Positions 1-64,000 of a stretch of DNA of 64,000 nt are shown here, in pieces. A program made the position numbers and the translations under genes. Within the stretch, counting starts at the first letter, position 1, and each line of letters begins with the position of its first letter. The notes beneath the pieces were generated by a model that saw only the letters and a list, made by a program, of their open reading frames with translations, was not told the origin of the DNA and did not search any database. The DNA comes from Neckera pumila (lineage: Eukaryota > Streptophyta > Bryopsida > Hypnales > Neckeraceae), in NCBI GenBank assembly GCA_963969595.1, contig OZ018414.1, forward strand, positions 17,467,660-17,531,659, given 5' to 3'.

Positions 1-942
1 CTCCTTCGCCTCTTTCTCTGCCTCCAGCACTTTCAGTTTGGCATATCCTCTTAGAATATCCTCGCGCCGAGTTGGCTTAACGTGCTCAGATGTGTTTCGG
101 AAGGAGCTGAATCCCCCGAGCTTCAGTACGTCCTTCACTTCTCTCCGTCGCTTGCGTTCGATCCGAGAATAAATTTCTTCACTGGAAAGAGTTGCAGAAG
201 TTCGAGGAGGCGGCTTTGGTAGCGATCTATGGACAATGTTTACATGTGGATCTACAAATCCAGCCGAACGCCAGACGTTCAAACGCTGATGCTTCACAAG
301 GACTGGTTTGTGTAGAATAGATATAGTGGAAGGCAACGGACTGCCTCCGCTAGGTTTAGGGGACTGGGAGTCGACGATGCCTAGTCGTTGCGGATTCCGA
401 GCCTCAGTCCAATCATCGGCTAGAGGCTTCCTTTTCTGATCCCCATTGCTCGAATCTGCTTCTGGGTAGCTCTTCAGGAGCGAGTCACCTCCTACCTTGG
501 GCGGTTTCAAGACTCCAACATCGAGGTGGACAAGTGATTTGTCACCCTCGTACAGTTTTCGGTGCGGGTGACTCGGGGTTCGGGGAGTGGGCGACTGCGA
601 ACGGAGTCGACTTGGTGCCGAGTCTTTCCACTTCATCGGCGATGGCGAGCAAATCGGGGTCCTGGGCGGTCCCCGACTTGGCGGGCTGTCCACGGCACCT
701 TCTTCTACATTTCCCTTTGAGAAGTCTATGGCCGCGGAGGCAGCATCCGTTGCAGAGCCGAAGACAGCAGGCTTCGAATACGATGAGGCCAAGAAGCTTC
801 CCCCTTCTGAGCCGGACCTCCTTGAGAGCGACGCTTCCGATCCGGACAAGAGGCTCCTTGTCATAGGCTGTTGGTAATGGAACGAGTGCTGAAGGGGCCC
901 TCCAAACTGAATCCACAGAGGTATCGTAACAGGTCCACACAT
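1..942 (-). CDS. Partial ORF of unknown function, open to the left edge
   Basis: The minus strand is open without a stop from an ATG at 942 to base 1 (314 codons) and continues beyond the window. The product begins MCGPVTIPLW, is rich in Ser, Pro and Arg in its first half, and ends in a basic, helix-prone segment (around IERKRRREVKDVLKLGGF, then RREDILRGYAKLKVLEAEKE). I recognise no family. Its composition looks coding, and the overlapping frames look like shadows. The ATG sits directly after a 21 bp palindrome (943-963) whose last bases supply an in-frame TAA. A splice acceptor (ATTCAG) lies 30 codons or fewer into the ORF, so the first residues may be untranslated. It lies 194 bp downstream of the FCP1-like gene on the same strand. 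Confidence 0.55.
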   Translation of the reverse strand, partial: MCGPVTIPLWIQFGGPLQHSFHYQQPMTRSLLSGSEASLSRRSGSEGGSFLASSYSKPAVFGSATDAASAAIDFSKGNVEEGAVDSPPSRGPPRTPICSPSPMKWKDSAPSRLRSQSPTPRTPSHPHRKLYEGDKSLVHLDVGVLKPPKVGGDSLLKSYPEADSSNGDQKRKPLADDWTEARNPQRLGIVDSQSPKPSGGSPLPSTISILHKPVLVKHQRLNVWRSAGFVDPHVNIVHRSLPKPPPRTSATLSSEEIYSRIERKRRREVKDVLKLGGFSSFRNTSEHVKPTRREDILRGYAKLKVLEAEKEAKE

Positions 943-963
943 TTATCTTCGGCCCAAAGATAA
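943..963. repeat. 21 bp palindrome copy between FCP1-like gene and left-edge ORF
   Basis: Near-palindrome of the window-wide family: TTATCTTCG, centre GCC, then CAAAGATAA. It lies in the gap between two minus-strand coding regions and abuts the ATG of the left-edge ORF. Confidence 0.7.
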
Positions 964-1135
964 TGGAAGACATGATCGCAACACAAGACAAATAATAGCA
1001 GTGCAAGAAGACGAAATAAAACACCACAGACAATAGGACTACATAATGAAATGAAATATGAAAACTTTAATTATACAGAAGAATGAAATATTACAAAAAA
1101 TACCAATTCACACAATGTACAGTGCCTACTAGAGT

Positions 1136-2017
1136 CTAGGTTGACATGGCGAAGGTCCTTTCCTTGACATTCTTCTCGGCCTCGGGCTCTATCACTAAAT
1201 TCATCCCCGGTAGGACATAACGCGATCCTAAATACGTGGCGGATTCCTTCAACCCACTCAAGAGAAGGTCAACTCTGTACGAGGTTTCCGTCATGGGGCT
1301 CTCCCCAATCCAGTGCGAGTCTACATACTCCCGCAAGCGCCCCGTTGGACAGTCCTCGTGGAGTTGCGTCAGCCATGGCATGAGCACTCCCATCAGTGCT
1401 TGGTCTTTCCGCACGTAATGATTCCAGCTCTCTAGAAATATGGCGTTTCCGTTCTCATTGAGGACACTCTTTAAGGGGGAGTCGTCAATTAGAATGGTAT
1501 TCTCTTTATTAAAAGCCGTTGGATCACCGGGATCTACGAACAAGTGATCATCGAGCACTTTGAGGAACAACGGCTTGAAGGGACTCCAAGCGTCGTTAAG
1601 GAACTTCTTTTTCGAGGTCTCTACCATCCTGCACTTGTCCTGTCCTAGGATGTCGAAGGGAGATTTAGAACAGTTTTGGAACAGAAATCCCGCGATGGGC
1701 TCCACGCTCTTCTTCAATATGGAGCTCCAAACTACGACGCGACTAGCAATGCTGGAGACCTCATCTAGGAATTCCCTCAAGCCCGGACGAACGAAGATGG
1801 CCTTGGTGCCCACCATGGTGGGGTGCCTGTCGCTAAACTGATTATCGTGGACTTCGTATTTTATTTTGCCTGTATACTGCGACTTATTTATGCACTCGCA
1901 TAGCACGCCATTCAGGTCAAACACAATGTTCAACCACTTCTGTGGCGGCTTAACCACTACTGAGGACACTCTTCGCGGCACTCTCTCCGCGCGCCCCCCT
2001 TGTTCTACCTGATGCAT
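1136..2017 (-). CDS. FCP1/NIF-like HAD-superfamily phosphatase-like protein
   Basis: The single open block encodes about 293 residues. It reads as an FCP1-like (NLI-interacting factor) domain of the HAD fold. NIVFDLNGVLCEC about 35 residues in corresponds to the DxDx(T/V) motif I, but the second Asp is Asn. FVRPGLREFLDEVS and VVVWSS form the motif II region, and ILIDDSPLK is the DD motif near residue 180. Known family members dephosphorylate proteins such as RNA polymerase II tails; the Asn at the acid/base position makes activity here doubtful, though DLNG variants are common in plant FCP1-like proteins. The start is either the ATG at 2017 or a splice acceptor (GCATCAG then GTAGAACAAG) with the exon starting at 2008. 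The stop is TAG at 1136-1138. Confidence 0.75.
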   Translation of the reverse strand: MHQVEQGGRAERVPRRVSSVVVKPPQKWLNIVFDLNGVLCECINKSQYTGKIKYEVHDNQFSDRHPTMVGTKAIFVRPGLREFLDEVSSIASRVVVWSSILKKSVEPIAGFLFQNCSKSPFDILGQDKCRMVETSKKKFLNDAWSPFKPLFLKVLDDHLFVDPGDPTAFNKENTILIDDSPLKSVLNENGNAIFLESWNHYVRKDQALMGVLMPWLTQLHEDCPTGRLREYVDSHWIGESPMTETSYRVDLLLSGLKESATYLGSRYVLPGMNLVIEPEAEKNVKERTFAMST

Positions 2018-2549
2018 GCATAACACAAGAGAGATGAGGTTACCTGTTGAAACGCAGAATCATGAGAGCCATAAAACAGCAACAAGCAGAGATTTCCACT
2101 AAGTGATTGCAGAACCCCTCCGTTAAGAGATTGTTTGAGAGCTTTCGGACGGAGCTCACTTTTTATTCTTTCGGGCTGGTCACAAGCATGGACAAAGTCA
2201 ATTCATTAGACACGATTCAGTTGAAAATGTGTCATTCATATTTATTTCAAAATAATATATGATACAAGCGTTTTTAGCGTTTGCTGATCACTAGCGGATT
2301 TCGCACAAGTGCCAACTACCCTCCGTTCCTATCTATACACTATGCTACTACAAGATGTCACAAGTGGACAGTTTGTAGATGCCCACAATCACTGACTGTT
2401 CACTCCCCCCTGAAAGGCAGAATGAACGGACATAAGTGCCTACGACTTTGTGAATGACAATTAGATGGAATGCCCACAAAACATCCATCACAAGGCAGTT
2501 CACATACTCATGAATAATTGTAAGGGTCTGAAAATGGAGAAGGCTGTAC
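2018..2549. other. Gap between two minus-strand coding blocks
   Basis: No convincing coding frame on either strand. It would hold the 3' end of the acidic coiled-coil exon and the promoter or first intron of the FCP1-like gene. No palindrome copy was seen here. Confidence 0.4.
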
Positions 2550-3977
2550 CTAATCCGTCTCCATGTCCTCGCCCTCATTAAGATACACCCCGTAATCGAG
2601 AGTCTCGTCGTCATCGTCGTCGCCAGGGTTCTCCATTTCCCATGCTCCTCGTGGAAGTGCCGGCGTCTCAGAAGGGGCACTGGGTTCAACAGGGACATTT
2701 TCCTCCTGCGTCTCTGGGATCAATGGTTGTTGGAACTCCAAGGTAGGAGACTGCCTTGAGATATCCTCGCCTCGAGAATAAACTTCAACAACAGGGGATC
2801 CTTCTGGAGCCGTTTCGAGGTGCGGCATCTCAAGCGCAGTAGCAGGCTCAATCACTAGGGGCAGGACGGATGTTACAATCGCTTCTAAAGGATTGCTAGT
2901 TTCTGCCTCTTGCGTCTGGAGGACTTGGGGCTCATTCGCACATTGGGCAGGAAGAGGAACAGGAACAGGATTATCTTCGTTTCGAAGACAATCCTCGGAG
3001 GTGTCCTTCTTGGCTTGCTCGACGGAGGCTTGGGAGGACTCGCCCACAACATGGACATCACTGCCTCCCTGCTGAGACAATGACTCGCCCTGCGATTGGG
3101 CTGCGAGCTTATGCCTGAGCTCTTCAATTTCTTTTGCCTGCTCCTCCCGTTCTCTTGCGAGCCTCCTGTTCTCTACTTCCTGCTCCATACGTTCTCTCTC
3201 CAGCCTTTTATTGTCCTCCTCCACCTTCTTCACCCGTTCTCTCTCAATCCTCTCTTCCTCCGCCTTCTTAATTTTATTCAAGTCCCACTGTGCCCAGAAC
3301 TCCCTGTTTTCCTTCTTCACGGGCCCCAGCGCCAAGGAGACACTTCCGCCAGCTTCAGTCTCAGTGGCCGACTTCTCGGGGTCCGTCTCGGTCCCAGTTT
3401 TCTCCCCCGAAGCCTCCGCGGAGTTGTCCCCCCTAGATGGTCCAGCCTGATCCACTTCCGGCCCACCATAGTCGAAAGTCTCCATGTCGGAGTAGGTATC
3501 CATGTCGTTGTCCTCTAAATCGATGACTTCATATTCTGGCTCTTTCCCCTTATCCTTCTTCCTTGCCTCCGCATCAGGCTCGTGAAGTTCCACGGTTACG
3601 TCCTCCGGCTCCCGGTTTTGCACTTGGAAGCTCTCCGCCTTGACTTCCATTTCCCCGACCCCGAGAATATCATCGTTTGTTCCGAACTCGTTAATACCGA
3701 GTTCGTTAGTTCCTTGCTGTCCAACGTCTTCTTGAACGACCTCTTCCCTCGCTTCTTCATGTACTTCCTCACGCTCTGTGCCTTCTCTTGAAGGCGTGGA
3801 GTCAGAATTCATTTCAGGGGTCCCAAGAAGTCGTGGCCGCACATAATTTGCGAGGTACGGCGAGTTGTCGTGAAGAAAGTCGTTTATGCCCGTCCTCTCG
3901 CCATGATACGCAACCACCTTGCGGTAGGATTCTGTTTCCTGTCTCCCTTGGATTGCGTAGCAAGTGAGGCCATACAA
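2550..3977 (-). CDS. 3' exon of INGQYSI gene: acidic, coiled-coil tail
   Basis: Open for 475 codons. It starts at a good acceptor (TTGCGTGGCAG then TTGTATGGCC) in the same phase as the upstream exon, which ends GCAAAG before GT. The first residues (LYGLTCYAIQGRQETESYRK) look like a continuation of the methyltransferase-like region. The rest is low complexity. It has acidic segments, a probable SUMO-interacting motif (EVIDLEDND near residue 150), and a strongly charged coiled coil of about 70 residues (KKAEEERIERERVKKVEEDN onward, roughly 3110-3310). The end is acidic and Pro-rich, with a TAG stop at 2550-2552. A degenerate palindrome copy at 2761-2781 is translated as VYSRGEDI. Function unknown; the tail suggests a scaffold or chromatin-associated protein. 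Confidence 0.6.
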   Translation of the reverse strand: MYGLTCYAIQGRQETESYRKVVAYHGERTGINDFLHDNSPYLANYVRPRLLGTPEMNSDSTPSREGTEREEVHEEAREEVVQEDVGQQGTNELGINEFGTNDDILGVGEMEVKAESFQVQNREPEDVTVELHEPDAEARKKDKGKEPEYEVIDLEDNDMDTYSDMETFDYGGPEVDQAGPSRGDNSAEASGEKTGTETDPEKSATETEAGGSVSLALGPVKKENREFWAQWDLNKIKKAEEERIERERVKKVEEDNKRLERERMEQEVENRRLAREREEQAKEIEELRHKLAAQSQGESLSQQGGSDVHVVGESSQASVEQAKKDTSEDCLRNEDNPVPVPLPAQCANEPQVLQTQEAETSNPLEAIVTSVLPLVIEPATALEMPHLETAPEGSPVVEVYSRGEDISRQSPTLEFQQPLIPETQEENVPVEPSAPSETPALPRGAWEMENPGDDDDDETLDYGVYLNEGEDMETD

Positions 3978-4263
3978 CTGCCACGCAAATGTAAAGAGTT
4001 AGAAAATTCTGCTCATTTGACAAACACCAAGTTAAAGAAGACATTATCATCGACACAAAGATAAGGGACCAGCAACAGTCGGCCCACTATCTCTAATGAC
4101 GTAACGCAGTGTATTCTATACAATCCCACTAATTTCAGTCAGGTAGTTTATCTTCGAGTCGAGGATAAACAAGGGAACCACTGCGTATAATCTGCAAATG
4201 ACTTCACTGCATTGTTTATCTTTGACTCGAAGGTAAGGTGGGCGATCTCTCATAGAGTTCTAC
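3978..4263 (-). other. Intron (286 bp) carrying three palindromes
   Basis: GT at 4263-4262 (GCAAAG then GTAGAAC) and AG at 3979-3978 on the minus strand; both flanking exons are phase 0. The intron contains three copies of the 21 bp palindrome: 4044-4064 (degenerate), 4148-4168 and 4216-4236. Confidence 0.65.
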
Positions 4264-5740
4264 CTTTGCCGCGATCATGAGCTTGGACCCCGTGTAAATG
4301 CCCAAGACGTTCTCCCCTCGCACTACAAAACTCTAGAGTATGTCTATGTAGAACTCCATCCTGAGTTCGCTCTTGTGCATCCTCAGCTTGGCCTCCATGT
4401 GCTTTGCAAAATCCCGGTAGTACAAATTGTCCGACGTTGCGTACTCCCTCCTCATGTTGTCCACACCTTTAGGCGCACCGTCGTCTCCCCTCTTGAAGAG
4501 GAAGAGGAGGGTAAACGGAGGCACTATCTGACGATTGCTCAGGCCGTCCAGACGCTCGGCCTTGCATGGAACGTACGTCGAACGTTTCATGGCGAAGGAC
4601 TTTATTTTCTCCCTTGCGAAGGAAATGGCTGCCTCTTTGTCGAAGTCATTCCCAAGTACCCACATCCACACGTCCGGAGTGCCCATGCTCGGCCTGAAGT
4701 GATCATGCAGGAAGTTGAGGAGAGTTTGAACCGGTGCGGGGTCCCCGGATCCGGGAGCAGGCCTCGGGACCTGGCGGAAGTCTATTACCGCAAGGGGAAG
4801 CGCTCCTCTGCGGATTGCCCAGGTCGAGCTCATGCAGAATCCTTGAGGGTAGAATACGTGTCCCCGAATGAAGACCTGTCCGTCCGGCTTCTTCACGCGC
4901 TTCTTGAGCTTCACGAAGCGCTCGAACATGGGGAAGACTGTAGGAAACGGCTTCTCTTTGTAGTCTTTTGCCCTCTTCAGCTTCCCCTAATTTGTGAGCC
5001 GTCTTGTGAAGAAGCCGTTCGGTGGGGCGTTGAGAAGGAAATCCCACGACGCGAAGGTGAAGAGGTTCTTACGCTTCCAAGCCCTCCAAACATTGTCGAT
5101 GACGTCGTCGTGCTTGTCCTTGCACTTTAAGTTCTTGTCGCTGACCATGAGCTCATCTAGGATGACCTTCTTGCGCTTCCTGCGCTCCACCCAGTTCTGC
5201 CCGCTTGAACAGTCCACCTTCAAGTGAGGAACCTTGTGGACGGTAAGTTTCGGCCACGACAACTCTCGCCCGGGTGTGCGCCCAAGTAAATGAACAACGT
5301 ATTCCTTGAGGTCTTTATCTGTGAAATGCCCCAGGTGCTTGAAGAACTCCCGCTTCAGAGTGAAGCTCCTCGGCTTGAATGTATCGGACTTCTTGTGCGG
5401 TTCCATCGTGACGGGATCGAGGAGCTCTCCGGCCATATGACTCGTGATGAACTCGTCCCACATACGGTACACGCCGTCCGCCAAGGTTATTATTTGGACT
5501 TCGTTGTTGACGTCCGAGGATTTCTTCACCTGACTGCCATCCTTTTCTGGGTTGATGCTCTGGAAGCGGATTATGACAGCATCGATGAATTTTTGCATCC
5601 ACCGGCAATTGTACTCAACATCGTTAGAAAGGGCATATTGATGCAATGTTACGTTTATCTTCGAGCCGAGGATAATGAGGTGGGGTTCATCATCAAGGTA
5701 ATCGATCCTGGCATTGAAGACACAGCATTCTAGGCAATAA
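4264..5740 (-). CDS. Middle exon of INGQYSI gene, methyltransferase-like, two in-frame TAGs
   Basis: One minus-strand frame is open from about 5740 to the donor at 4263, apart from TAG at 4989-4987 and TAG at 4335-4333. Coding character continues past both: after the second comes SFVVRGENVLGIYTGSKL, ending exactly at a GT donor. GENVLGIYTGSKLMIAAK resembles the S-adenosylmethionine-binding motif of DNA N4/N6 methylases (GD.VLDPFxGSG...A); I see no DPPY-type catalytic motif, so this is only a likeness. Upstream, WMWVLGNDFDKEAAISF and QIVPPFTLLFLFKRG are ordered, hydrophobic segments of a folded domain. A palindrome at 5655-5675 is translated in frame as IILGSKIN. The simplest acceptor for this exon, TAG then TTATTGCC, does not match the phase of the preceding donor, so an indel or another splice choice is possible. 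Confidence 0.6.
5655..5675. repeat. Palindrome copy inside a coding exon
   Basis: TTATCTTCG, centre AGC, CGAGGATAA on the plus strand. On the minus strand it is read in an open frame as IILGSKIN, between a DYLDDEP segment and a segment beginning VTLHQYALS. Of the six frames through the consensus, two per strand are open, so the insertion need not break a gene. Confidence 0.7.
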
Positions 5741-5807
5741 CTACGAGCAAATGAGATGTAAACAAATTATCCTCGATCCGATGATGATCATGTGGTCACA
5801 GTCTCAC
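5741..5807 (-). other. Short intron with a central palindrome
   Basis: The donor is GTGTACAAG then GTGAGACTG; the acceptor is TTGCTCGTAG (or a later TTGCCTAG, giving 78 bp). Both candidate frames have stops between these sites, so an intron is needed. A degenerate palindrome, 5767-5787, sits near its middle. Confidence 0.5.
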
Positions 5808-7277
5808 CTTGTACACATCTTCGGCAAATTCAGCCCTGTTATTACAGATCGCAGCCTCGCCCTTAACATATGTTGGCCTCCTGTATGATATCCATTTTTC
5901 TTTGCACGCTGAGATCTGGTTTCCCCATGTCGGCTGGCTGTGGACGATGTGGTTTGCTGCGTTGTGCCACCGGGATATCTCGGTCAGCTAGGCTGGATCT
6001 CTGCTCCAGACGATTCTCGCACTCCACGTCTGCAACTCAACCTTTCTTGACTGTACTACGCCTCCATCTTGCAGCATTTTGGCGGTAGTGATGCTGTACT
6101 GGCCGTTGATGATGAAAAAGTTCCCAGCTTTGATGGCATTCCAGTCTTTAGGTCGCTCCTTCAGGAGTTTCCTGGTTTCGTCCATGGGTGTCAAGCATAT
6201 CGTCTGCCGCTTCCTCATGTCGGGCATGGCTATCAGCTCTTTCCGCTTGTCATCCACCACCGTTGCCTCCAGCTTCCTGATGACGTACTTCGGACGGGGC
6301 AGGAAGCACTGCTTGATATTGACTTGGAATACTTGCTCGTCGAACAGGAAGCATTTGGCGTGTTTCTCCTTGAAGTTCTTCTGATACTTCACCGCGATTT
6401 CGTAGTCAGGGGTTTTTACAAGCTCTCCCTTTGGTGTGGGTGCAACGTTGGTGAGAGCAGATCCGGAACTCCCTGCAGCTGTGGGTCGCTGTTCTGCTGC
6501 TTTCTTCCGACGCTTGTCGCTTGTTTCCCCTGCTTCAGGTTCCGCGGACTTCCTCTTCTGAGGTTCAGATCTCGCGCTTCCTCTCCCGCTGCCTCTACTT
6601 GCGCCTTGACTGGTCCCTCTACTTCCTCCCTGGCTGCCACCATGGGTTCCTCCTCGACCGCCGCGCTGGCTCCCCGACCTTCCACGCGCGCCTGACCCCA
6701 ATAAGGGTTCAATCATTCCCGGCCGAATACGGGACCATCGTTGTGCTTGCTTCAGAAGCTCTCGAAAAATTAAGTTCAGGGTCCGAGATGTTATGACGGC
6801 GTCCTGTTTCCCCCACGGACCAAACGCCGTGCGTATGTCTTGCGCTATGTCTTCCTTACTGATGGCGTTGAGTTCGAGTAGAAGGGCTTCCATGTCGAAC
6901 TGACCACACTCGTCCTCCTCGTGCATGACGATCGAGTGAGTGTGTTTAATTTCTTCACCATTATCGTGGAGCGCGTGCAGTGTGAGAACAGTATACTTTG
7001 TTTGGTGGTTTTCGATTAGGGTGACCTTCTCATTGAGGTTCCAGTTCAAGAACTGCTCGGTTCCCTTCACGCGGTGCCGCAGGTATATGTACTCCTTGGA
7101 TGGATTCACACCAAACGTCCAGGCTTCCACCACCGGCTTGAATTGCCATAGCTTTCCGTAGATTCCTTTGTAGTGGATGATGAACGGTTCGTCCTTGATC
7201 CATTTGTTGAACGGCTCCAGGAATGGAAGTGTTGACGAGTAGTTGTAGTCTGAACCGTCTGCCTTTATGCTTCTTTC
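5808..7277 (-). CDS. 5' exon of INGQYSI gene: ParB-like motif, RGG-type linker, in-frame TAG
   Basis: The exon opens after a CTGCAG acceptor at 7283-7278 and runs to a GT donor at 5807. It is open except for TAG at 5990-5988, after which about 60 codons continue (TEISRWHNAANHIVHSQ and onward). The first part is a folded domain (EAWTFGVNPSKEYIYLRHRV). Next comes a Gly/Arg/Ser-rich stretch (about 6560-6700) with RGG-like repeats and two basic clusters (KRKS, KRRKK), likely nuclear localisation signals. The last part carries NFFIINGQYSITTAKML at about 6081-6116, resembling the DGQHR-type loop of ParB-like nucleotide-binding folds. The upstream exon was not found. The simplest model is a nuclear, nucleic-acid-linked protein, possibly now a pseudogene because of the TAG codons. 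The N-terminal extension through the palindrome array is not credible coding. Confidence 0.6.
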
Positions 7278-7619
7278 CTGCAGCGGGTCATGTGGATCAT
7301 TAGTCTTTGTACATTGATGTCTATCTTCGACTCGAGGATAATGGATAGGGAATCTGCATTCTAAGTTGGTTAAGAGTGTATGTGTATGACGATTGTTTTG
7401 ACTGATGCGGTCGTTGTTGGGGTCATCTAAGTTATCTTCGCATCGAAGATGGTTTGGATTCTTAGATTTATATGGTTTTAGTTGTTTAGGATTCTTGATG
7501 CCCCAGCCGTGGCGGTTGCGATTCATGTTATTCTGGTTGCTGGGTTCTTTTTTATTGGGATTTGCTTGAGTATTGTTTAATGTTTTTTTCTGATCATTTA
7601 TTTGATCTCTTGTATTTGG
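7278..7619. repeat. 5' flank or intron of INGQYSI gene with two palindromes
   Basis: This region has no convincing coding sequence. Palindromes lie at 7321-7341 (centre ACT) and 7432-7452 (centre CAT, last bases changed). It ends in the splice acceptor of the first recognised exon, so it is probably intronic. Confidence 0.5.
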
Positions 7620-8150
7620 ACTGTTGCTCCACGCAAGGAGACAGAACTTGAGGTTTATCCTCGGGTCGAAGATAACCCAAAGGTTATGTCCCTTGCATTT
7701 CCACCATGCGCTCGCCCAACAGCTCCATTTATCCTCGGGTCGAAGATAAATGGAGCTGTGGGGTGAGCGCATGGTGGAAATGCAAGGGGCATAACCTCTG
7801 GGTTATCTTCGACCCGAGGATAAACCTCAAGTTCTGTCTCCTTGCGTGGAGGCAATGCGCTCACCCAGTAGCTTCATTTGTCCTCGGCTCGAAGATAAAT
7901 GGAGCTGTTGGGCGAGCACATTGCCACCACGCAAGGAGACAGAACTTGAGGTTTATCCTCGGGTCGAAGATAAATCTCAGGTTATGTCCCTTGCATATCG
8001 GCAATATGCCCACCCGGCAGAGCCATTTATCCTTGGACCGAAGATAAATGGATCTGCGGGACGGGCATATTGCCAATATGCAAGGGACATAACTTGAGAT
8101 TTATCTTCAACCCGAGGATAAACCTGAGGGCTGGGCGAGCACATTGCTAA
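7620..8150. repeat. Regular array of seven palindromes joined by alternating inverted spacers
   Basis: Seven 21 bp palindromes have centres near 7665, 7739, 7813, 7888, 7963, 8037 and 8111, giving spacings of 74, 74, 75, 75, 74 and 74 bp. The six spacers are diverged copies of one 53 bp sequence, and orientation alternates at each step. Typical parts are GGTTATGTCCCTTGCAT, CGCTCGCCCAACAGCTCCAT and their reverse complements. Partial spacers flank both ends. The array can therefore fold as nested hairpins: one perfect-looking stem of about 110 bp per arm is centred at 7739, with others at 7888 and 8037. I know no named element with this design. Confidence 0.85.
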
Positions 8151-8388
8151 ACAATTCTACTCTAAACCCTAATGTTGACCTTCAGCACGTGGACAGAGAG
8201 TGTGAACTTTCACACATGTTGTGAATTCTAGAATTTTGGGGCGAAAAAGCAATGCAATTTCAATAGAATTACTAACCTAGTATGACAAGTAGGTGCACTG
8301 TGGCTGAAGCTTCCGAATCCAAATTGTGAAAATCTACACAACAAACAAACATTGGTGACTGTGAATGCTTTCTACAAGTTAAATACAC

Positions 8389-8567
8389 TGAATGTAGCAT
8401 CATGTGAATGGAAACTAGCCTAGCTAGAAAATCAGAAAAGGCTAGCATTAAAAACATGAATCACAGCAAATTGACATTGAATATAGCATCATGTGAATTG
8501 CAACTAGCCTAGCAATAAAATCAAAAAAGGCTAGCACTAAAAACATGAATCACAGCAAATTAGTATC
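8389..8567. repeat. Tandem duplication, about 88 bp x 2
   Basis: Two adjacent copies start TGAATGTAGCATCATGTGAA and TGAATATAGCATCATGTGAA and share GGCTAGCA(T/C)TAAAAACATG and AATCACAGCAAATT. Confidence 0.7.
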
Positions 8568-9540
8568 ACAAATTGAAGAGATTCCATTGCGTCCTAAACC
8601 CCAAATCCAAAATCCAGCAAGTGCACCCCTACTGGGAAGCCAAACCCTGAATCCTACAAACTTAAAAAACAGCCTAAAGGTACACCTAAACCGCACACCA
8701 AAACAGCTCCAAAAAATTAACACAACCAGCAATCGTCTCCAAGGCAACAGAAAGCCAACTTACACAAACATGGAGGTACTAGAAGCAACGGATCACATTA
8801 CGCACAACAATCATCACAGGGACTGCGGATTGCGATTACTATACAGCATAGGTCAAAACCAATAGCAGGAGACACAATGCAGGAAAATCATAAAACGAGC
8901 TTTCACGCAACTAAAATTTCTTCTCCTTGCAGAATCCCAAGAAACCCAATTCTTGAACGAAGACAATTCAGCAATGCAAGTTGAAAGCAAGCTTCAACGA
9001 AAGTTCAAGTGTTTCAAGCCAAGCTTGTAAAATTTTGAACATCGAACTTCACGATGAGCTTCAAATTAAAATTACACGACGAAGTTGCGGAAAAGCTTAC
9101 AGTAGTATACGTAGGAGCAAGCTGAATAGGAAGTGGTGAGGCCACAAAATCAAAAACGACTTTGAAGAAGAACACTGATGCTCCACTGCAGCAAACTGCT
9201 CTCCCGCGACAAACTGCCGGCCTGTGAGGCCACAAAATCAACAACGACAAACACCGATGCTCTACCGCGACCCAAAAATCAGGAAGAAGAATATCGTTGC
9301 TCCTCCGCAAAAAGAACAGAACAACTGAAGAGAAGAGAAGGTGGGAATGAGACAAAGAAAACGCGCTTCTCGGGGAAGCAATAGCGACAACAACAACAAA
9401 ATCTTCAGCGCGCTCCTGGAAACGAAGGAGAAGAATGACGAATGCTGCTTCTCCAGCTGCGAGATGACTTCCCAAGCCTGCGCCGAGCCGCCAGTCCTGG
9501 TTTGGTAAGCCCCCAACCCTATGGTTTGGTTCCTAGTCTA
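8568..9540. other. Mixed-composition stretch without a supported gene
   Basis: Several overlapping ORFs on both strands have poor amino acid composition. The GC-richer part (9100-9520) could be a promoter or 5' region of the minus-strand gene, but no exon could be defended. Confidence 0.3.
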
Positions 9541-9595
9541 CATTGTGTTTTTCTTTGTTTGTTTGTTTGTTTTCTTTGTTTGTTTGTTTATTTTG
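9541..9595. repeat. (TTTG)n simple repeat
   Basis: Runs of TTTGTTTGTTTG, interrupted, next to a T-rich segment. Confidence 0.8.
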
Positions 9596-9659
9596 TGAGA
9601 AATATTGTAGTTTGTATGTCCTTTGTTTTGGTTCTCATTGAGCTCTTCGTTTACCTTTT

Positions 9660-12600
9660 TTGAAGACTAATGTACGAACATTATTCCATAGCAATTAATC
9701 CCTAAAAGACCAAGGAAGTGTCCAAATTTACAAAATTGTAAAGATCTATTTTAGAATGCTACTTACAATATTATTTTGACCCCTAAAGGACCAAACGTTG
9801 TTTTCTGGCAATATAGGAGATTCGAGTAGCTTATTGCAAACAAAATTATTTTTATCATTTGAAAATTTCAAACAATATGTGCCTAAGGAGTACCTTCATA
9901 GGCCAACAATTTTCAAACCTTCTGACTAATATATGGTTAAAAAGTTATTAGATGATATATCATTTTCTATGGTTGGAAGGCAACTTTTTTTTTTCTTTTA
10001 AATCTCTTCTAAAGAAAATAAATATTTGAAATTGCTTTTGTATTAGATGCAAAAAGTAGAAGCACAGGATGTATATTGGGTTTTTTTAATCATTATTTAC
10101 AATCGTTCGGATGGATTAACATTGTTCATTTCCATAATTAAATTATTGACAATTGAATGTTTTTAAATATTTTCTATTTCTTCCTACAATCTATTTTTAC
10201 CCTAAACGTTATATAATTGAAAATGATTTGAATTTTTTCAAGAATACGTCCTATACTTGCTTTCAAGAATAAATCCAAGGAGTACCTACCACAATGAACA
10301 TTGTTTCATTTAAATGTTTCATTAGAAAGTGCAGCTGTCTCATTTTCCATAAGGCCAAAAACCGGATTTCTGTCAGTTTATATGAAAATGTCTAACTTGC
10401 AATCTAAAAGGTGGAAAATTTAAATCTTTTCTACATCTTTTTAAACAAGCTTACTCAAAGATCCAAAGGTGACCTTTTTTCAAAAGTGTTTTTGCTTTAA
10501 AATGTACTTGTACTAAAAATGGTAGATTTTGAGCATTTCTGATGAAAATTAATCATGAGCTCCAACCTTTAGGGGTGAAAAATGACTGAAACAAAACTTG
10601 TAAACAAAGATCACATCCATACTTATGGTTTGGTCAGCAAATACATGAATTAATCAATATTTTTCTATAAAATAGACAACCAAAAAATAAAATTAATTCT
10701 CAAATTCATACTAGATAGAATATTTTTGATTTTTTACAAGATTGTTTTTCCCAATATCTTTTGAACTACAGAATATTTGCAAAGCAAATTTTTGTAATCC
10801 ATATCGAAAAAGTGTTAAAGAATTATAATAAGAATCTCAAAACATTATTGATGAATGAAAAAATTGCAGTTTTTTGAGCTTGGGTTGTGGTTGTGTTAAT
10901 TAATTGTTAAATATTTGCATTCATGGTCCTTTCGGGGTCAAACCAAGAGTGAAAATGTTATAGAATTCCAATGGGAATTTTTTATGAATTTCAAAATACA
11001 AAAAAAGGACTAAACTTCGTTGTTTATTAAAAAATAACCTAAAACGTGTCTAGCACATATTTGCGCTTCGCACATATTGGTGCACCGTGTTTATTTAATT
11101 TCTAATGAAAAAACTTGCACTATAGTAAGGCACTCATTGCATCAAAATATACAAAATATTGTAATTAGATCTATATATTTACAATTTTATTAGATTCCCA
11201 GCACAAATTGTAGGCGCTTGTCAATTACAAATGTTCATTTCATTTGCTACTTCTAATTATTTATTGGAACTGTAAAATCTATCAAAAAAAAGTGTAATTA
11301 TACGAAATTGGAAAATTATTATAATTTCTACCTTGGTGCCATGAGTGTAGTCGTGGAATTGAAAAATGCCAATTACAAGGGTTGTAACGTTGTAATAATC
11401 AACTTGCACCTAGTATTTTAGTAATTTTTCAAAAATAATAAACATTAAGTTTCATGATAGAGGTTTTGGTTTATTTGAAATGAGAGATGTCTGATTTCAT
11501 TTTACAGTACAGATTCCTTAACTATCCTCAAACAAAAAGCGTCATGAATGTCATCAATCTCATTAATGAAATTTAAAATGATTTTAAGGTTTCCACACTT
11601 TATAAATGAAATTCACTTATATTGTAGAACTTCAACCAGCCTGTCCTTTCTAGAATGAAATTCAGAAGATAAATATTTGCATTTTTGTCCTGCCGTACAC
11701 TTGGATGAAATTGGTTACAAATTAATTCAAAATACCATTATATATGGCATGTAATGCAGTTTCCAATATTTGGAATATGCCATAATTGACATTTCTACTA
11801 ACTTTCTACAAATTGAACGCCCTCAAAACTTTTGCAATCGACTTTCTAATCATGAATTAAATAAAATCTTTTGAAGTATATAAAAATGTAAAAATATGAA
11901 ACTATAGATTTTAAAATAATTTCAAATTTATGTTTATGGAAAAACGATTTACTCATAACTGGAGAATGATCCAAAATAACTAATTTATAAAGAAATATGT
12001 AGTTGTTGAACTAAAAGAAAGCCAACTCCAAGGATGGAAATTTAAAAAAAAACAATCTACAATCAATTTTTTTATTTTTTTTGGACATATTAAAAATTAA
12101 GGTCAATGGAAAACATTCAAAAAATATTCTCTAGTGAATTTTCTCATGAGTTTCATCTTAATATTAGTAAAAATGGAATGATTTAGAAATTTTTACTTTT
12201 ATGTATTAGATGTATGAACTCAATTCAGTATTTTAATTTCATTTCTTGGATTATTAGGGTACTCAATCTCTTTGGATTCTACTTGAAATCATTTCTAAAT
12301 TGTTGATATTTTGGTACTTCATAAAATGCTTTATTGCATATATTATTAAGTTAGAGCTTTGTAATGATCAATGATCATACCAATGTATAGAATAGTCATT
12401 AATTTACAGACTTTACCTTTTATTTTACAAACTTCTCTTTTAGTAAGATATATAATAATTGAAACTAGAATTGAATGAAATTTCTCACATTTATTAGGAA
12501 TTAAATCATTTTTTGTTAAAGCTGTTGTTTAGGGTTCACTGAAAACTCTTACCCAGAATTTAGAATTGTATCTTTATCCATTGAAGTCTGTGAGTTTTGT

Positions 12601-13554
12601 TTTGTTTTAAAATTTCTTCTAAGCATTTTCAACAGTTATTTAAGTTTATAAAACATTTGAGATAAAATTCCAAAAACTATTGTGCATGGTTTATCTTTAA
12701 TTTGTTTTACTGTAGTTTGTTATCTTTATATTGTAGTGTGCATGAATAATAATAATTGAGTAGGTAAAATAAGAACTTGTTTTAGCTTGGACCCAATGAG
12801 AAACAAAAGTTCTAAAAACATATTATTGAAGACCTAGAGTTTGCATAGCATCAAAATTCTCAAATAAACATTTGCATTTATATATTTCTATATTGTAAGA
12901 TTCTTATTATTATTTTACATAGGATCTTTTAGTACCAAGCAGGCACTCCTAAAATTTTTTGGCTCCTAAACTTTGTATTTTGAAGGTCAACGTAAAAAAA
13001 CTAGTTCTATATCAATGATGCCAACGCTTATTTTGAGGCTCTCATATTTTTTCAATAAATTGAACCAGCAGCCAACATTTTGATAAGTTGAATTACATTT
13101 CTCTAAAGTGTAACCATAGTACTTCTAAGGGGATATGTTAGAAATCACATAGGCAAAATAAAAGGACAATATCATTTAAGAATTGAAAGATTATAATGCT
13201 TGATCATGCGTGTGATCAAACTATAAAAAAATTTTAGCTCTCTTTTTGCTTGCCAAATGAAAAATAATTCAAACCAATAAAATATGAGTTTCAATTTATA
13301 ACATCCCCAGTGAATTTATAACATTCCTAAATCTACTATTATTACAATTGCTCTATATTAATTTTTAGTGTGATTGTCTCTACAAAATCTCTTGTATGTG
13401 AGATTCAATTCAAAGAGCCTTTGAGAATATGAAAATTCAAGAAAGAAATGGGCACCTTCGTACAAGATTTTAAAAAGAAATATTGCAACCTTGCACCTTG
13501 CAAGATTTCGAAGATGTCAATATGATTTTATAGAACAAGTTAGCGAATATACAG
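9660..13554. other. AT-rich gene-free stretch with decayed repeat ends
   Basis: No coding frame or RNA gene was seen. Degenerate copies of the TTAACCCCTAAAGG-type terminal motif appear near 9698, 9780, 10570 and 10930, suggesting eroded members of the family seen intact at 41-58 kb. Confidence 0.4.
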
Positions 13555-13893
13555 AAGAACAACCCAAAAGCAATAGTCAACAAAATTAGAATGAATTCTT
13601 TCTTCTAGTGTAATCTGGAATTGTAGAATACCACACCTAATACCTTGAACCCTAAACCCTTCAAACCCTAAACCCTAAACCCTTCAAACCCTAAACCCTA
13701 GACCCTATAAGTTGATTCCCCCCACAAAAGAACAATCCAAAAGCAATAGTCAACTAAGTTAGAATCTATTTCTTCTAGTAAAATCAGGAATTGTAGAATA
13801 CCACACCTAATACCTTGAACCCTAAACCCTAAACCCTAAACCCTAAAATCCTTCAAACCCTAAACCCTAGACCCTACAAGTTGATTCCCCCCA
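13555..13893. repeat. Tandem duplication containing telomere-like CCCTAAA repeats
   Basis: Two copies of about 170 bp (13555-13725 and 13726-13893) share AATAGTCAAC, the block ATACCACACCTAATACCTTG, a run of AACCCTAAACCC units and GTTGATTCCCCCCAC. The CCCTAAA units match the usual plant telomere repeat (TTTAGGG). The number of units differs between the copies. Confidence 0.85.
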
Positions 13894-14845
13894 CTATATA
13901 ATATATTGAATTAAAAAAATAGCATTCTATGTACATTAGTGGCATGATGACAAATTCGTGCTGCCACTTGTCACAAACACAAACTGCAATCCAATGTTAG
14001 AAAAGAAAAAAGTTAACGAAAATGGTCGAAGGCAAGTGGGACGAACAACTCATGACTTGGACAAATGTCAAATCAGAGAAGAAGCCAAATCGCCAATAAA
14101 TGAAGCTGACAGTGTGTTCGAGAATTTGGCAGCCGAAATTGTTGTAAAGTGATATTCCCCCTATTTATCTCCCCGATTTGTGTAAAGCAAATTCCACCTT
14201 GTCTACAGAAAAGCGGCGGAATGTACGGTACTCTAATATTAAAGAAAAAGCACATTGTCAACGTCGCCGCTTACCTTTTTATGGAGGTTTCCAATGTCAG
14301 CACACCCCAAAACTGAGGAGGTTCTTCCCCCCAATGAGCAAAAAGTGTTCAACGGTTCGAAATCCAGAAATTCCCACCGTTATTTTCCCGCCATGCCAAC
14401 ACCGTCTCTCTCTCTCCGCAAGCCCCACATTTCCTCACTGCAGTCCTCCTTCATTCTCTTCTTCCATCGCCATTGCAAGCATCGCTCTGGCGCATACTTT
14501 CAGTTTGTACTTTGCGATTTCAGTTATTCTGTGCGAAAGCACTATCATCAGCGGTCCTCAGTTTCGCACTCATTCGCATAAGGTCATTGTTTTGCTTGTT
14601 GTTCATTTTCCTCTGTTTCATGCCGAGTACTTGCGACCGAAAGTACTCTGATTTCATAGGACAGTACTTGCATTCAGCCATTCCACGTCCCTGGTTTTGA
14701 TCAGATTGTCTTCAGGGCTGATTTTTGAAAGGGTGAAATTCTCGATTGCAACGCTTGTTTCTAAACAGATATCAGCTTACAGAAATGTACGCCGTAAATA
14801 CCGGAAGCGGAGATTGTCTTCACTCTCAAAGACATGAAGAAGGGA
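13894..14845. other. Gene-free stretch upstream of the palindrome cluster
   Basis: The overlapping short ORFs are not convincing. The GC-richer part (14170-14700) may be an old exon or a 5' UTR. Nothing is assigned. Confidence 0.3.
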
Positions 14846-15611
14846 TTATCTTCGATTCGAGGATAATGATAAACTGAAACGGTGAAATTATTATCTTCGA
14901 CTCGAAGATAATCTGGACTCGCTGAATCGAATTAATGCTTTAGGTATCAAAAGTGTAAGTATTTCATGATCTGGCAGAGATTATCCTCGGCGCGAGGATA
15001 GTAACGTCAGACTTGCAATGTAGTTTATCTTCGACTCGAAGATAAACATATCTCGACTACTATTATGGGGATTATTTGATGACGTTCCTCCTAGCATTAT
15101 AGAAATGTCAAATTATCTTCGAGTCGAGGATACGATAAATAGGAACACACCATCTGACTTGTTTGTCAGTGACGACTCCTTCAATTCTCTGAATTATCTT
15201 CGAGCGAACGATAACGAATTCTAGACTGTATGATGTCCTTCCACAGGAGTATCTTCGAGTCGAAGATACTCTCGTCATTCTATTGTTTTTATTTTGAATC
15301 CAGGATGGATACTCTCGGCTGTAGATTATACTTTAACTTTGAGCCTATGACAAAATAGCCGGACCGGAGAGATTTGTTCCATTAGTTTATTTTTTGAGTC
15401 TCATATAATATGTTCAGAATAGAATGGATTATCTTCGAGTCGAAGATAAATTAGTCAGGATGGAGGGTGACGTTCCACTAGATTATGTTTATGTCAGTGA
15501 TAAGATTTTTCGACTGTAATGACTCATTTGATTGGATTATTGTCAAGTGTACGATCAATTTGTCAGACCAGCAGAAATCATTTCAATGGATTTTCTTCGA
15601 GTCGAAGATAA
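14846..15611. repeat. Cluster of about nine 21 bp palindromes 5' of the DUF7869-like gene
   Basis: Copies lie at 14846-14866, 14891-14911, 14981-15001, 15025-15045, 15113-15133, 15194-15214 (degenerate), 15249-15269 (extended to a 25 bp near-palindrome by flanking GA/TC), 15429-15449 and 15591-15611. The first centre-to-centre steps are 45, 90, 44 and 88 bp, close to multiples of 44-45; later steps are irregular. Unlike the 7.6 kb array, the sequences between copies are not obviously related. The cluster ends 75 bp before the ATG of the downstream gene. Confidence 0.8.
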
Positions 15612-15686
15612 ACTTGTGAACTGAATCCTTGCATCTCATGGACAGTGTTCATTATAATTTTAATAGCTTACTAATAGTTTGATGCC

Positions 15687-18539
15687 ATGTACAGAATGGA
15701 CAATATTTCCGCGAATGAGTTTGCGGACCCAGTGCCAACCTTGCCGCCGGGTGTCGTGCCATGCGAGGGCATCCCTCGTGCTTTGTGGTATACCAAGGCC
15801 GTGACACTCACAAATGAAGCTGGAATGGAAGTGGCAAAAGGAATTTTCCACAGCGTCGATGCAAGCCTCGTCATTGATATGGATGGGAAACCGCTTGGAG
15901 ATGACCGGGTCGCAATTCAAATTGCGGAATCTGTCTGTGAAGCTGATGTTCCATCGCAATGGATGTGGTCAATGCATTCCTGGCCCATTTCAAGGACGTA
16001 TCTCAACAGTGTCAGTTTGTATGACCATGATCAGACATTTCTGTACAAGTCGGCAATGAGTGCATCTACGCGGCGTGTTCGGGCTGGAATTCGTTCTTAT
16101 GAAAGTGCTCGACAGAGGATAGAACCGGCTAACCCTCCGAAAAAAGAAACCCTCCTCACCTCGCAAGCGATCACTCAGGTGTCAACTATGGATTGTTGCC
16201 CGAAGAATTGTTTGCAGCCATTCCCACGTGATTAGATTCAAGCGCTTCGTTCCCTCGTTCATGTCGACGGCGGGGTGAAATTACGAAAATCGCGTTTCCT
16301 TGACGCGTACAAGCAAACCCACCCCGGCGATGATGGGAAGGATATGATTACTTTGTCCCAACATGCAGTTTGTCCCACTGCTTGGTACAAAATTCATGGA
16401 ATATCACGGGCTACGTACTATAGGTATAGGGCGATGTCCAAATTCGATAAGAAGCCGGAGCACCATGGTAATCTTGGCTTGAAAAAGCCGCGGACTCATA
16501 CATTACAAGCGACGGCTACACTTCGACTTATTGTTGAGAGGGAAGCAGACCCGATGCCTCACAAATCAAGGACTCTTCAGTCCGGAGATAAGGTTCCATC
16601 CATGGTCCTGCCTTCATCATTTCAATGGAAGGAGCATTTGCCAGAGATAAACAACGTCAATTCCACATTTCAATTGCGACAAATTTCAACGAGCGGGTTG
16701 AGCAACATCCGACGAGCTTCTTTTCCAGAGTACGCTCCAAAAGCACGTGGTGACAATTTCGCTCGATGTGCACAATGTGATAAACTCAAGCAACTGAGGG
16801 CCGCTTGCACTCCACGTTCCCGTGCGCAAGAAGTTTGGACTACAAAGTTAAAGGTCCATCTCGCTGGTCAAGAGGCACACAGAGAGCTGTACTATGCAAA
16901 TCGTATGATGTCTGAGAGGTATCCGGAGAAGGTTCTTACTATAATCCACGACAAGATGGATCATTCAAAAACGGCTTCTCCCCATTATTCTCACAAGAAC
17001 AAGGGCACCGATTCTTTCATGAAGTTGCCCATTGCTATCACTGGCATGATTGCTCACGGTCATGGAGACGTGAGGTATGCGCACTACGGCTTAGACATCT
17101 TTCCTACGGACTCCAACCATACAGTGGGCTCCATTGCAAAATTGTTGCGAGATCTTGAGTCTGAACCGAAATTTTCATCACGTCAATTGTTTCCTCCTGT
17201 CAAAGATATGATTCATCGATTGTCAAAGGCTGTGCTGGAAGGCTTGGAGATTTGTGTGGACTCCCTGGCTCCTCGGTCTGAAGAAGTGGTGCAATCCCAA
17301 TGTCTTCTTCCAACATTAATTCTACAGCTCGATAATGCCGCTGGAGACAACAAAAACCGATGGGTTTTTGCATTTTGCTCTCTCCTTGTATACAGAGCCG
17401 TTTTTCGTGAAGTCTACATCAATTTCCTTCTTGTTGGGCACACTCACGAGGACATCGATGCTCTGTTTGGTCGTTGGAGCAGCATGTTGAAGACAAATGA
17501 CTACCTCACAATTCCAAGGCTCATGAAGTCCTTCATGGATTGCGAAACACAATCTGTAATTCCGCATCTAATTGAAGAGGTCCCTGATTTCAAAAAATAT
17601 GTTGAAGGATTCTTGCATACTGGCAATGATGCACTACAAGGCCATTCACAAGCGCAGCAATTCAAGTTCTACAAAGATTCGAATGGATGGCCCTTGATGC
17701 AGTACAAAATTCTTTGTACGGACGTTGACTGGTTGCCTAAAGAAGGTGGAGGGATTCGCCTATGGAAGGAGACATCTGATGGGAGACCTAAAGTGCCAAA
17801 GGGTAGTCCTAAACCTTTTGCACCGCAACCGATGCGTTGCTTCGATGAGGTTTGTAAGGGGTTAGACGGGTATATTGCTCTGTGGGGTGCAATGGCTAAT
17901 CAAGACTTGTCTGGAGAATTCCGGAGGAGAAATGCGGCAGTGATGAAGTACTGGGAAGGTGTGAGAAATGCTTTGCAAGAACCACTTGTGGGTCATGATA
18001 TATTGCGAGATGGATTTTGGCCGAATTCAATAGTCGCAAGAGAAGAAGAAGACCAATACCAAGATGATGGCAATATGCGTGAAGAGTTTGCAGAGGATGC
18101 ACCTTTTGTTGGGAAAAGGCGTGACCGTCCTCGTTCTTCATTTCGTGTAGCCCGTGATGTATATGCCGATTACTTTGTTGCAGTACGTCTTGCCGATGGT
18201 GACCTTCGTCCTTTTTGGCTTGCAAGGGCATTAACAAACCCTAGTCCAGACCCGGGGCATGTCAATTACATTCACTTGCAGTACTGGACGCCTGCTTCAT
18301 TTGAGCACATTGATGACAATACATATCTTGGATGGGACACAAAACAAGGGAATTTATGGTGTGAAGACAAGAACGTCTCTACAAGCTAGAATCATACGGA
18401 TACCCTAATGACGGCTTGGAAGCCCCGTGTGAAGGCGGCTACTACAGACCCTCGCATCAAAATCCCGAAAACGCAAATCTGCATCATCAAAGAGTCCGTG
18501 GACGCCAATGCCATTGCTAAAGGAAGCAATCCTTTTTAG
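15687..18539 (+). pseudogene. DUF7869-like, probable DDE-fold transposase-derived gene with two in-frame TAGs
   Basis: One plus-strand frame of 951 codons runs from ATG 15687 to TAG 18537, broken only by TAG at 16233-16235 and 18387-18389. Coding character continues across both; after the second, KIPKTQICIIKES looks like a genuine C-terminus. The large central block carries IHDKMDHSK, ILQLDNAAGDNKNRWVFAF and FLLVGHTHEDIDALFGRWS. I recognise these as the signature of DUF7869 proteins, common in non-seed plants and other eukaryotes. The order D(xMD), LDN and HEDID fits an RNase H-like DDE catalytic core, so a transposase origin is likely but inferred. CARCAQC-like cysteines (around FARCAQCDK) could bind zinc. 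The first 182 residues form an uncharacterised N-terminal domain. An alternative to decay is amber read-through or an unrecognised short intron. Palindromes crowd its 5' flank. Confidence 0.75.
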
Positions 18540-20524
18540 GCGCAGGGATGAATAGGTTTTGGACATAGGATGCCATTTTAGGAGTTTGTAGTTTAGTTTT
18601 TAAATAACCAATTAAAGAATAAATGTAAAAAGAGAAAAATTTAGAACAAAAAAAAATTTGGGAGAAGTGTTATAAGTTGCTAGGTGATTTCTTTATGATA
18701 ACTATGCCAAAAAAAAAGATAAAAAAATAATTAAAATGAATTAGATTGGAAGGTCATATTTACATAGATTTTGCTTCGGGTTAACTTTAGTTTGGGGTGC
18801 TCAATCTTTTTTAGTTATTACTATATTGTATATTCTACATTTTTCATAATATAATAAATTTGTATTGTTATTTGTAATATTATATTGTGCCTTTTTTTAC
18901 TTATTAATTTCATTTCTATTATTCATGTTTGTTTCTTTCTGAAGGTGACTGTGATTTATGAAGACTAATTATGAATTCTGATTCCTGTGCTTGTGCAAAA
19001 TATTGTACAAACAATCTTAAAATTGTTAATTATTGTATGTTATCAACAATCTTTGTTCAAATGTCATTGAGATCCTTTTAATATCTTTCCCACAAATGGT
19101 GGAAAGCGAATTTATCCAAAGAGACCCTAAAAAGTACGTGATCTTTATAATGGAAAAATATACAAATATAAGATATGAAATGTGTAGTGTGCAAAGTGAC
19201 ATGGATTGGTGCAACTTTTTTTTGTACAAAAAGTTGTAGTTGCTTTGGCATATTACAGTCTCAATTTATTGAAGTATCTCAAATTAATGAACCCTTTTTC
19301 ATACTAAATTTAGGCTCATAATTAAAATGAGATGCTATATTCTCTCATTTTAACGAATATGGCCTTATATGAATATCCAGAGTAATGGCTTCTATGAAAG
19401 AAAGTTTGTATAAATTCAAAGGTCAAATTTTAGTACAATAATGATGGGCCACTTCACCTATTTTATCAAGCGTTCAAGGCTACTTTGGGAATATTCAACC
19501 AATATGTGGGAACATTTTCATATAGTGCATATAAAGTCTGCTTATAGGAAAAGAAACAAAAAAGATGTCAATGGCTCAAAGCCCAAACTGTGAAGCATAA
19601 TTGACGCATTGATATACTTAAAAAAATTGGACAAGAAAAAGAAGGTACAAGTTGAGTGCATGTTAATAAAGTAATTGCTTTAGACAAGGTAAGTTTTGCT
19701 AACAATGTTGAAGGCAAAATTTTGTGAACAATTATTTAATTCTCTTTTGGATAATTATGTATACTAAAAATTGCATTTTCTTGAATGCTTTTTTTAAAAA
19801 TGTATTTGAAACTCTCTTGATATTTGCAAGTTGTTGCACCAAGTGTTAATGTATTATCAAATTTGTTTGCAAACTTGCATTGCTCTTGGTATAGACCTAT
19901 GGCATGAAAGCTCAATCAAACACCTTTGGCTTTAATTGAGGATATTCAAAGAGGAAGGGACCAGGGATTTTTTTTTTCATTTTTTTTGAAGTGCCAAAGT
20001 GGCAATATAAAAAATTCTAGTGGTGCTCCAAATTTCAACATTCATCCACATATTGGACAGAAAAGATCACATTAGTACGTATCACATGTCTATAGTTTAT
20101 TTTTAATCCACAATCTGGCGATTTCATCCAAGAATTCTTTTTAGTTTGAATTTTTTTGGTGATTTCATCCAAAAATTTTGGCATTTTTTAAGGCATTTTT
20201 TAGCCAAATTTTTTTTTGGTGCAATCTGGCACCAAAAAGCCCCCAAAAAAAGCCCTAGAAGGGACTATAACATCACTAAGGTACCAAAAGTAATCCAAAA
20301 ATTATTAAACCACCAACCTGAAATAGCAGAACAATTATTGAGACTACTTCAAGAATATAAATGTGATAACCACTTGCATTCACATGAATTAAGTGATCTT
20401 TTATACTTTTCTTGAGACCAAAATTTTGATGGAGATTTTTAATGTTCATTTTAGTATTTTGTATTAGATTTGAGATATAATTCAGTACAATCTCACTAGG
20501 GTAATTTTTAAAAATTCTTTTTAG
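18540..20524. other. AT-rich stretch; possible old transposon exon near 20260-20415
   Basis: No gene was recognised over most of it. The plus-strand segment at about 20260-20415 reads as protein-like (LLRLLQEYKCDNHLHSHEL) and may be an upstream exon of the fragment at 20525. Confidence 0.35.
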
Positions 20525-20689
20525 ATGTTGAGAGTATGCAAGGCACTTGGTATTCTTACAGGCTCTAGAGATAGATTTGGTGATTGGCCACTTTATGTTA
20601 GGGCTACATATTGCTACTATAGGTGTCCTTGGTATAGTAATGTTGTTTTACAAATGAAAGTTGAAGGACAACCAATTGAAACATGGTAT
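20525..20689 (+). pseudogene. Exon fragment of an unrecognised (probably transposon) protein, interrupted by a CACTA element
   Basis: After a TTCTTTTTAG acceptor, 55 codons are open (RVCKALGILTGSRDRFGDWP, then YYRCPWYSNVV). The frame ends exactly at the TAT target site of the inserted CACTA element. It resumes after the second TAT at 21773 as GQVKCYFFTMFHYG before a stop. I do not recognise the family. Confidence 0.5.
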
Positions 20690-21000
20690 CACTAGTAGAA
20701 AATCAGTGACTTGATCAACAAATGATCAATAATTTTTTGTTAACTTGGATACTGTAATTCTGTAAAGTTCGTTTTCACAATTTTTTGTTGATTTTTCCCA
20801 AATTAACAAAATGGTCAAATTATTTTTGTTGATTTGGATAGTGCAAACGACCAAATCAACAAAAGTTTGTAGATTTTTGTGGAATCATTTGGAATCTTTT
20901 GGATCTTTTGAAATCTTTTGGAATTTCATGGAATCTTAATCATAATCATGTACAATGCAAGGTTTTTTTTCAAATAACTACTCACAATTCGGTGTCTTCT

Positions 21001-21360
21001 AAAGTTAGCAGATTTCAAGGTCGATTTTGGCCTAGAAAACGGACTTTTTTTCAAAAAATTTGTAGAAAGATAGTTGTGAAATCAAGCTAGCTTTCACCTT
21101 CAAAAATTTGTTTGAGATTTCAAGCCTCCAAGCAAAAGTTATGGACAAAAATCAGAAAGAGGTGGAAATGAACATTTTCTTTGACATTTTCAAACAGCCT
21201 CTCTGATTTTTGTCCATAACTTTTGCTTGGAGGCTTGAAATCTCAAACGGATTTTTGGAGGTGAAAGTTGGCTTGATTTTACAATTTTTCAAGTTCAATT
21301 TTCTTTGAAAAAGGTTTGTTTTCTAGGCCAAAATCGACCCTGAAGTTTGCTGATTTCACA
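21001..21360. repeat. Foldback inside the CACTA element
   Basis: The inverted arms meet near 21180. The inner arms (GATTTCAAGCCTCCAAGCAA and its complement, plus AGTTATGGACAAAAATCAGA) are nearly identical, and the outer arms (TCGATTTTGGCCTAG) are less so. The same inner-arm sequence recurs in the foldback at 23142. Confidence 0.85.
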
Positions 21361-21432
21361 AAGTAATTGAAAAAACATGAAATAACTATATAAACTAAAT
21401 TTTACATACTGAATAGTCATATGTAGTTGATT

Positions 21433-21490
21433 GTGGTGCATTGGTAAGGTCCTTGGGCCTCAACCACAAAGTCCAAGGATCAAACCTCGA
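21433..21490 (+). other. tRNA-like / SINE-head segment
   Basis: GTGGTGCATTGGTAAGG resembles a Pol III A box. AAGGATCAAACCTC, about 43 bp later, resembles a B box (GGWTCRANNCC). No full cloverleaf was verified, so it is probably a SINE head or tRNA-derived relic. Confidence 0.35.
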
Positions 21491-22219
21491 TGGCGACACT
21501 TGCCACGTGGCAGTTCCTTGGGTTGCCATGTGGCAATTTTGGACTGCCTACATGGCGGGTGCCACCTGATAGTTTTTGAATGGTTGTTAATTTTTTTAAT
21601 TTTTAATTTTATTTCTAAAAAAATCTTATTTTTTTTAAATGTGACCAAATCAACAAAAAACTCAATACTTTTTTGTTCACAAGTACCCAAATTAACTTGT
21701 CCAAATTAACAAAAAAATCAACACTTTTCTGTTGAATTTTTGTTGATCTGGTCACTAAATTTTCTGCTAGTGTATGGACAAGTAAAATGTTATTTTTTTA
21801 CAATGTTTCATTATGGTATCAATGATTCTTAAATTTTTTTGCTTAAAAGATGTCTCATTATTGATTCAACAATGTCTGAATGTTGTCATTTATATTTTGT
21901 CTATTTGTTGTTTTAACAATGGTTAAATGTTGTTTAAATTTAATCTCATGGTTGTTTCAATAATAGCTAAATATGATTTCAATGATGGATAAATGGTGTG
22001 CTAATAAAAATTAATTTCAAATTTAATGGTGTGACTATAACACATTGTTGAAACAATTTAATTTTTTTTTATACATCCCAAAATATTCTATCATTGTTTC
22101 AAAGAACAATTGACCAATTATTAGTTGTTTTCATGATTTTGAAAAAATGCACTAATGCACCAAATGTTAAACAATAGTGAAACAAAGGGAGGGGGGGGAT
22201 ATTTGAGATGTAACTATGA

Positions 22220-23146
22220 ATGGCCTCATTTTTTGTGAACAAAATTGAAAAGTATTGAATATGATACAATCTTAGTGGTCAAGAATTTTGAAAGAGGGGT
22301 TGGAAAAAACATGTTTGTAGAACTTGACACCATTGTCTTTTTTTTTTTTTTCCATTCAAGGTAATTTTAGGGCTCATCTTTGTCTAAAGTTTGAATTTTT
22401 TAAAGTTTAATTACTTCTAAAAATTCATTTATTTTTCCTAAACTTATTGCAAATTAAATGAGATTTATTCTTCAAATGCCAAAAGTCAATTTTTACCAAA
22501 CCTACATGTGCTATTAATAGTGTATGATATTGTACAACCTTTTTGACCTTCTTACTTTGTTTGAATGTTCAAATTGATGCCGATTAAAATTATTCATATC
22601 AAGCTTCTAATATCTTTAATGATTAGTCTTTGTTAAATCAATTTAGAAACACGTAACTTTCAAATATTTGAAAAATACAATTTTTATTTTATCACTTGGA
22701 TGAAAGTTTGTTATGATTGACATGACTTATGAATCATACATACATGTGAAATAAATAATTGCAATAGAAGGTTGACAAAAAAAACATCACTACTTCTTAG
22801 ATTCTCATAAAGTAATTATGCCAAAATGTGACCAAATATGCAATTGCACGCTCTTCCTATTAGGAAACTACCAATTTTTTATTGGATCTTGGTAGAAGTC
22901 TATAGGATACTCTAAAATCTCCTAGAATGCATTCTTTAGACAATAAATGAACAAATTATGAATTTTTACAATGCTAAAAATTAGTATTCCTACAATAATA
23001 TTGTACATATTAGATAGGAATTTATAGGGGTCGCCTTAAGAAAGTGATCACAATTGGGTTCACTTCCTCAGGTAGAAAATTCTCCACCACTAAGATTGTA
23101 CCATATTCAACACTTTTCAATTTTGTTCACAGAAAATGAAGTTGCT
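22220..23146. mobile_element. Inverted-repeat element, about 927 bp, TIRs about 65 bp
   Basis: The left arm at 22226-22290 (TTGTGAACAAAATTGAAAAG, GATACAATCTTAGTGG) is the reverse complement of 23075-23141 with few differences. The interior is AT-rich and non-coding. It ends directly against the next foldback. Confidence 0.7.
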
Positions 23147-23577
23147 CCTAATTAAGTGAAAATGCAGGAATTGTGCTCAAAGTTGAATTTTAGACCTCAT
23201 TTGGGCATAGTATAGTATCTTTCTTGAGAAAAAAATTTAACCAAAAGAAGTTGGAAAACCAAGCTAACTTTTATCTCCAAAAATCCGTTTTAGATTTTGA
23301 AGCCCCAAGTAAGAGTTATGGACAAATTTCAGAGAGGGGGTGGAAGGGACATTTTTTTTTACATTTTCAAACACCCTCTTTGAAATTTGTCCATAACTTT
23401 TAGGTGGAGTCTTGAAATCTCAAACGGGTTTTTTGAAATAAAACTCAACTTCATTTTCCAAATTTACTTAGTTTGAAGTTTTTTGATGTTTTTTTTTTAC
23501 TATGCCCAAATGAGGTCTAAAATTTGACTTTTAACACAATTTCTGCGTTTTCACTTAACCTTGAGTAGTGGAGCTCC
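23142..23577. mobile_element. Foldback element, about 436 bp
   Basis: The outer arms contain TTTAGACCTCATTTGGGCAT and its complement. The inner arms contain AGTTATGGACAAATTTCAGA and complement, shared with the foldback in the CACTA element. The loop is near 23350. Confidence 0.8.
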
Positions 23578-24021
23578 ATTTAGTCCTAATTCATATATCC
23601 CACATGGATTGTTTTACCTACCACTACTCCACTTGTATAAAGAGCTTTTCTTCTCACCTTCAATTACACACAATTGATTAAGTGGCATATATTTGATTGT
23701 GACTTAAAATGAAGTATGTGGCACAAAAGCCACTTCATTGGTTGAACTTTCCAATTGAAAATTGTGTGTTCATTCTTCAACACACTTGTTTTAAAGAAAC
23801 ATAAATAAAAATTGTGTGTACTAGCGTTTTGTATTGTGCTGTGCCGCCTTAGTTTATGAAATGACATTTTTTGAGAAATTCACAGTGACTGACGACGCAA
23901 CAGAGGGTGAGCGGAAATAGCGGAAAAACAATTAGTTTAGCAAAAAAAATTGTTTACGAGGTCCTCAGAGGGCTGTGGAGCGGCCCTCCGGAGGCCCCAA
24001 ATTTTCTCTAATGTAGAGGAG
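23578..24021. other. Gene-free spacer
   Basis: No coding frame or structured repeat was recognised. A short GC-richer patch lies near 23890-24000, just before the MULE relic. Confidence 0.3.
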
Positions 24022-27000
24022 ACATTTTTGAGTTTTTCAACCTCAATGATCTCCTTTCGGATGATGAAATTGACTTTAATTTACCACCGCTTTTAGAAAG
24101 TGACGAAGAAGTTGATGGTGGAGAATATGTGGGTGGAATTCAAGAAAAATGCCTGCGATTCCTTCTTTGTTTTTGCATACGACGTATTATTCCTTTAAGT
24201 GGGGGGTGGAGAATTACTTTGTTGATTTGTGCAATGGAAGGATAGTGCCTTTGGCGGATACTATTAGCACTTTGGATCCTAATTCTTTAGTCAAGATAGA
24301 GCTTCATTGGAAGCATGGCACAAGGGAATTTTGAAAAAGTGGGAAAGGTATGGAAGACAATTTGGAGTACAAAGTGGGACAATTGGAGAAGCGCGCTTAT
24401 TCAATTAAAAGCATCCCCATCTTTTCATCCTATACGTTGACAAATGGCCCTCAACTGTATTAAAAGCGCACCACAAGGATGAAAGATATGAAGCATATAA
24501 AGAAATAGTTGCAAAAATTGGAGAGGAAGGATGGATGGTGGGTACACAATTGAATGGCATCCCAAAACTTTTTATCAAATCAAATGACAACAAAGGTTTG
24601 AACAATCAAGTGAAGTAATATTTGACTGCCAAATATGTGGAGTGCAAATTTTATATGAAAGTCATATCCAAATGAAGAGGGCCAAGATATTCAAATTCAT
24701 ATGAATGAAGAACACAATGGACATGAACCAAAATCAATGACAAATTGTTGTCTTTTGCCCGTTTATTATAAAGCAATAAATAATTGTGCTGAGATGTTAC
24801 AAAGTTTAAATAATATTCAATTAGCACTTGAGTATTCAAAAAGGTGTAAAGACATCTTGTGCAAAAACATTCCTTTGCATGGTCAAAAAATATTTTGTTT
24901 CTTCTTGGATCAAAAAGAAGTATCCACACTCTTCTATCAGCTTCAAATGCATGGAAGATGTAGTGAAGATGACTATAAAGTAGTACAACAAATAGTTCCC
25001 AATTAGATTGAAGAAAAGAAGGTGGATTTTATCAACCATATGAATGCAGATTCTAATAAGCAACTGTTTGTATTAGTAATGCAAACTAAGGAAATGTTCA
25101 AGCGTGCAAATACTATAACTTCAAACTTGACATAGGTGATTGATTCCACATTTAAAATCAATCAATGGGGAATGCCGTTATTTATTGTGATGTACCCAAT
25201 ACAAGCGGTTTGAATATGCCTATTTTCATTATGCTTTGTAGTGACAATAATGAAAGTGGCCAAGTGGAAACGGCATTGTGGCTTACTATAAAAGTTGTTT
25301 TTCAAAATATGGATACAATCTAATCAAATGCAATACTAATTGACAAAGACATAACTTTGAACATTGCTATAATGAGGGCAATTGATGAAGACGTTTGGTG
25401 TTGGGAACACCAAACAATTGGTGGAATTCAAACAAAGTATAGATCGTTTTTGTGTTGGTTTTAGGCAAAAAAGACATAGGTGGACCATTTGTTGCCTAAA
25501 GTGCCTAAAGCTCTTTGCAACAATCTATATAAAAGAATGCGCTCTATGTTGAAGGCAATTACCAAAGCCAACTTCAATGTAGCATATGGAAGGCTGAAAA
25601 TCTAATATGCTAATAATGCAAGTATACTAAAGTATATTGAAGAAAATTGGGCATGACATAACAATCTTTGGAAACCTATGTGACCTAAATATTCAGGCAT
25701 AGACATGCAAACACAACGAACCTTGTAGTTAGCATGTGACAATATATGAAATACATCTTACTAGATGGAAAAGTCAATTGAAGACTTGATGAGTTGGTTT
25801 TTGCAATAATAGGTAATCCGGATACTAGACAGCAATTTGGAGGACTGATATTAGATGAGTATTACAATAATGCTCAATGATTGAGTCAATCATGAAATTA
25901 CTCCATTAGAGGAGGAGACAAGGATAGAACAACAAGACTGCAGAAGGCCAAAATTTGTCGAACGGTATAAAGAAGGCCACTCAATCAATTTGGAAGTGAT
26001 TGATCCATATCATTTGGAGTTTGCCTTTTGAAATCAGATCGTATCTAACAAATCATACATAGTTAGTTTATCTCGTGAATGGTGCAAGTGTAACGACTAT
26101 GGTCTAATATGTAAATACACGTTGGTTGTAAAAGAAATTGTTGATGATGAATATCAACATTTATTTGATTTGCTGTCGAGTGTATACAAACCTCATGGAT
26201 CTTGGAAGATTTTGGTGAAGATGCATATGTGAACTCTAGTGAAGGTGTATGTATGAGTTCAAGTGAATGTCCAAGTAGAGGTTCGAATGAAGAATGAAGT
26301 GAAAGTTTAAATGAGGATCCAAGTAGGGGTCCAAGTGAAGATAGATGTGGAGATATAAGTGCGGATGTAAGTGGGGACCCTAACGGAGATGAAAATGCTA
26401 AACCTTCCCTAAATTTTAATAATAATAACTAATTTATTAAAGAGATGTTTCTAAATATTTCAAATATGACAGCATTCCAAAATATTCCAAAGGAAAAGTA
26501 TGTCAATTTGACAACGGAGAAACGGAATGCCTTGAAGAGGGCTAGAGAAAAGTTTATGGCAATTTTTTAAGAATCTATGGGGTTTGAACTGAGACCAAGT
26601 CAAATACTCATGCTAAGGGAAGGTGGAAGTATCACCCCGCTACAAGAGAATGTTACAAACACAAGACTTGGACATAGTAGTCAAAGAAAAAAACAAAGAT
26701 TACATTACAAAAATTCAAGTAGTGGAGAAGCAAGAGTAGTACAATCTTCAAGAACTAATGGTGGAATCAAATTACAATGTCAAAGACAATTTTTGCAAAA
26801 GAAGCGCACAGGGGTGAAATTGCCAAAGCTTTGTGGAGGTCATTGTCCTAATTATGAGGGATTGAATATATTCTTCAATAGAGAAATTATTTTTGAGTGC
26901 CACAATTGCTAGTACATAACAATAAAAGAAGGTCATAGTATTACACTAGACACTCAGCAATGTGAGGTTGAACAAGATGTGAAATTTGAATATATATTAG

Positions 27001-27030
27001 AAAGGTGGATGCAAAATTTGTTTAATTCAA
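24022..27030 (+). pseudogene. Decayed MULE-type transposase with SWIM zinc finger
   Basis: Protein-like segments follow in order but in changing frames and with many stops of all kinds. There is an acidic N-terminus (EIDFNLPPLLESDEEVDGGE, about 24060). A middle domain spans 24149-25010. A MULE transposase core near 25130-25560 contains VIDSTFKINQWGMPLFIVM, whose first Asp is the expected catalytic residue. A SWIM finger near 26089-26125 reads WCKCNDYGLICKY; the canonical last ligand His is Tyr. A Cys/His-rich tail (LCGGHCPNYEG, FECHNC) lies at 26577-26912. Intact relatives move Mutator-like elements. I found no terminal inverted repeats. Confidence 0.75.
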
Positions 27031-27971
27031 ATTAGTTTTTTGGTGTTATTCATTTCATGAAGGTTCAAAATATAGAGGTTTTAACTACTATTGAATTATG
27101 GTTATTGTATTTGCATATATTATGTGCAACATCTGTATCATGTTTTGTTGCTTGCTTCAAAAATATATATGCATCACATATATGTTGAAAGTTTTTTTAA
27201 TAATATGTTTAGGGCAATTCCAATGTATGTTTGTGAATATTATTTGAATATGTTCTAAAAAATTAAAGAATGTTCAAAGCTTGTTAATTCACATGTGCCT
27301 AATGTGCCTAACTTCAAAGTAGGGATTAATCACAGTAGTAAAATGTAAACTAATTTTTTAGCTTAATCTTATTTGAACATTTAAAGAAAAGTGAAAGTGA
27401 AACATTTAAAGTAAATAAGATTGTGCATGCAATATGAATTTAGTTCAAAAGTGTAAATGAGCTCATTTCTAAAATCGTTGTAAACATTAATCCGTAAGTA
27501 TCTAAAGGCTTTAGGCAATACCGAAAGCAATTATAAACTGATGTTTCTTTAACATTTTTTAGCTTCAACTCTAAAAAATACATATATCCGTCATCCTTAT
27601 TAAACAACATCTATATAGTTGAATTTCAAATAAAATGCATAGATGTTTTTCAAATGAATTTATAGAATAAAACTTCAAAACTTCATTAAAATTACAATTT
27701 CAATACTTTCATTTTGTGGTTTGTTTGAGATTTTGTTCTATAGAGGTGTCTTCAACTTTTCTTGAATGCAATGAAATGATAGTTTTATAGGTTGAAATGT
27801 TGCACATTGTGCAAAATATGATTCAATGTACATTAAGTTCTTTGGGCCAATCATTCCAATATTCATGAGATAATGAGAATTTTTTATTTTCATATAACTA
27901 AAATCATAGTATTATATATTTAACTTGATGTACAAATAAAAGCTAGATATCCCTAATTTTAAAATTGTTGT
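27031..27971. other. AT-rich gene-free stretch
   Basis: No coding frame, RNA gene or inverted repeat was recognised. Confidence 0.4.
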
Positions 27972-28308
27972 GCACAAACACATCGTGCCAAGATCACATC
28001 ATACGAACATGAGAGATAGTGTGCCATAAGTCAATAGTGAATCCTGTAATTGGCTAGCAACCTAACCACACCAAGGCTCAATAGCTCCTGACCAACGGTG
28101 GACACCATGGTCATAGGAAAAACGCCATGTGATTGTGATGTATATTACAATCATGGCAAATTCTGCAAGTAATGAAAGAAATGCAAAAAACATCCTATCA
28201 TTACAAGCATCAAACACTAGCAACATCCATAGCAAAGCAAAGAAAATATACAACCATAATACACGAGTACACCAGGTGTGGCAAGTGGTTTTACAACCAC
28301 CCCTTTAC
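27972..28308 (-). repeat. LTR-like segment A (first copy)
   Basis: About 90% identical in direct orientation to 28678-29011. It starts CACAAACACATCGTGCC and ends ACAACCACCCCTTTA. On the minus strand each copy is preceded by a purine tract (AAAGGGGTGGT) followed by TGTAAAA, as expected for a polypurine tract and LTR start. Confidence 0.7.
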
Positions 28309-28309
28309 T

Positions 28310-28666
28310 AAAATAAAATAAGAAAAAGCTTAAAAAGAAACTAGAAAAAACTCACAAAAGTTTACAAGAAGTTGAATCTACTCCATTCTTCAAGAATGGA
28401 TGTCTGCTAGGACGGAGTTCACGAGGCAAAGCCTCTCACTCCATCACGTGGGAGACTCAACTTGAAAAAGATGAGTCTCCATTGCTCCACGTGGAGGTCA
28501 TGGGCATTTGAGGTCCTCAATGAGATGCCATTTTCCCGCCACGGCCCCAAGCTCGCATCTGAGGGCCAAACACACTCCACGACGCTCCAAACTACCTTCC
28601 ACCACTCCCTATGGCTCCGCAACAGCGGGCCAATGAGAAATCCAAAGTCACGCTACTTGCATGACA
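28310..28666 (-). repeat. LTR-like segment B, left copy
   Basis: Direct repeat of 37626-37981. Shared blocks include GGCAAAGCCTCTCACTCCAT, GAGTCTCCATTGCTCCAC and GAGATGCCATTTTCCCGCCA. On the minus strand it starts TGTCATGCAA. The protein frames in it are shadows of the repeat. Confidence 0.8.
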
Positions 28667-28677
28667 GCTGTCGTACA

Positions 28678-29011
28678 CAAACACATCGTGCCAAGATCAC
28701 ATCATACCAACATGAGAGATAACATGCCATAAGTCAATAGTGAACCCTGTAATTGTCTAGCAACCTAACCACACCAAGGCTTAATAGCTCCTGACCAACG
28801 GTGGACATCGTGGTCATAGGAAAAACGCCACGTGATTGTGATGTATATCACAATCACAACAAATCCTACAAGTAATGAAAGAAATGCAAAAAACATCCTA
28901 TCATTACAAGCATTAAACACTAGCAACATCCATAGCAAAGCAAAGAAAACAAACAACCATAATACACGAGTACACCAAGTGTAGTAAGTGATTTTACAAC
29001 CACCCCTTTAT
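28678..29011 (-). repeat. LTR-like segment A (second copy), 3' end of the retroelement
   Basis: Directly downstream (minus strand) of the PHD-encoding region. It has the purine tract plus TGTAAAA start described for the first copy, so the 3' LTR probably begins here and continues into segment B. Confidence 0.7.
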
Positions 29012-29100
29012 TCGCCCCCTTCACCGGTGTTGAAGCCCCTATCACATTGGCAAACTCAGTGGCCTTCTTCGAAGAACCAACAAGAATCCAGAGGAAAACC

Positions 29101-29460
29101 CTACAAAGATAAAGATGCTTGTCCATGCCTCGGCACACAATTGGGACAAACCCACCGCCATGCCGGAATTTCTTGCAATGGTGGAGTCAAACAATCTGTA
29201 TGCCACCGTGTCAAACAAACATTGCACAATACCATAGTGGCAGCGCTTCCCCACAATACGCATTTCAATCTAGCTGAAATCCGTAACCCATTGGAATCAA
29301 TACGCCCATCAATGTGTGGCAAATGGCACGACGCACAACTGCGCGTGTGATCTTTCCAGATCTTGCCATCACGACCTTCCAAAAGCAGTACTCTTGACTT
29401 GAGCACCTCACGTACTCATAGAATAATACGCCCTGCAGTCACGTCGAGGGTAGTAGGCGT
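29101..29460 (-). pseudogene. PHD finger at the C-terminus of the retroelement polyprotein
   Basis: The sequence shows SCASCHLPHIDG, then VLCNVCLTRWHTDCLTPPL and WVCPNC. The CxxC, CxxC, HxxC, CxxC spacing is that of a C4HC3 PHD finger, a domain that usually binds histone H3 tails. In an element of this kind it could direct integration or methylation to chromatin; that is inference. It lies about 150 bp after the integrase block in the same direction. Confidence 0.75.
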
Positions 29461-29553
29461 TGTTTGCTGCAAATAGACATAGTTAGTAGGCAAAAAACGT
29501 TGTACCTAAGGCCTGTAGCCCCTCCTCATATCGTGGCATAACGCAAAGTGTCT

Positions 29554-30375
29554 CTATGCTGCGCAATAGAAAGGTTCTCCAAAGCCATTGGCATCACCCT
29601 TTTGTACAATTCTGCATGTTGTTCGCATACGTTCCCATGTGTCTGGATCATCCATGTGATTCAGTATCTTGTCTGCATCTTGTTTGATTGCCATTGGTAA
29701 AACTGGATGGCGCCCAAACAATAAATAATAGGGTGAAAAGGAAGCCAAAGAAGCTTGTTTACTGAACCAATAGCCCATTGCTATCCACAGAAGCTGTAAA
29801 TTCCAATTTCTATGATGCCCCTTCTTCAAACTATACTTCCGAAGTCCCCTCTTGACGGTTTGCACCATGCGCTTTGCCAATCCATCCGCTTTGAGATGAT
29901 CTCGCGGAGTAGTGTGGTGATCAATCATCACTTGTTCACACAAGGTTTGAAATTTGCCAAGAAATTCATGTCCTTGGTCAGTCAATACCTTTGTTGGAAC
30001 GCCAAAGCGACTCAAAATCCTATCTAAAAAGGAATAAGCTGCCCTTTCACTACACTTGTCAGGCAATGCCACCAACTCAATTCATTTAGAAAATTGTTCA
30101 ATCATCACCAACACATACGTGTTCTGTCATTGTGTTACCGGTAATGGCCTTGAAAGATCCAAACTCCATATGTAGTCCAATCCCATGATTGGCAACGGTT
30201 GCAATTGAGGCATTGGAGCATTAAATGATGCCCGCATTCTATCACATATTGTGCATTTAGCTACCAATTGTTGAACTTGCATTTGCATACCTCGCCACCA
30301 ATAATAAATTTGAAGCAAATTGTGAGTTCTCCGCACTTCAAAGTGCCCCAAGTCCTTGTGAGCATGCATAATCAA
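29554..30375 (-). pseudogene. Integrase: HHCC zinc-binding domain and catalytic core
   Basis: The zinc-binding part (30127-30375) has the His, His, Cys, Cys ligands in order (HAHKDLGH, then KCTICDRM). The core follows in another frame: VLVMIEQFSK has Glu where the first catalytic Asp is expected, LTDQGHEFLGKF keeps the second Asp, and DGLAKRMVQ has Lys where the catalytic Glu is expected. Two of three catalytic residues are thus lost. The core continues to a conserved ASFSPYYLLFGRHPVLP segment. Confidence 0.85.
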
Positions 30376-30734
30376 CTCACTCTCTCATGAGGTTCCGGTA
30401 CTACCTTTTTATTGCCACCTAGCCAAACTCAAAGCAAATGAGTCCCCTCCATACAAACCGCTTGGCTCGTTGTAGAATCCGGTCCTTCTCCTTGGTTGAC
30501 GGGTTGACTGTCAATTTGCCATGCTTCAAGTATTTCATCACCTCCATATCATCAAAAATATCCTTAGCGCCTCTAGACTCCTCATCAACATCCACATCCA
30601 TTGTGGTCCCAATGGCTTTCTCGGTGATGTCTCCATTTGTCGCCAGCATACCCAAATAGGCGGCAAAATGCCACCCTCATAACAAATCTTCTCCCTCCTC
30701 CACGTGCCATCGAGCCCTTGTAAAGTCCACTTGG
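30376..30734 (-). pseudogene. Linker between RNase H and integrase of the retroelement
   Basis: An open frame at 30419-30655 (DDMEVMKYLKHGKL, KEKDRILQRAKRFVWRG) fits the spacer that joins RNase H to the integrase zinc-binding domain in Ty3/gypsy polyproteins. Stops on both sides. Confidence 0.6.
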
Positions 30735-31087
30735 CTAAGACTTGGATTGTGGCTCAAGCCACCAACATCCATATTTATCAAACTGGCACGGTGCACAAAT
30801 TTTGAAGTCATACACCATGAGCATTAGGGTCCACCGTGAAAGCTTGCATGTGGGCTTGTTGGACTCCATTAGCCACTTCAACGATTGGTGGTCTGTAACC
30901 AATAGAAATTTGTTACCATATAATAACAACAAAAATAAGCAATGGCCCATATCACTGCTAAACATTCACCCTCATACGAGCTATGCTGTGCTTTCACGTT
31001 GTTGTTGGAGCAACTAGCATAAGCTACAACAAACTTCTTGCCATCGTCGTCCATTTGAGTCAACACTTTGTCAATCCTTAGTGAGCT
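30735..31087 (-). pseudogene. RNase H domain of the retroelement
   Basis: Two overlapping frames carry FVVAYASCSNNNVKAQHSSY, YEGECLAVIWAI and FLLVTDHQSLKWLMES, the usual order of the RT-linked RNase H. A frameshift lies near 30900. It joins the end of the RT block. Confidence 0.85.
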
Positions 31088-32157
31088 CTAGTCGGTGTGT
31101 AATTGATATGAGTCATATGACCTACCAGAAATTGGCCTCCTTAATATGAGTGCCAATGACAAACGTTCCTTCAATTGTTGAAAGGCGGCCTCTTGTTCAT
31201 CTCCCCATATCCAAGGTTGATCATTCCTTGTCAACATGGTCAATGGCTTCGCAATGGCACTAAACGTCTTTACAAACTTTCGGTAGTAATTACATAATTC
31301 CAAAAGTGTCCGCAATCTATTCACATCTTTTGGCCTTGGAATAGACATCATCACTTCCACTTTGCTAGCAACCACTTCCAATCCTCCTGGATATATTATG
31401 TAGCCCAGGTACTCCACATGGTCATAATAAAACTTATATTTGCTTGGATGTAGTTTTAATCTGTGAAGTCTTAGTCTACCAAACACCTCCTTCAAGTGAG
31501 ATCTATGATTCTATGTTGCTTTTTATTCATGCTATAGACAATAATGTCATCAATGTAGCATTTCACAAAATCCATGGCTGATATTATGCAATCCATAACT
31601 CTTTGAAACTCAGCAGGTGCATTTTTCAAACCAAAAGGAAGGAACCTCCACTAATAAAGTTGGTCCTTTCCATCTTCATCAATTCTTCAGAACACCGTCT
31701 TGTTTTTATCACCTTCTCTTATATCAAGTTGGTGATAACTCGACCGGAGATTCAAAGTACTAAATACTTTGGTGTGGCCTATGGCATCAAAGTTCTTTTC
31801 CGGTGTTGGCATTGCATAACGATCTGACTTCGTGAATTTATTAATTCTACAATAGTCCCCACACATCCTTTTCTCGGTCCAATTTCCGAAAATGTCCTTC
31901 TTGGATTGCATAACCGTCGCCAATGCATACTCACAATCAGATGGTGCTAACTCTACCAATCCCGCCTCCAATAACTCCTTAGTCCAGGCTTGAATCATCT
32001 TACGTTCTGCCTCGCTGTACTTGTATGGCTTGCAATAAATTGATGCATCATCGGTCAAGTCAATACGTACCTCCTGTCTTTTCAAGACTCCCAAGTCCTT
32101 GAGACTAAAGGTAAAAAAATCTAAGTACTTCTTAAGGAACATTTGCTTCTCCATCAT
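31088..32157 (-). pseudogene. Reverse transcriptase of the retroelement
   Basis: The 5' part (32157-31687) includes YKYSEAERKMIQAWTKELLE, MCGDYCRINKFT and HTKVFSTLNLRSSYHQLDI. After a frameshift, the catalytic box reads KCYIDDIIVYS (31528-31560), so the YxDD aspartates are retained. The connection region follows (HVEYLGYIIYPGG, RLRTLLELCNYYRKFV, PWIWGDEQEAAFQQLKERL). Stops separate the three pieces. Confidence 0.9.
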
Positions 32158-32792
32158 TTCTGTTTCATCTTCCAGGCCTACTAACGATTTTCAAGTTTTC
32201 TTGGTCACTGCCTCCCCTCGATCTTCCTTTGAAGCAAGTTTCTCTATCTTTGGCTGCTATTGCATGTCACTTGGAACAGAATCCTCTTGCTCCATGTCAG
32301 TCATACCATACTGGTCTTCAACTTGGCCTAATTGCTATAATTCATCTGTCTGGCACAATATGTGCTCTTTAAATAATAATTTCTCTACTTGCTCCTCCAA
32401 TTCAATCTTAGATTTAGCCAATTCTTCCCAACTAGGCCAAGTGTTCTTTGGGGTTGTGAAAAATGAAAAATCCTTCCATAAATCCCATGGGTGAGTTGCA
32501 ACGGCCTCTTTGCCTCCAACCACCAAATCTGAACTGCCAAAATTTGATGGTTTCATGGTTGCCTGCAGCTCATAAAATCCCAAATGGACTGATAAAGAAG
32601 AGCTAACTGCTTTTGCTTGGCCACCACAAGTGAAACAATCCATAAAAGGCAATTTAAATCCATGACTTGGCTAATAAGATATCGCCTTTGGAACTCCATG
32701 ATGCCGGGAGTGTTGGTGACTCCCATTTGAAATTCCATAGCTTGTTCTCATTCATCGGCATTGGGCTCTACCATCTTTTCAGTACGAGCATC
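32158..32792 (-). pseudogene. Linker between methyltransferase and RT of the retroelement
   Basis: Broken frames; 32335-32652 reads as a protein-like segment (HPWDLWKDFSFFTTPKNTWP) with a helix-rich end. No family was recognised. Confidence 0.5.
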
Positions 32793-33794
32793 TTACACCA
32801 AACCAAGGCCATTGTCCTTAAATGCATAGGATCGTGAAAAACTCACCAATGTGGAAAACGCTTGTCGTGACTCCCCTTTGTAGTTGACCACCGCTAATGG
32901 TGCTTGGTCGTCATGATAAACTTGCCGAAGTGAACGATGCGGATCTAAAATCTCTTTGATATAGACATTGGGGCGGTGAATGCACCTAATGGCCACATGT
33001 AATAACTCCATCGGTGCCCTGTTAGTCCACCAAAGCCGTGGTCTATGAGCTTGTGAGCCCACTGCTATTGTATCCAATAATATGGGGATTTCAAGAATCC
33101 CATGAAAACGATGAATGCTCTCTAGGGTGCAAGCCCGTGACGTATTCACCACGGGCACATCCTCAATAATATACCATGGTGGTCGTCGTTGCGAAGTCTA
33201 AATGAAGCGCATCACTTGCACCATATCATGAAATCGTGAAGAACAAGCATCTTTCAAGCCATTCTGCTAACCCGCCATAGACATGCCTTGACATGACCAC
33301 CCTGCAATAATTAAATCCATGGGTTCTAGTCCTATAATGTCTTCATATGAAATCAATGAAATATCACTTGATAATGTAGAAAATGTGATTTTGATGGCAT
33401 AAGTGTTCAATAAGGATGGAAAATCTTGGCGCAATTGTTGAACATGCCGCTTGGCCATTTGTTGTGCCATGGCATTATTGTCCACATGAATGTAGCGTTT
33501 CACTTTCATCCCTGCTTGCAATAGTGCAACCAATCCAATGCCCATAATACCAAATAACTCTAAAAAAATAATACCTTCATCCAGAGGCTTCCAATAGATT
33601 GTGGAGGTATCAAAAGGTGGATTGGTATCTTCCACACCTGCATCTTTCGTACTTTTTTCTTGTGGCAACAATGATTCTTGCCATGCCTCTTGGATGACAA
33701 TCTTTACAGTTTGTTGTAGCTTGGCGGTGCTCTCCCATGTTGCCTCCATATTTGGTTGATATAATACGTCTTCCCCAACCTCCAACATGTCCAA
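32793..33794 (-). pseudogene. C5-cytosine DNA methyltransferase inside the retroelement
   Basis: Two ORF pieces (33794-33267 and 33158-32793) together show the C5 methyltransferase motifs in order. Motif I is IIFLELFGIMGIGLVALLQA, followed by the YIHVDNNAMA region. Motif IV is LIIAGWSCQGMS: the catalytic Cys is kept but the usual Pro before it is Ser. Motif VI is YIIEDVPVV, with EDV for ENV. Motif VIII is AHRPRLWWTN, with RxR. The layout most resembles DRM/DNMT3-like enzymes; assignment to a subfamily needs a tree. It sits between protease and RT, an unusual place for a cellular gene in a Ty3 polyprotein. Known retrotransposon methyltransferases can methylate CG de novo; this copy is broken by stops. 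Confidence 0.85.
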
Positions 33795-33877
33795 GCTGTC
33801 ATCCTCTTGAACGTTGGCAGCCGACGCAATAATAGGAGGATTTTCAAAACCCTCTTCAAACGAAAGTTAGCCCTCTG

Positions 33878-34320
33878 CTACAAACCCAAAAAAACAATAG
33901 AAATTGGCAAGATTATTGGTAAGAACTTATATAAAACGAATTGGCAGTTGGGTCTTGTGCGCGTCTCTTGCTTGCCATCCCAGTTTGTAAGAAGTTGTCT
34001 CCTCCCAAAAGTCCAAGGTAAAGCTATAGGATACAATACCATAGCCCCAACCAAAACATCATATGACTTGGCCTTAGTGACTATAGCTTTCACCTTCATA
34101 AAATTAGCATCTTCAACATCATCATGCCAGAGTCGCAATGTCAATTCACTCCTTGTGATGTCGTTTGCTTGCTCCATTCCTCCCATAGAAGTACTATTGG
34201 TCCACGGACACGTGTCCAATTTGTCCTCGGTCAAACCCAAGCCCTCAATGGCTAAATCATCCAAAATCAAGGGTTGTGCACCAAAATCCAATAGTACTCA
34301 TTGAGGTGCAAGAACTTTCC
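33878..34320 (-). pseudogene. Retroviral-type aspartic protease of the retroelement
   Basis: LDFGAQPLILDDLAIEGLGL fits the active-site loop D(S/T)GA with Phe at the second position. MKVKAIVTKAKSYDVLVGA and the following LYPIALPWTF are the later strands of the fold. It lies between the CCHC region and the methyltransferase, as expected. Confidence 0.75.
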
Positions 34321-35130
34321 CTTTGGATCCAATGAGTTGGAAAATGCCCTGGGAATTGTCAAAAACCACCACTTCGGGAGTGATAGATGACCGCTCTATT
34401 GCCGAACGTGTTGGCATGGTCTTTAATTGAGCGATTGCTAATAACAGGCTCTCCGATTTGGTTCAACCACTATTAGTCACCATCGTAGGCTCAAGCACGG
34501 TTTCTATGGCGCTCACCGATGTTGAGGTGCCTTCTTCACACATGATAGCCGTCAATTGGAATATCGTAACCACTCTAAATTATACCTGTGCAATCATGGA
34601 TGCAGAAAACAATGGAGCTTGACACACGACTGTGGCTGCCTGAAAAAATGTACCTATACTTGGGTTCCCCACATTAAGAACTTGAGCAACTCGTCGACCA
34701 CTTCAGTTTTGACAAGGTGGAACTATGGATGAAGTGGGCACCACATCTTCCAGTGTAAATGATTCTGACAACCGAGCTTGACGGTTGGCCTTGCCACGTT
34801 GAGGATCCAACCCCAAACTTGCCCCTCAGGGTGCATCTAGCACCACGGTCTTGCTTTGTGTCATTGCAAACACATCCATTGACGTTTCATATGGATCCAC
34901 CATACCACACAATATATGGTCCTTCTTCTCAGCATAAAAAGACGTTGTCCTCTGCTGTGGGGAGGACCACTTGAGCTCGGTGATGGCGTTCATTACTTCC
35001 ATCTTGGCCTCTAACTTTGTAAATCGGGCCTTTTACGACTTCTTTTCTCCTCTTATGGATTGGCTTCTTTGAAATCACTTGCTTTGGCATCCTTGGATCC
35101 CTTAGGCTTAAATTTTGGATGGATTTTCCA
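34321..35130 (-). pseudogene. Degenerate gag-protease linker of the retroelement
   Basis: No clear domain was seen; stops occur in all frames. The order of flanking domains shows it belongs to the retroelement. Confidence 0.45.
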
Positions 35131-35172
35131 ACAATTAGCCTCCAAGTGGCCCTTGAGACCACATCTAGAACA
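35131..35172 (-). pseudogene. CCHC zinc knuckle of the retroelement gag
   Basis: CSRCGLKGHLEANC matches CX2CX4HX4C exactly, in a different frame from the longest local ORF. A basic tail (HPKFKPKGSKDAK) follows. Confidence 0.85.
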
Positions 35173-36433
35173 AAATCCATCAGGCTTGACAGATTCTTTC
35201 TTTGACTGTTTTTTGCAATCCCATTGGCGATGACCAACACCTTCATATGAGTGCTTATTTACCCACCTTTAGTAAATAATTGAGCACAACCGGGCTCTAG
35301 TTTTTGTGTGGATTTTTGTACAACCTATGGGTGCCTAGCGTCAATCCATTGTGCCTTCCAAGCAATGGATCTTTTTTCTACATTCCTAACATCCACAATG
35401 TACACGAAAACCAAAGAAATCCAATAGTTGGCAACTCTACTTTAACTTCTTCAATAAAAAGAGGTCACGGTGGTTTCGAAATTGAACCAGTTATAGTCAA
35501 TTTTAACAGTCCTAAATGGTAGAACACTTCATGCCATTTCTAAAAACATAAAACTCGACCCTATCCCCTTCTCCTAGCAAAAATTATGGGTGGATGAAGT
35601 TTAATCCTTTCGGAGCTATTTAAACTTCATCCATGATTTAGGACGTGCTTCCTAATTCAATTACTCTTGAAAATTGAACCCTAGTTTTAGATGTATAGGA
35701 CCTGCCTAAATCCTAAATTTTGACTTGGATGAACTATTTTAGGTTGACTTCATCCGTTCCTTGATCCAAACTTCATCCTTGAATATCTCTTATGATTTTG
35801 GGTCTTTCTTGAAGTTTGAGCCACTTTAGGGTTACTTGAGGGTCCTCCTTTGACTTCCTAATCCTAACTTCTTTCTTTGATTAAGTTAAAACAACCTAGT
35901 TCTTCCTATCTTTGTCCTTTGGGATTTTGATTGAGCTCTAGTCAATTACTATTTTTAGTAGTTTTAAGTTTTATCCTTGAAGAGGCTAACCTAAGATTTC
36001 TAAAATGATATCTTGCTTGACAATCCAACTATCCAAATTAATGATGGATGAAGTTTGACCACTAGTTGGTATTCAAAACTTCATCCGTTGATTACTCCTA
36101 ACCCTAATTTGATAATTAATTGTTAACTTTACTTTTGAGACCTAGATTACTTCCACTTAACACTTCGTAAATTAGTTCCTCTTGGTTACTTCCTAACTAC
36201 TTTTCATCCAAATTAGGTGCTAAACTTCAGCCCTTTGTTTCTCACTCGTTTTAGCTCCAAATCCTAAGTGTGATATGATTATGGAAAGCCCTAGTCCTAA
36301 TCTACAGATTTTTAAGCATAAAATTGAAGAAAACCCTAGTCTTGACTCCCTAAATTGACCTTGAAGTTCGGCTAAGTGTTAAAAATGCTAAATTTAAACA
36401 ATTAAAAAGAAGGAGAAAAGTTTAGTGAATTAC
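35173..36433 (-). other. Gag interior or intron of the retroelement, no clear coding
   Basis: The region has T-rich plus-strand composition, scattered AACTTCATCC repeats and no protein-like frame. It separates the gag start exon from the zinc knuckle and may hold a long intron or an old insertion. Confidence 0.35.
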
Positions 36434-36496
36434 CTCAAGTTGTGCTTCATCCACCATGTTGTAGAGTAGCTCCTTGAGATATTTCCAGTCCGCCAT
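36434..36496 (-). pseudogene. Gag start exon of the retroelement
   Basis: ATG at 36496 opens 21 codons (MADWKYLKELLYNMV and on) and ends at a GAG/GTAATT donor-like site. It is placed where a gag start is expected, about 0.9 kb after the likely 5' UTR (around 37370-37300). Support is modest: position plus a clean helix-like peptide. Confidence 0.45.
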
Positions 36497-37625
36497 CCTC
36501 AAGTATAATCTTGGATTTTTGCTCACCACTTAAAGATAGGTGCTTAATACAAATTTTTTAGTTTTTCCTACTTCTTTTTCTTTTACTTCTACTTCTTTGT
36601 TTTCTTTTAGTACTATACTAATTCAATTATTAAACCATTCCAAGGTTGCTAAATTTTGGAATAAATAATCAAAGTCAACTTCTAAACAATAATTGACTCT
36701 TCAATTCCTCTCCTATCTTGGTCAATTATTATTCTATCCAAAGTTTTAATGGCTCTAATTTGATCCTTGAAGATTCCACCTAATCTTTTGATTTTTAACC
36801 ATTCATCTTCTTAGCCAACTAACTTCTTCTTACAAACGGTTTCTTACTCTAATTGTTGTCTATCTCTTGGCTATGGAATTTTAGAATTCCCTCCTTTCCT
36901 TCCCTATCCAATGATTTTTTGTTAGTTTTTCTCTTATCTTTTTTCCAAAGACAACTATTTAATGTTTCAAGAACAAAAGATGTTTTTAATATTTGAAGGG
37001 CTTAGATTAGTTTTTGGACGATCCAGAAGGTCAAAAATCAATTTAGATCAGTAAGCCAAAGGATTGAATTTCAGTCCAGTTAACGAGCCAAAGCTGAACA
37101 GCCCAGTCGGGGAGCCAGAGGACAAACAACCCAGTCGGGAGTCAGAGGCCGAACCAACTCAATCAAAGGCTAAAGGCTGCCGGTAGCTGCTCCCTACTCC
37201 CGTCTTCCTACTTCCATTTCCCTGCCGCTGCTCCCCGCCACAAGTTGCCACCCTTAATCCCTCATTGATATGGCCACGACCTTCCTTGGGCAGGCTCTGT
37301 CCAGCCCTTGCCGGTCGGAATATTTGGGTTGGTTTGGTGGGAGACCCCAGTTTTGGTCCAAATTGTGTTTTTAAACACGGATTCTCATTTTATAGAAAAT
37401 TCATGAACACCAAGAGTCAAGTTTTTGTTGGTAAAGGCTAAGACACTAATTTTTTTGGATGCTAAACTTGAAATTCCAAAACTAAGGTTTTGGAAATTAA
37501 ACTTGGACAATGGCAACTTCTATGTTTTTTTGGAGGGGGGTAGGACTTCACTAAGCCAAAGCTTTGCCGTATTTGGGATTTTTGCCAAAATGCTACAAGA
37601 TTTCATTTTGAAGCTTTTCCTCACA
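36497..37625 (-). other. 5' leader of the retroelement and LTR remainder
   Basis: The minus strand around 37370-37320 (ACCAAAACTGGGGTCTCCCA) looks like the LTR/leader junction region of such elements, but I could not match a tRNA primer site with confidence. The rest is non-coding. Confidence 0.35.
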
Positions 37626-37981
37626 TAAAATAAGGTGAGGAAAAACTTCAAAAGAAACTGGAAAAACTTCACAAAAGTTTATAAGAAGTTGAATCTACAC
37701 CATTCTTTAAGAATGGATGCATGCTAGAACGGAGTTCACAAGGCAAAGCCTCTCACTCCATCATGTGGGAGACTCAATTTGAAAAAGATGAGTCTCCATT
37801 GCTCCACATGGAGGTCATGGGCATTTGAGGTCCCAAATGAGATGCCATTTTCCCGCCACGGCCCAAGCTCACATCCGAGGGCCAAATACACTCCACAATG
37901 CTCCAACCACCTTCCACCACTCCCTCTAGCTCCACAACAGCAGGCCGGCGGGAAATCCAAGGTCACGCTATTTGCATGACA
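37626..37981 (-). repeat. LTR-like segment B, right copy (5' LTR remnant)
   Basis: Direct repeat of 28310-28666. On the minus strand it starts TGTCATGCAAATAGCG. No segment A lies beyond it, so the 5' LTR is truncated or segment A was never part of it. Confidence 0.8.
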
Positions 37982-40107
37982 AATTCTATCTATATGGTTC
38001 TATAATTGCAATCACCTAGGTTCTGTATAAATTTGAATCTTAAATTTTTTAATCTTAATTAGATTAATAATTGCAAATCACTGATATTTTGCATATTAAA
38101 AAGAATTTATAAGGACATCTGGTCTTACGATTAGGACAATAGTGTTATAAGTGCATGTTAATTCATTTAAATGGGTACAAATTTTCATCATTAGAATGTT
38201 ATGTTTAAGAATATGGTGGTTTAGACATTAGACTTAAAAATAAATGTCAAGTTTGATTAATGTCACTAACTCTTTAATAGAAATCACTAACATTAGTCAA
38301 AATTGATATAATGGAGAAAATAAAATTGCATTAACCCCTAAATTTTTGAACTCCACTCTGTTATGATTTTTACATGATAATGAATATTTATTGACAATCT
38401 ATATAATTATGAAATTTGTTGTGATGGGTTGAAATGTAACACTCTAAGAATAGTGATTTTATGCACACTTTTTGTTCATTATTTAAAAGGCCTAATTGAA
38501 TAGCATTTTTGAGATTTTTAATCTTAGATTTTATCTCTTCCATTATTGATACACTTTAGTAGTATAATTTCGTTATAAAATGGGACTATAAAGAGTAAAG
38601 ACATTTGGCATTGTACAAGGGAATTTAGTAAGAATCTATCAAAGAAAACGTACTCTTAAGATGTGAAGAAAATAACCTCAAAAGGTATGCAAGAGCATTG
38701 GAGAAAATCTTCTAAACTATATAGTAGGAATAGAAAGTTTATGGATTAATAACGTAATGATGATAAAATTGATAATTTAAATTAATATCTTGAAATCATA
38801 TTGCAATTTTTGTCATATCTTTATAATATTGATGACTATGTCTAAAATATTATGAATCCTACAATGTGATATATCAAGTATGCAAACTGCATTTATTAAT
38901 ATTCATTAGGGATTTAGGATTAAGGTATTGACAAAATTTTGAGGATGAAATGTATTATCAAACTTTGACCAGAGATTGGAGAAGAAGATCCGTTTCATTA
39001 TAATCAAATTGTGACTAGGTCCGCCCTTCCATCTCTACCATGGATCCATCTAAAGGGCCCAGATGTAGGGAGCCCTTGAAGCTCCTTCGCATTGAGGCTG
39101 CCTGCTTGGATTGGCAATTAGACAGGAGCTCATTTTAGCCTCGCAATTCATTCTTCATGCCACTAGAAGAACCCACGTTTTTTGTGACATACCCATAATG
39201 TGGTAGGTACATTTTTTTGGACGTCCGCCTTGTCCACATGGATGTCTAAAAAATGCATTATTATAGACAGGCCCAAAAACGTGGAAAATTACAAAAAATG
39301 CAGTCTCATCTCAAGAAGATTTTGGAGGACATCTCATAGAATATGGTCTTCTAAGGTCATAAGAGGTTGCCTTGTGGCTGCCATGTCAGCATCAACAAAG
39401 GGGATAGTGCCATGTGTGCAAGTTTTTTCATCCATCCCGTCTATGACATGGCAGCCAAAAAAATAACATGGTATCTTAGTCAACACACTTTTAAAACATC
39501 TGAGATTCTTAATATTGTTTTTTGAGATGTCAACTTAGACGTCTAGATGTTTTGCGACGTCAATTTAGACAAATATGTTTCATCATGAACATATTAGTTC
39601 ACATCCTCAAAGTGCAACATTAGTTTACATCCAATTTAGATTCAATCTTAGGTGATACTATCAGTACTTTAAAATATAGAATATATATCATGATGTTGGG
39701 CAAGTAAGGTAGTTTACTTTTAAAGCAACCTTCTAAGAGCTAGTTGCATTTGGAGGAAGCTAAATTCCTTGAAACTATTTTCAGTTACTTTTTGTAAGAA
39801 GAAAAATACAATTGGGATCTAATCTAAGTCATTTCATATTTTGGGGACCTTTATTAGTTACAAATTTTTGAAGTTGAAACATAGTGACACTAAAAGCAAT
39901 CCCCTCCTTAAAATGAACACTATTGGTACATAGAAAAAGCAAAATATACCTCCAAATTAGAAGGCGCTTTTAGAGCATCCTACCTTACATTGGGATGGAT
40001 AGGTTTGAATAAAATGGATACTTTGTTGCTATAGAATGAATGAATAAAATCAAAATAAAACAGTCCTTCCTCCAAAATCTACATAATATGCATTTGTAAT
40101 GGTCATA
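37982..40107. other. AT-rich gene-free stretch
   Basis: No gene was recognised. A small hairpin at 39208-39255 (CATTTTTTTGGACGTCC against TGGATGTCTAAAAAATG) and repeated GACGTC words at 39510-39570 suggest old DNA-transposon ends. Confidence 0.4.
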
Positions 40108-40344
40108 TACTATAAGAAATCTGCGTTTTAGGTGATGTTAGCATAATTTTAGGAGGGATTTTAGAGGACTTTCAATAAAACAACGCGTGTTTTTATGTCA
40201 ATAATAACTTCCAATGAATCATCATTACAATGACTCATTGGATGTTTTTATTGACATAAAAACACACTTTGTTTTATTGGACGTCTTCTAAAATCCCTCC
40301 TAAAATTATGCTGACGTCACCTAAAACGCAGATTTCTTATAGTA
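40108..40344. mobile_element. MITE, 237 bp, almost fully palindromic
   Basis: The ends TACTATAAGAAATCTGCG and its exact complement are followed by near-perfect complementary arms (TTTAGGAGGGATTTTAGA, TTTTATGTCAATAA) meeting near 40226. The terminal ACTATAAGAAA resembles CACTA ends (CACTACAAGAAA), so a CACTA-derived MITE is the best guess. Confidence 0.85.
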
Positions 40345-41286
40345 ATATAACTCATTAAAAAATTTATAATTTCATAAAATTGTAAAATTGTAAAATCCTT
40401 AAAATTTTCAATTATTTATATTGATTATATTGTGCTAAATAATATAACTTAATGATAAAGACTATTCATTTTATATTTTAAAATTAATAAGATTTAAGCA
40501 TACTACATTTTTTCACAAACTCAATGATGTAATGAATTAACTAATTAATTTTTAAATTTCAAGTTTAGAAATTTAGAGATTTAATGTACAAACTTCAACT
40601 TTCTAAATTCATCCATTTATCCATTGTAATTTTACAAATTTAGAAGTTTAAGAAATTCAAAATGCTTAAAAATAGAAGAATTTCACAAATTTGTTTTTTC
40701 CTATATAAAAATAAATTAAAAATAATTTTTCATAGAAATTGGTATTTATTTTTTGAATTATTTTTGCCAAGTTTTCTAGACCTATGAAGTACATTCAGAA
40801 AATATTGATGCAAAATGTATCAAGATATGTATAGTCAAATATGCTTTGATTTACTTTAAAACTATACATATTCTTGGAAAAGAATGAAGAAAAACAATGC
40901 CTTATGACAATATAAAGGTAAGTATCAAGCTTATGGTAGTTTACTTGATGATATAGGCATTATGGTAAGGAAACATGGTCAACTCACGAAATGAAGTTTG
41001 TAGAGATGAGGACCTAAAAGTCCATTCCTCACTTCTCCACCAAATTTAAAACTAATTATGTATTCTAAAAGTTGAGGACATAAAAAGAAATGTATTAAAT
41101 GTTGAAGTGAAAATAATTGCCCTACCATCCTTTAATATTTGCCAAAGACAATTTTGCACTTATAATTCACAAGGAATTTGCCATGCTCATCAACATCAAT
41201 AACATTGTTTTGCCTCTAAGTCGCTCTTTAAATTTTAAGAGTGCTTCAAATCAAGCGAGTGCCTTATAATTGATAATAGATTGGTT
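40345..41286. other. AT-rich gene-free stretch
   Basis: No gene or structured repeat was recognised. Confidence 0.4.
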
Positions 41287-42211
41287 TTAACCTCTAAAGT
41301 CCCAAGGCCATTTTTCTATCAAAAACCACTCAAAACTGCCATTTTGGCTGCATTCATCCACGAACACAAAAAAAAACATTTTTTCTAGAATCTAACCATA
41401 GGATCTTGTACTTCACTTGTCAAAGATCATGTGATAAAAATTTCATGAAGTTTGACCATATAGATTGGAAGATATTAGCATTCAAAGTTGAAAAAGAAAG
41501 TTTTTTTAAACATTGACCTGCAATTTCAGATGACTTTGACCGCCATTTGTGGACATTTTTTGCACTACACACTTTGAATTTAAAAAAATTTATGTTGAAG
41601 ATGTAAATTGGAAGTCCACAAAAAAATTTAAAAAAAACAGACTTGATTTTCATTCTTTAAAAGATTGTTAAATAGAAATAAGTCCAAGATTGAACAAAAA
41701 ACTAAATTGTTAATAGGTCTTAGATGGAATTGAAATTCAAAAATTTCAATAGTGAGATGTTTTAGCAAGCAAACAGAAACATTTTGGAAAAAACTATAAA
41801 ATATTGTGAAAATTGCATTCAGAAATGAATCCTACAAGTTATTTTTTCAAAAAGATGCTTACATTGCCCAAAAAAAAGATTGTCCATAACTTGCTCATTA
41901 TTAGTCCAAATAAAACGAATCAAAGCTTCACATGTAGAAAAAAATATAAAGTTTCAAAGAAAAAATAAATTAAAATTTATTTTGACTTTTGCAAAAAATT
42001 TGTGTTGCCCGCCGAGTTCAAATTGAGGCTTTTTGTGGTATAACTTTTGCTCCCAGGCACCAATTGATATAAAAATTATATTCCCATAAAGGTAATCAGC
42101 TTTTCTATCTTATGGAAAAGTTTCAAAAAATTTCATTAAAAATTGAGTCCGTAGATACTTGCCCAAAATCTAATTTGTCCCCTAAGGGGACAATGGGACT
42201 TTAGGGGTTAA
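41287..42211. mobile_element. TTAA-flanked inverted-repeat element, 925 bp
   Basis: It begins TTAACCTCTAAAGTCCCAAG and ends ATGGGACTTTAGGGGTTAA; TTAA is present at both ends. The interior shares AGATATTAGCATTCAAAGTT and GCTTTTTGTGGTATAACTTT with the elements at 43277, 50098 and 54084. It is in opposite orientation to 43277 and 54084. Confidence 0.8.
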
Positions 42212-43276
42212 ATTGGTGGAACATTGGTGGTGGATTTATAACAATTTTTGGAGCTTTTAACTATGATTTTCATTTTTTATTTCTAAATTTTTGCTAATAC
42301 TTCTTTTTGTTTGATATGCCTCAAAATTTAACACCTTTTGTCTCTCTTTCATAGCTTTTAGAATGTATTATTAATTGTAAAATTTGGTGAAGTATTGACT
42401 ATGTGAGGAAGCATTTCAGTGAGGAATGGATCTTTTTGTCCCCGATTCTATAACATATTAGTGAGTGATAAAAATTAGTCAACAGTTCATTCAACTCCCT
42501 CATTTAGGTTCCCTATCTCCTTCTACAACTTTTCTAATTACTTCACACCAATCACAAAAAATGGATATCTACTAGAGGATTTTGATGTGGGACCTTGAAT
42601 GAACATACACTTAAGGTATGATGGTTAACCCTTAAAGGTCATCCTATATTCCCGTTTGGTCAAACTTCATTAGTTTTCTATATTGAAATACACCTTTCAA
42701 AATTTTGAGATTTTTCTCATGTATCTAAAAGATGTATCCAAAATTTAACTTTTAATTTTTTGTAAACAATAAGCTAAAAATTGTATGATTTTAAAAATAA
42801 TTTCTTTATAAAATCATAGTAATTACAAAATTGCTGAAAATAGTCTAAAATTTATATTAGTTGAGTGAAATTGGAGATGATAGGGATAAACATCACAATA
42901 TAATTGGTATACTCTTTGAACTCACACTAAGAAAAATTCAATAAGGAAAGTTCAAAAGTGGCTTATTTTAAGCTCCCAGGGTTAATTTCTTAGTCAAACT
43001 TCAAAATATTTGTTACAGCTACAATGCCATAGAGGGATAACTACAACCAAGCTTCAAAATAAATCCTACATATTCATGTCTAAATTGCACACCTTTAGAG
43101 TTTAAAATCATGCACTTAATTTTAGAAGCACCTATGATTAGTACTTTGAAAAATAATAGTTTACTCATAGTGTCCAAAAAATACATCCAAAGAAAGTTAG
43201 CAACTTTTTTCAGTGACCAACAACACCCAATAAAAACCAAAACAATTTAATAATAGAAATCATGCTTACATGCTTA
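42212..43276. other. Spacer between two oppositely oriented TTAA-family elements
   Basis: AT-rich, with no gene recognised. Because its neighbours are inverted copies of one family, this is the loop of a 2.8 kb inverted repeat. Confidence 0.5.
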
Positions 43277-44124
43277 TTTTCTAAAAGAGCCTTGTTCCCT
43301 TGTAGGACACAATGAATTCTGAGTAGGTTTCTATGACCTCAATTTTTGGTGAACGTTTTGAAACTTTGTCATAAAATAGAAAAAATGATTTGTTTTATGG
43401 GAGTATAATTTTTATTTCAATTGGTGTTTGGAAGTAGAAGTTATACCACAAAAAGCCTAAAATTGAATTTGGCGGGCAACACACACAAAATTACAAGAAG
43501 TCAAAAAATTGCAGAAAGTTAAGGACAATCTTGTGTTTCAGGTAATCTAAGCATCTTGTTGAAAAAAAGGGCTTATAGGATTCATTTTTGAATGCAATTT
43601 TTACAATATTTCAAAAGTTGCTTAAAAGGTTAAGTTTGCTTGCTAAAACAATCTCACCATAGGGATTATCATGTTTCAATCCCATCTAAGAGCTATTAAC
43701 AATTTCATTATTTTTTCAATCTTGGACCTACTTCTACTTAACAATTTTTTCTAAGAATGAATATCAAGTGCATTCTTTTTTATTTTTTTTTCCTAGACTT
43801 TCGACTCAATTCTTCAACACAAGTTTTTTTAATTCAAAGTTTGTAGTACGAAACTTTCCACAAATGCCGGTCAAAGTCATCCAAAATTGCAAGCCAACAT
43901 TCAAATTATTTTTCCTTTCCAACTTTGAATGCTAATATCTTCCGATCTGTACTGTCAAACTTCATGAGTTTTTGAACACATGATCTAAGACAAATGAAGT
44001 AGAAGATCTAGCAGTTAGATTCTAACAAAAAAATATTTTTTTCTACTTTTTTGGATGAATGCAACATAAATGACAGTTTTGAGTGTTTTTTGACAAAAAA
44101 AAATGGCCTTGGTCCTTTTGGTTT
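43277..44124. mobile_element. Degenerate TTAA-family element, about 850 bp
   Basis: Interior similarity (reverse complement of 41287-42211) is clear, for example AACTTTGAATGCTAATATCT and GTTATACCACAAAAAGCC. The termini (TTTTCTAAAAGAGCC and CCTTTTGGTTTA) are eroded. Confidence 0.7.
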
Positions 44125-44269
44125 ATACAAACGCTCTTGGACGTGGTTGTTTCACTTGATTCCACTCCAAATTTTATGATTACCATAAAAATCATTGCAG
44201 AATACACAACGTATTGGTAGAAACGTATTTCTTAAAGTGGTTACTTGCCTTACCTTAATTCTACCTCCA

Positions 44270-44470
44270 ATTTTTTTTTTTTTTTTTTGAACAAATGAAA
44301 AGTACCATTGCATTAAAAAAAAACCAGTGAACGACAGCAAGCCAAAGCTGACAAATGAAGAGATAAGAGCAAAAATAGAACAAAGAAAAACACAAGGAAA
44401 GAAACACAACCAAACGAACTAGGAGAAAGAACACATGGTAGGACCCTTCCTACTCCAGAGAATGGTGGAA
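44270..44470 (-). repeat. Poly(T)-headed insert, possible retroposon
   Basis: About 19 T residues are followed by GAACAAATGAAAAGTACCAT and 170 bp of unrelated DNA. The flanks share CACTCCAAATTT. This fits a poly(A)-tailed insert in minus orientation; the source is unknown. Confidence 0.3.
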
Positions 44471-44489
44471 CCACTCCAAATTTAATTCT

Positions 44490-45010
44490 TTGATTATCAT
44501 CAAAACCAAAGTTTGGTTACCATTAAAATCTTCATACTACGCACGTTGTACCAGTGGGAAGATGCCACTCATGGTTTTTAGGGTTGAGGTACGCAACGCC
44601 AAGCATGTTTGCCACCCATTGGGAAAGATCCTCTGGATTTCAGCCGCTGTAAGCCTTCTCGTGAAGAATCTTGACGCAGTGGACCCTTTCGGAAGCCAAA
44701 AAAACCCCGCAATGTGGGACGAACCTTCCGACGACGAAAATCCGGGCATTTCCAGCAGTAACATGTAGAATTTTGAAAACCTTTCCCATGAAAAAGCCAT
44801 CAATCCCTGTCTGGAGACGAGACGGTCAGCCCGGAGACGGCTAGGCGAGTCAGCCCCCCGGCGGCTGGCTCTTCGGTCCATGAACGAGTCAAAGCAAACA
44901 CACCTCAACTGAATCTGGAACCCCCAAATCCGTACCAGAAAGTTTTCTATTTGAAGCAAAATTATAAGGAAACAGTCGAAGATTATCGATGAAAAAACGA
45001 TTCGCAAATA
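44490..45010. other. GC-richer patch with competing ORFs on both strands
   Basis: The plus frame 44490-44768 ends in MWDEPSDDENPGISSSNM. The minus frame 45007-44537 includes RRLTAAEIQRIFPNGWQ. Either could be an exon remnant, but not both; I cannot choose and recognise neither. Confidence 0.25.
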
Positions 45011-46037
45011 GAAAATACTAGCTGGTTTGGGCTCAAAATCTCTACCCTAACCCTGATCTGGGCCACAACCGTAGACTTGCCGATGTACTCTACCCACCCA
45101 GCTTGCTCTTTTCTGTCCTTTCAGAGGAAGACATTAAAGTGGGAATTTAGAATACGTAACAAACCCCCAAAAGTGTGGTGCTCACACGTACCACGCTTGG
45201 CTGCCTAACTTACCCACACCACAGATGCTGCTTTTGAATCAACTAAGAAGTGGAAGCAACCAAGTTGGGTGCTAATCCGTTCCATTTCCACCTTTTGATA
45301 CCCTATAAGAAAAGTGTGGAAAGAGAAAACGTCAACTACAAAACTCTCAAAAAATATCTGTTCGTACGCTAGTCTCCAATTCCATGAAGCTACTCAGAAC
45401 ACTCATCCGTCCGTTCACGGATCAGCTGTAAGTTAACACATCAAATTGTAGCACAAAACTAAACACGAAGCTACTGGTGTAAACAGCTGGGCAATTCGTG
45501 GAGACAACTCAGTAACAATCCGTTCCGGGTTGATAACTTACGAAACCCTGTAAAAAGAGGAAACGTGGACTACAAACTCTTAATATCTGGTCATAAGGAA
45601 GACCCTAAATCCGGGAAACTACTCGTCCTTCCGTAAAACCTAATATGAACTTTCATGTAAACGTCAGTGGAAACATCAAAGCAAAAGAACCCCACTTGAC
45701 TGACCCTCGAATGAGAATTACCACCAATGTTGCAATGTGAGCCAAGGTGTGCCATTGAAATACCTTCAAACCGGACGTCATACGTCTCATAGACCACGTC
45801 AAGCGGGCACCGACGTTATATACATATATATTGAGACACTGCACCATTGAAGTTCTGTCTAGAGATCATCCTCACCAGCATACCAACCCCTACGGGCAAA
45901 TGACCCCTGTATGGTCGTATTCAGGGAATACATGAGCTTCCGATCCTGGAAAAAACGGCACATCCCTGTGTCGACCCTATCCACCAAAAAATCACCTTAA
46001 TTGTGTGTGTTTCTCTACACTCTTTTCCATTGCTATT
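45011..46037. other. Gene-free stretch downstream of the F-box gene
   Basis: Contains repeats of a loosely similar block (AACGTCAACTACAAAACTCT near 45335 and AACGTGGACTACAAACTCTT near 45565). Otherwise no gene was seen. It is the probable 3' UTR and terminator region of the F-box gene. Confidence 0.35.
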
Positions 46038-46930
46038 CTACACTGTTGCCGCAGTATTCGGCTGGAAGTGCGCCTCCGAGACCACATTCTGTGTCGCATA
46101 GTACATGTGCAAGGCTTTGTTGCGACAAGCTAAGAGTGACGTCGACGGCACAAAGTTATCCAACCCTTGGAACGGACACGGCGGCAGCTTGAGCTCCTCC
46201 GACAAATCATCGGCCAACACTTGGAAGCTTTTGTCATAAAGCAGCAACCCCAACTCATCCCTCACCGAGACGCATCGATAGCGAGGGAACTTGGATCCCC
46301 ACTTTGCGAAGAAGCTCTCAAACAGAACCGCATCCTCAATCTTCTGCTCTTTCGAAGGGTTCAACCTGCAGAAGGAGACTCCCTTGGTACCCTTGCAATC
46401 ATCTTCCCGAACCACCATGTAAACAGTCCCTTTGCATTCCACCACCTGGACCTCAATCTTGCTTCCGGGACAACGAGGCTCACAGCGGTACAACAGCTTC
46501 TCCCGGAACACGCCTTCGTAGATGTCGTAGACCACTAAGCCCATCACGGAGCTCCGCAGGATGCCTTCTTTCGCCACGAAGTAAAAGAAGTTGTCGCAGC
46601 AGGCGCCGATCTGGGGGGAGTAACTGAGCTTGTACTTGCGCTCGATGACGGATAAGTTGTTGTCAACGGACCAGCTTTGCGTGAGAGAGTCATAAATTTC
46701 CATGTGTGCGCAAGCTTGGTGGCAGGTACGTTTAGTTAGGACGAGGAGCTTGTAGGAGCTCGAGAAGCGGTTGAAAATGATGTGCGTCAAAATCCAGGTA
46801 TTCTGAATCATGCAGTTGCCAATGTGCATGGCGGGGAGCTCTCTGCAGCTCGCAAGGACGGGGTTGTACACAAACAGACTGGCAACGCCTTGTTCGTTCA
46901 CGTCACGAAAACATAATAAGCCTCCATCGC
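46038..46930 (-). CDS. F-box protein, exon 2 (C-terminal interaction domain)
   Basis: It starts after a GGTGCAG acceptor at 46932-46931. The split Gly codon joins exon 1 as IAGDGGLLCFRDVNEQG, a typical plant F-box continuation (DGGLxCF then FVYNPVLASCRELP). The 297 codons end at TAG 46040-46038. The rest resembles the kelch/F-box-associated beta-propeller of plant F-box proteins (YDSLTQSWSV, MGLVVYDIYEGVF, VVREDDCKG). No internal stop interrupts it. Confidence 0.85.
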
Positions 46931-48017
46931 CTGCACCAGATCAGATACTTTGTTTGTCAGCGCAAATGGGAAACATTTGGTAGTATGTGGAAAAGGTTCG
47001 AAAATGGGATACGTGTGAGGAGGGGTCAGCGGCAATGGGAAAAGATACATGCTAGTCAATTGGAAAACTTCAGAATGGGATACATGTTTGAGAGCGCAAA
47101 TGGAATACATGCTAGTCAAGGAAGAAGGTTCGAAATGGGATACGAGGGGTGGGTCAACGAAAAAGCTTCTAATGGGATAAATGTGAGTCAGTGGAAATGG
47201 GCTACATGCTACTCAAAATGGAAAACCTTCAAAATGGGATACTAAGAAGTTAGTGGAAATGGGATATATGCTAGTCGATGAAGAAGCTTCAAAATGGGAT
47301 CAGTCGAAATAGGATACATGCTAGTCAACGTAAAAAAGGGTTTCAAAATGGGATAAATACTGCTCAGTGGAAATGGGATACATGCTAGTCGATGGAAAAG
47401 CTTCAAATGGGAAACACAGTACTCACTAGAAATGGGATACATGTTAGTCAATGAAGAAGCTTCAAAATGGGATCAGTCGAAATAGGATACATGCTAGTCA
47501 ACGTTTAAAAAAACTAAAAAGAACGCTTCAAATGGGATAAATACTGCTCAGTGGAAATGGGATACATGCTAGACGATGGAAAAGCTTCAATGGGATACAC
47601 AGTATTCACTAGAAATGGGATATATGCTAATCAATGAAGAAGCTTCAAAATGGATCAGTGGAAATGAGATACATGCTAGTCAACATAAAAAAAGGCTTCA
47701 AAATGGGATACATACTCCTCAGTGGAAAAGGGATACATGCTGGTCAATGGCATGGGATACATGCTAGTCAATTTAAAACCTTCACAATGGGATTCACGTT
47801 AGACAGTGAGAAAGCTTCACACAGAGAACACCAGAGAACGACGAAGCAAGGGTGGTGTCGAACAAAACAACACACAAAGATATCGAACATGATACACAAC
47901 ATAAGAAAAAATGAAAAAAGAACAAGAGTAACAATTCAGACACAGGCTAAAGAACGTGGCAAATTACAGGGAAAAAAAGGACATTCTTCAAAAATATGGC
48001 AAGCATAGTTTTCTCAC
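46931..48017 (-). other. Intron of the F-box gene, 1087 bp, mostly minisatellite
   Basis: Bounded by GTGAGA at 48017 and CAG at 46931 on the minus strand; the phases match exactly. About 46968-47810 is tandem repeat; the remaining 200 bp near the donor is unique. Confidence 0.8.
46968..47810. repeat. Intronic minisatellite, about 58 bp monomers
   Basis: Degenerate monomers contain AATGGGATACATGCTAGTCA and GAAAAGCTTCAAAATGGGAT. A higher-order unit of three monomers recurs at about 47280, 47453 and 47636 (173 and 183 bp apart), marked by GAAGAAGCTTCAAAATGG. Confidence 0.85.
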
Positions 48018-48528
48018 CAGCGATGCAATCTTTCGCTCTCGGGTCGAGTCCCCTCAATGGCGGCATCCTCAGCCACCGATTCGTCCCCGCATCATACGCC
48101 GTACACAAATTCTCCCCCTTAATCGTCGCAAATATCAGCAAATACTGCGACTTGCAACAAAGCTCCTCCCACGCTTTCACGCACGCCCTCGCCTCCTGGA
48201 ACTTCTGGGAGAATACGAAGTCCTTGAGCCGCTTGTTCACTGCTCGGCACCGGAACAAGCCCGGAAACGGTATGTAGGCCGCCACTCGCTCCAGGAGGTC
48301 GTCCGGGAGGAAGCGCCACAGAGAAGGGTCGAGAAACGCTGCCGTGATAGGACAGGGTCTCCGGAGCTTCTTCGGGGGCTCCGAAGGGGACACCTCCCAT
48401 GTGCTGCTCGTGCTGGGGAGCTTGTCCTCCACCGTTGCCGTGCTTGGCGACGGTGGGGATGCGGAATTGAAGCCATGGCTACGGAATCGGCTAGTGCAGG
48501 GTTGGTAGTGGCGCACCTGGTGACTCAT
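48018..48528 (-). CDS. F-box protein, exon 1 (F-box domain)
   Basis: The first in-frame ATG is at 48528 (MSHQVRHYQP); the frame is open further upstream but has no other ATG. Residues 70-112 are the F-box (LWRFLPDDLLERVAAYIPFP and VNKRLKDFVFSQKF), which binds SKP1 in SCF ubiquitin ligases. It is preceded by a Ser/Pro-rich, disordered N-terminus and followed by WEELCCKSQYLLIFA, the start of the substrate-binding part. Exons 1 and 2 total 1404 bp, giving 467 residues, a usual length for plant F-box/kelch proteins. The exon ends at a GCTG/GTGAGA donor. This is the only gene in the window with no sign of decay. I would not assign an orthologue. Confidence 0.85.
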
Positions 48529-49243
48529 CCCGGAGGACGCGTCGGGAGAGATGTGGAGGAGCCAGGAGAACGGAGGAGAGGGAGAGAAGGGCGAAGCTCG
48601 AAAGCTGTCTCCTACAACTCTCTTGCATGTCAAGTGGAACACGCCCGATATAAAGGCCTGGCAACAAACGAGGGAAACAAAGCCCTTGCAGCTACTCGGG
48701 ACACAAGCCCCTCTCAACAAACTCGGGCTACAAACCCCTTTCGACAAACTCGTTCGCCATTCTCAAAACCAAAACACCCACCCATATGTGCACTACGAGA
48801 CGATTCCAGAGGCCACAAAGGAAGAGCTCACGATGAAGAACAAAATAGCGGAGATCATCGGATAGGCAAACAATCAAACTCCCTCACACAAACACACACA
48901 AACACTCGCTCGCTCGCTCGCTCTCAATTCTTCGCGCTCAGATAAATGAGCACCTTCTCACCCACCAATCAAAACTTCAACACCTCAGAAAAGTACAAGG
49001 AAATATCTCAATAGCACCTCACCGCGCACAAAACTAGAGAAAAACGGGTGAACGCGATGTCGACTACAGGCACTATTGCAAACGAGTTTTCAGTGTGAGC
49101 GACGGAGGACTTCCTCCTTCGACTGGTAGTAAGTTAGTAGCACATGCGGACCATTTGGGCGACCTAATAACATAATCAAATGATCTCCACTCAATCGTAC
49201 TCCACTCTACTACTTTACCCCCCCAATTGACTACTGATCATCA
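48529..49243. promoter_or_regulatory. 5' flank of the F-box gene
   Basis: No coding feature. A CACTCGCTCGCTCGCTCGCT simple repeat lies at about 48903-48925, typical of plant 5' UTRs. No clear TATA box was chosen. Confidence 0.4.
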
Positions 49244-49468
49244 TCATCGCAATCGTCGTGTGGGCAACTGGGGGTTCTCTCCGAACACGGACACCGCAAG
49301 GAAAGTTCCGCAGAACACACCCAGACAGACAATAACTTTATTAAAACTTACAGCCCAGTGGAGGTTGCGTCCCAAGACCACTACTTTTGCCTGCTCCTCA
49401 GGTTCAAGCTTCCGTCCGGGCGTCCGGCCCCCTGTGGGGGAATCAAATCGCGTCTGTCTACTGTACAT
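49244..49468 (-). CDS. Small ORF with one predicted membrane segment
   Basis: ATG at 49468, 74 codons. The N-terminus is charged (RKLEPEEQAKVVV), followed by WAVSFNKVIVCLGVFCGTFL and AVSVFG, a plausible transmembrane helix, and a short basic tail. I recognise no family. It may be the last exon of a larger minus-strand gene; a further ORF lies at 50019-49813. Chance occurrence is possible. Confidence 0.3.
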   Translation of the reverse strand: MYSRQTRFDSPTGGRTPGRKLEPEEQAKVVVLGRNLHWAVSFNKVIVCLGVFCGTFLAVSVFGENPQLPTRRLR

Positions 49469-50097
49469 CGAGCCTCAAATCCCCCCACTAATTTAAACTA
49501 AAGCTTAGTCATCGCCTGATGGACGGAGGCTTTGCCCAAGTTGCCCACGCACTCTAGGCTAATAAGCTTACAACCGCCCTGCGCCGCAAACGCGAGAAAT
49601 GTGGCCACCAACACGAGCTCAAAATCACGCATTTTCTGACCATTCTTTTCTGTTTTTTGGGGTTTTTTTCTGTTCTCTCTTTTCCTTTCTTTCTTTAGTT
49701 TAGTTTAGCAAGTTGTCTTCTCATCACTCTTACATCAGCTTCGGCTGGCTTCTTACGCAGTCAAGCGGTATAATTCGGCTGCCGGAGGTACAGTTGAACC
49801 ACTAGGCACTGGCTACTGTGACAACGGCGGAGACCGTGTGGAAAAGGGAACGCGGTCACCGGTCGAGGCACCTGACACCGCTGCTTCGTCGAGGGTGACT
49901 TTGCCTGAGGAGACGAATTGGAATTGAATTACTGTGGGTGGTAGAGTACCATACGTGATGGAGAGGTTGGGTCTTTTAATTTGGGGGAGGGAGGAAGTGT
50001 TGAAATTGAATTGTAGCATCAGGTTTTTGAAAGGGGTGGGTCAGTTGAATCCAATCTCAAGATGACATGTGGCACTTTTCAATATAACTTACGACTA
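49469..50097. other. Flank of the small ORF; unassigned ORF at 49813-50019
   Basis: The minus-strand ORF 50019-49813 (ATG start, QIKRPNLSITYGTLPPTV) has protein-like composition but no recognised domain. It could be an upstream exon of the small membrane ORF. Confidence 0.25.
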
Positions 50098-51569
50098 TAC
50101 CCCTAAAGTCCAAAGGCTTTTGGGGGGTCAAAATTTGCTGAAAATTGCCGTTTCCAGTTTGAAGAGCCAAAATATAAAAAACGGTATTTTATTTTGCGTA
50201 TCTAACCTTAAGATCTTGAAATAGACTAGTTTGGGAATGTGAAAAAAAAATTTCAAACACTTTGATTGCATAGATTGCAAGATAAATGCATTCAAAGTGA
50301 AGAAATCATATATTTTGGCACCATGGCAAAATAGTTTATGAGCCTTTGAATCTTCGTAACCCCTAAAAGTCCAAGGGGTTTGGACAAAATACAAATGTGC
50401 TATAAAATATAAGTTGTAAAACTCTTTTGAAGTTTGCATCAAAGAAGATAATGTGAAGCATGAAAAGTAGAAAGCATCCGTACGATCAAAATTATAAAAT
50501 TATTCTTAGATTTTTTTTATATGGATTTTGAAGATATAACTTCAAAAATTCACCAAAAATATAATTTCTATTTTTAGCATTTGAATTTTTTTTGATTGGT
50601 CAAAATTGTGGTTTCTATTGATTTGTGAAAAAATGCATGAGATCTAGTAATGAGAACACCAATACTTTCCCCAAACAGTGAGTTTTTCAACACTAGGCAA
50701 ATCTAGACACTTTGTGCTATTTCTCTTATAGTTTTTGTTTGGCCATAGCAATCTGAGTTTTGAGTATAAATATTTATAGACAATCCAATCTTTTGAAAAA
50801 ATTAAAAATTAAAAAAATTAAAAACAATAATAAATTTTTTTGCTCAAAAATTTTGCCCAAAATCAGACAGTGACCACTTTATGGTCGCTTGAGCGCTTAG
50901 GGGTTAACTTCAAAAAATTTGCACTATAGATTTTGAATATTTTACCATAAAAATTTGAGTTGAAAATATATTAAAATTAAAATAAAAAAATACTGTGATT
51001 TTCATTCTTTAAAAAATTGTTATGTAGAAGAAAAAACTAAATCATTAATAGTTTTAAGATGGAATTAAAACACATTAATTCCCATGGTGAGATTTTTCTA
51101 ACAATCAAAGTTAACCTTGTAGAACTTTATCTTTTGGAAAAATGTGATAATTGAGCTCAAAAACAAATCCTCCAAGTTGTTTTTTCAAAAAGATGCATGC
51201 TATGATTGCTTACAAAAAAAGATGCTCAATAACTTTGATTCACATTACAAATCCAATTAGAACAAATCAAAGCTTTCTAATTAGAAAAAATATAATCTAT
51301 GAGGAAAAATGTATTTTTTATTTTAAGTTTTTGTAGATTTTTTGGGCCTGCCGAGTTCAATTCTAGGCTTGTTGCAGTATAAAATTTTTCTCCCAGGAAA
51401 GAATTTAAATAAAAAATATACATTCCAAGAAAGCCCCAAAGAAAGCTAATAAATTTTTCTATTGTAAGAAAAAATTTCAAAAATTTTCACTAAAAATTGA
51501 GCTCATAGGAACCTACAGGTCTGAAATCCACTTTATCCCCTAAGGAGGCAATGGGACTTTAGGGATTAG
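50098..51569. mobile_element. TTAA-family element with a nested second element
   Basis: The outer ends are CCCCTAAAGTCCAAAGG and ATGGGACTTTAGGGATTA. An inner element of 552 bp spans 50356-50907 (TAACCCCTAAAAGTCCAAGG to GCGCTTAGGGGTTAA). Removing it leaves 920 bp, the usual length of this family. Confidence 0.65.
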
Positions 51570-54083
51570 TGAATGCAGAATATGTCTCTCATGTAGACTA
51601 TTGTATCCAAGTTGATCCTCCTACAATTATACAAATTTGAAACTGTATGAATTTGTGAGGTACTATAATATGGAAGTTTTTCTAATTTAAAAAGAATTAA
51701 TGACATATGGTATATAATATTTTCACATTGCCTCAAATGGCGCGATTCTATTCAATTTTCAAATTATATTCTTGTCCAATTTTCAAATTCAAAACTACCT
51801 AGTCTTAAATCTACATGCTAGATAAGCTCAACTGCACTATTTTTCATCTACCCTTAATTTGTTATAATTTATTTTCTATAAATTAAAAAACAAATATATT
51901 ATAATTAAAAATTATATAAAAATTATTTGCCGTAGCATTTTGTATACTTTTGGAACTAGATTCTTTAATAAAAACATCTTATTCATTAAAAGTTAATGAT
52001 AGCAATGGTTTGGCATTATCGACAATGTCCTTAATTTTCCAAACATTTGTGTTGTAGTCTTTATACAACTACAATAAATGAGGCAAAAACTCCACAAGCT
52101 TAAGCATTTCATCCAAAAATGCCACAAAATAGACAATTATCATACAAGACATGAAGGTACTACCATGATGAATTAAACAAGACACTTCTTTAAATCTATG
52201 CAATGTCAATAATCAAATGATGCCTTGTACAAAAGGATCTTAGATTCCTATAATATAGTAAGTAGGAGTCCAATGGAAAGGATCATAATGCTAAGTGGTG
52301 TAGAATCCAATGGAATGATCCTTGGACAAAGGGTGAGGGCATCCTATGTAATAGGATCCTATTATTATTTCTATAATAATAAGAATAAGAATAAGAATAA
52401 TAATAAATACCTTAAATGAGGCTGTGTGTTTGTTTGTTTGTTTGTTTGTTTTGTTTTATTTTGTTTTGTTTGTAGCGTGGACAACTTCCTGACCGAGCGT
52501 CCCCCGGCCGCGTGCTTGGTACCGTCGGAAAGCTCTCGCTGAGGATGGATGCACCGGCTTGGTTTCGTGGCGTTTGGAGCGGTGTTGCAAAAGTTATTGA
52601 ATTTCAAAGTATTTATTGATTAAAAAATTAGAAAATTGCTTTTACTTTGATTTTGGTGGCGTTCTTGCTTCTGGAAGTGGAACCGGAAGTGGAACCGGGA
52701 GTTAGAAAATTATTTTTGCTTTGATTTTGGTGGCGTTCTTGCTTCTAGGAGTGTTTTTGTCTACTACTCTAAATCACCATTCTACAAATGCTAATTGTCT
52801 TTGAATCCCTTTTTCTAAACATTTAAGTATGATATGCACAGTATAATTTCTAATACACGATGGAAAAATATGAAAAATATGAATAAAAGAAAAAAAAGCA
52901 TATCTAAATCAGGATGAAAATTGGGCCAACGGCACAGGGCCACACTAGTAATAATAATAATAGTGTTAGAAATCATGTATTTTTTTAAATGAAAATTTTT
53001 ACATTAAAAAAAATAAAATTGTAATAATTGAATAGTAATTATGTTCGTAATTCTTTCTTCTTTTTGCACGTGAATTTCTAATACTCTTGTAGTAACTTCC
53101 TCAAGTTTCCTTCCTTGTATAAATAAAAGAAGACAAAAAGAAGGAGACACAGGGAAGGGTAGTAATCTTTTTGGTAAAAGGTTATTCACTTAGTTTTCTA
53201 GGTTGTAATACTTACTAATTTCTTTAAAACAATTCCTAACAAGAGTACGTTATAGAGCATGACTTCTAAGGTTAGGTGCAAGGTTAGGAGAGGTAGAAAA
53301 TCTATTCCTTTAAGAACATATGTACTTTGCTTTGAATGTGAATTGGTCCAAATGCAAGATAATGATTTTTCATAGAAAGAAGAATAGAAACCTTGTTTTA
53401 TAGCACATTGATTCATAAAATTTGGATGTATAGAAAATCCGATATGATTTTGAAACCTTGTAGCTTAAAACAATGTATTTTTTGGGGTAATTTATAGCTC
53501 AAAAGCTATACAATTTTTTTGAGGGACTATTTGGCGATAGCTTTTTATATTTTCAATAGATGAGTTTACTCAATTGCTACAAAATCTAGGGACAATGTTG
53601 TTCTATTATAGATGAATTTACACATTTTTGGATGAATATGAGTATTTTAATTCACATTTGTATGTCATTCTTATTGATGGATGTAAATAGCTTGAGTTTT
53701 TTACTGAACATTGCTTTTTTGGTTGTCCCAAAAAACTGAAAAAATTCTACTACCTACAAGGGGTTGAAGTTTGTGCAAAAGTAAGTTAATTTAGCTGTTC
53801 TACAATAGCATAGAATAAATTTTAAAATTGGGACAAACAAAAAATAAAGTCAATAACCACCTTGCATGGAGCATAGTGAGGCTTACAACACAAAGCTGTA
53901 ATATCCAAATTGTGATATGAAACCAAAAAAATTTGAATGGTTGAAGTTTTTAACAAAGCTAATGAAGAGACTACAATGGACCACTTTGGACTAAAAAGCA
54001 CCATACCTAGTAACTATTACAACCCTATCCTAACTAAAATAAAAATAGAATGGGGTCTATATTGTTGAGTCTAGCTTAGTCAC
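51570..54083. other. AT-rich stretch with simple repeats
   Basis: No gene was recognised. It holds (TAATAA/GAATAA)n at 52375-52410, (TTTG)n at 52422-52470 and a tandem duplication of about 75 bp at 52626-52760 (TTTGATTTTGGTGGCGTTCT twice, with GGAAGTGGAACC repeats between). Confidence 0.5.
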
Positions 54084-55011
54084 TTAACCCCTAAAGGTCC
54101 AAAGGCCCCTCAAGGGACATTTGGGATTTTGGGCAGGTTCGTATGACCTGAAATTTTGGCTCGGTTTTTTGAAACTTTTTTTGGAAGATAGGAAATCACA
54201 TTTGCTTTCTAAAAATATAATTTTTTTTCAATCGGTGCCCAGGAGCAAAAGCTATGCCACCTGAAGTCAAAAAAGCAACTCGCCGAGCAAAAAAAAAAAT
54301 TATAAATATTTTTTATTTTATTTTTATTTTTTCTTCTTGAAGATCATATTTTTATCTACAATTGAAGCTTTGATTCATTCTATTTGGACTCAGAACAAAA
54401 AAGTTATAGACAATCTTGTTTATTAAGCAATCTAAGCATCTTCTTCAAAAAACAACTTATAGAATTCATTTTTGAATGCAATTTTCAAGTTTTTTCACAT
54501 TTTATTTTTTAAAAAGGTTAATTTTGTTTGCAAAAATAATCCCACCATTGGAATTATGGTGTTTTAATTCCACCTAAGAGCTATTAATGATTTAGTGTTT
54601 CATTCAATTTTGGACCTACTTCTACTTAACAAATTTTTTATATGTAAAAATCAAATTTTGACATTCTGAAATTCTTTTCTTCAACTCTCAACTCAAATGT
54701 TCAACATAAATGTTTTTATCCCAATGGTTTTTAGTACAAAAAAACTCTACAAATGGCCATCAAAGTCATTTGAAGTTGCAAGCCACAGTTAAAAAAAACT
54801 TCTTTTTCCAACTTCAAATGCTAATATCTTCCAATCCGTATAGTCAAACTTCATGAAATTTTTACCACATGATCTAAGACAAGTGAAGTAGAAGATCCTA
54901 GGTTAGATTCTAAAAAAAAACGTTTTTTTGGGTTTCTTGAGTGATTGCAGCAGAAATGGCAGTTTTTAGTGATTTCGAAGCTAGAAAATGCCTTGGGCCT
55001 TTAGGGGTTAA
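54084..55011. mobile_element. TTAA-flanked inverted-repeat element, 928 bp
   Basis: It begins TTAACCCCTAAAGGTCC and ends GGGCCTTTAGGGGTTAA, an exact terminal inverted match of at least 14 bp including TTAA. The interior is shared with 41287-42211 and 43277-44124. No ORF encodes a transposase. Confidence 0.85.
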
Positions 55012-57468
55012 TTCTCTAGAAGTTGTATCCTGCACTTGCATCACTCTCAAGTATGGCGTGCATGAAGCTTCCATTGGACACTGTTTCAATTTTTAGATTC
55101 TCACAACATGCTCAAATCTCACTCCTCTTCCATAATCTCTATTTGAGTTGCACATCTAAAATCTCCCATGTGTCCACCATAGTGTGCATAATCACCTTTC
55201 CTATGGTGGTTGTTCCACCAACACTCCCCACCTTAATGCTTGTTATTCTCCCACCTTTCATTATTCAAAATTTGCCTACACTTAGCAAAAATCTAATTAT
55301 TGCCAAAAAAAACTAAATTTCCCTATCAACATCTTAATTTACATAATTTACATAGTATAAACCATCAACCTACTAAGACGATGAAATGTGAAGTCTGGCC
55401 ATCTTCTTTAAATGTGTAGTTTGCTAAAACCAAAATATTGTCCATTTTCTTGCTTATTGATACGTCTCTTACTACGGCATCCAGACCTCATAAATACTTT
55501 GTTATCTCCATGCAATCCTTTTTATACATCTAAAATTTTTGAATAGGAATATTTTACCATTTTTTACCTAAATATTTATCCTTTAGTTTTTTTGTGTGGA
55601 ACATGAGCCTAAAGTCAAAATTAGAACATCTTAAGTCCTTCTATTCACTTCTACAATTCCTGTTAGTTTAATCTAATTGTCATTGTGATTGACTAAACCA
55701 ATTTTAGAAGTTTATATTTGAATTAGAGGGGAATTGTAGAATCATGGCCTGGGTGGATTGGATCAAATGGATGTCCAGTCTAGTTCATAAAGGACTGTAG
55801 AATGTTGAAGGAAAGAAGATCAAGGATGGAGATTTATTGAGCCTTAAAACTTCATGTAGACTTGATAGGTGGTTGGTGTCTTCCATTCTCTTTTTCTATT
55901 GCAATCCTCACGTTGTTTTTATTCACTTCTTGTATGACCCTTCAAAAATGTGAGACATAAATGGTAATAGAAGCATTGTTTTTTTGTTTTTTGTTTTATT
56001 ATTATATTGAGTTCTTTCCCATTAATCTCCTATATTTCATGCTTCACTCCTCACTGTATTGTTTCTTTGATTTTTCAAAGCTCTTATGAATATTTTCCTA
56101 ATTTTTCAGCTCTCTTGAATTATTGACCTCCTTCTCTATATTCCTTTATTCCTCTTGTTTAACCTATTTTCTCTTTAGAGCTATTTGTTCAAATTCTTGG
56201 TTATGGTCTTTTTAAGTCACCATAATAGACTTTTGATAAGTTAGTCAAAGACTAATTCAATTGATCTCTCCTAGTAGGGGACAATTCCACTTTAGAATGT
56301 TCAACTATTGCAACATGTAAATGCTAATTTCAATAACCCTATCCTTTGAGGGAAAATATCAACAACTAAAGTTTGTCCCGTTTATCTCAATCTTCAACGA
56401 GGAAGCATCAATAATCAATATTTAAGCAATTCTGCAAAGAGAATAGAATCAACACCTATTCCTATTTGAAAACACTGACAATTGAAAATTGTGAGTTTTC
56501 CAAAAAAATGTAGTAATTTTTTGAATCTATATAAATCTATAATAAAATTTTGAAGTTTGAATACATGATGCACCCTAAACGGTTTTCACATTTTGGAACA
56601 CTTGTATGTTCATATTTTCAAGTTTGGTTTAGGGTACAAGATTAGGAAATGTGTGCTTGTACCTTAGCAGCTTCATAGTGACTTAAAGCAAACTTCTATG
56701 TAATGTTGGAATTGGGAATAAAATCCTAAGTTTTCCCAAGTTGGAATTGCCTTCTTTTGACTTTTGTATAAATAGGGAGACTGAATTACATTTCAAGAGT
56801 AACTTTGCCTTGTTGTCAAACTAAAAGCAACCCAAAAGTTCAACTTCATTCAATGTTTAATAATAATTTCCAAGAAGTTGGAAACTTTTGCCTCCCCGGC
56901 TTCTCACAAGCTGCCCCCACCCCAATTCACCATCCATTGATTATAATTCTCCTTATGCAACCATTACAAACTTCCATGTATATTTTTTTTGTTTTTTTTC
57001 CCCTTTCATGCAAGGTTCAGCCAGTGATTCCAAGTGAATGGGAGTCTACCCTTACTGACTGGACTCCGCTTCATTTTGACGCACCAATATCATCCATTTA
57101 ATACTATTCATTACACTTTCTCATCCAGTTTGGGTGTGAAGGACCTTCAGTTCAGTTAGTTCAGTTGGACAGGATATTTTTGTTCATTCATCCTCCTTTT
57201 AGTTGGGAGGACCTGTTCTGCTCGGTATGTGGCTGCGAATGTCTCCAACTCCTTGGCTCAGATATTCCCTGGGTCGGGCCCCCTCTCGCCCCCACTCCAG
57301 GCCTGGAACCAGGAACTTATTTAACTTTTTTTTTTATTGGAGACTAGGGCATGATGATCATAACATTCAAGAGCATCACCACCCGGCCTCTTGTTTGAGG
57401 TCAGTTTGGCTTGCAAAAAGGGCCACTTTAGGGGTCGCAAGCAGGTTGAGAATCCCACCCATGACTTC
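55012..57468. other. AT-rich gene-free stretch
   Basis: ORFs here have poor composition. A GC-richer patch at 57190-57430 (GTCGGGCCCCCTCTCGCCCC) is unassigned. Confidence 0.35.
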
Positions 57469-58109
57469 TTAACCCTTAAATGTCCAAGGCACCCCAATCT
57501 GGTGTTTGCAAAACTTTGAAGTAAAACAAAACCTAATCAAGTTGCTATTATTAGTAGATTACTTTTAGAAAGTTCTTCTTGAAGTCTAACTTTAGCATCA
57601 AAAATCTGATCTTGAAAATAAATGATAGTGATTTTTCTATTCAAGCTTTTGTACAAGGGTACCCATTGCAATCTTGACTTCCCGTAGTGTTGAGAGCTCT
57701 TGGAAATGAGCCTCAAATACACTAGACCTTGGAGAAAAAATCACATTCAAAATTCATTTAAAAAAATTGTAGGTTAGATTTTAAGAAGCCATATATAGAT
57801 TGGAGTTATACAAGTTAGGCCCTTTAACGTCATATTTTTTTGGGCACCAACTTTTTAGATTTGACTTGCGTAAAGAAGACTAAAAGCTTTTTGCAGTTTT
57901 AGCACCCTCATGGGCAACATTATAATCTTTCATTCCATAAGTGATATGGTTGTGTTTTCTTTTCCTATGAGATCTCTAACATATCTAGTTTGAATATGTA
58001 GGGTTACAATTAAAAAAAAAAGATACAACTTATCAAAATGTTGACAGTTTGTTCGATTTAGAGCATTTTCCAAGAAGCCCAAAACAGGACTTGGTCCTTT
58101 AGGGGTTAA
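57469..58109. mobile_element. TTAA-flanked inverted-repeat element, 641 bp
   Basis: It begins TTAACCCTTAAATGTCCAAG and ends GGTCCTTTAGGGGTTAA, with TTAA at both ends. It is shorter than the 925-928 bp members. Confidence 0.7.
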
Positions 58110-59855
58110 GAGGCCAAAAGGGGAGTAAAACAAGCTTGTAAGAATGTGAAGAGAAATGTTTTGCAATCCTGATCGAGTTTCAAAAAGCTTTCAAATAAGC
58201 AATCACTAAACAGGGACACTTGTTTCAGAAATATAATAAGAATTAAGATGTTCAAAATTCAGGGAAATTCTGAATTTTTTTGAATTTTTTTGAAAATTAA
58301 GGAAAATGTTCAAAATTAAGGAAAGTTCTGAATTTTTTTGAAAGGTGTCCCAAATTCGTGAAGGGTTTGGGAATTATAAGATAAAATTTGATAAACTCTA
58401 GTGTGCTCTATGATATCGCCAGTGTATAATAAAATAACAAAAAAGTAATAATGCTAATTTTTTGGAAGCACAAACATTTTAAAAGCCAAAAGTTTTGACA
58501 AATGTTAGACTTAATAACTATATTTTATTATTGGATGCATATTTTTGTTTTAAAATTTATACAATTCATAATTTCTTAGTTTTCTTAATTTTTTATGCAA
58601 AAAAAAATTCTTATTTTCATCTTCTTTATTTATACCATTATATGTAATTAATCTATTAATATGTTTAAGCATAAGATTTCAAAATGTGCAACATCTAATT
58701 CATCAAGGAAATGGTTGTACAATCCAAAATCGTTAGATGTACTACATACAATAAAAGGAGATTTCAAAAGTTTGAATGAATGTACAAGGTATATTTTCTT
58801 GTCACTATTTCATGGATTTAATAAAAAACAAATGTTGATTTTAATAAAAATGTGAAAAGTATCAAATGAAATTTCCTTCAACATCTACAAAGACAAATTC
58901 AAAAAGTAGCATTGTGCTTTTTTTTGGCTTTCACACAAAGGGTGCATGAATTGAGGTACACATTATTCAAATTCAACAACACTTGGCACCCTCTAAAATA
59001 ACAAAATATTTCTATGGTTTCATATATTGAGCATGATAAAGTGTAGATGTAAATAAATATTCTTAATTGTTGAATCATAAGTCCAATAGTGTATGACTTG
59101 TTATATTTTAATACATTATTTGTCTTTTAAGAGTGAAACTAAATATTGCCAGTTCCATTTCCTATGCATTTTAAGATTAACAATTCTGATTGATAATTTG
59201 ATTAATTCTTTCTCATAGCATTTGCTCATTACATTTGTTCCTTTGCTATTTGATGTTTTAGGGTTCAAAGACTTTAGGAATTAATTCACAACCTTCTTTC
59301 AAGACCTACCTGATGAAATTGAAATAAATAATAATATAAGTAATAATGGTCATAGTTGGTAACTGATTTGTTTGAAAGTCAAATCTAAATTTATATTGAA
59401 TTTGCATCCATTTTGTATTGAAATTCAAATATGAATAACAATTGTATTTAAAAAATAGTGAAATTGATGCAAATTCATGAAGGTTCTGAAAATTATGAAT
59501 AAATGCTTTAGAATAAAGAAATTATAATTAGAGCCTTGTTGTTATTGAAAATTATTGAAATTGCTTGAAATGCAAGAAAATGTTGAAAATGACAATAAAT
59601 TATAAACATACAGAAAATAGTAAAAAAATTATAGTGCTCATACATTAAAATATACAACATAGAAGAAAATCTCAAAACCACTTCAAGACAATAATTGTAA
59701 TTACAAATAAAATCATCATGAAGTAATGAACATGCTCATTACATTTTGCAAATACAATAGGATACAACCATATTCATCTAAGATAGTTTTTTTCTTATAA
59801 TTTGTTAATATATTCTTTGCATCCAATATTTTATATTCTAATCCAACAAATCAAT
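58110..59855. other. AT-rich gene-free stretch
   Basis: A local repeat GAAATTCTGAATTTTTTTGA occurs at 58260-58340. No gene was recognised. Confidence 0.4.
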
Positions 59856-60920
59856 TTACCCCTAAGGGCTCAAGTGTCCCCTTGGGAAACTCTTGGGACT
59901 TTGGGAAAGCTTGTTCAAACTTCATATTCAATATGATTCTTTCAAACTTTTTTGGAGCTTGTAGTTTCTCATAAGCTTCGCGTGCATACAAATTTTACCA
60001 AAATCTGACTTATATTCTAAAAGTTATGAACATTTGAATAAAAAATTTAGTTCATTCTGCTGCTGCCCCTGCCTTTGACTTCCAAGTGCAAAAATGGTGG
60101 GCAATAGAGGAGAGCCAAGGAGGGCAGCAACCAAATCATCGGTCAATAGGCGACCAGAATCAAGAATTCCCTAACTGCCTTCCACTTTGAAATTGCAAAG
60201 GTGACAGATTGGGGAGAGGGCAGAACCATGCACATGAGCAGTGGATGGAGACAAGGGGAACGTAAAGGGAATGGTAGGGAACTTCCCGGGATTAGAAAGG
60301 GACCCTTATTTCAAGCACTACCCAATTGCTGTGCCTAATGGGAGGTCACATTAGGCTTTAGGAGCTTCTAGATGTTAGAGATTTTGAGGTTTTCCATTTT
60401 TTTTCTTCCTACTTCTGAAGTATAAGTGCATCTTTCAAACTTTTGTTCAGAGTTTCTATATCAAAAAATTTGTGATGGGAAAAATGATTTGAAAATGGCC
60501 TAGTATACTGTCATTTCCTAGGACATTGTGGCAAATTTTAGTTTTTTTGAATGACTTACTTGTCTCAGATTGCCTTGACAAGTGTCATGCACATGCCTAA
60601 CATGATTTCCCATAAGAAATTTTATTGAATTGAAGGATTGCAGTGGGAAAAAATTCAGCAAACGGCGGTCAAAGGCATCTGAAAATTTTGGGCACAATGA
60701 AAAAAAAAGAAAAAAAGACTTTGAATGCAAATATCTTTCAATCCGTACAGACATACCTCAAGACATTTTTACCACATATTCTAATACAAGTGAGCTACCA
60801 GATCCTACAGTTACATTCCCCAAAAAACAATTCTGAAAACTTTTTTGATGATTGTTCTCAAAAATGGCAATTTTAGGTGGATATTTAGTTAGAAAAGGCC
60901 TTGGGCCTTTAAGGGATAAA
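59856..60920. mobile_element. Eroded TTAA-family element, about 1065 bp
   Basis: It begins TTTACCCCTAAGGGCTC and ends CCTTGGGCCTTTAAGGGATA. Interior similarity to 54084-55011 is seen near the right end (ATGCAAATATCTTTCAATCC). A GC-richer insert lies at 60060-60350. Confidence 0.6.
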
Positions 60921-61127
60921 TAATTGCAATAAAACTCCACTTCTGCGTTTTTATGACATGTAAAAGAAAAAACTCCAATTTTTATTCCAAAGAAATTTAT
61001 CATCATTTAACTAATGGGCCATATAAAATTCAAATTTATGATATGAAAAATGTAAATCAACCCCTATGACCTTCCTTTCAAGGCCCACAAAAATTCTATG
61101 AGGTCATTTCTAAGTGAGTATTGTGAA

Positions 61128-62321
61128 TCAAATTTCTTCCATGTTTTGAGTTTCACATAAAAAATCTTGAAATGTCAATCCATGTCCTACTAGTTGCATA
61201 TCAATAGGTGGGTTCATAGGCTCCAAGTCTTGGTTTCTTTCATCTTCAATTATCATATTATGCATAATTATACATGCCATTACAATATCATTTATGGTGT
61301 CCATATTCCATTGTCGACTTGAATTCTGAATTATTGTCCATCTTGATTGCAAAACACCAAAACAACGCTCTACGTCTTTGCGAGTAGCTTCTTGCTTTTT
61401 TGGATAGTGTTGTCGTTTTTCTCCTTGAGGGTCACGAATTGTTTGAACAAAGATACTCCATTTGGGATAAATTCCATCTGTTAAAAGATAATACTGTGGG
61501 TACTGATGACCATTAACGTGGAAATTTGTGACTTGAGATTCTCCACAAATAAAATTAGCTACCAATGGACTTTGTTGTAAAACATTTATGTCGTTGTTTA
61601 CTCAGGGTACTCCAAAAAAAGCATGCCATTTTGGTCAGCTATTGCTTCTAATATTATAGTGTTTGAGCCTTCTTTGCCTTGAAATGAACCTTGCCATGCA
61701 ATGGGACAATTTTTCCACTCATAATGCATACAATCTAATGATGCAAACATACCAGGCCAACCACGTGCTTTGTTGATTTGTAATTGGTTTTCTATATCTA
61801 CTTTTGTTGGTTGTCTTCGGCATGTGCTCTCATGAATTTCTCTGATTGCTCTCACAAATCTTTTTAAGGCAACCATAGAAGTACTAGGCGCCAGTCAAAC
61901 ATACTCATCAATGGCATCTGATGCAATGCCGTAAGCTAATATCCTCATCACAGTTGTACATTTCTGAAGGCTATTTAATTCCGGTGCACCAGTTGCATTT
62001 GTTTTTTGTAAAAAATAAGAATTATGATTTTGTACACCTTCTATCAATTTTAAAAATAAAGGTTTTGACATCCAAAAACTTTGATGGAAGGTTCTTGCAT
62101 CATATACTGGTTCATCCACAAAATAGTCATTCATGAAACGATCGTGTCCCTCTGCTCTACCTCTTGTAATATTAGGTCTTCTGCCACAAGTAGAACCACC
62201 ACGTTGAGGAGGCAATGAAACACCAAGTTCCTATACTATGAAGATCATGAACTACATCCACAACTATATCATAAATGCTGGCATCTTCTTCCCATATATC
62301 CATTATATTTTCATTCTCCAT
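61128..62321 (-). pseudogene. PIF/Harbinger transposase (DDE_Tnp_4 type), frameshifted
   Basis: Reading from ATG 62321 (MENENIMDIWEEDASIYD), frameshifts near 62220, 61890 and 61590 split one protein. The N-terminal part is HDRFMNDYFVDEPVYDARTF. The middle has GMFASLDCMHYEWKNCPIAW, with the catalytic Asp in LDCMHYEW. The C-terminal part has NFHVNGHQYPQYYLLTDGIY (second Asp) and EATRKDVERCFGVLQSRWTI (catalytic Glu). Intact relatives mobilise PIF/Harbinger elements with a Myb-like partner, which lies divergently next to it. Confidence 0.85.
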
Positions 62322-63289
62322 GGTGACTAAATACTTACTATTTCAATAATTGGTTCTCTACAATATACAAAGGAAAACAGGAAACTTAAAATAATATGGA
62401 AACTCAATTATTCATCTCAGTATAGTATAATATATAAAACATGTATTATTGCAAATATGATTTTCTATATTCATACTTTTTTCCTACTTTTACATAGAAC
62501 ATCAAAGCAAAAAAGATGGTTTACAATGAAGAGTACTAATATGCATTTGCTATTTTAGAACTACATATCAAAGTAAAAAATCATGTTGAAATTAAATTAC
62601 AAAATCGTATTTAAAGTAAAATCTCTGATTGCAAGTAATAATGCTAATATGTTTTTCCTATTTTAAAAACAAATATCTAAGTTAAACCTTAAGTTCAAAT
62701 TAGAAGTTTAACTTTAAAATAGAAGTTTTTGTTGAAAGTGTTGAAAGTGTGAGTTCTTGCTAATTAATATCTATTTGCTATTTTAAAAATGAATGTCATA
62801 GTAAAACCTTTAGTTCAAATTACAAGACCTAGTTAAAATTGAGACCTACGTTGTAAAGTATTGAATATAAATTTCTTCTTTGTAATCATGAAGATAATTT
62901 TAAAGTAAAACACTCAAATCAAAGTAAAAGCTTCAGTTCAAAGTATTATATAAGTACAATTGCTTGATGTTTACAAATATATTAAGTTAGTGAGACTCTT
63001 TCTCTTCATTTTTGTGTTTAATATTCCATTGATTGTACTCTTTCTAATACAACATATTCTGAGGTTTGTTTCTATGTTGTTGTTTTCTGCATAGTTGGTT
63101 TTGCTTTAAAAATTTCTCTTTGTATGCAATATCTTGTGCTCTCAACACTGTAAATACATGTCATTGTGCTATTGAATTGATACTCTAAAGACAATTTGTA
63201 GTTAATTTTATAATTATGTCATCCTAATTAGTCAATGTTTTAAAAATATGATAGGTGTATATACGCAAGAATCAGCAAGACTGTAAATA
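62322..63289. other. Intergenic region between divergent PIF/Harbinger genes
   Basis: AT-rich. Repeated AAGTTCAAATTA and TTTTAAA words suggest internal repeats. It presumably holds both promoters. Confidence 0.4.
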
Positions 63290-64000
63290 TAGATGACGAA
63301 GGTCCATCAAAATGGAGCAAAAACTACAGCAATAGTGAAGAAGTCTAGCTTTGTCGGAGTTGGATGCATATAAGCCAAGATCCCATTGTGGAGACACAAC
63401 AAAAAGTTACAAAATTTTGGGATCGAATTGGAGCTGACTACAATGTTGCAATTGGCAAAGGTAAGTATAAAATGCACAAAATATGCTTGTAACAAACCAA
63501 CAACTTCATGTATGTGATGCCAAATAACATATGTGATGTTTTCTTAATATATCTCAACTCAATGTATAATGACTTTCAAAAATTTGGTTTTGAACATAAA
63601 AATACTTGTTGGTTTGAAAACTGAAATTGGTTACTATTGCATGATCTTTTCAATTAGATGGTACTTAGAGATCAAAAAGTCCCTTGAAAATAAATTCACT
63701 AATTAAAAGCAGAGACAACAAAATTCAATGCATGTGCCGCCAATGTTAGAGCCCTTGAGGAATCAAGGACAAGTGAATCTTATATTATTGACAAGGCTTT
63801 GCAACTATACCAAAGTCAAAATGAAAAAAACAATTCTTTTTCATATCTGCATTGTTGGACGGTCGTTAAAGATTTCTCTCGTTTTTTTGAACCAAGTAGA
63901 CCGGAACTAAAAACTTATGGAAAGAGGCCAGCTTCTGGACGTGATATCATTCTGGCCTTCACCTTTGCATCTCTGGAACATGCTCCTTTAAGTGGTTCAA
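63290..64000 (+). pseudogene. Myb/trihelix-like partner of PIF/Harbinger, partial, one in-frame TAG
   Basis: After a TAG at about 63338-63340, the plus frame reads LCRSWMHISQDPIVETQQKV and FWDRIGADYN up to a GGTAAGTA donor at about 63461. A second exon (from about 63690) reads NVRALEESRTSE, then KALQLYQSQNEKNNSFSYLH and RPASGRD, running off the window end. This is the trihelix/NAM-associated type of DNA-binding protein linked to PIF/Harbinger elements. Codons before the TAG are in the same frame (NYSNSEEV), so it is a nonsense change inside an exon. Confidence 0.65.

Follow-up and report, generated by a model that had tools for sequence, protein, structure and literature searches.

How a transposon discriminates its own DNA from that of its host, and how its recognition sites multiply and change jointly, is an open question. 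In CACTA (En-Spm) elements, the subterminal TnpA sites repeat a short protein-binding motif many times near the element genes. The worked example that we found for transposon recognition sites is that of the Arabidopsis VANDALs: the VANDAL/VANC system involves a short, element-specific motif of non-coding DNA that occurs in tandem repeats and varies from one related family to another (PMC5735166, PMC10398659). Template switching is described as making the arms of inverted repeats alike (PMC8604942); in quasi-palindrome correction and inverted amplification it can also generate inverted copies, the published accounts dealing with inverted-repeat arms and large copy-number variants (PMC8604942, PMC10766183). 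Among the titles and abstract openings listed in literature searches, none described a palindromic motif in moss transposons or a similar system. Here, we describe an array of alternately inverted repeats in a 64-kb stretch of moss DNA (hereafter the window, i.e., the whole stretch analysed), which is probably a local expansion of a transposon-family-specific 21-bp dyad, a predicted protein site, grown by fold-back copying. The wider finding is what looks, on sequence comparison, like a system of clade-specific dyads in the transposon-like DNA of mosses.

The array (7627-8147) comprises seven dyads, 74-75 bp apart, and six spacers of alternating orientation, with half-spacers at both ends that place its limits at 7627 and about 8147. 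The dyad 21-mers start at 7655, 7729, 7803, 7878, 7953, 8027 and 8101 (steps of 74, 74, 75, 75, 74 and 74 bp), confirming the seven evenly spaced palindromes noticed in an earlier sequence-only reading; the spacer length of 53 bp given there holds for four spacers, the other two measuring 54 bp (53, 53, 54, 54, 53 and 53 bp in order). That reading also took the six spacers for diverged copies of one sequence whose orientation flips at each step, and global alignment bears this out. Spacers are alignable only with every second one reverse-complemented: the nine opposite-orientation pairs score 16 to 45 when flipped versus -5 to -22 unflipped, and the six same-orientation pairs score 17 to 28 unflipped versus -10 to -15 flipped. 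On the two strands together, the array form of the dyad had 21 matches at ≤3 mismatches, compared with zero in 100 shuffles.

Tandem Repeats Finder (TRF) resolves the array into 3.3 tandem copies of a 149-bp unit. Because this unit is itself a palindrome, the tandem-unit and alternating-spacer descriptions are both valid, and the previous argument that tandem duplication would give one orientation only is not strictly correct, as a palindromic 149-bp unit duplicated in tandem yields the same pattern. The array contains two kinds of palindrome, three long ones and four that join neighbouring units. The long palindromes lie at 7627-7851 (centre 7739, arms of 112 bp, 95% complementary), 7803-7973 (centre 7888, arms of 85 bp) and 7949-8125 (centre 8037, arms of 88 bp, 90% complementary); in the first, the outer half-spacer is identical to its mirror partner across 26 bp, as judged by eye. 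At the joining dyads (7665, 7813, 7963 and 8111), just 17-22 of 37 positions pair. A further near-perfect palindrome of about 270 bp, perhaps of MITE type, occurs without a dyad at 40093-40361 (centre 40226, arms 88% complementary), and two mutually similar stretches, 21007-21351 and 23152-23558, are self-inverse (79% and 73%, respectively).

The array can be described as three 149-bp hairpin units, whose arms agree by 89-92% within a unit, versus 66-79% between units. The six spacers can be paired in 15 ways, of which the pairing of mirror partners gives 16 differences and the next best 32. We counted 16 states (6 + 5 + 5) that occur on both arms of one unit and are absent from the other units, as well as 16 differences between arms (4 + 6 + 6). 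Such unit-private states on both arms suggest that, in every unit, the arms were copied from one another at least once following the divergence of the units. The copying across the palindrome proposed in the sequence-only reading is thereby supported, and the feature requiring it is the identity of the arms, not the alternation. Twenty of the 24 arm mismatches are transitions, ten of them G-U on the plus strand and ten on the minus strand; seven of the 24 fall within dyad cores, outside of which 13 of 17 are transitions and the G-U split is 6:7. Around the four joining dyads, between units, non-transitions account for 9-11 of 15-20 mismatches. The arm pattern is what we would expect from the recent decay of a methylated inverted repeat; it fits fold-back template switching at the dyads and carries no sign of RNA-level selection on either strand. 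The constancy of the spacing had been taken as a sign of constraint, which our results do not support: copied units inherit their spacing, so that constant spacing in the array needs no constraint, the spacers differ in length by one 1-bp indel, and the nine dyads at 14846-15611 are irregularly spaced (44 to 180 bp). Overall, the copying part of the earlier interpretation stands and the constraint part does not, while the dispersed, transposon-linked motif had been overlooked.

The palindrome core is a 21-bp dyad, TTATCYTCGR-N-YCGARGATAA, and both half-site forms, TTATCTTCGA and TTATCCTCGG, are present. With the symmetric consensus TTATCTTCGA-N-TCGAAGATAA at ≤5 mismatches, we found 26 sites in the window, compared with a mean of 0.9 sites, nearly all at 5 mismatches, in 20 block shuffles of the window. 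Seven of the sites are within the array; the remaining 19 range from 943 to 15611, two of them (2761 and 14981) at the 5-mismatch level, and the other 48 kb (15612-64000) contains none. Pair-by-pair comparison covered 13 of the 19 dispersed sites, four weaker ones having been dropped and two being absent from the list. In these 13, pairs 2, 4, 6 and 7 are invariant, and pairing beyond pair 12 is 1-6 of 13, leading us to reject a hairpin with freely covarying flanks. Since the letters of the 21-mer are kept in unrelated flanks, the pattern is that of a dimeric protein's site. Three compensatory pair changes among the 13 sites count against the protein-site reading, a hairpin predicting the same.

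Sixteen of the 19 dyads outside the array are located in introns or upstream DNA of two transposon-like genes; one lies beside another open reading frame (ORF) and two within an acidic ORF. None occurs in homolog-backed coding DNA, which makes up about 5.5 kb within the first 18.4 kb. The first of the two genes, gene1, occupies the minus strand between 7241 and about 2550 and looks, by its sequence, like a moss transposon-like gene, the window copy being decayed (in-frame stops). Its first homolog-backed exon (5806-7241, 19 homologs) has an in-frame stop at about 5989, and its stretch to 5806 and the donor AAG/GTGAGA were matched to homologs by eye. The middle part (4249-5601, minus strand, 65 homologs) likewise contains an in-frame stop, and the acidic ORF (2550-3977, minus strand) is probably the last part of the gene. 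No family was recognised for gene1 (lowest Pfam E-value across the aligned members, 0.026), and the predicted fold of its middle domain is too poor for use (mean pLDDT 54). Two single dyads, 7321 and 7432 (7321-7452), separate the array from the first homolog-backed exon; two more, 5655 and 5767 (5655-5787), lie inside an intron (about 5805-5601), and three, 4044, 4148 and 4216 (4044-4236), in the next interval of the gene, which we read as an intron by eye. The acidic ORF includes dyad-like sites at 2971 (2 mismatches) and 2761 (5 mismatches), of which 2971 counts against a non-coding rule. The leftmost dyad (943-963, 3 mismatches) lies beside an ORF (1136-2026) with an NLI-interacting-factor-like phosphatase domain (Pfam NIF, E 2.1e-14).

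The second gene (15696-18386, plus strand) encodes a DUF7869 protein and is preceded, just upstream (14846-15611), by nine dyads at ≤5 mismatches, three of them exact. This copy is also decayed, with an in-frame stop and a C end shorter than in its relatives. The product is probably a DDE-type transposase, the RNase H-like reading of DUF7869 being based on middling structural matches, and part of the protein resembles a helix-turn-helix by eye. A PDB sequence search gave nothing for alignment A1 and two chance-level matches for A2 (E 0.7). A MULE-type transposase domain had no Pfam match in six window ORFs (E up to 0.01) or in alignments A1, A2 and A3 (E up to 0.5), nor did a CACTA-type (Tnp2) domain in the same three alignments (E up to 0.5). 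No paper in the literature collection searched mentions DUF7869. Among the matches listed (120 of 251), the named DUF7869 relatives are moss proteins (Ceratodon, Physcomitrium), on which ground we rejected an origin from an endogenous giant virus, a candidate suggested by gene-dense, GC-shifted DNA with palindromes between genes. The rejection also rests on IMG/VR, where no virus encoded a relative or contained an exact dyad; in a collection of prokaryote genomes, an exact match to the window-type dyad was likewise missing. Matches to gene1 and to the DUF7869 gene have values in common for the longest contig of their assembly (80586, 295127, 606289, 223725 and 139714), a hint that the two genes are linked, although chance could also produce it.

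Other repeats and ORFs accompany these genes in the window. A 175-bp direct duplication with interstitial telomere-like CCCTAAA runs occupies 13551-13894, and a tandem array with a 173-bp period and shorter internal periods occupies 47171-47750. ORFs at 29554-32157 and 33267-33794 resemble, by eye, pieces of a Ty3-type retrotransposon and a DNA-methyltransferase-like fragment; no dyads are nearby. A tRNA scan of the 64-kb window found none.

The dyad recurs in homologs of gene1. A scan for translated dyads covered the 204 retrieved proteins (the DUF7869 part being the 120 of 251 matches listed) and found the window type in seven (P0173, P0186, P0187, P0188, P0189, P0192 and P0195), all of them gene1 homologs, with 5, 2 and 0 hits by frame versus 0.0, 0.18 and 0.38 in shuffles. 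Predicted proteins of gene1 homologs often run past the exon end into the intron, and six of the seven translated dyads occur in tails beyond the exon end that precedes the dyad-bearing intron in the window. Among 15 homologs, of the 19 found, that were aligned at this exon end, 12 show tails by eye, six of these without a dyad.

The single relative with readable DNA is a 4.3-kb contig, CADCWO010000071.1 (L001:1-4327), filed under a Synechococcales (cyanobacterial) genome. It is probably a moss contaminant, because the DUF7869 gene that it carries, at 50% identity, belongs to the moss type. Upstream of its start codon at 604, it carries a different dyad, TTTAGCTCGA-N-TCGAGCTAAA, which occurs with at most one mismatch at 34, 114 and 489. 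Degenerate versions (3 to 5 mismatches) follow downstream of the gene at 3573, 3750, 3821 and 4071, and three more sites (79, 205 and 4202) appear at 6 mismatches, where 0.15 are expected. Its coding sequence has no dyad of this type. The contig lacks the window-type dyad up to 6 mismatches, and the 64-kb window lacks the L001 type at 6 mismatches. The two dyads are of equal length (21 bp), with an odd centre and a common outer TT and inner TCGA, and differ at four pairs, on both halves. The helix-turn-helix-like stretch of the DUF7869 protein reads SRATYYRY in the window and SPSTFYRH in L001. An N-terminal peptide of P0076, a DUF7869 protein that has near relatives in common with L001, is consistent, on back-translation, with the L001 dyad. 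The change of dyad between clades rests on two types, as one readable relative was found. Taken together, the recurrence in gene1 homologs and the different dyad of L001 make the dyad look like a clade-specific recognition site.

These data bear on several alternatives. A neutral mirror satellite, in which a chance palindrome in decaying transposon DNA grew by template switching and the dyads have no function, would account for alternation, arm identity and spacing through copying alone, and the gene copies in the window are indeed decayed. We nevertheless consider it unlikely, as the same dyad letters stand in unrelated flanks within the window and dyads follow one and the same exon end in homologs with protein identities of 38-47%, where drift would not keep them. 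Alternatively, the array might be a hairpin RNA locus, transcribed into 149-nt hairpins that are cut to small RNAs (a young miRNA or siRNA gene), with selection keeping the arms complementary. The RNA fold of 7620-8150 is highly stable (z = -35.7 against 100 shuffles), and one unit scores 61.8 bits with the MIR538 precursor model (Rfam RF03927). However, MIR538 has a gathering score of 100 bits, no family reached its own gathering score, and the match largely reflects hairpin shape, since several other hairpin families score 41-48 bits there. The dispersed dyads are also far below precursor length, and neither strand is favoured by the G-U mismatches of the arms, overall or outside the cores; lacking such strand bias, we rejected RNA hairpin selection and hold a hairpin RNA locus to be improbable.

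The array could also mark the end of a mobile element, as an inverted terminal repeat of foldback type that contains internal repeats; the left side of the element falls beyond the window. The G+C content drops from about 50% on the left of the array to 40-47% between 8.0 and 9.5 kb and to 23-31% between 9.5 and 13.5 kb, which implies a boundary somewhere to the right, though not sharply at the array. Yet no full spacer copy was found elsewhere among the best 80 self-matches of 7401-8200, and dyads also occur in introns and near the second gene, leaving this reading with a low probability. Alternating inversions are a known read artefact, but an assembly artefact or chimera is hardly credible here because the units differ by 21-34%, and homologs in other assemblies carry the motif as well.

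Under the favoured reading, i.e., local expansion of a predicted protein site by fold-back copying, each dyad would be a putative binding site for a homodimeric element protein, either the helix-turn-helix-like part of the DUF7869 protein or the product of gene1, and binding might be required either for transposition or for protecting the element from silencing. As the dyad is its own reverse complement, a departing polymerase can re-enter either way. A nascent strand that stalls in a dyad could loop back on itself or jump to the sister strand, so that the flanking DNA is copied inverted, a step that is well supported by the arm comparisons; repeated events of this kind would produce alternately inverted spacers and would have made the hairpin arms alike again after the units had diverged. 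More tentatively, moss DUF7869 elements, with gene1 as partner, may have independently evolved a VANDAL-like self-recognition, based on a 21-bp dyad whose two halves change in concert between clades and whose sites are gained by fold-back copying, a route open only to self-complementary sites and one that leaves mirror-alternating arrays. An easily recognised dyad, two readable types of it and a frozen record of fold-back events would make the turnover of sites testable by sequence comparison, and the moss family would show how clusters of binding sites can grow through a mutational mechanism, namely template switching at a palindrome.

The moss dyad resembles the VANDAL/VANC system in being a short, element-specific motif that lies in non-coding DNA, the two ORF sites excepted, and forms tandem repeats; it also resembles it in differing between related families, here as the two dyad types of the window and L001. 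In contrast, the VANC21 motif has nine bases compared with the 21 bp of the dyad, and the system described here comprises a mirror-alternating array, a moss host and the conserved domain DUF7869, with an anti-silencing role that is putative. Many copies of a short motif near the genes of the element are likewise common to CACTA (En-Spm) elements, although the moss dyads also occur in introns. Finally, the homogenisation of the arms, and possibly the inverted copies, are shared with known template-switching systems, from which this locus differs in its 74-bp step across seven copies of a self-complementary motif.
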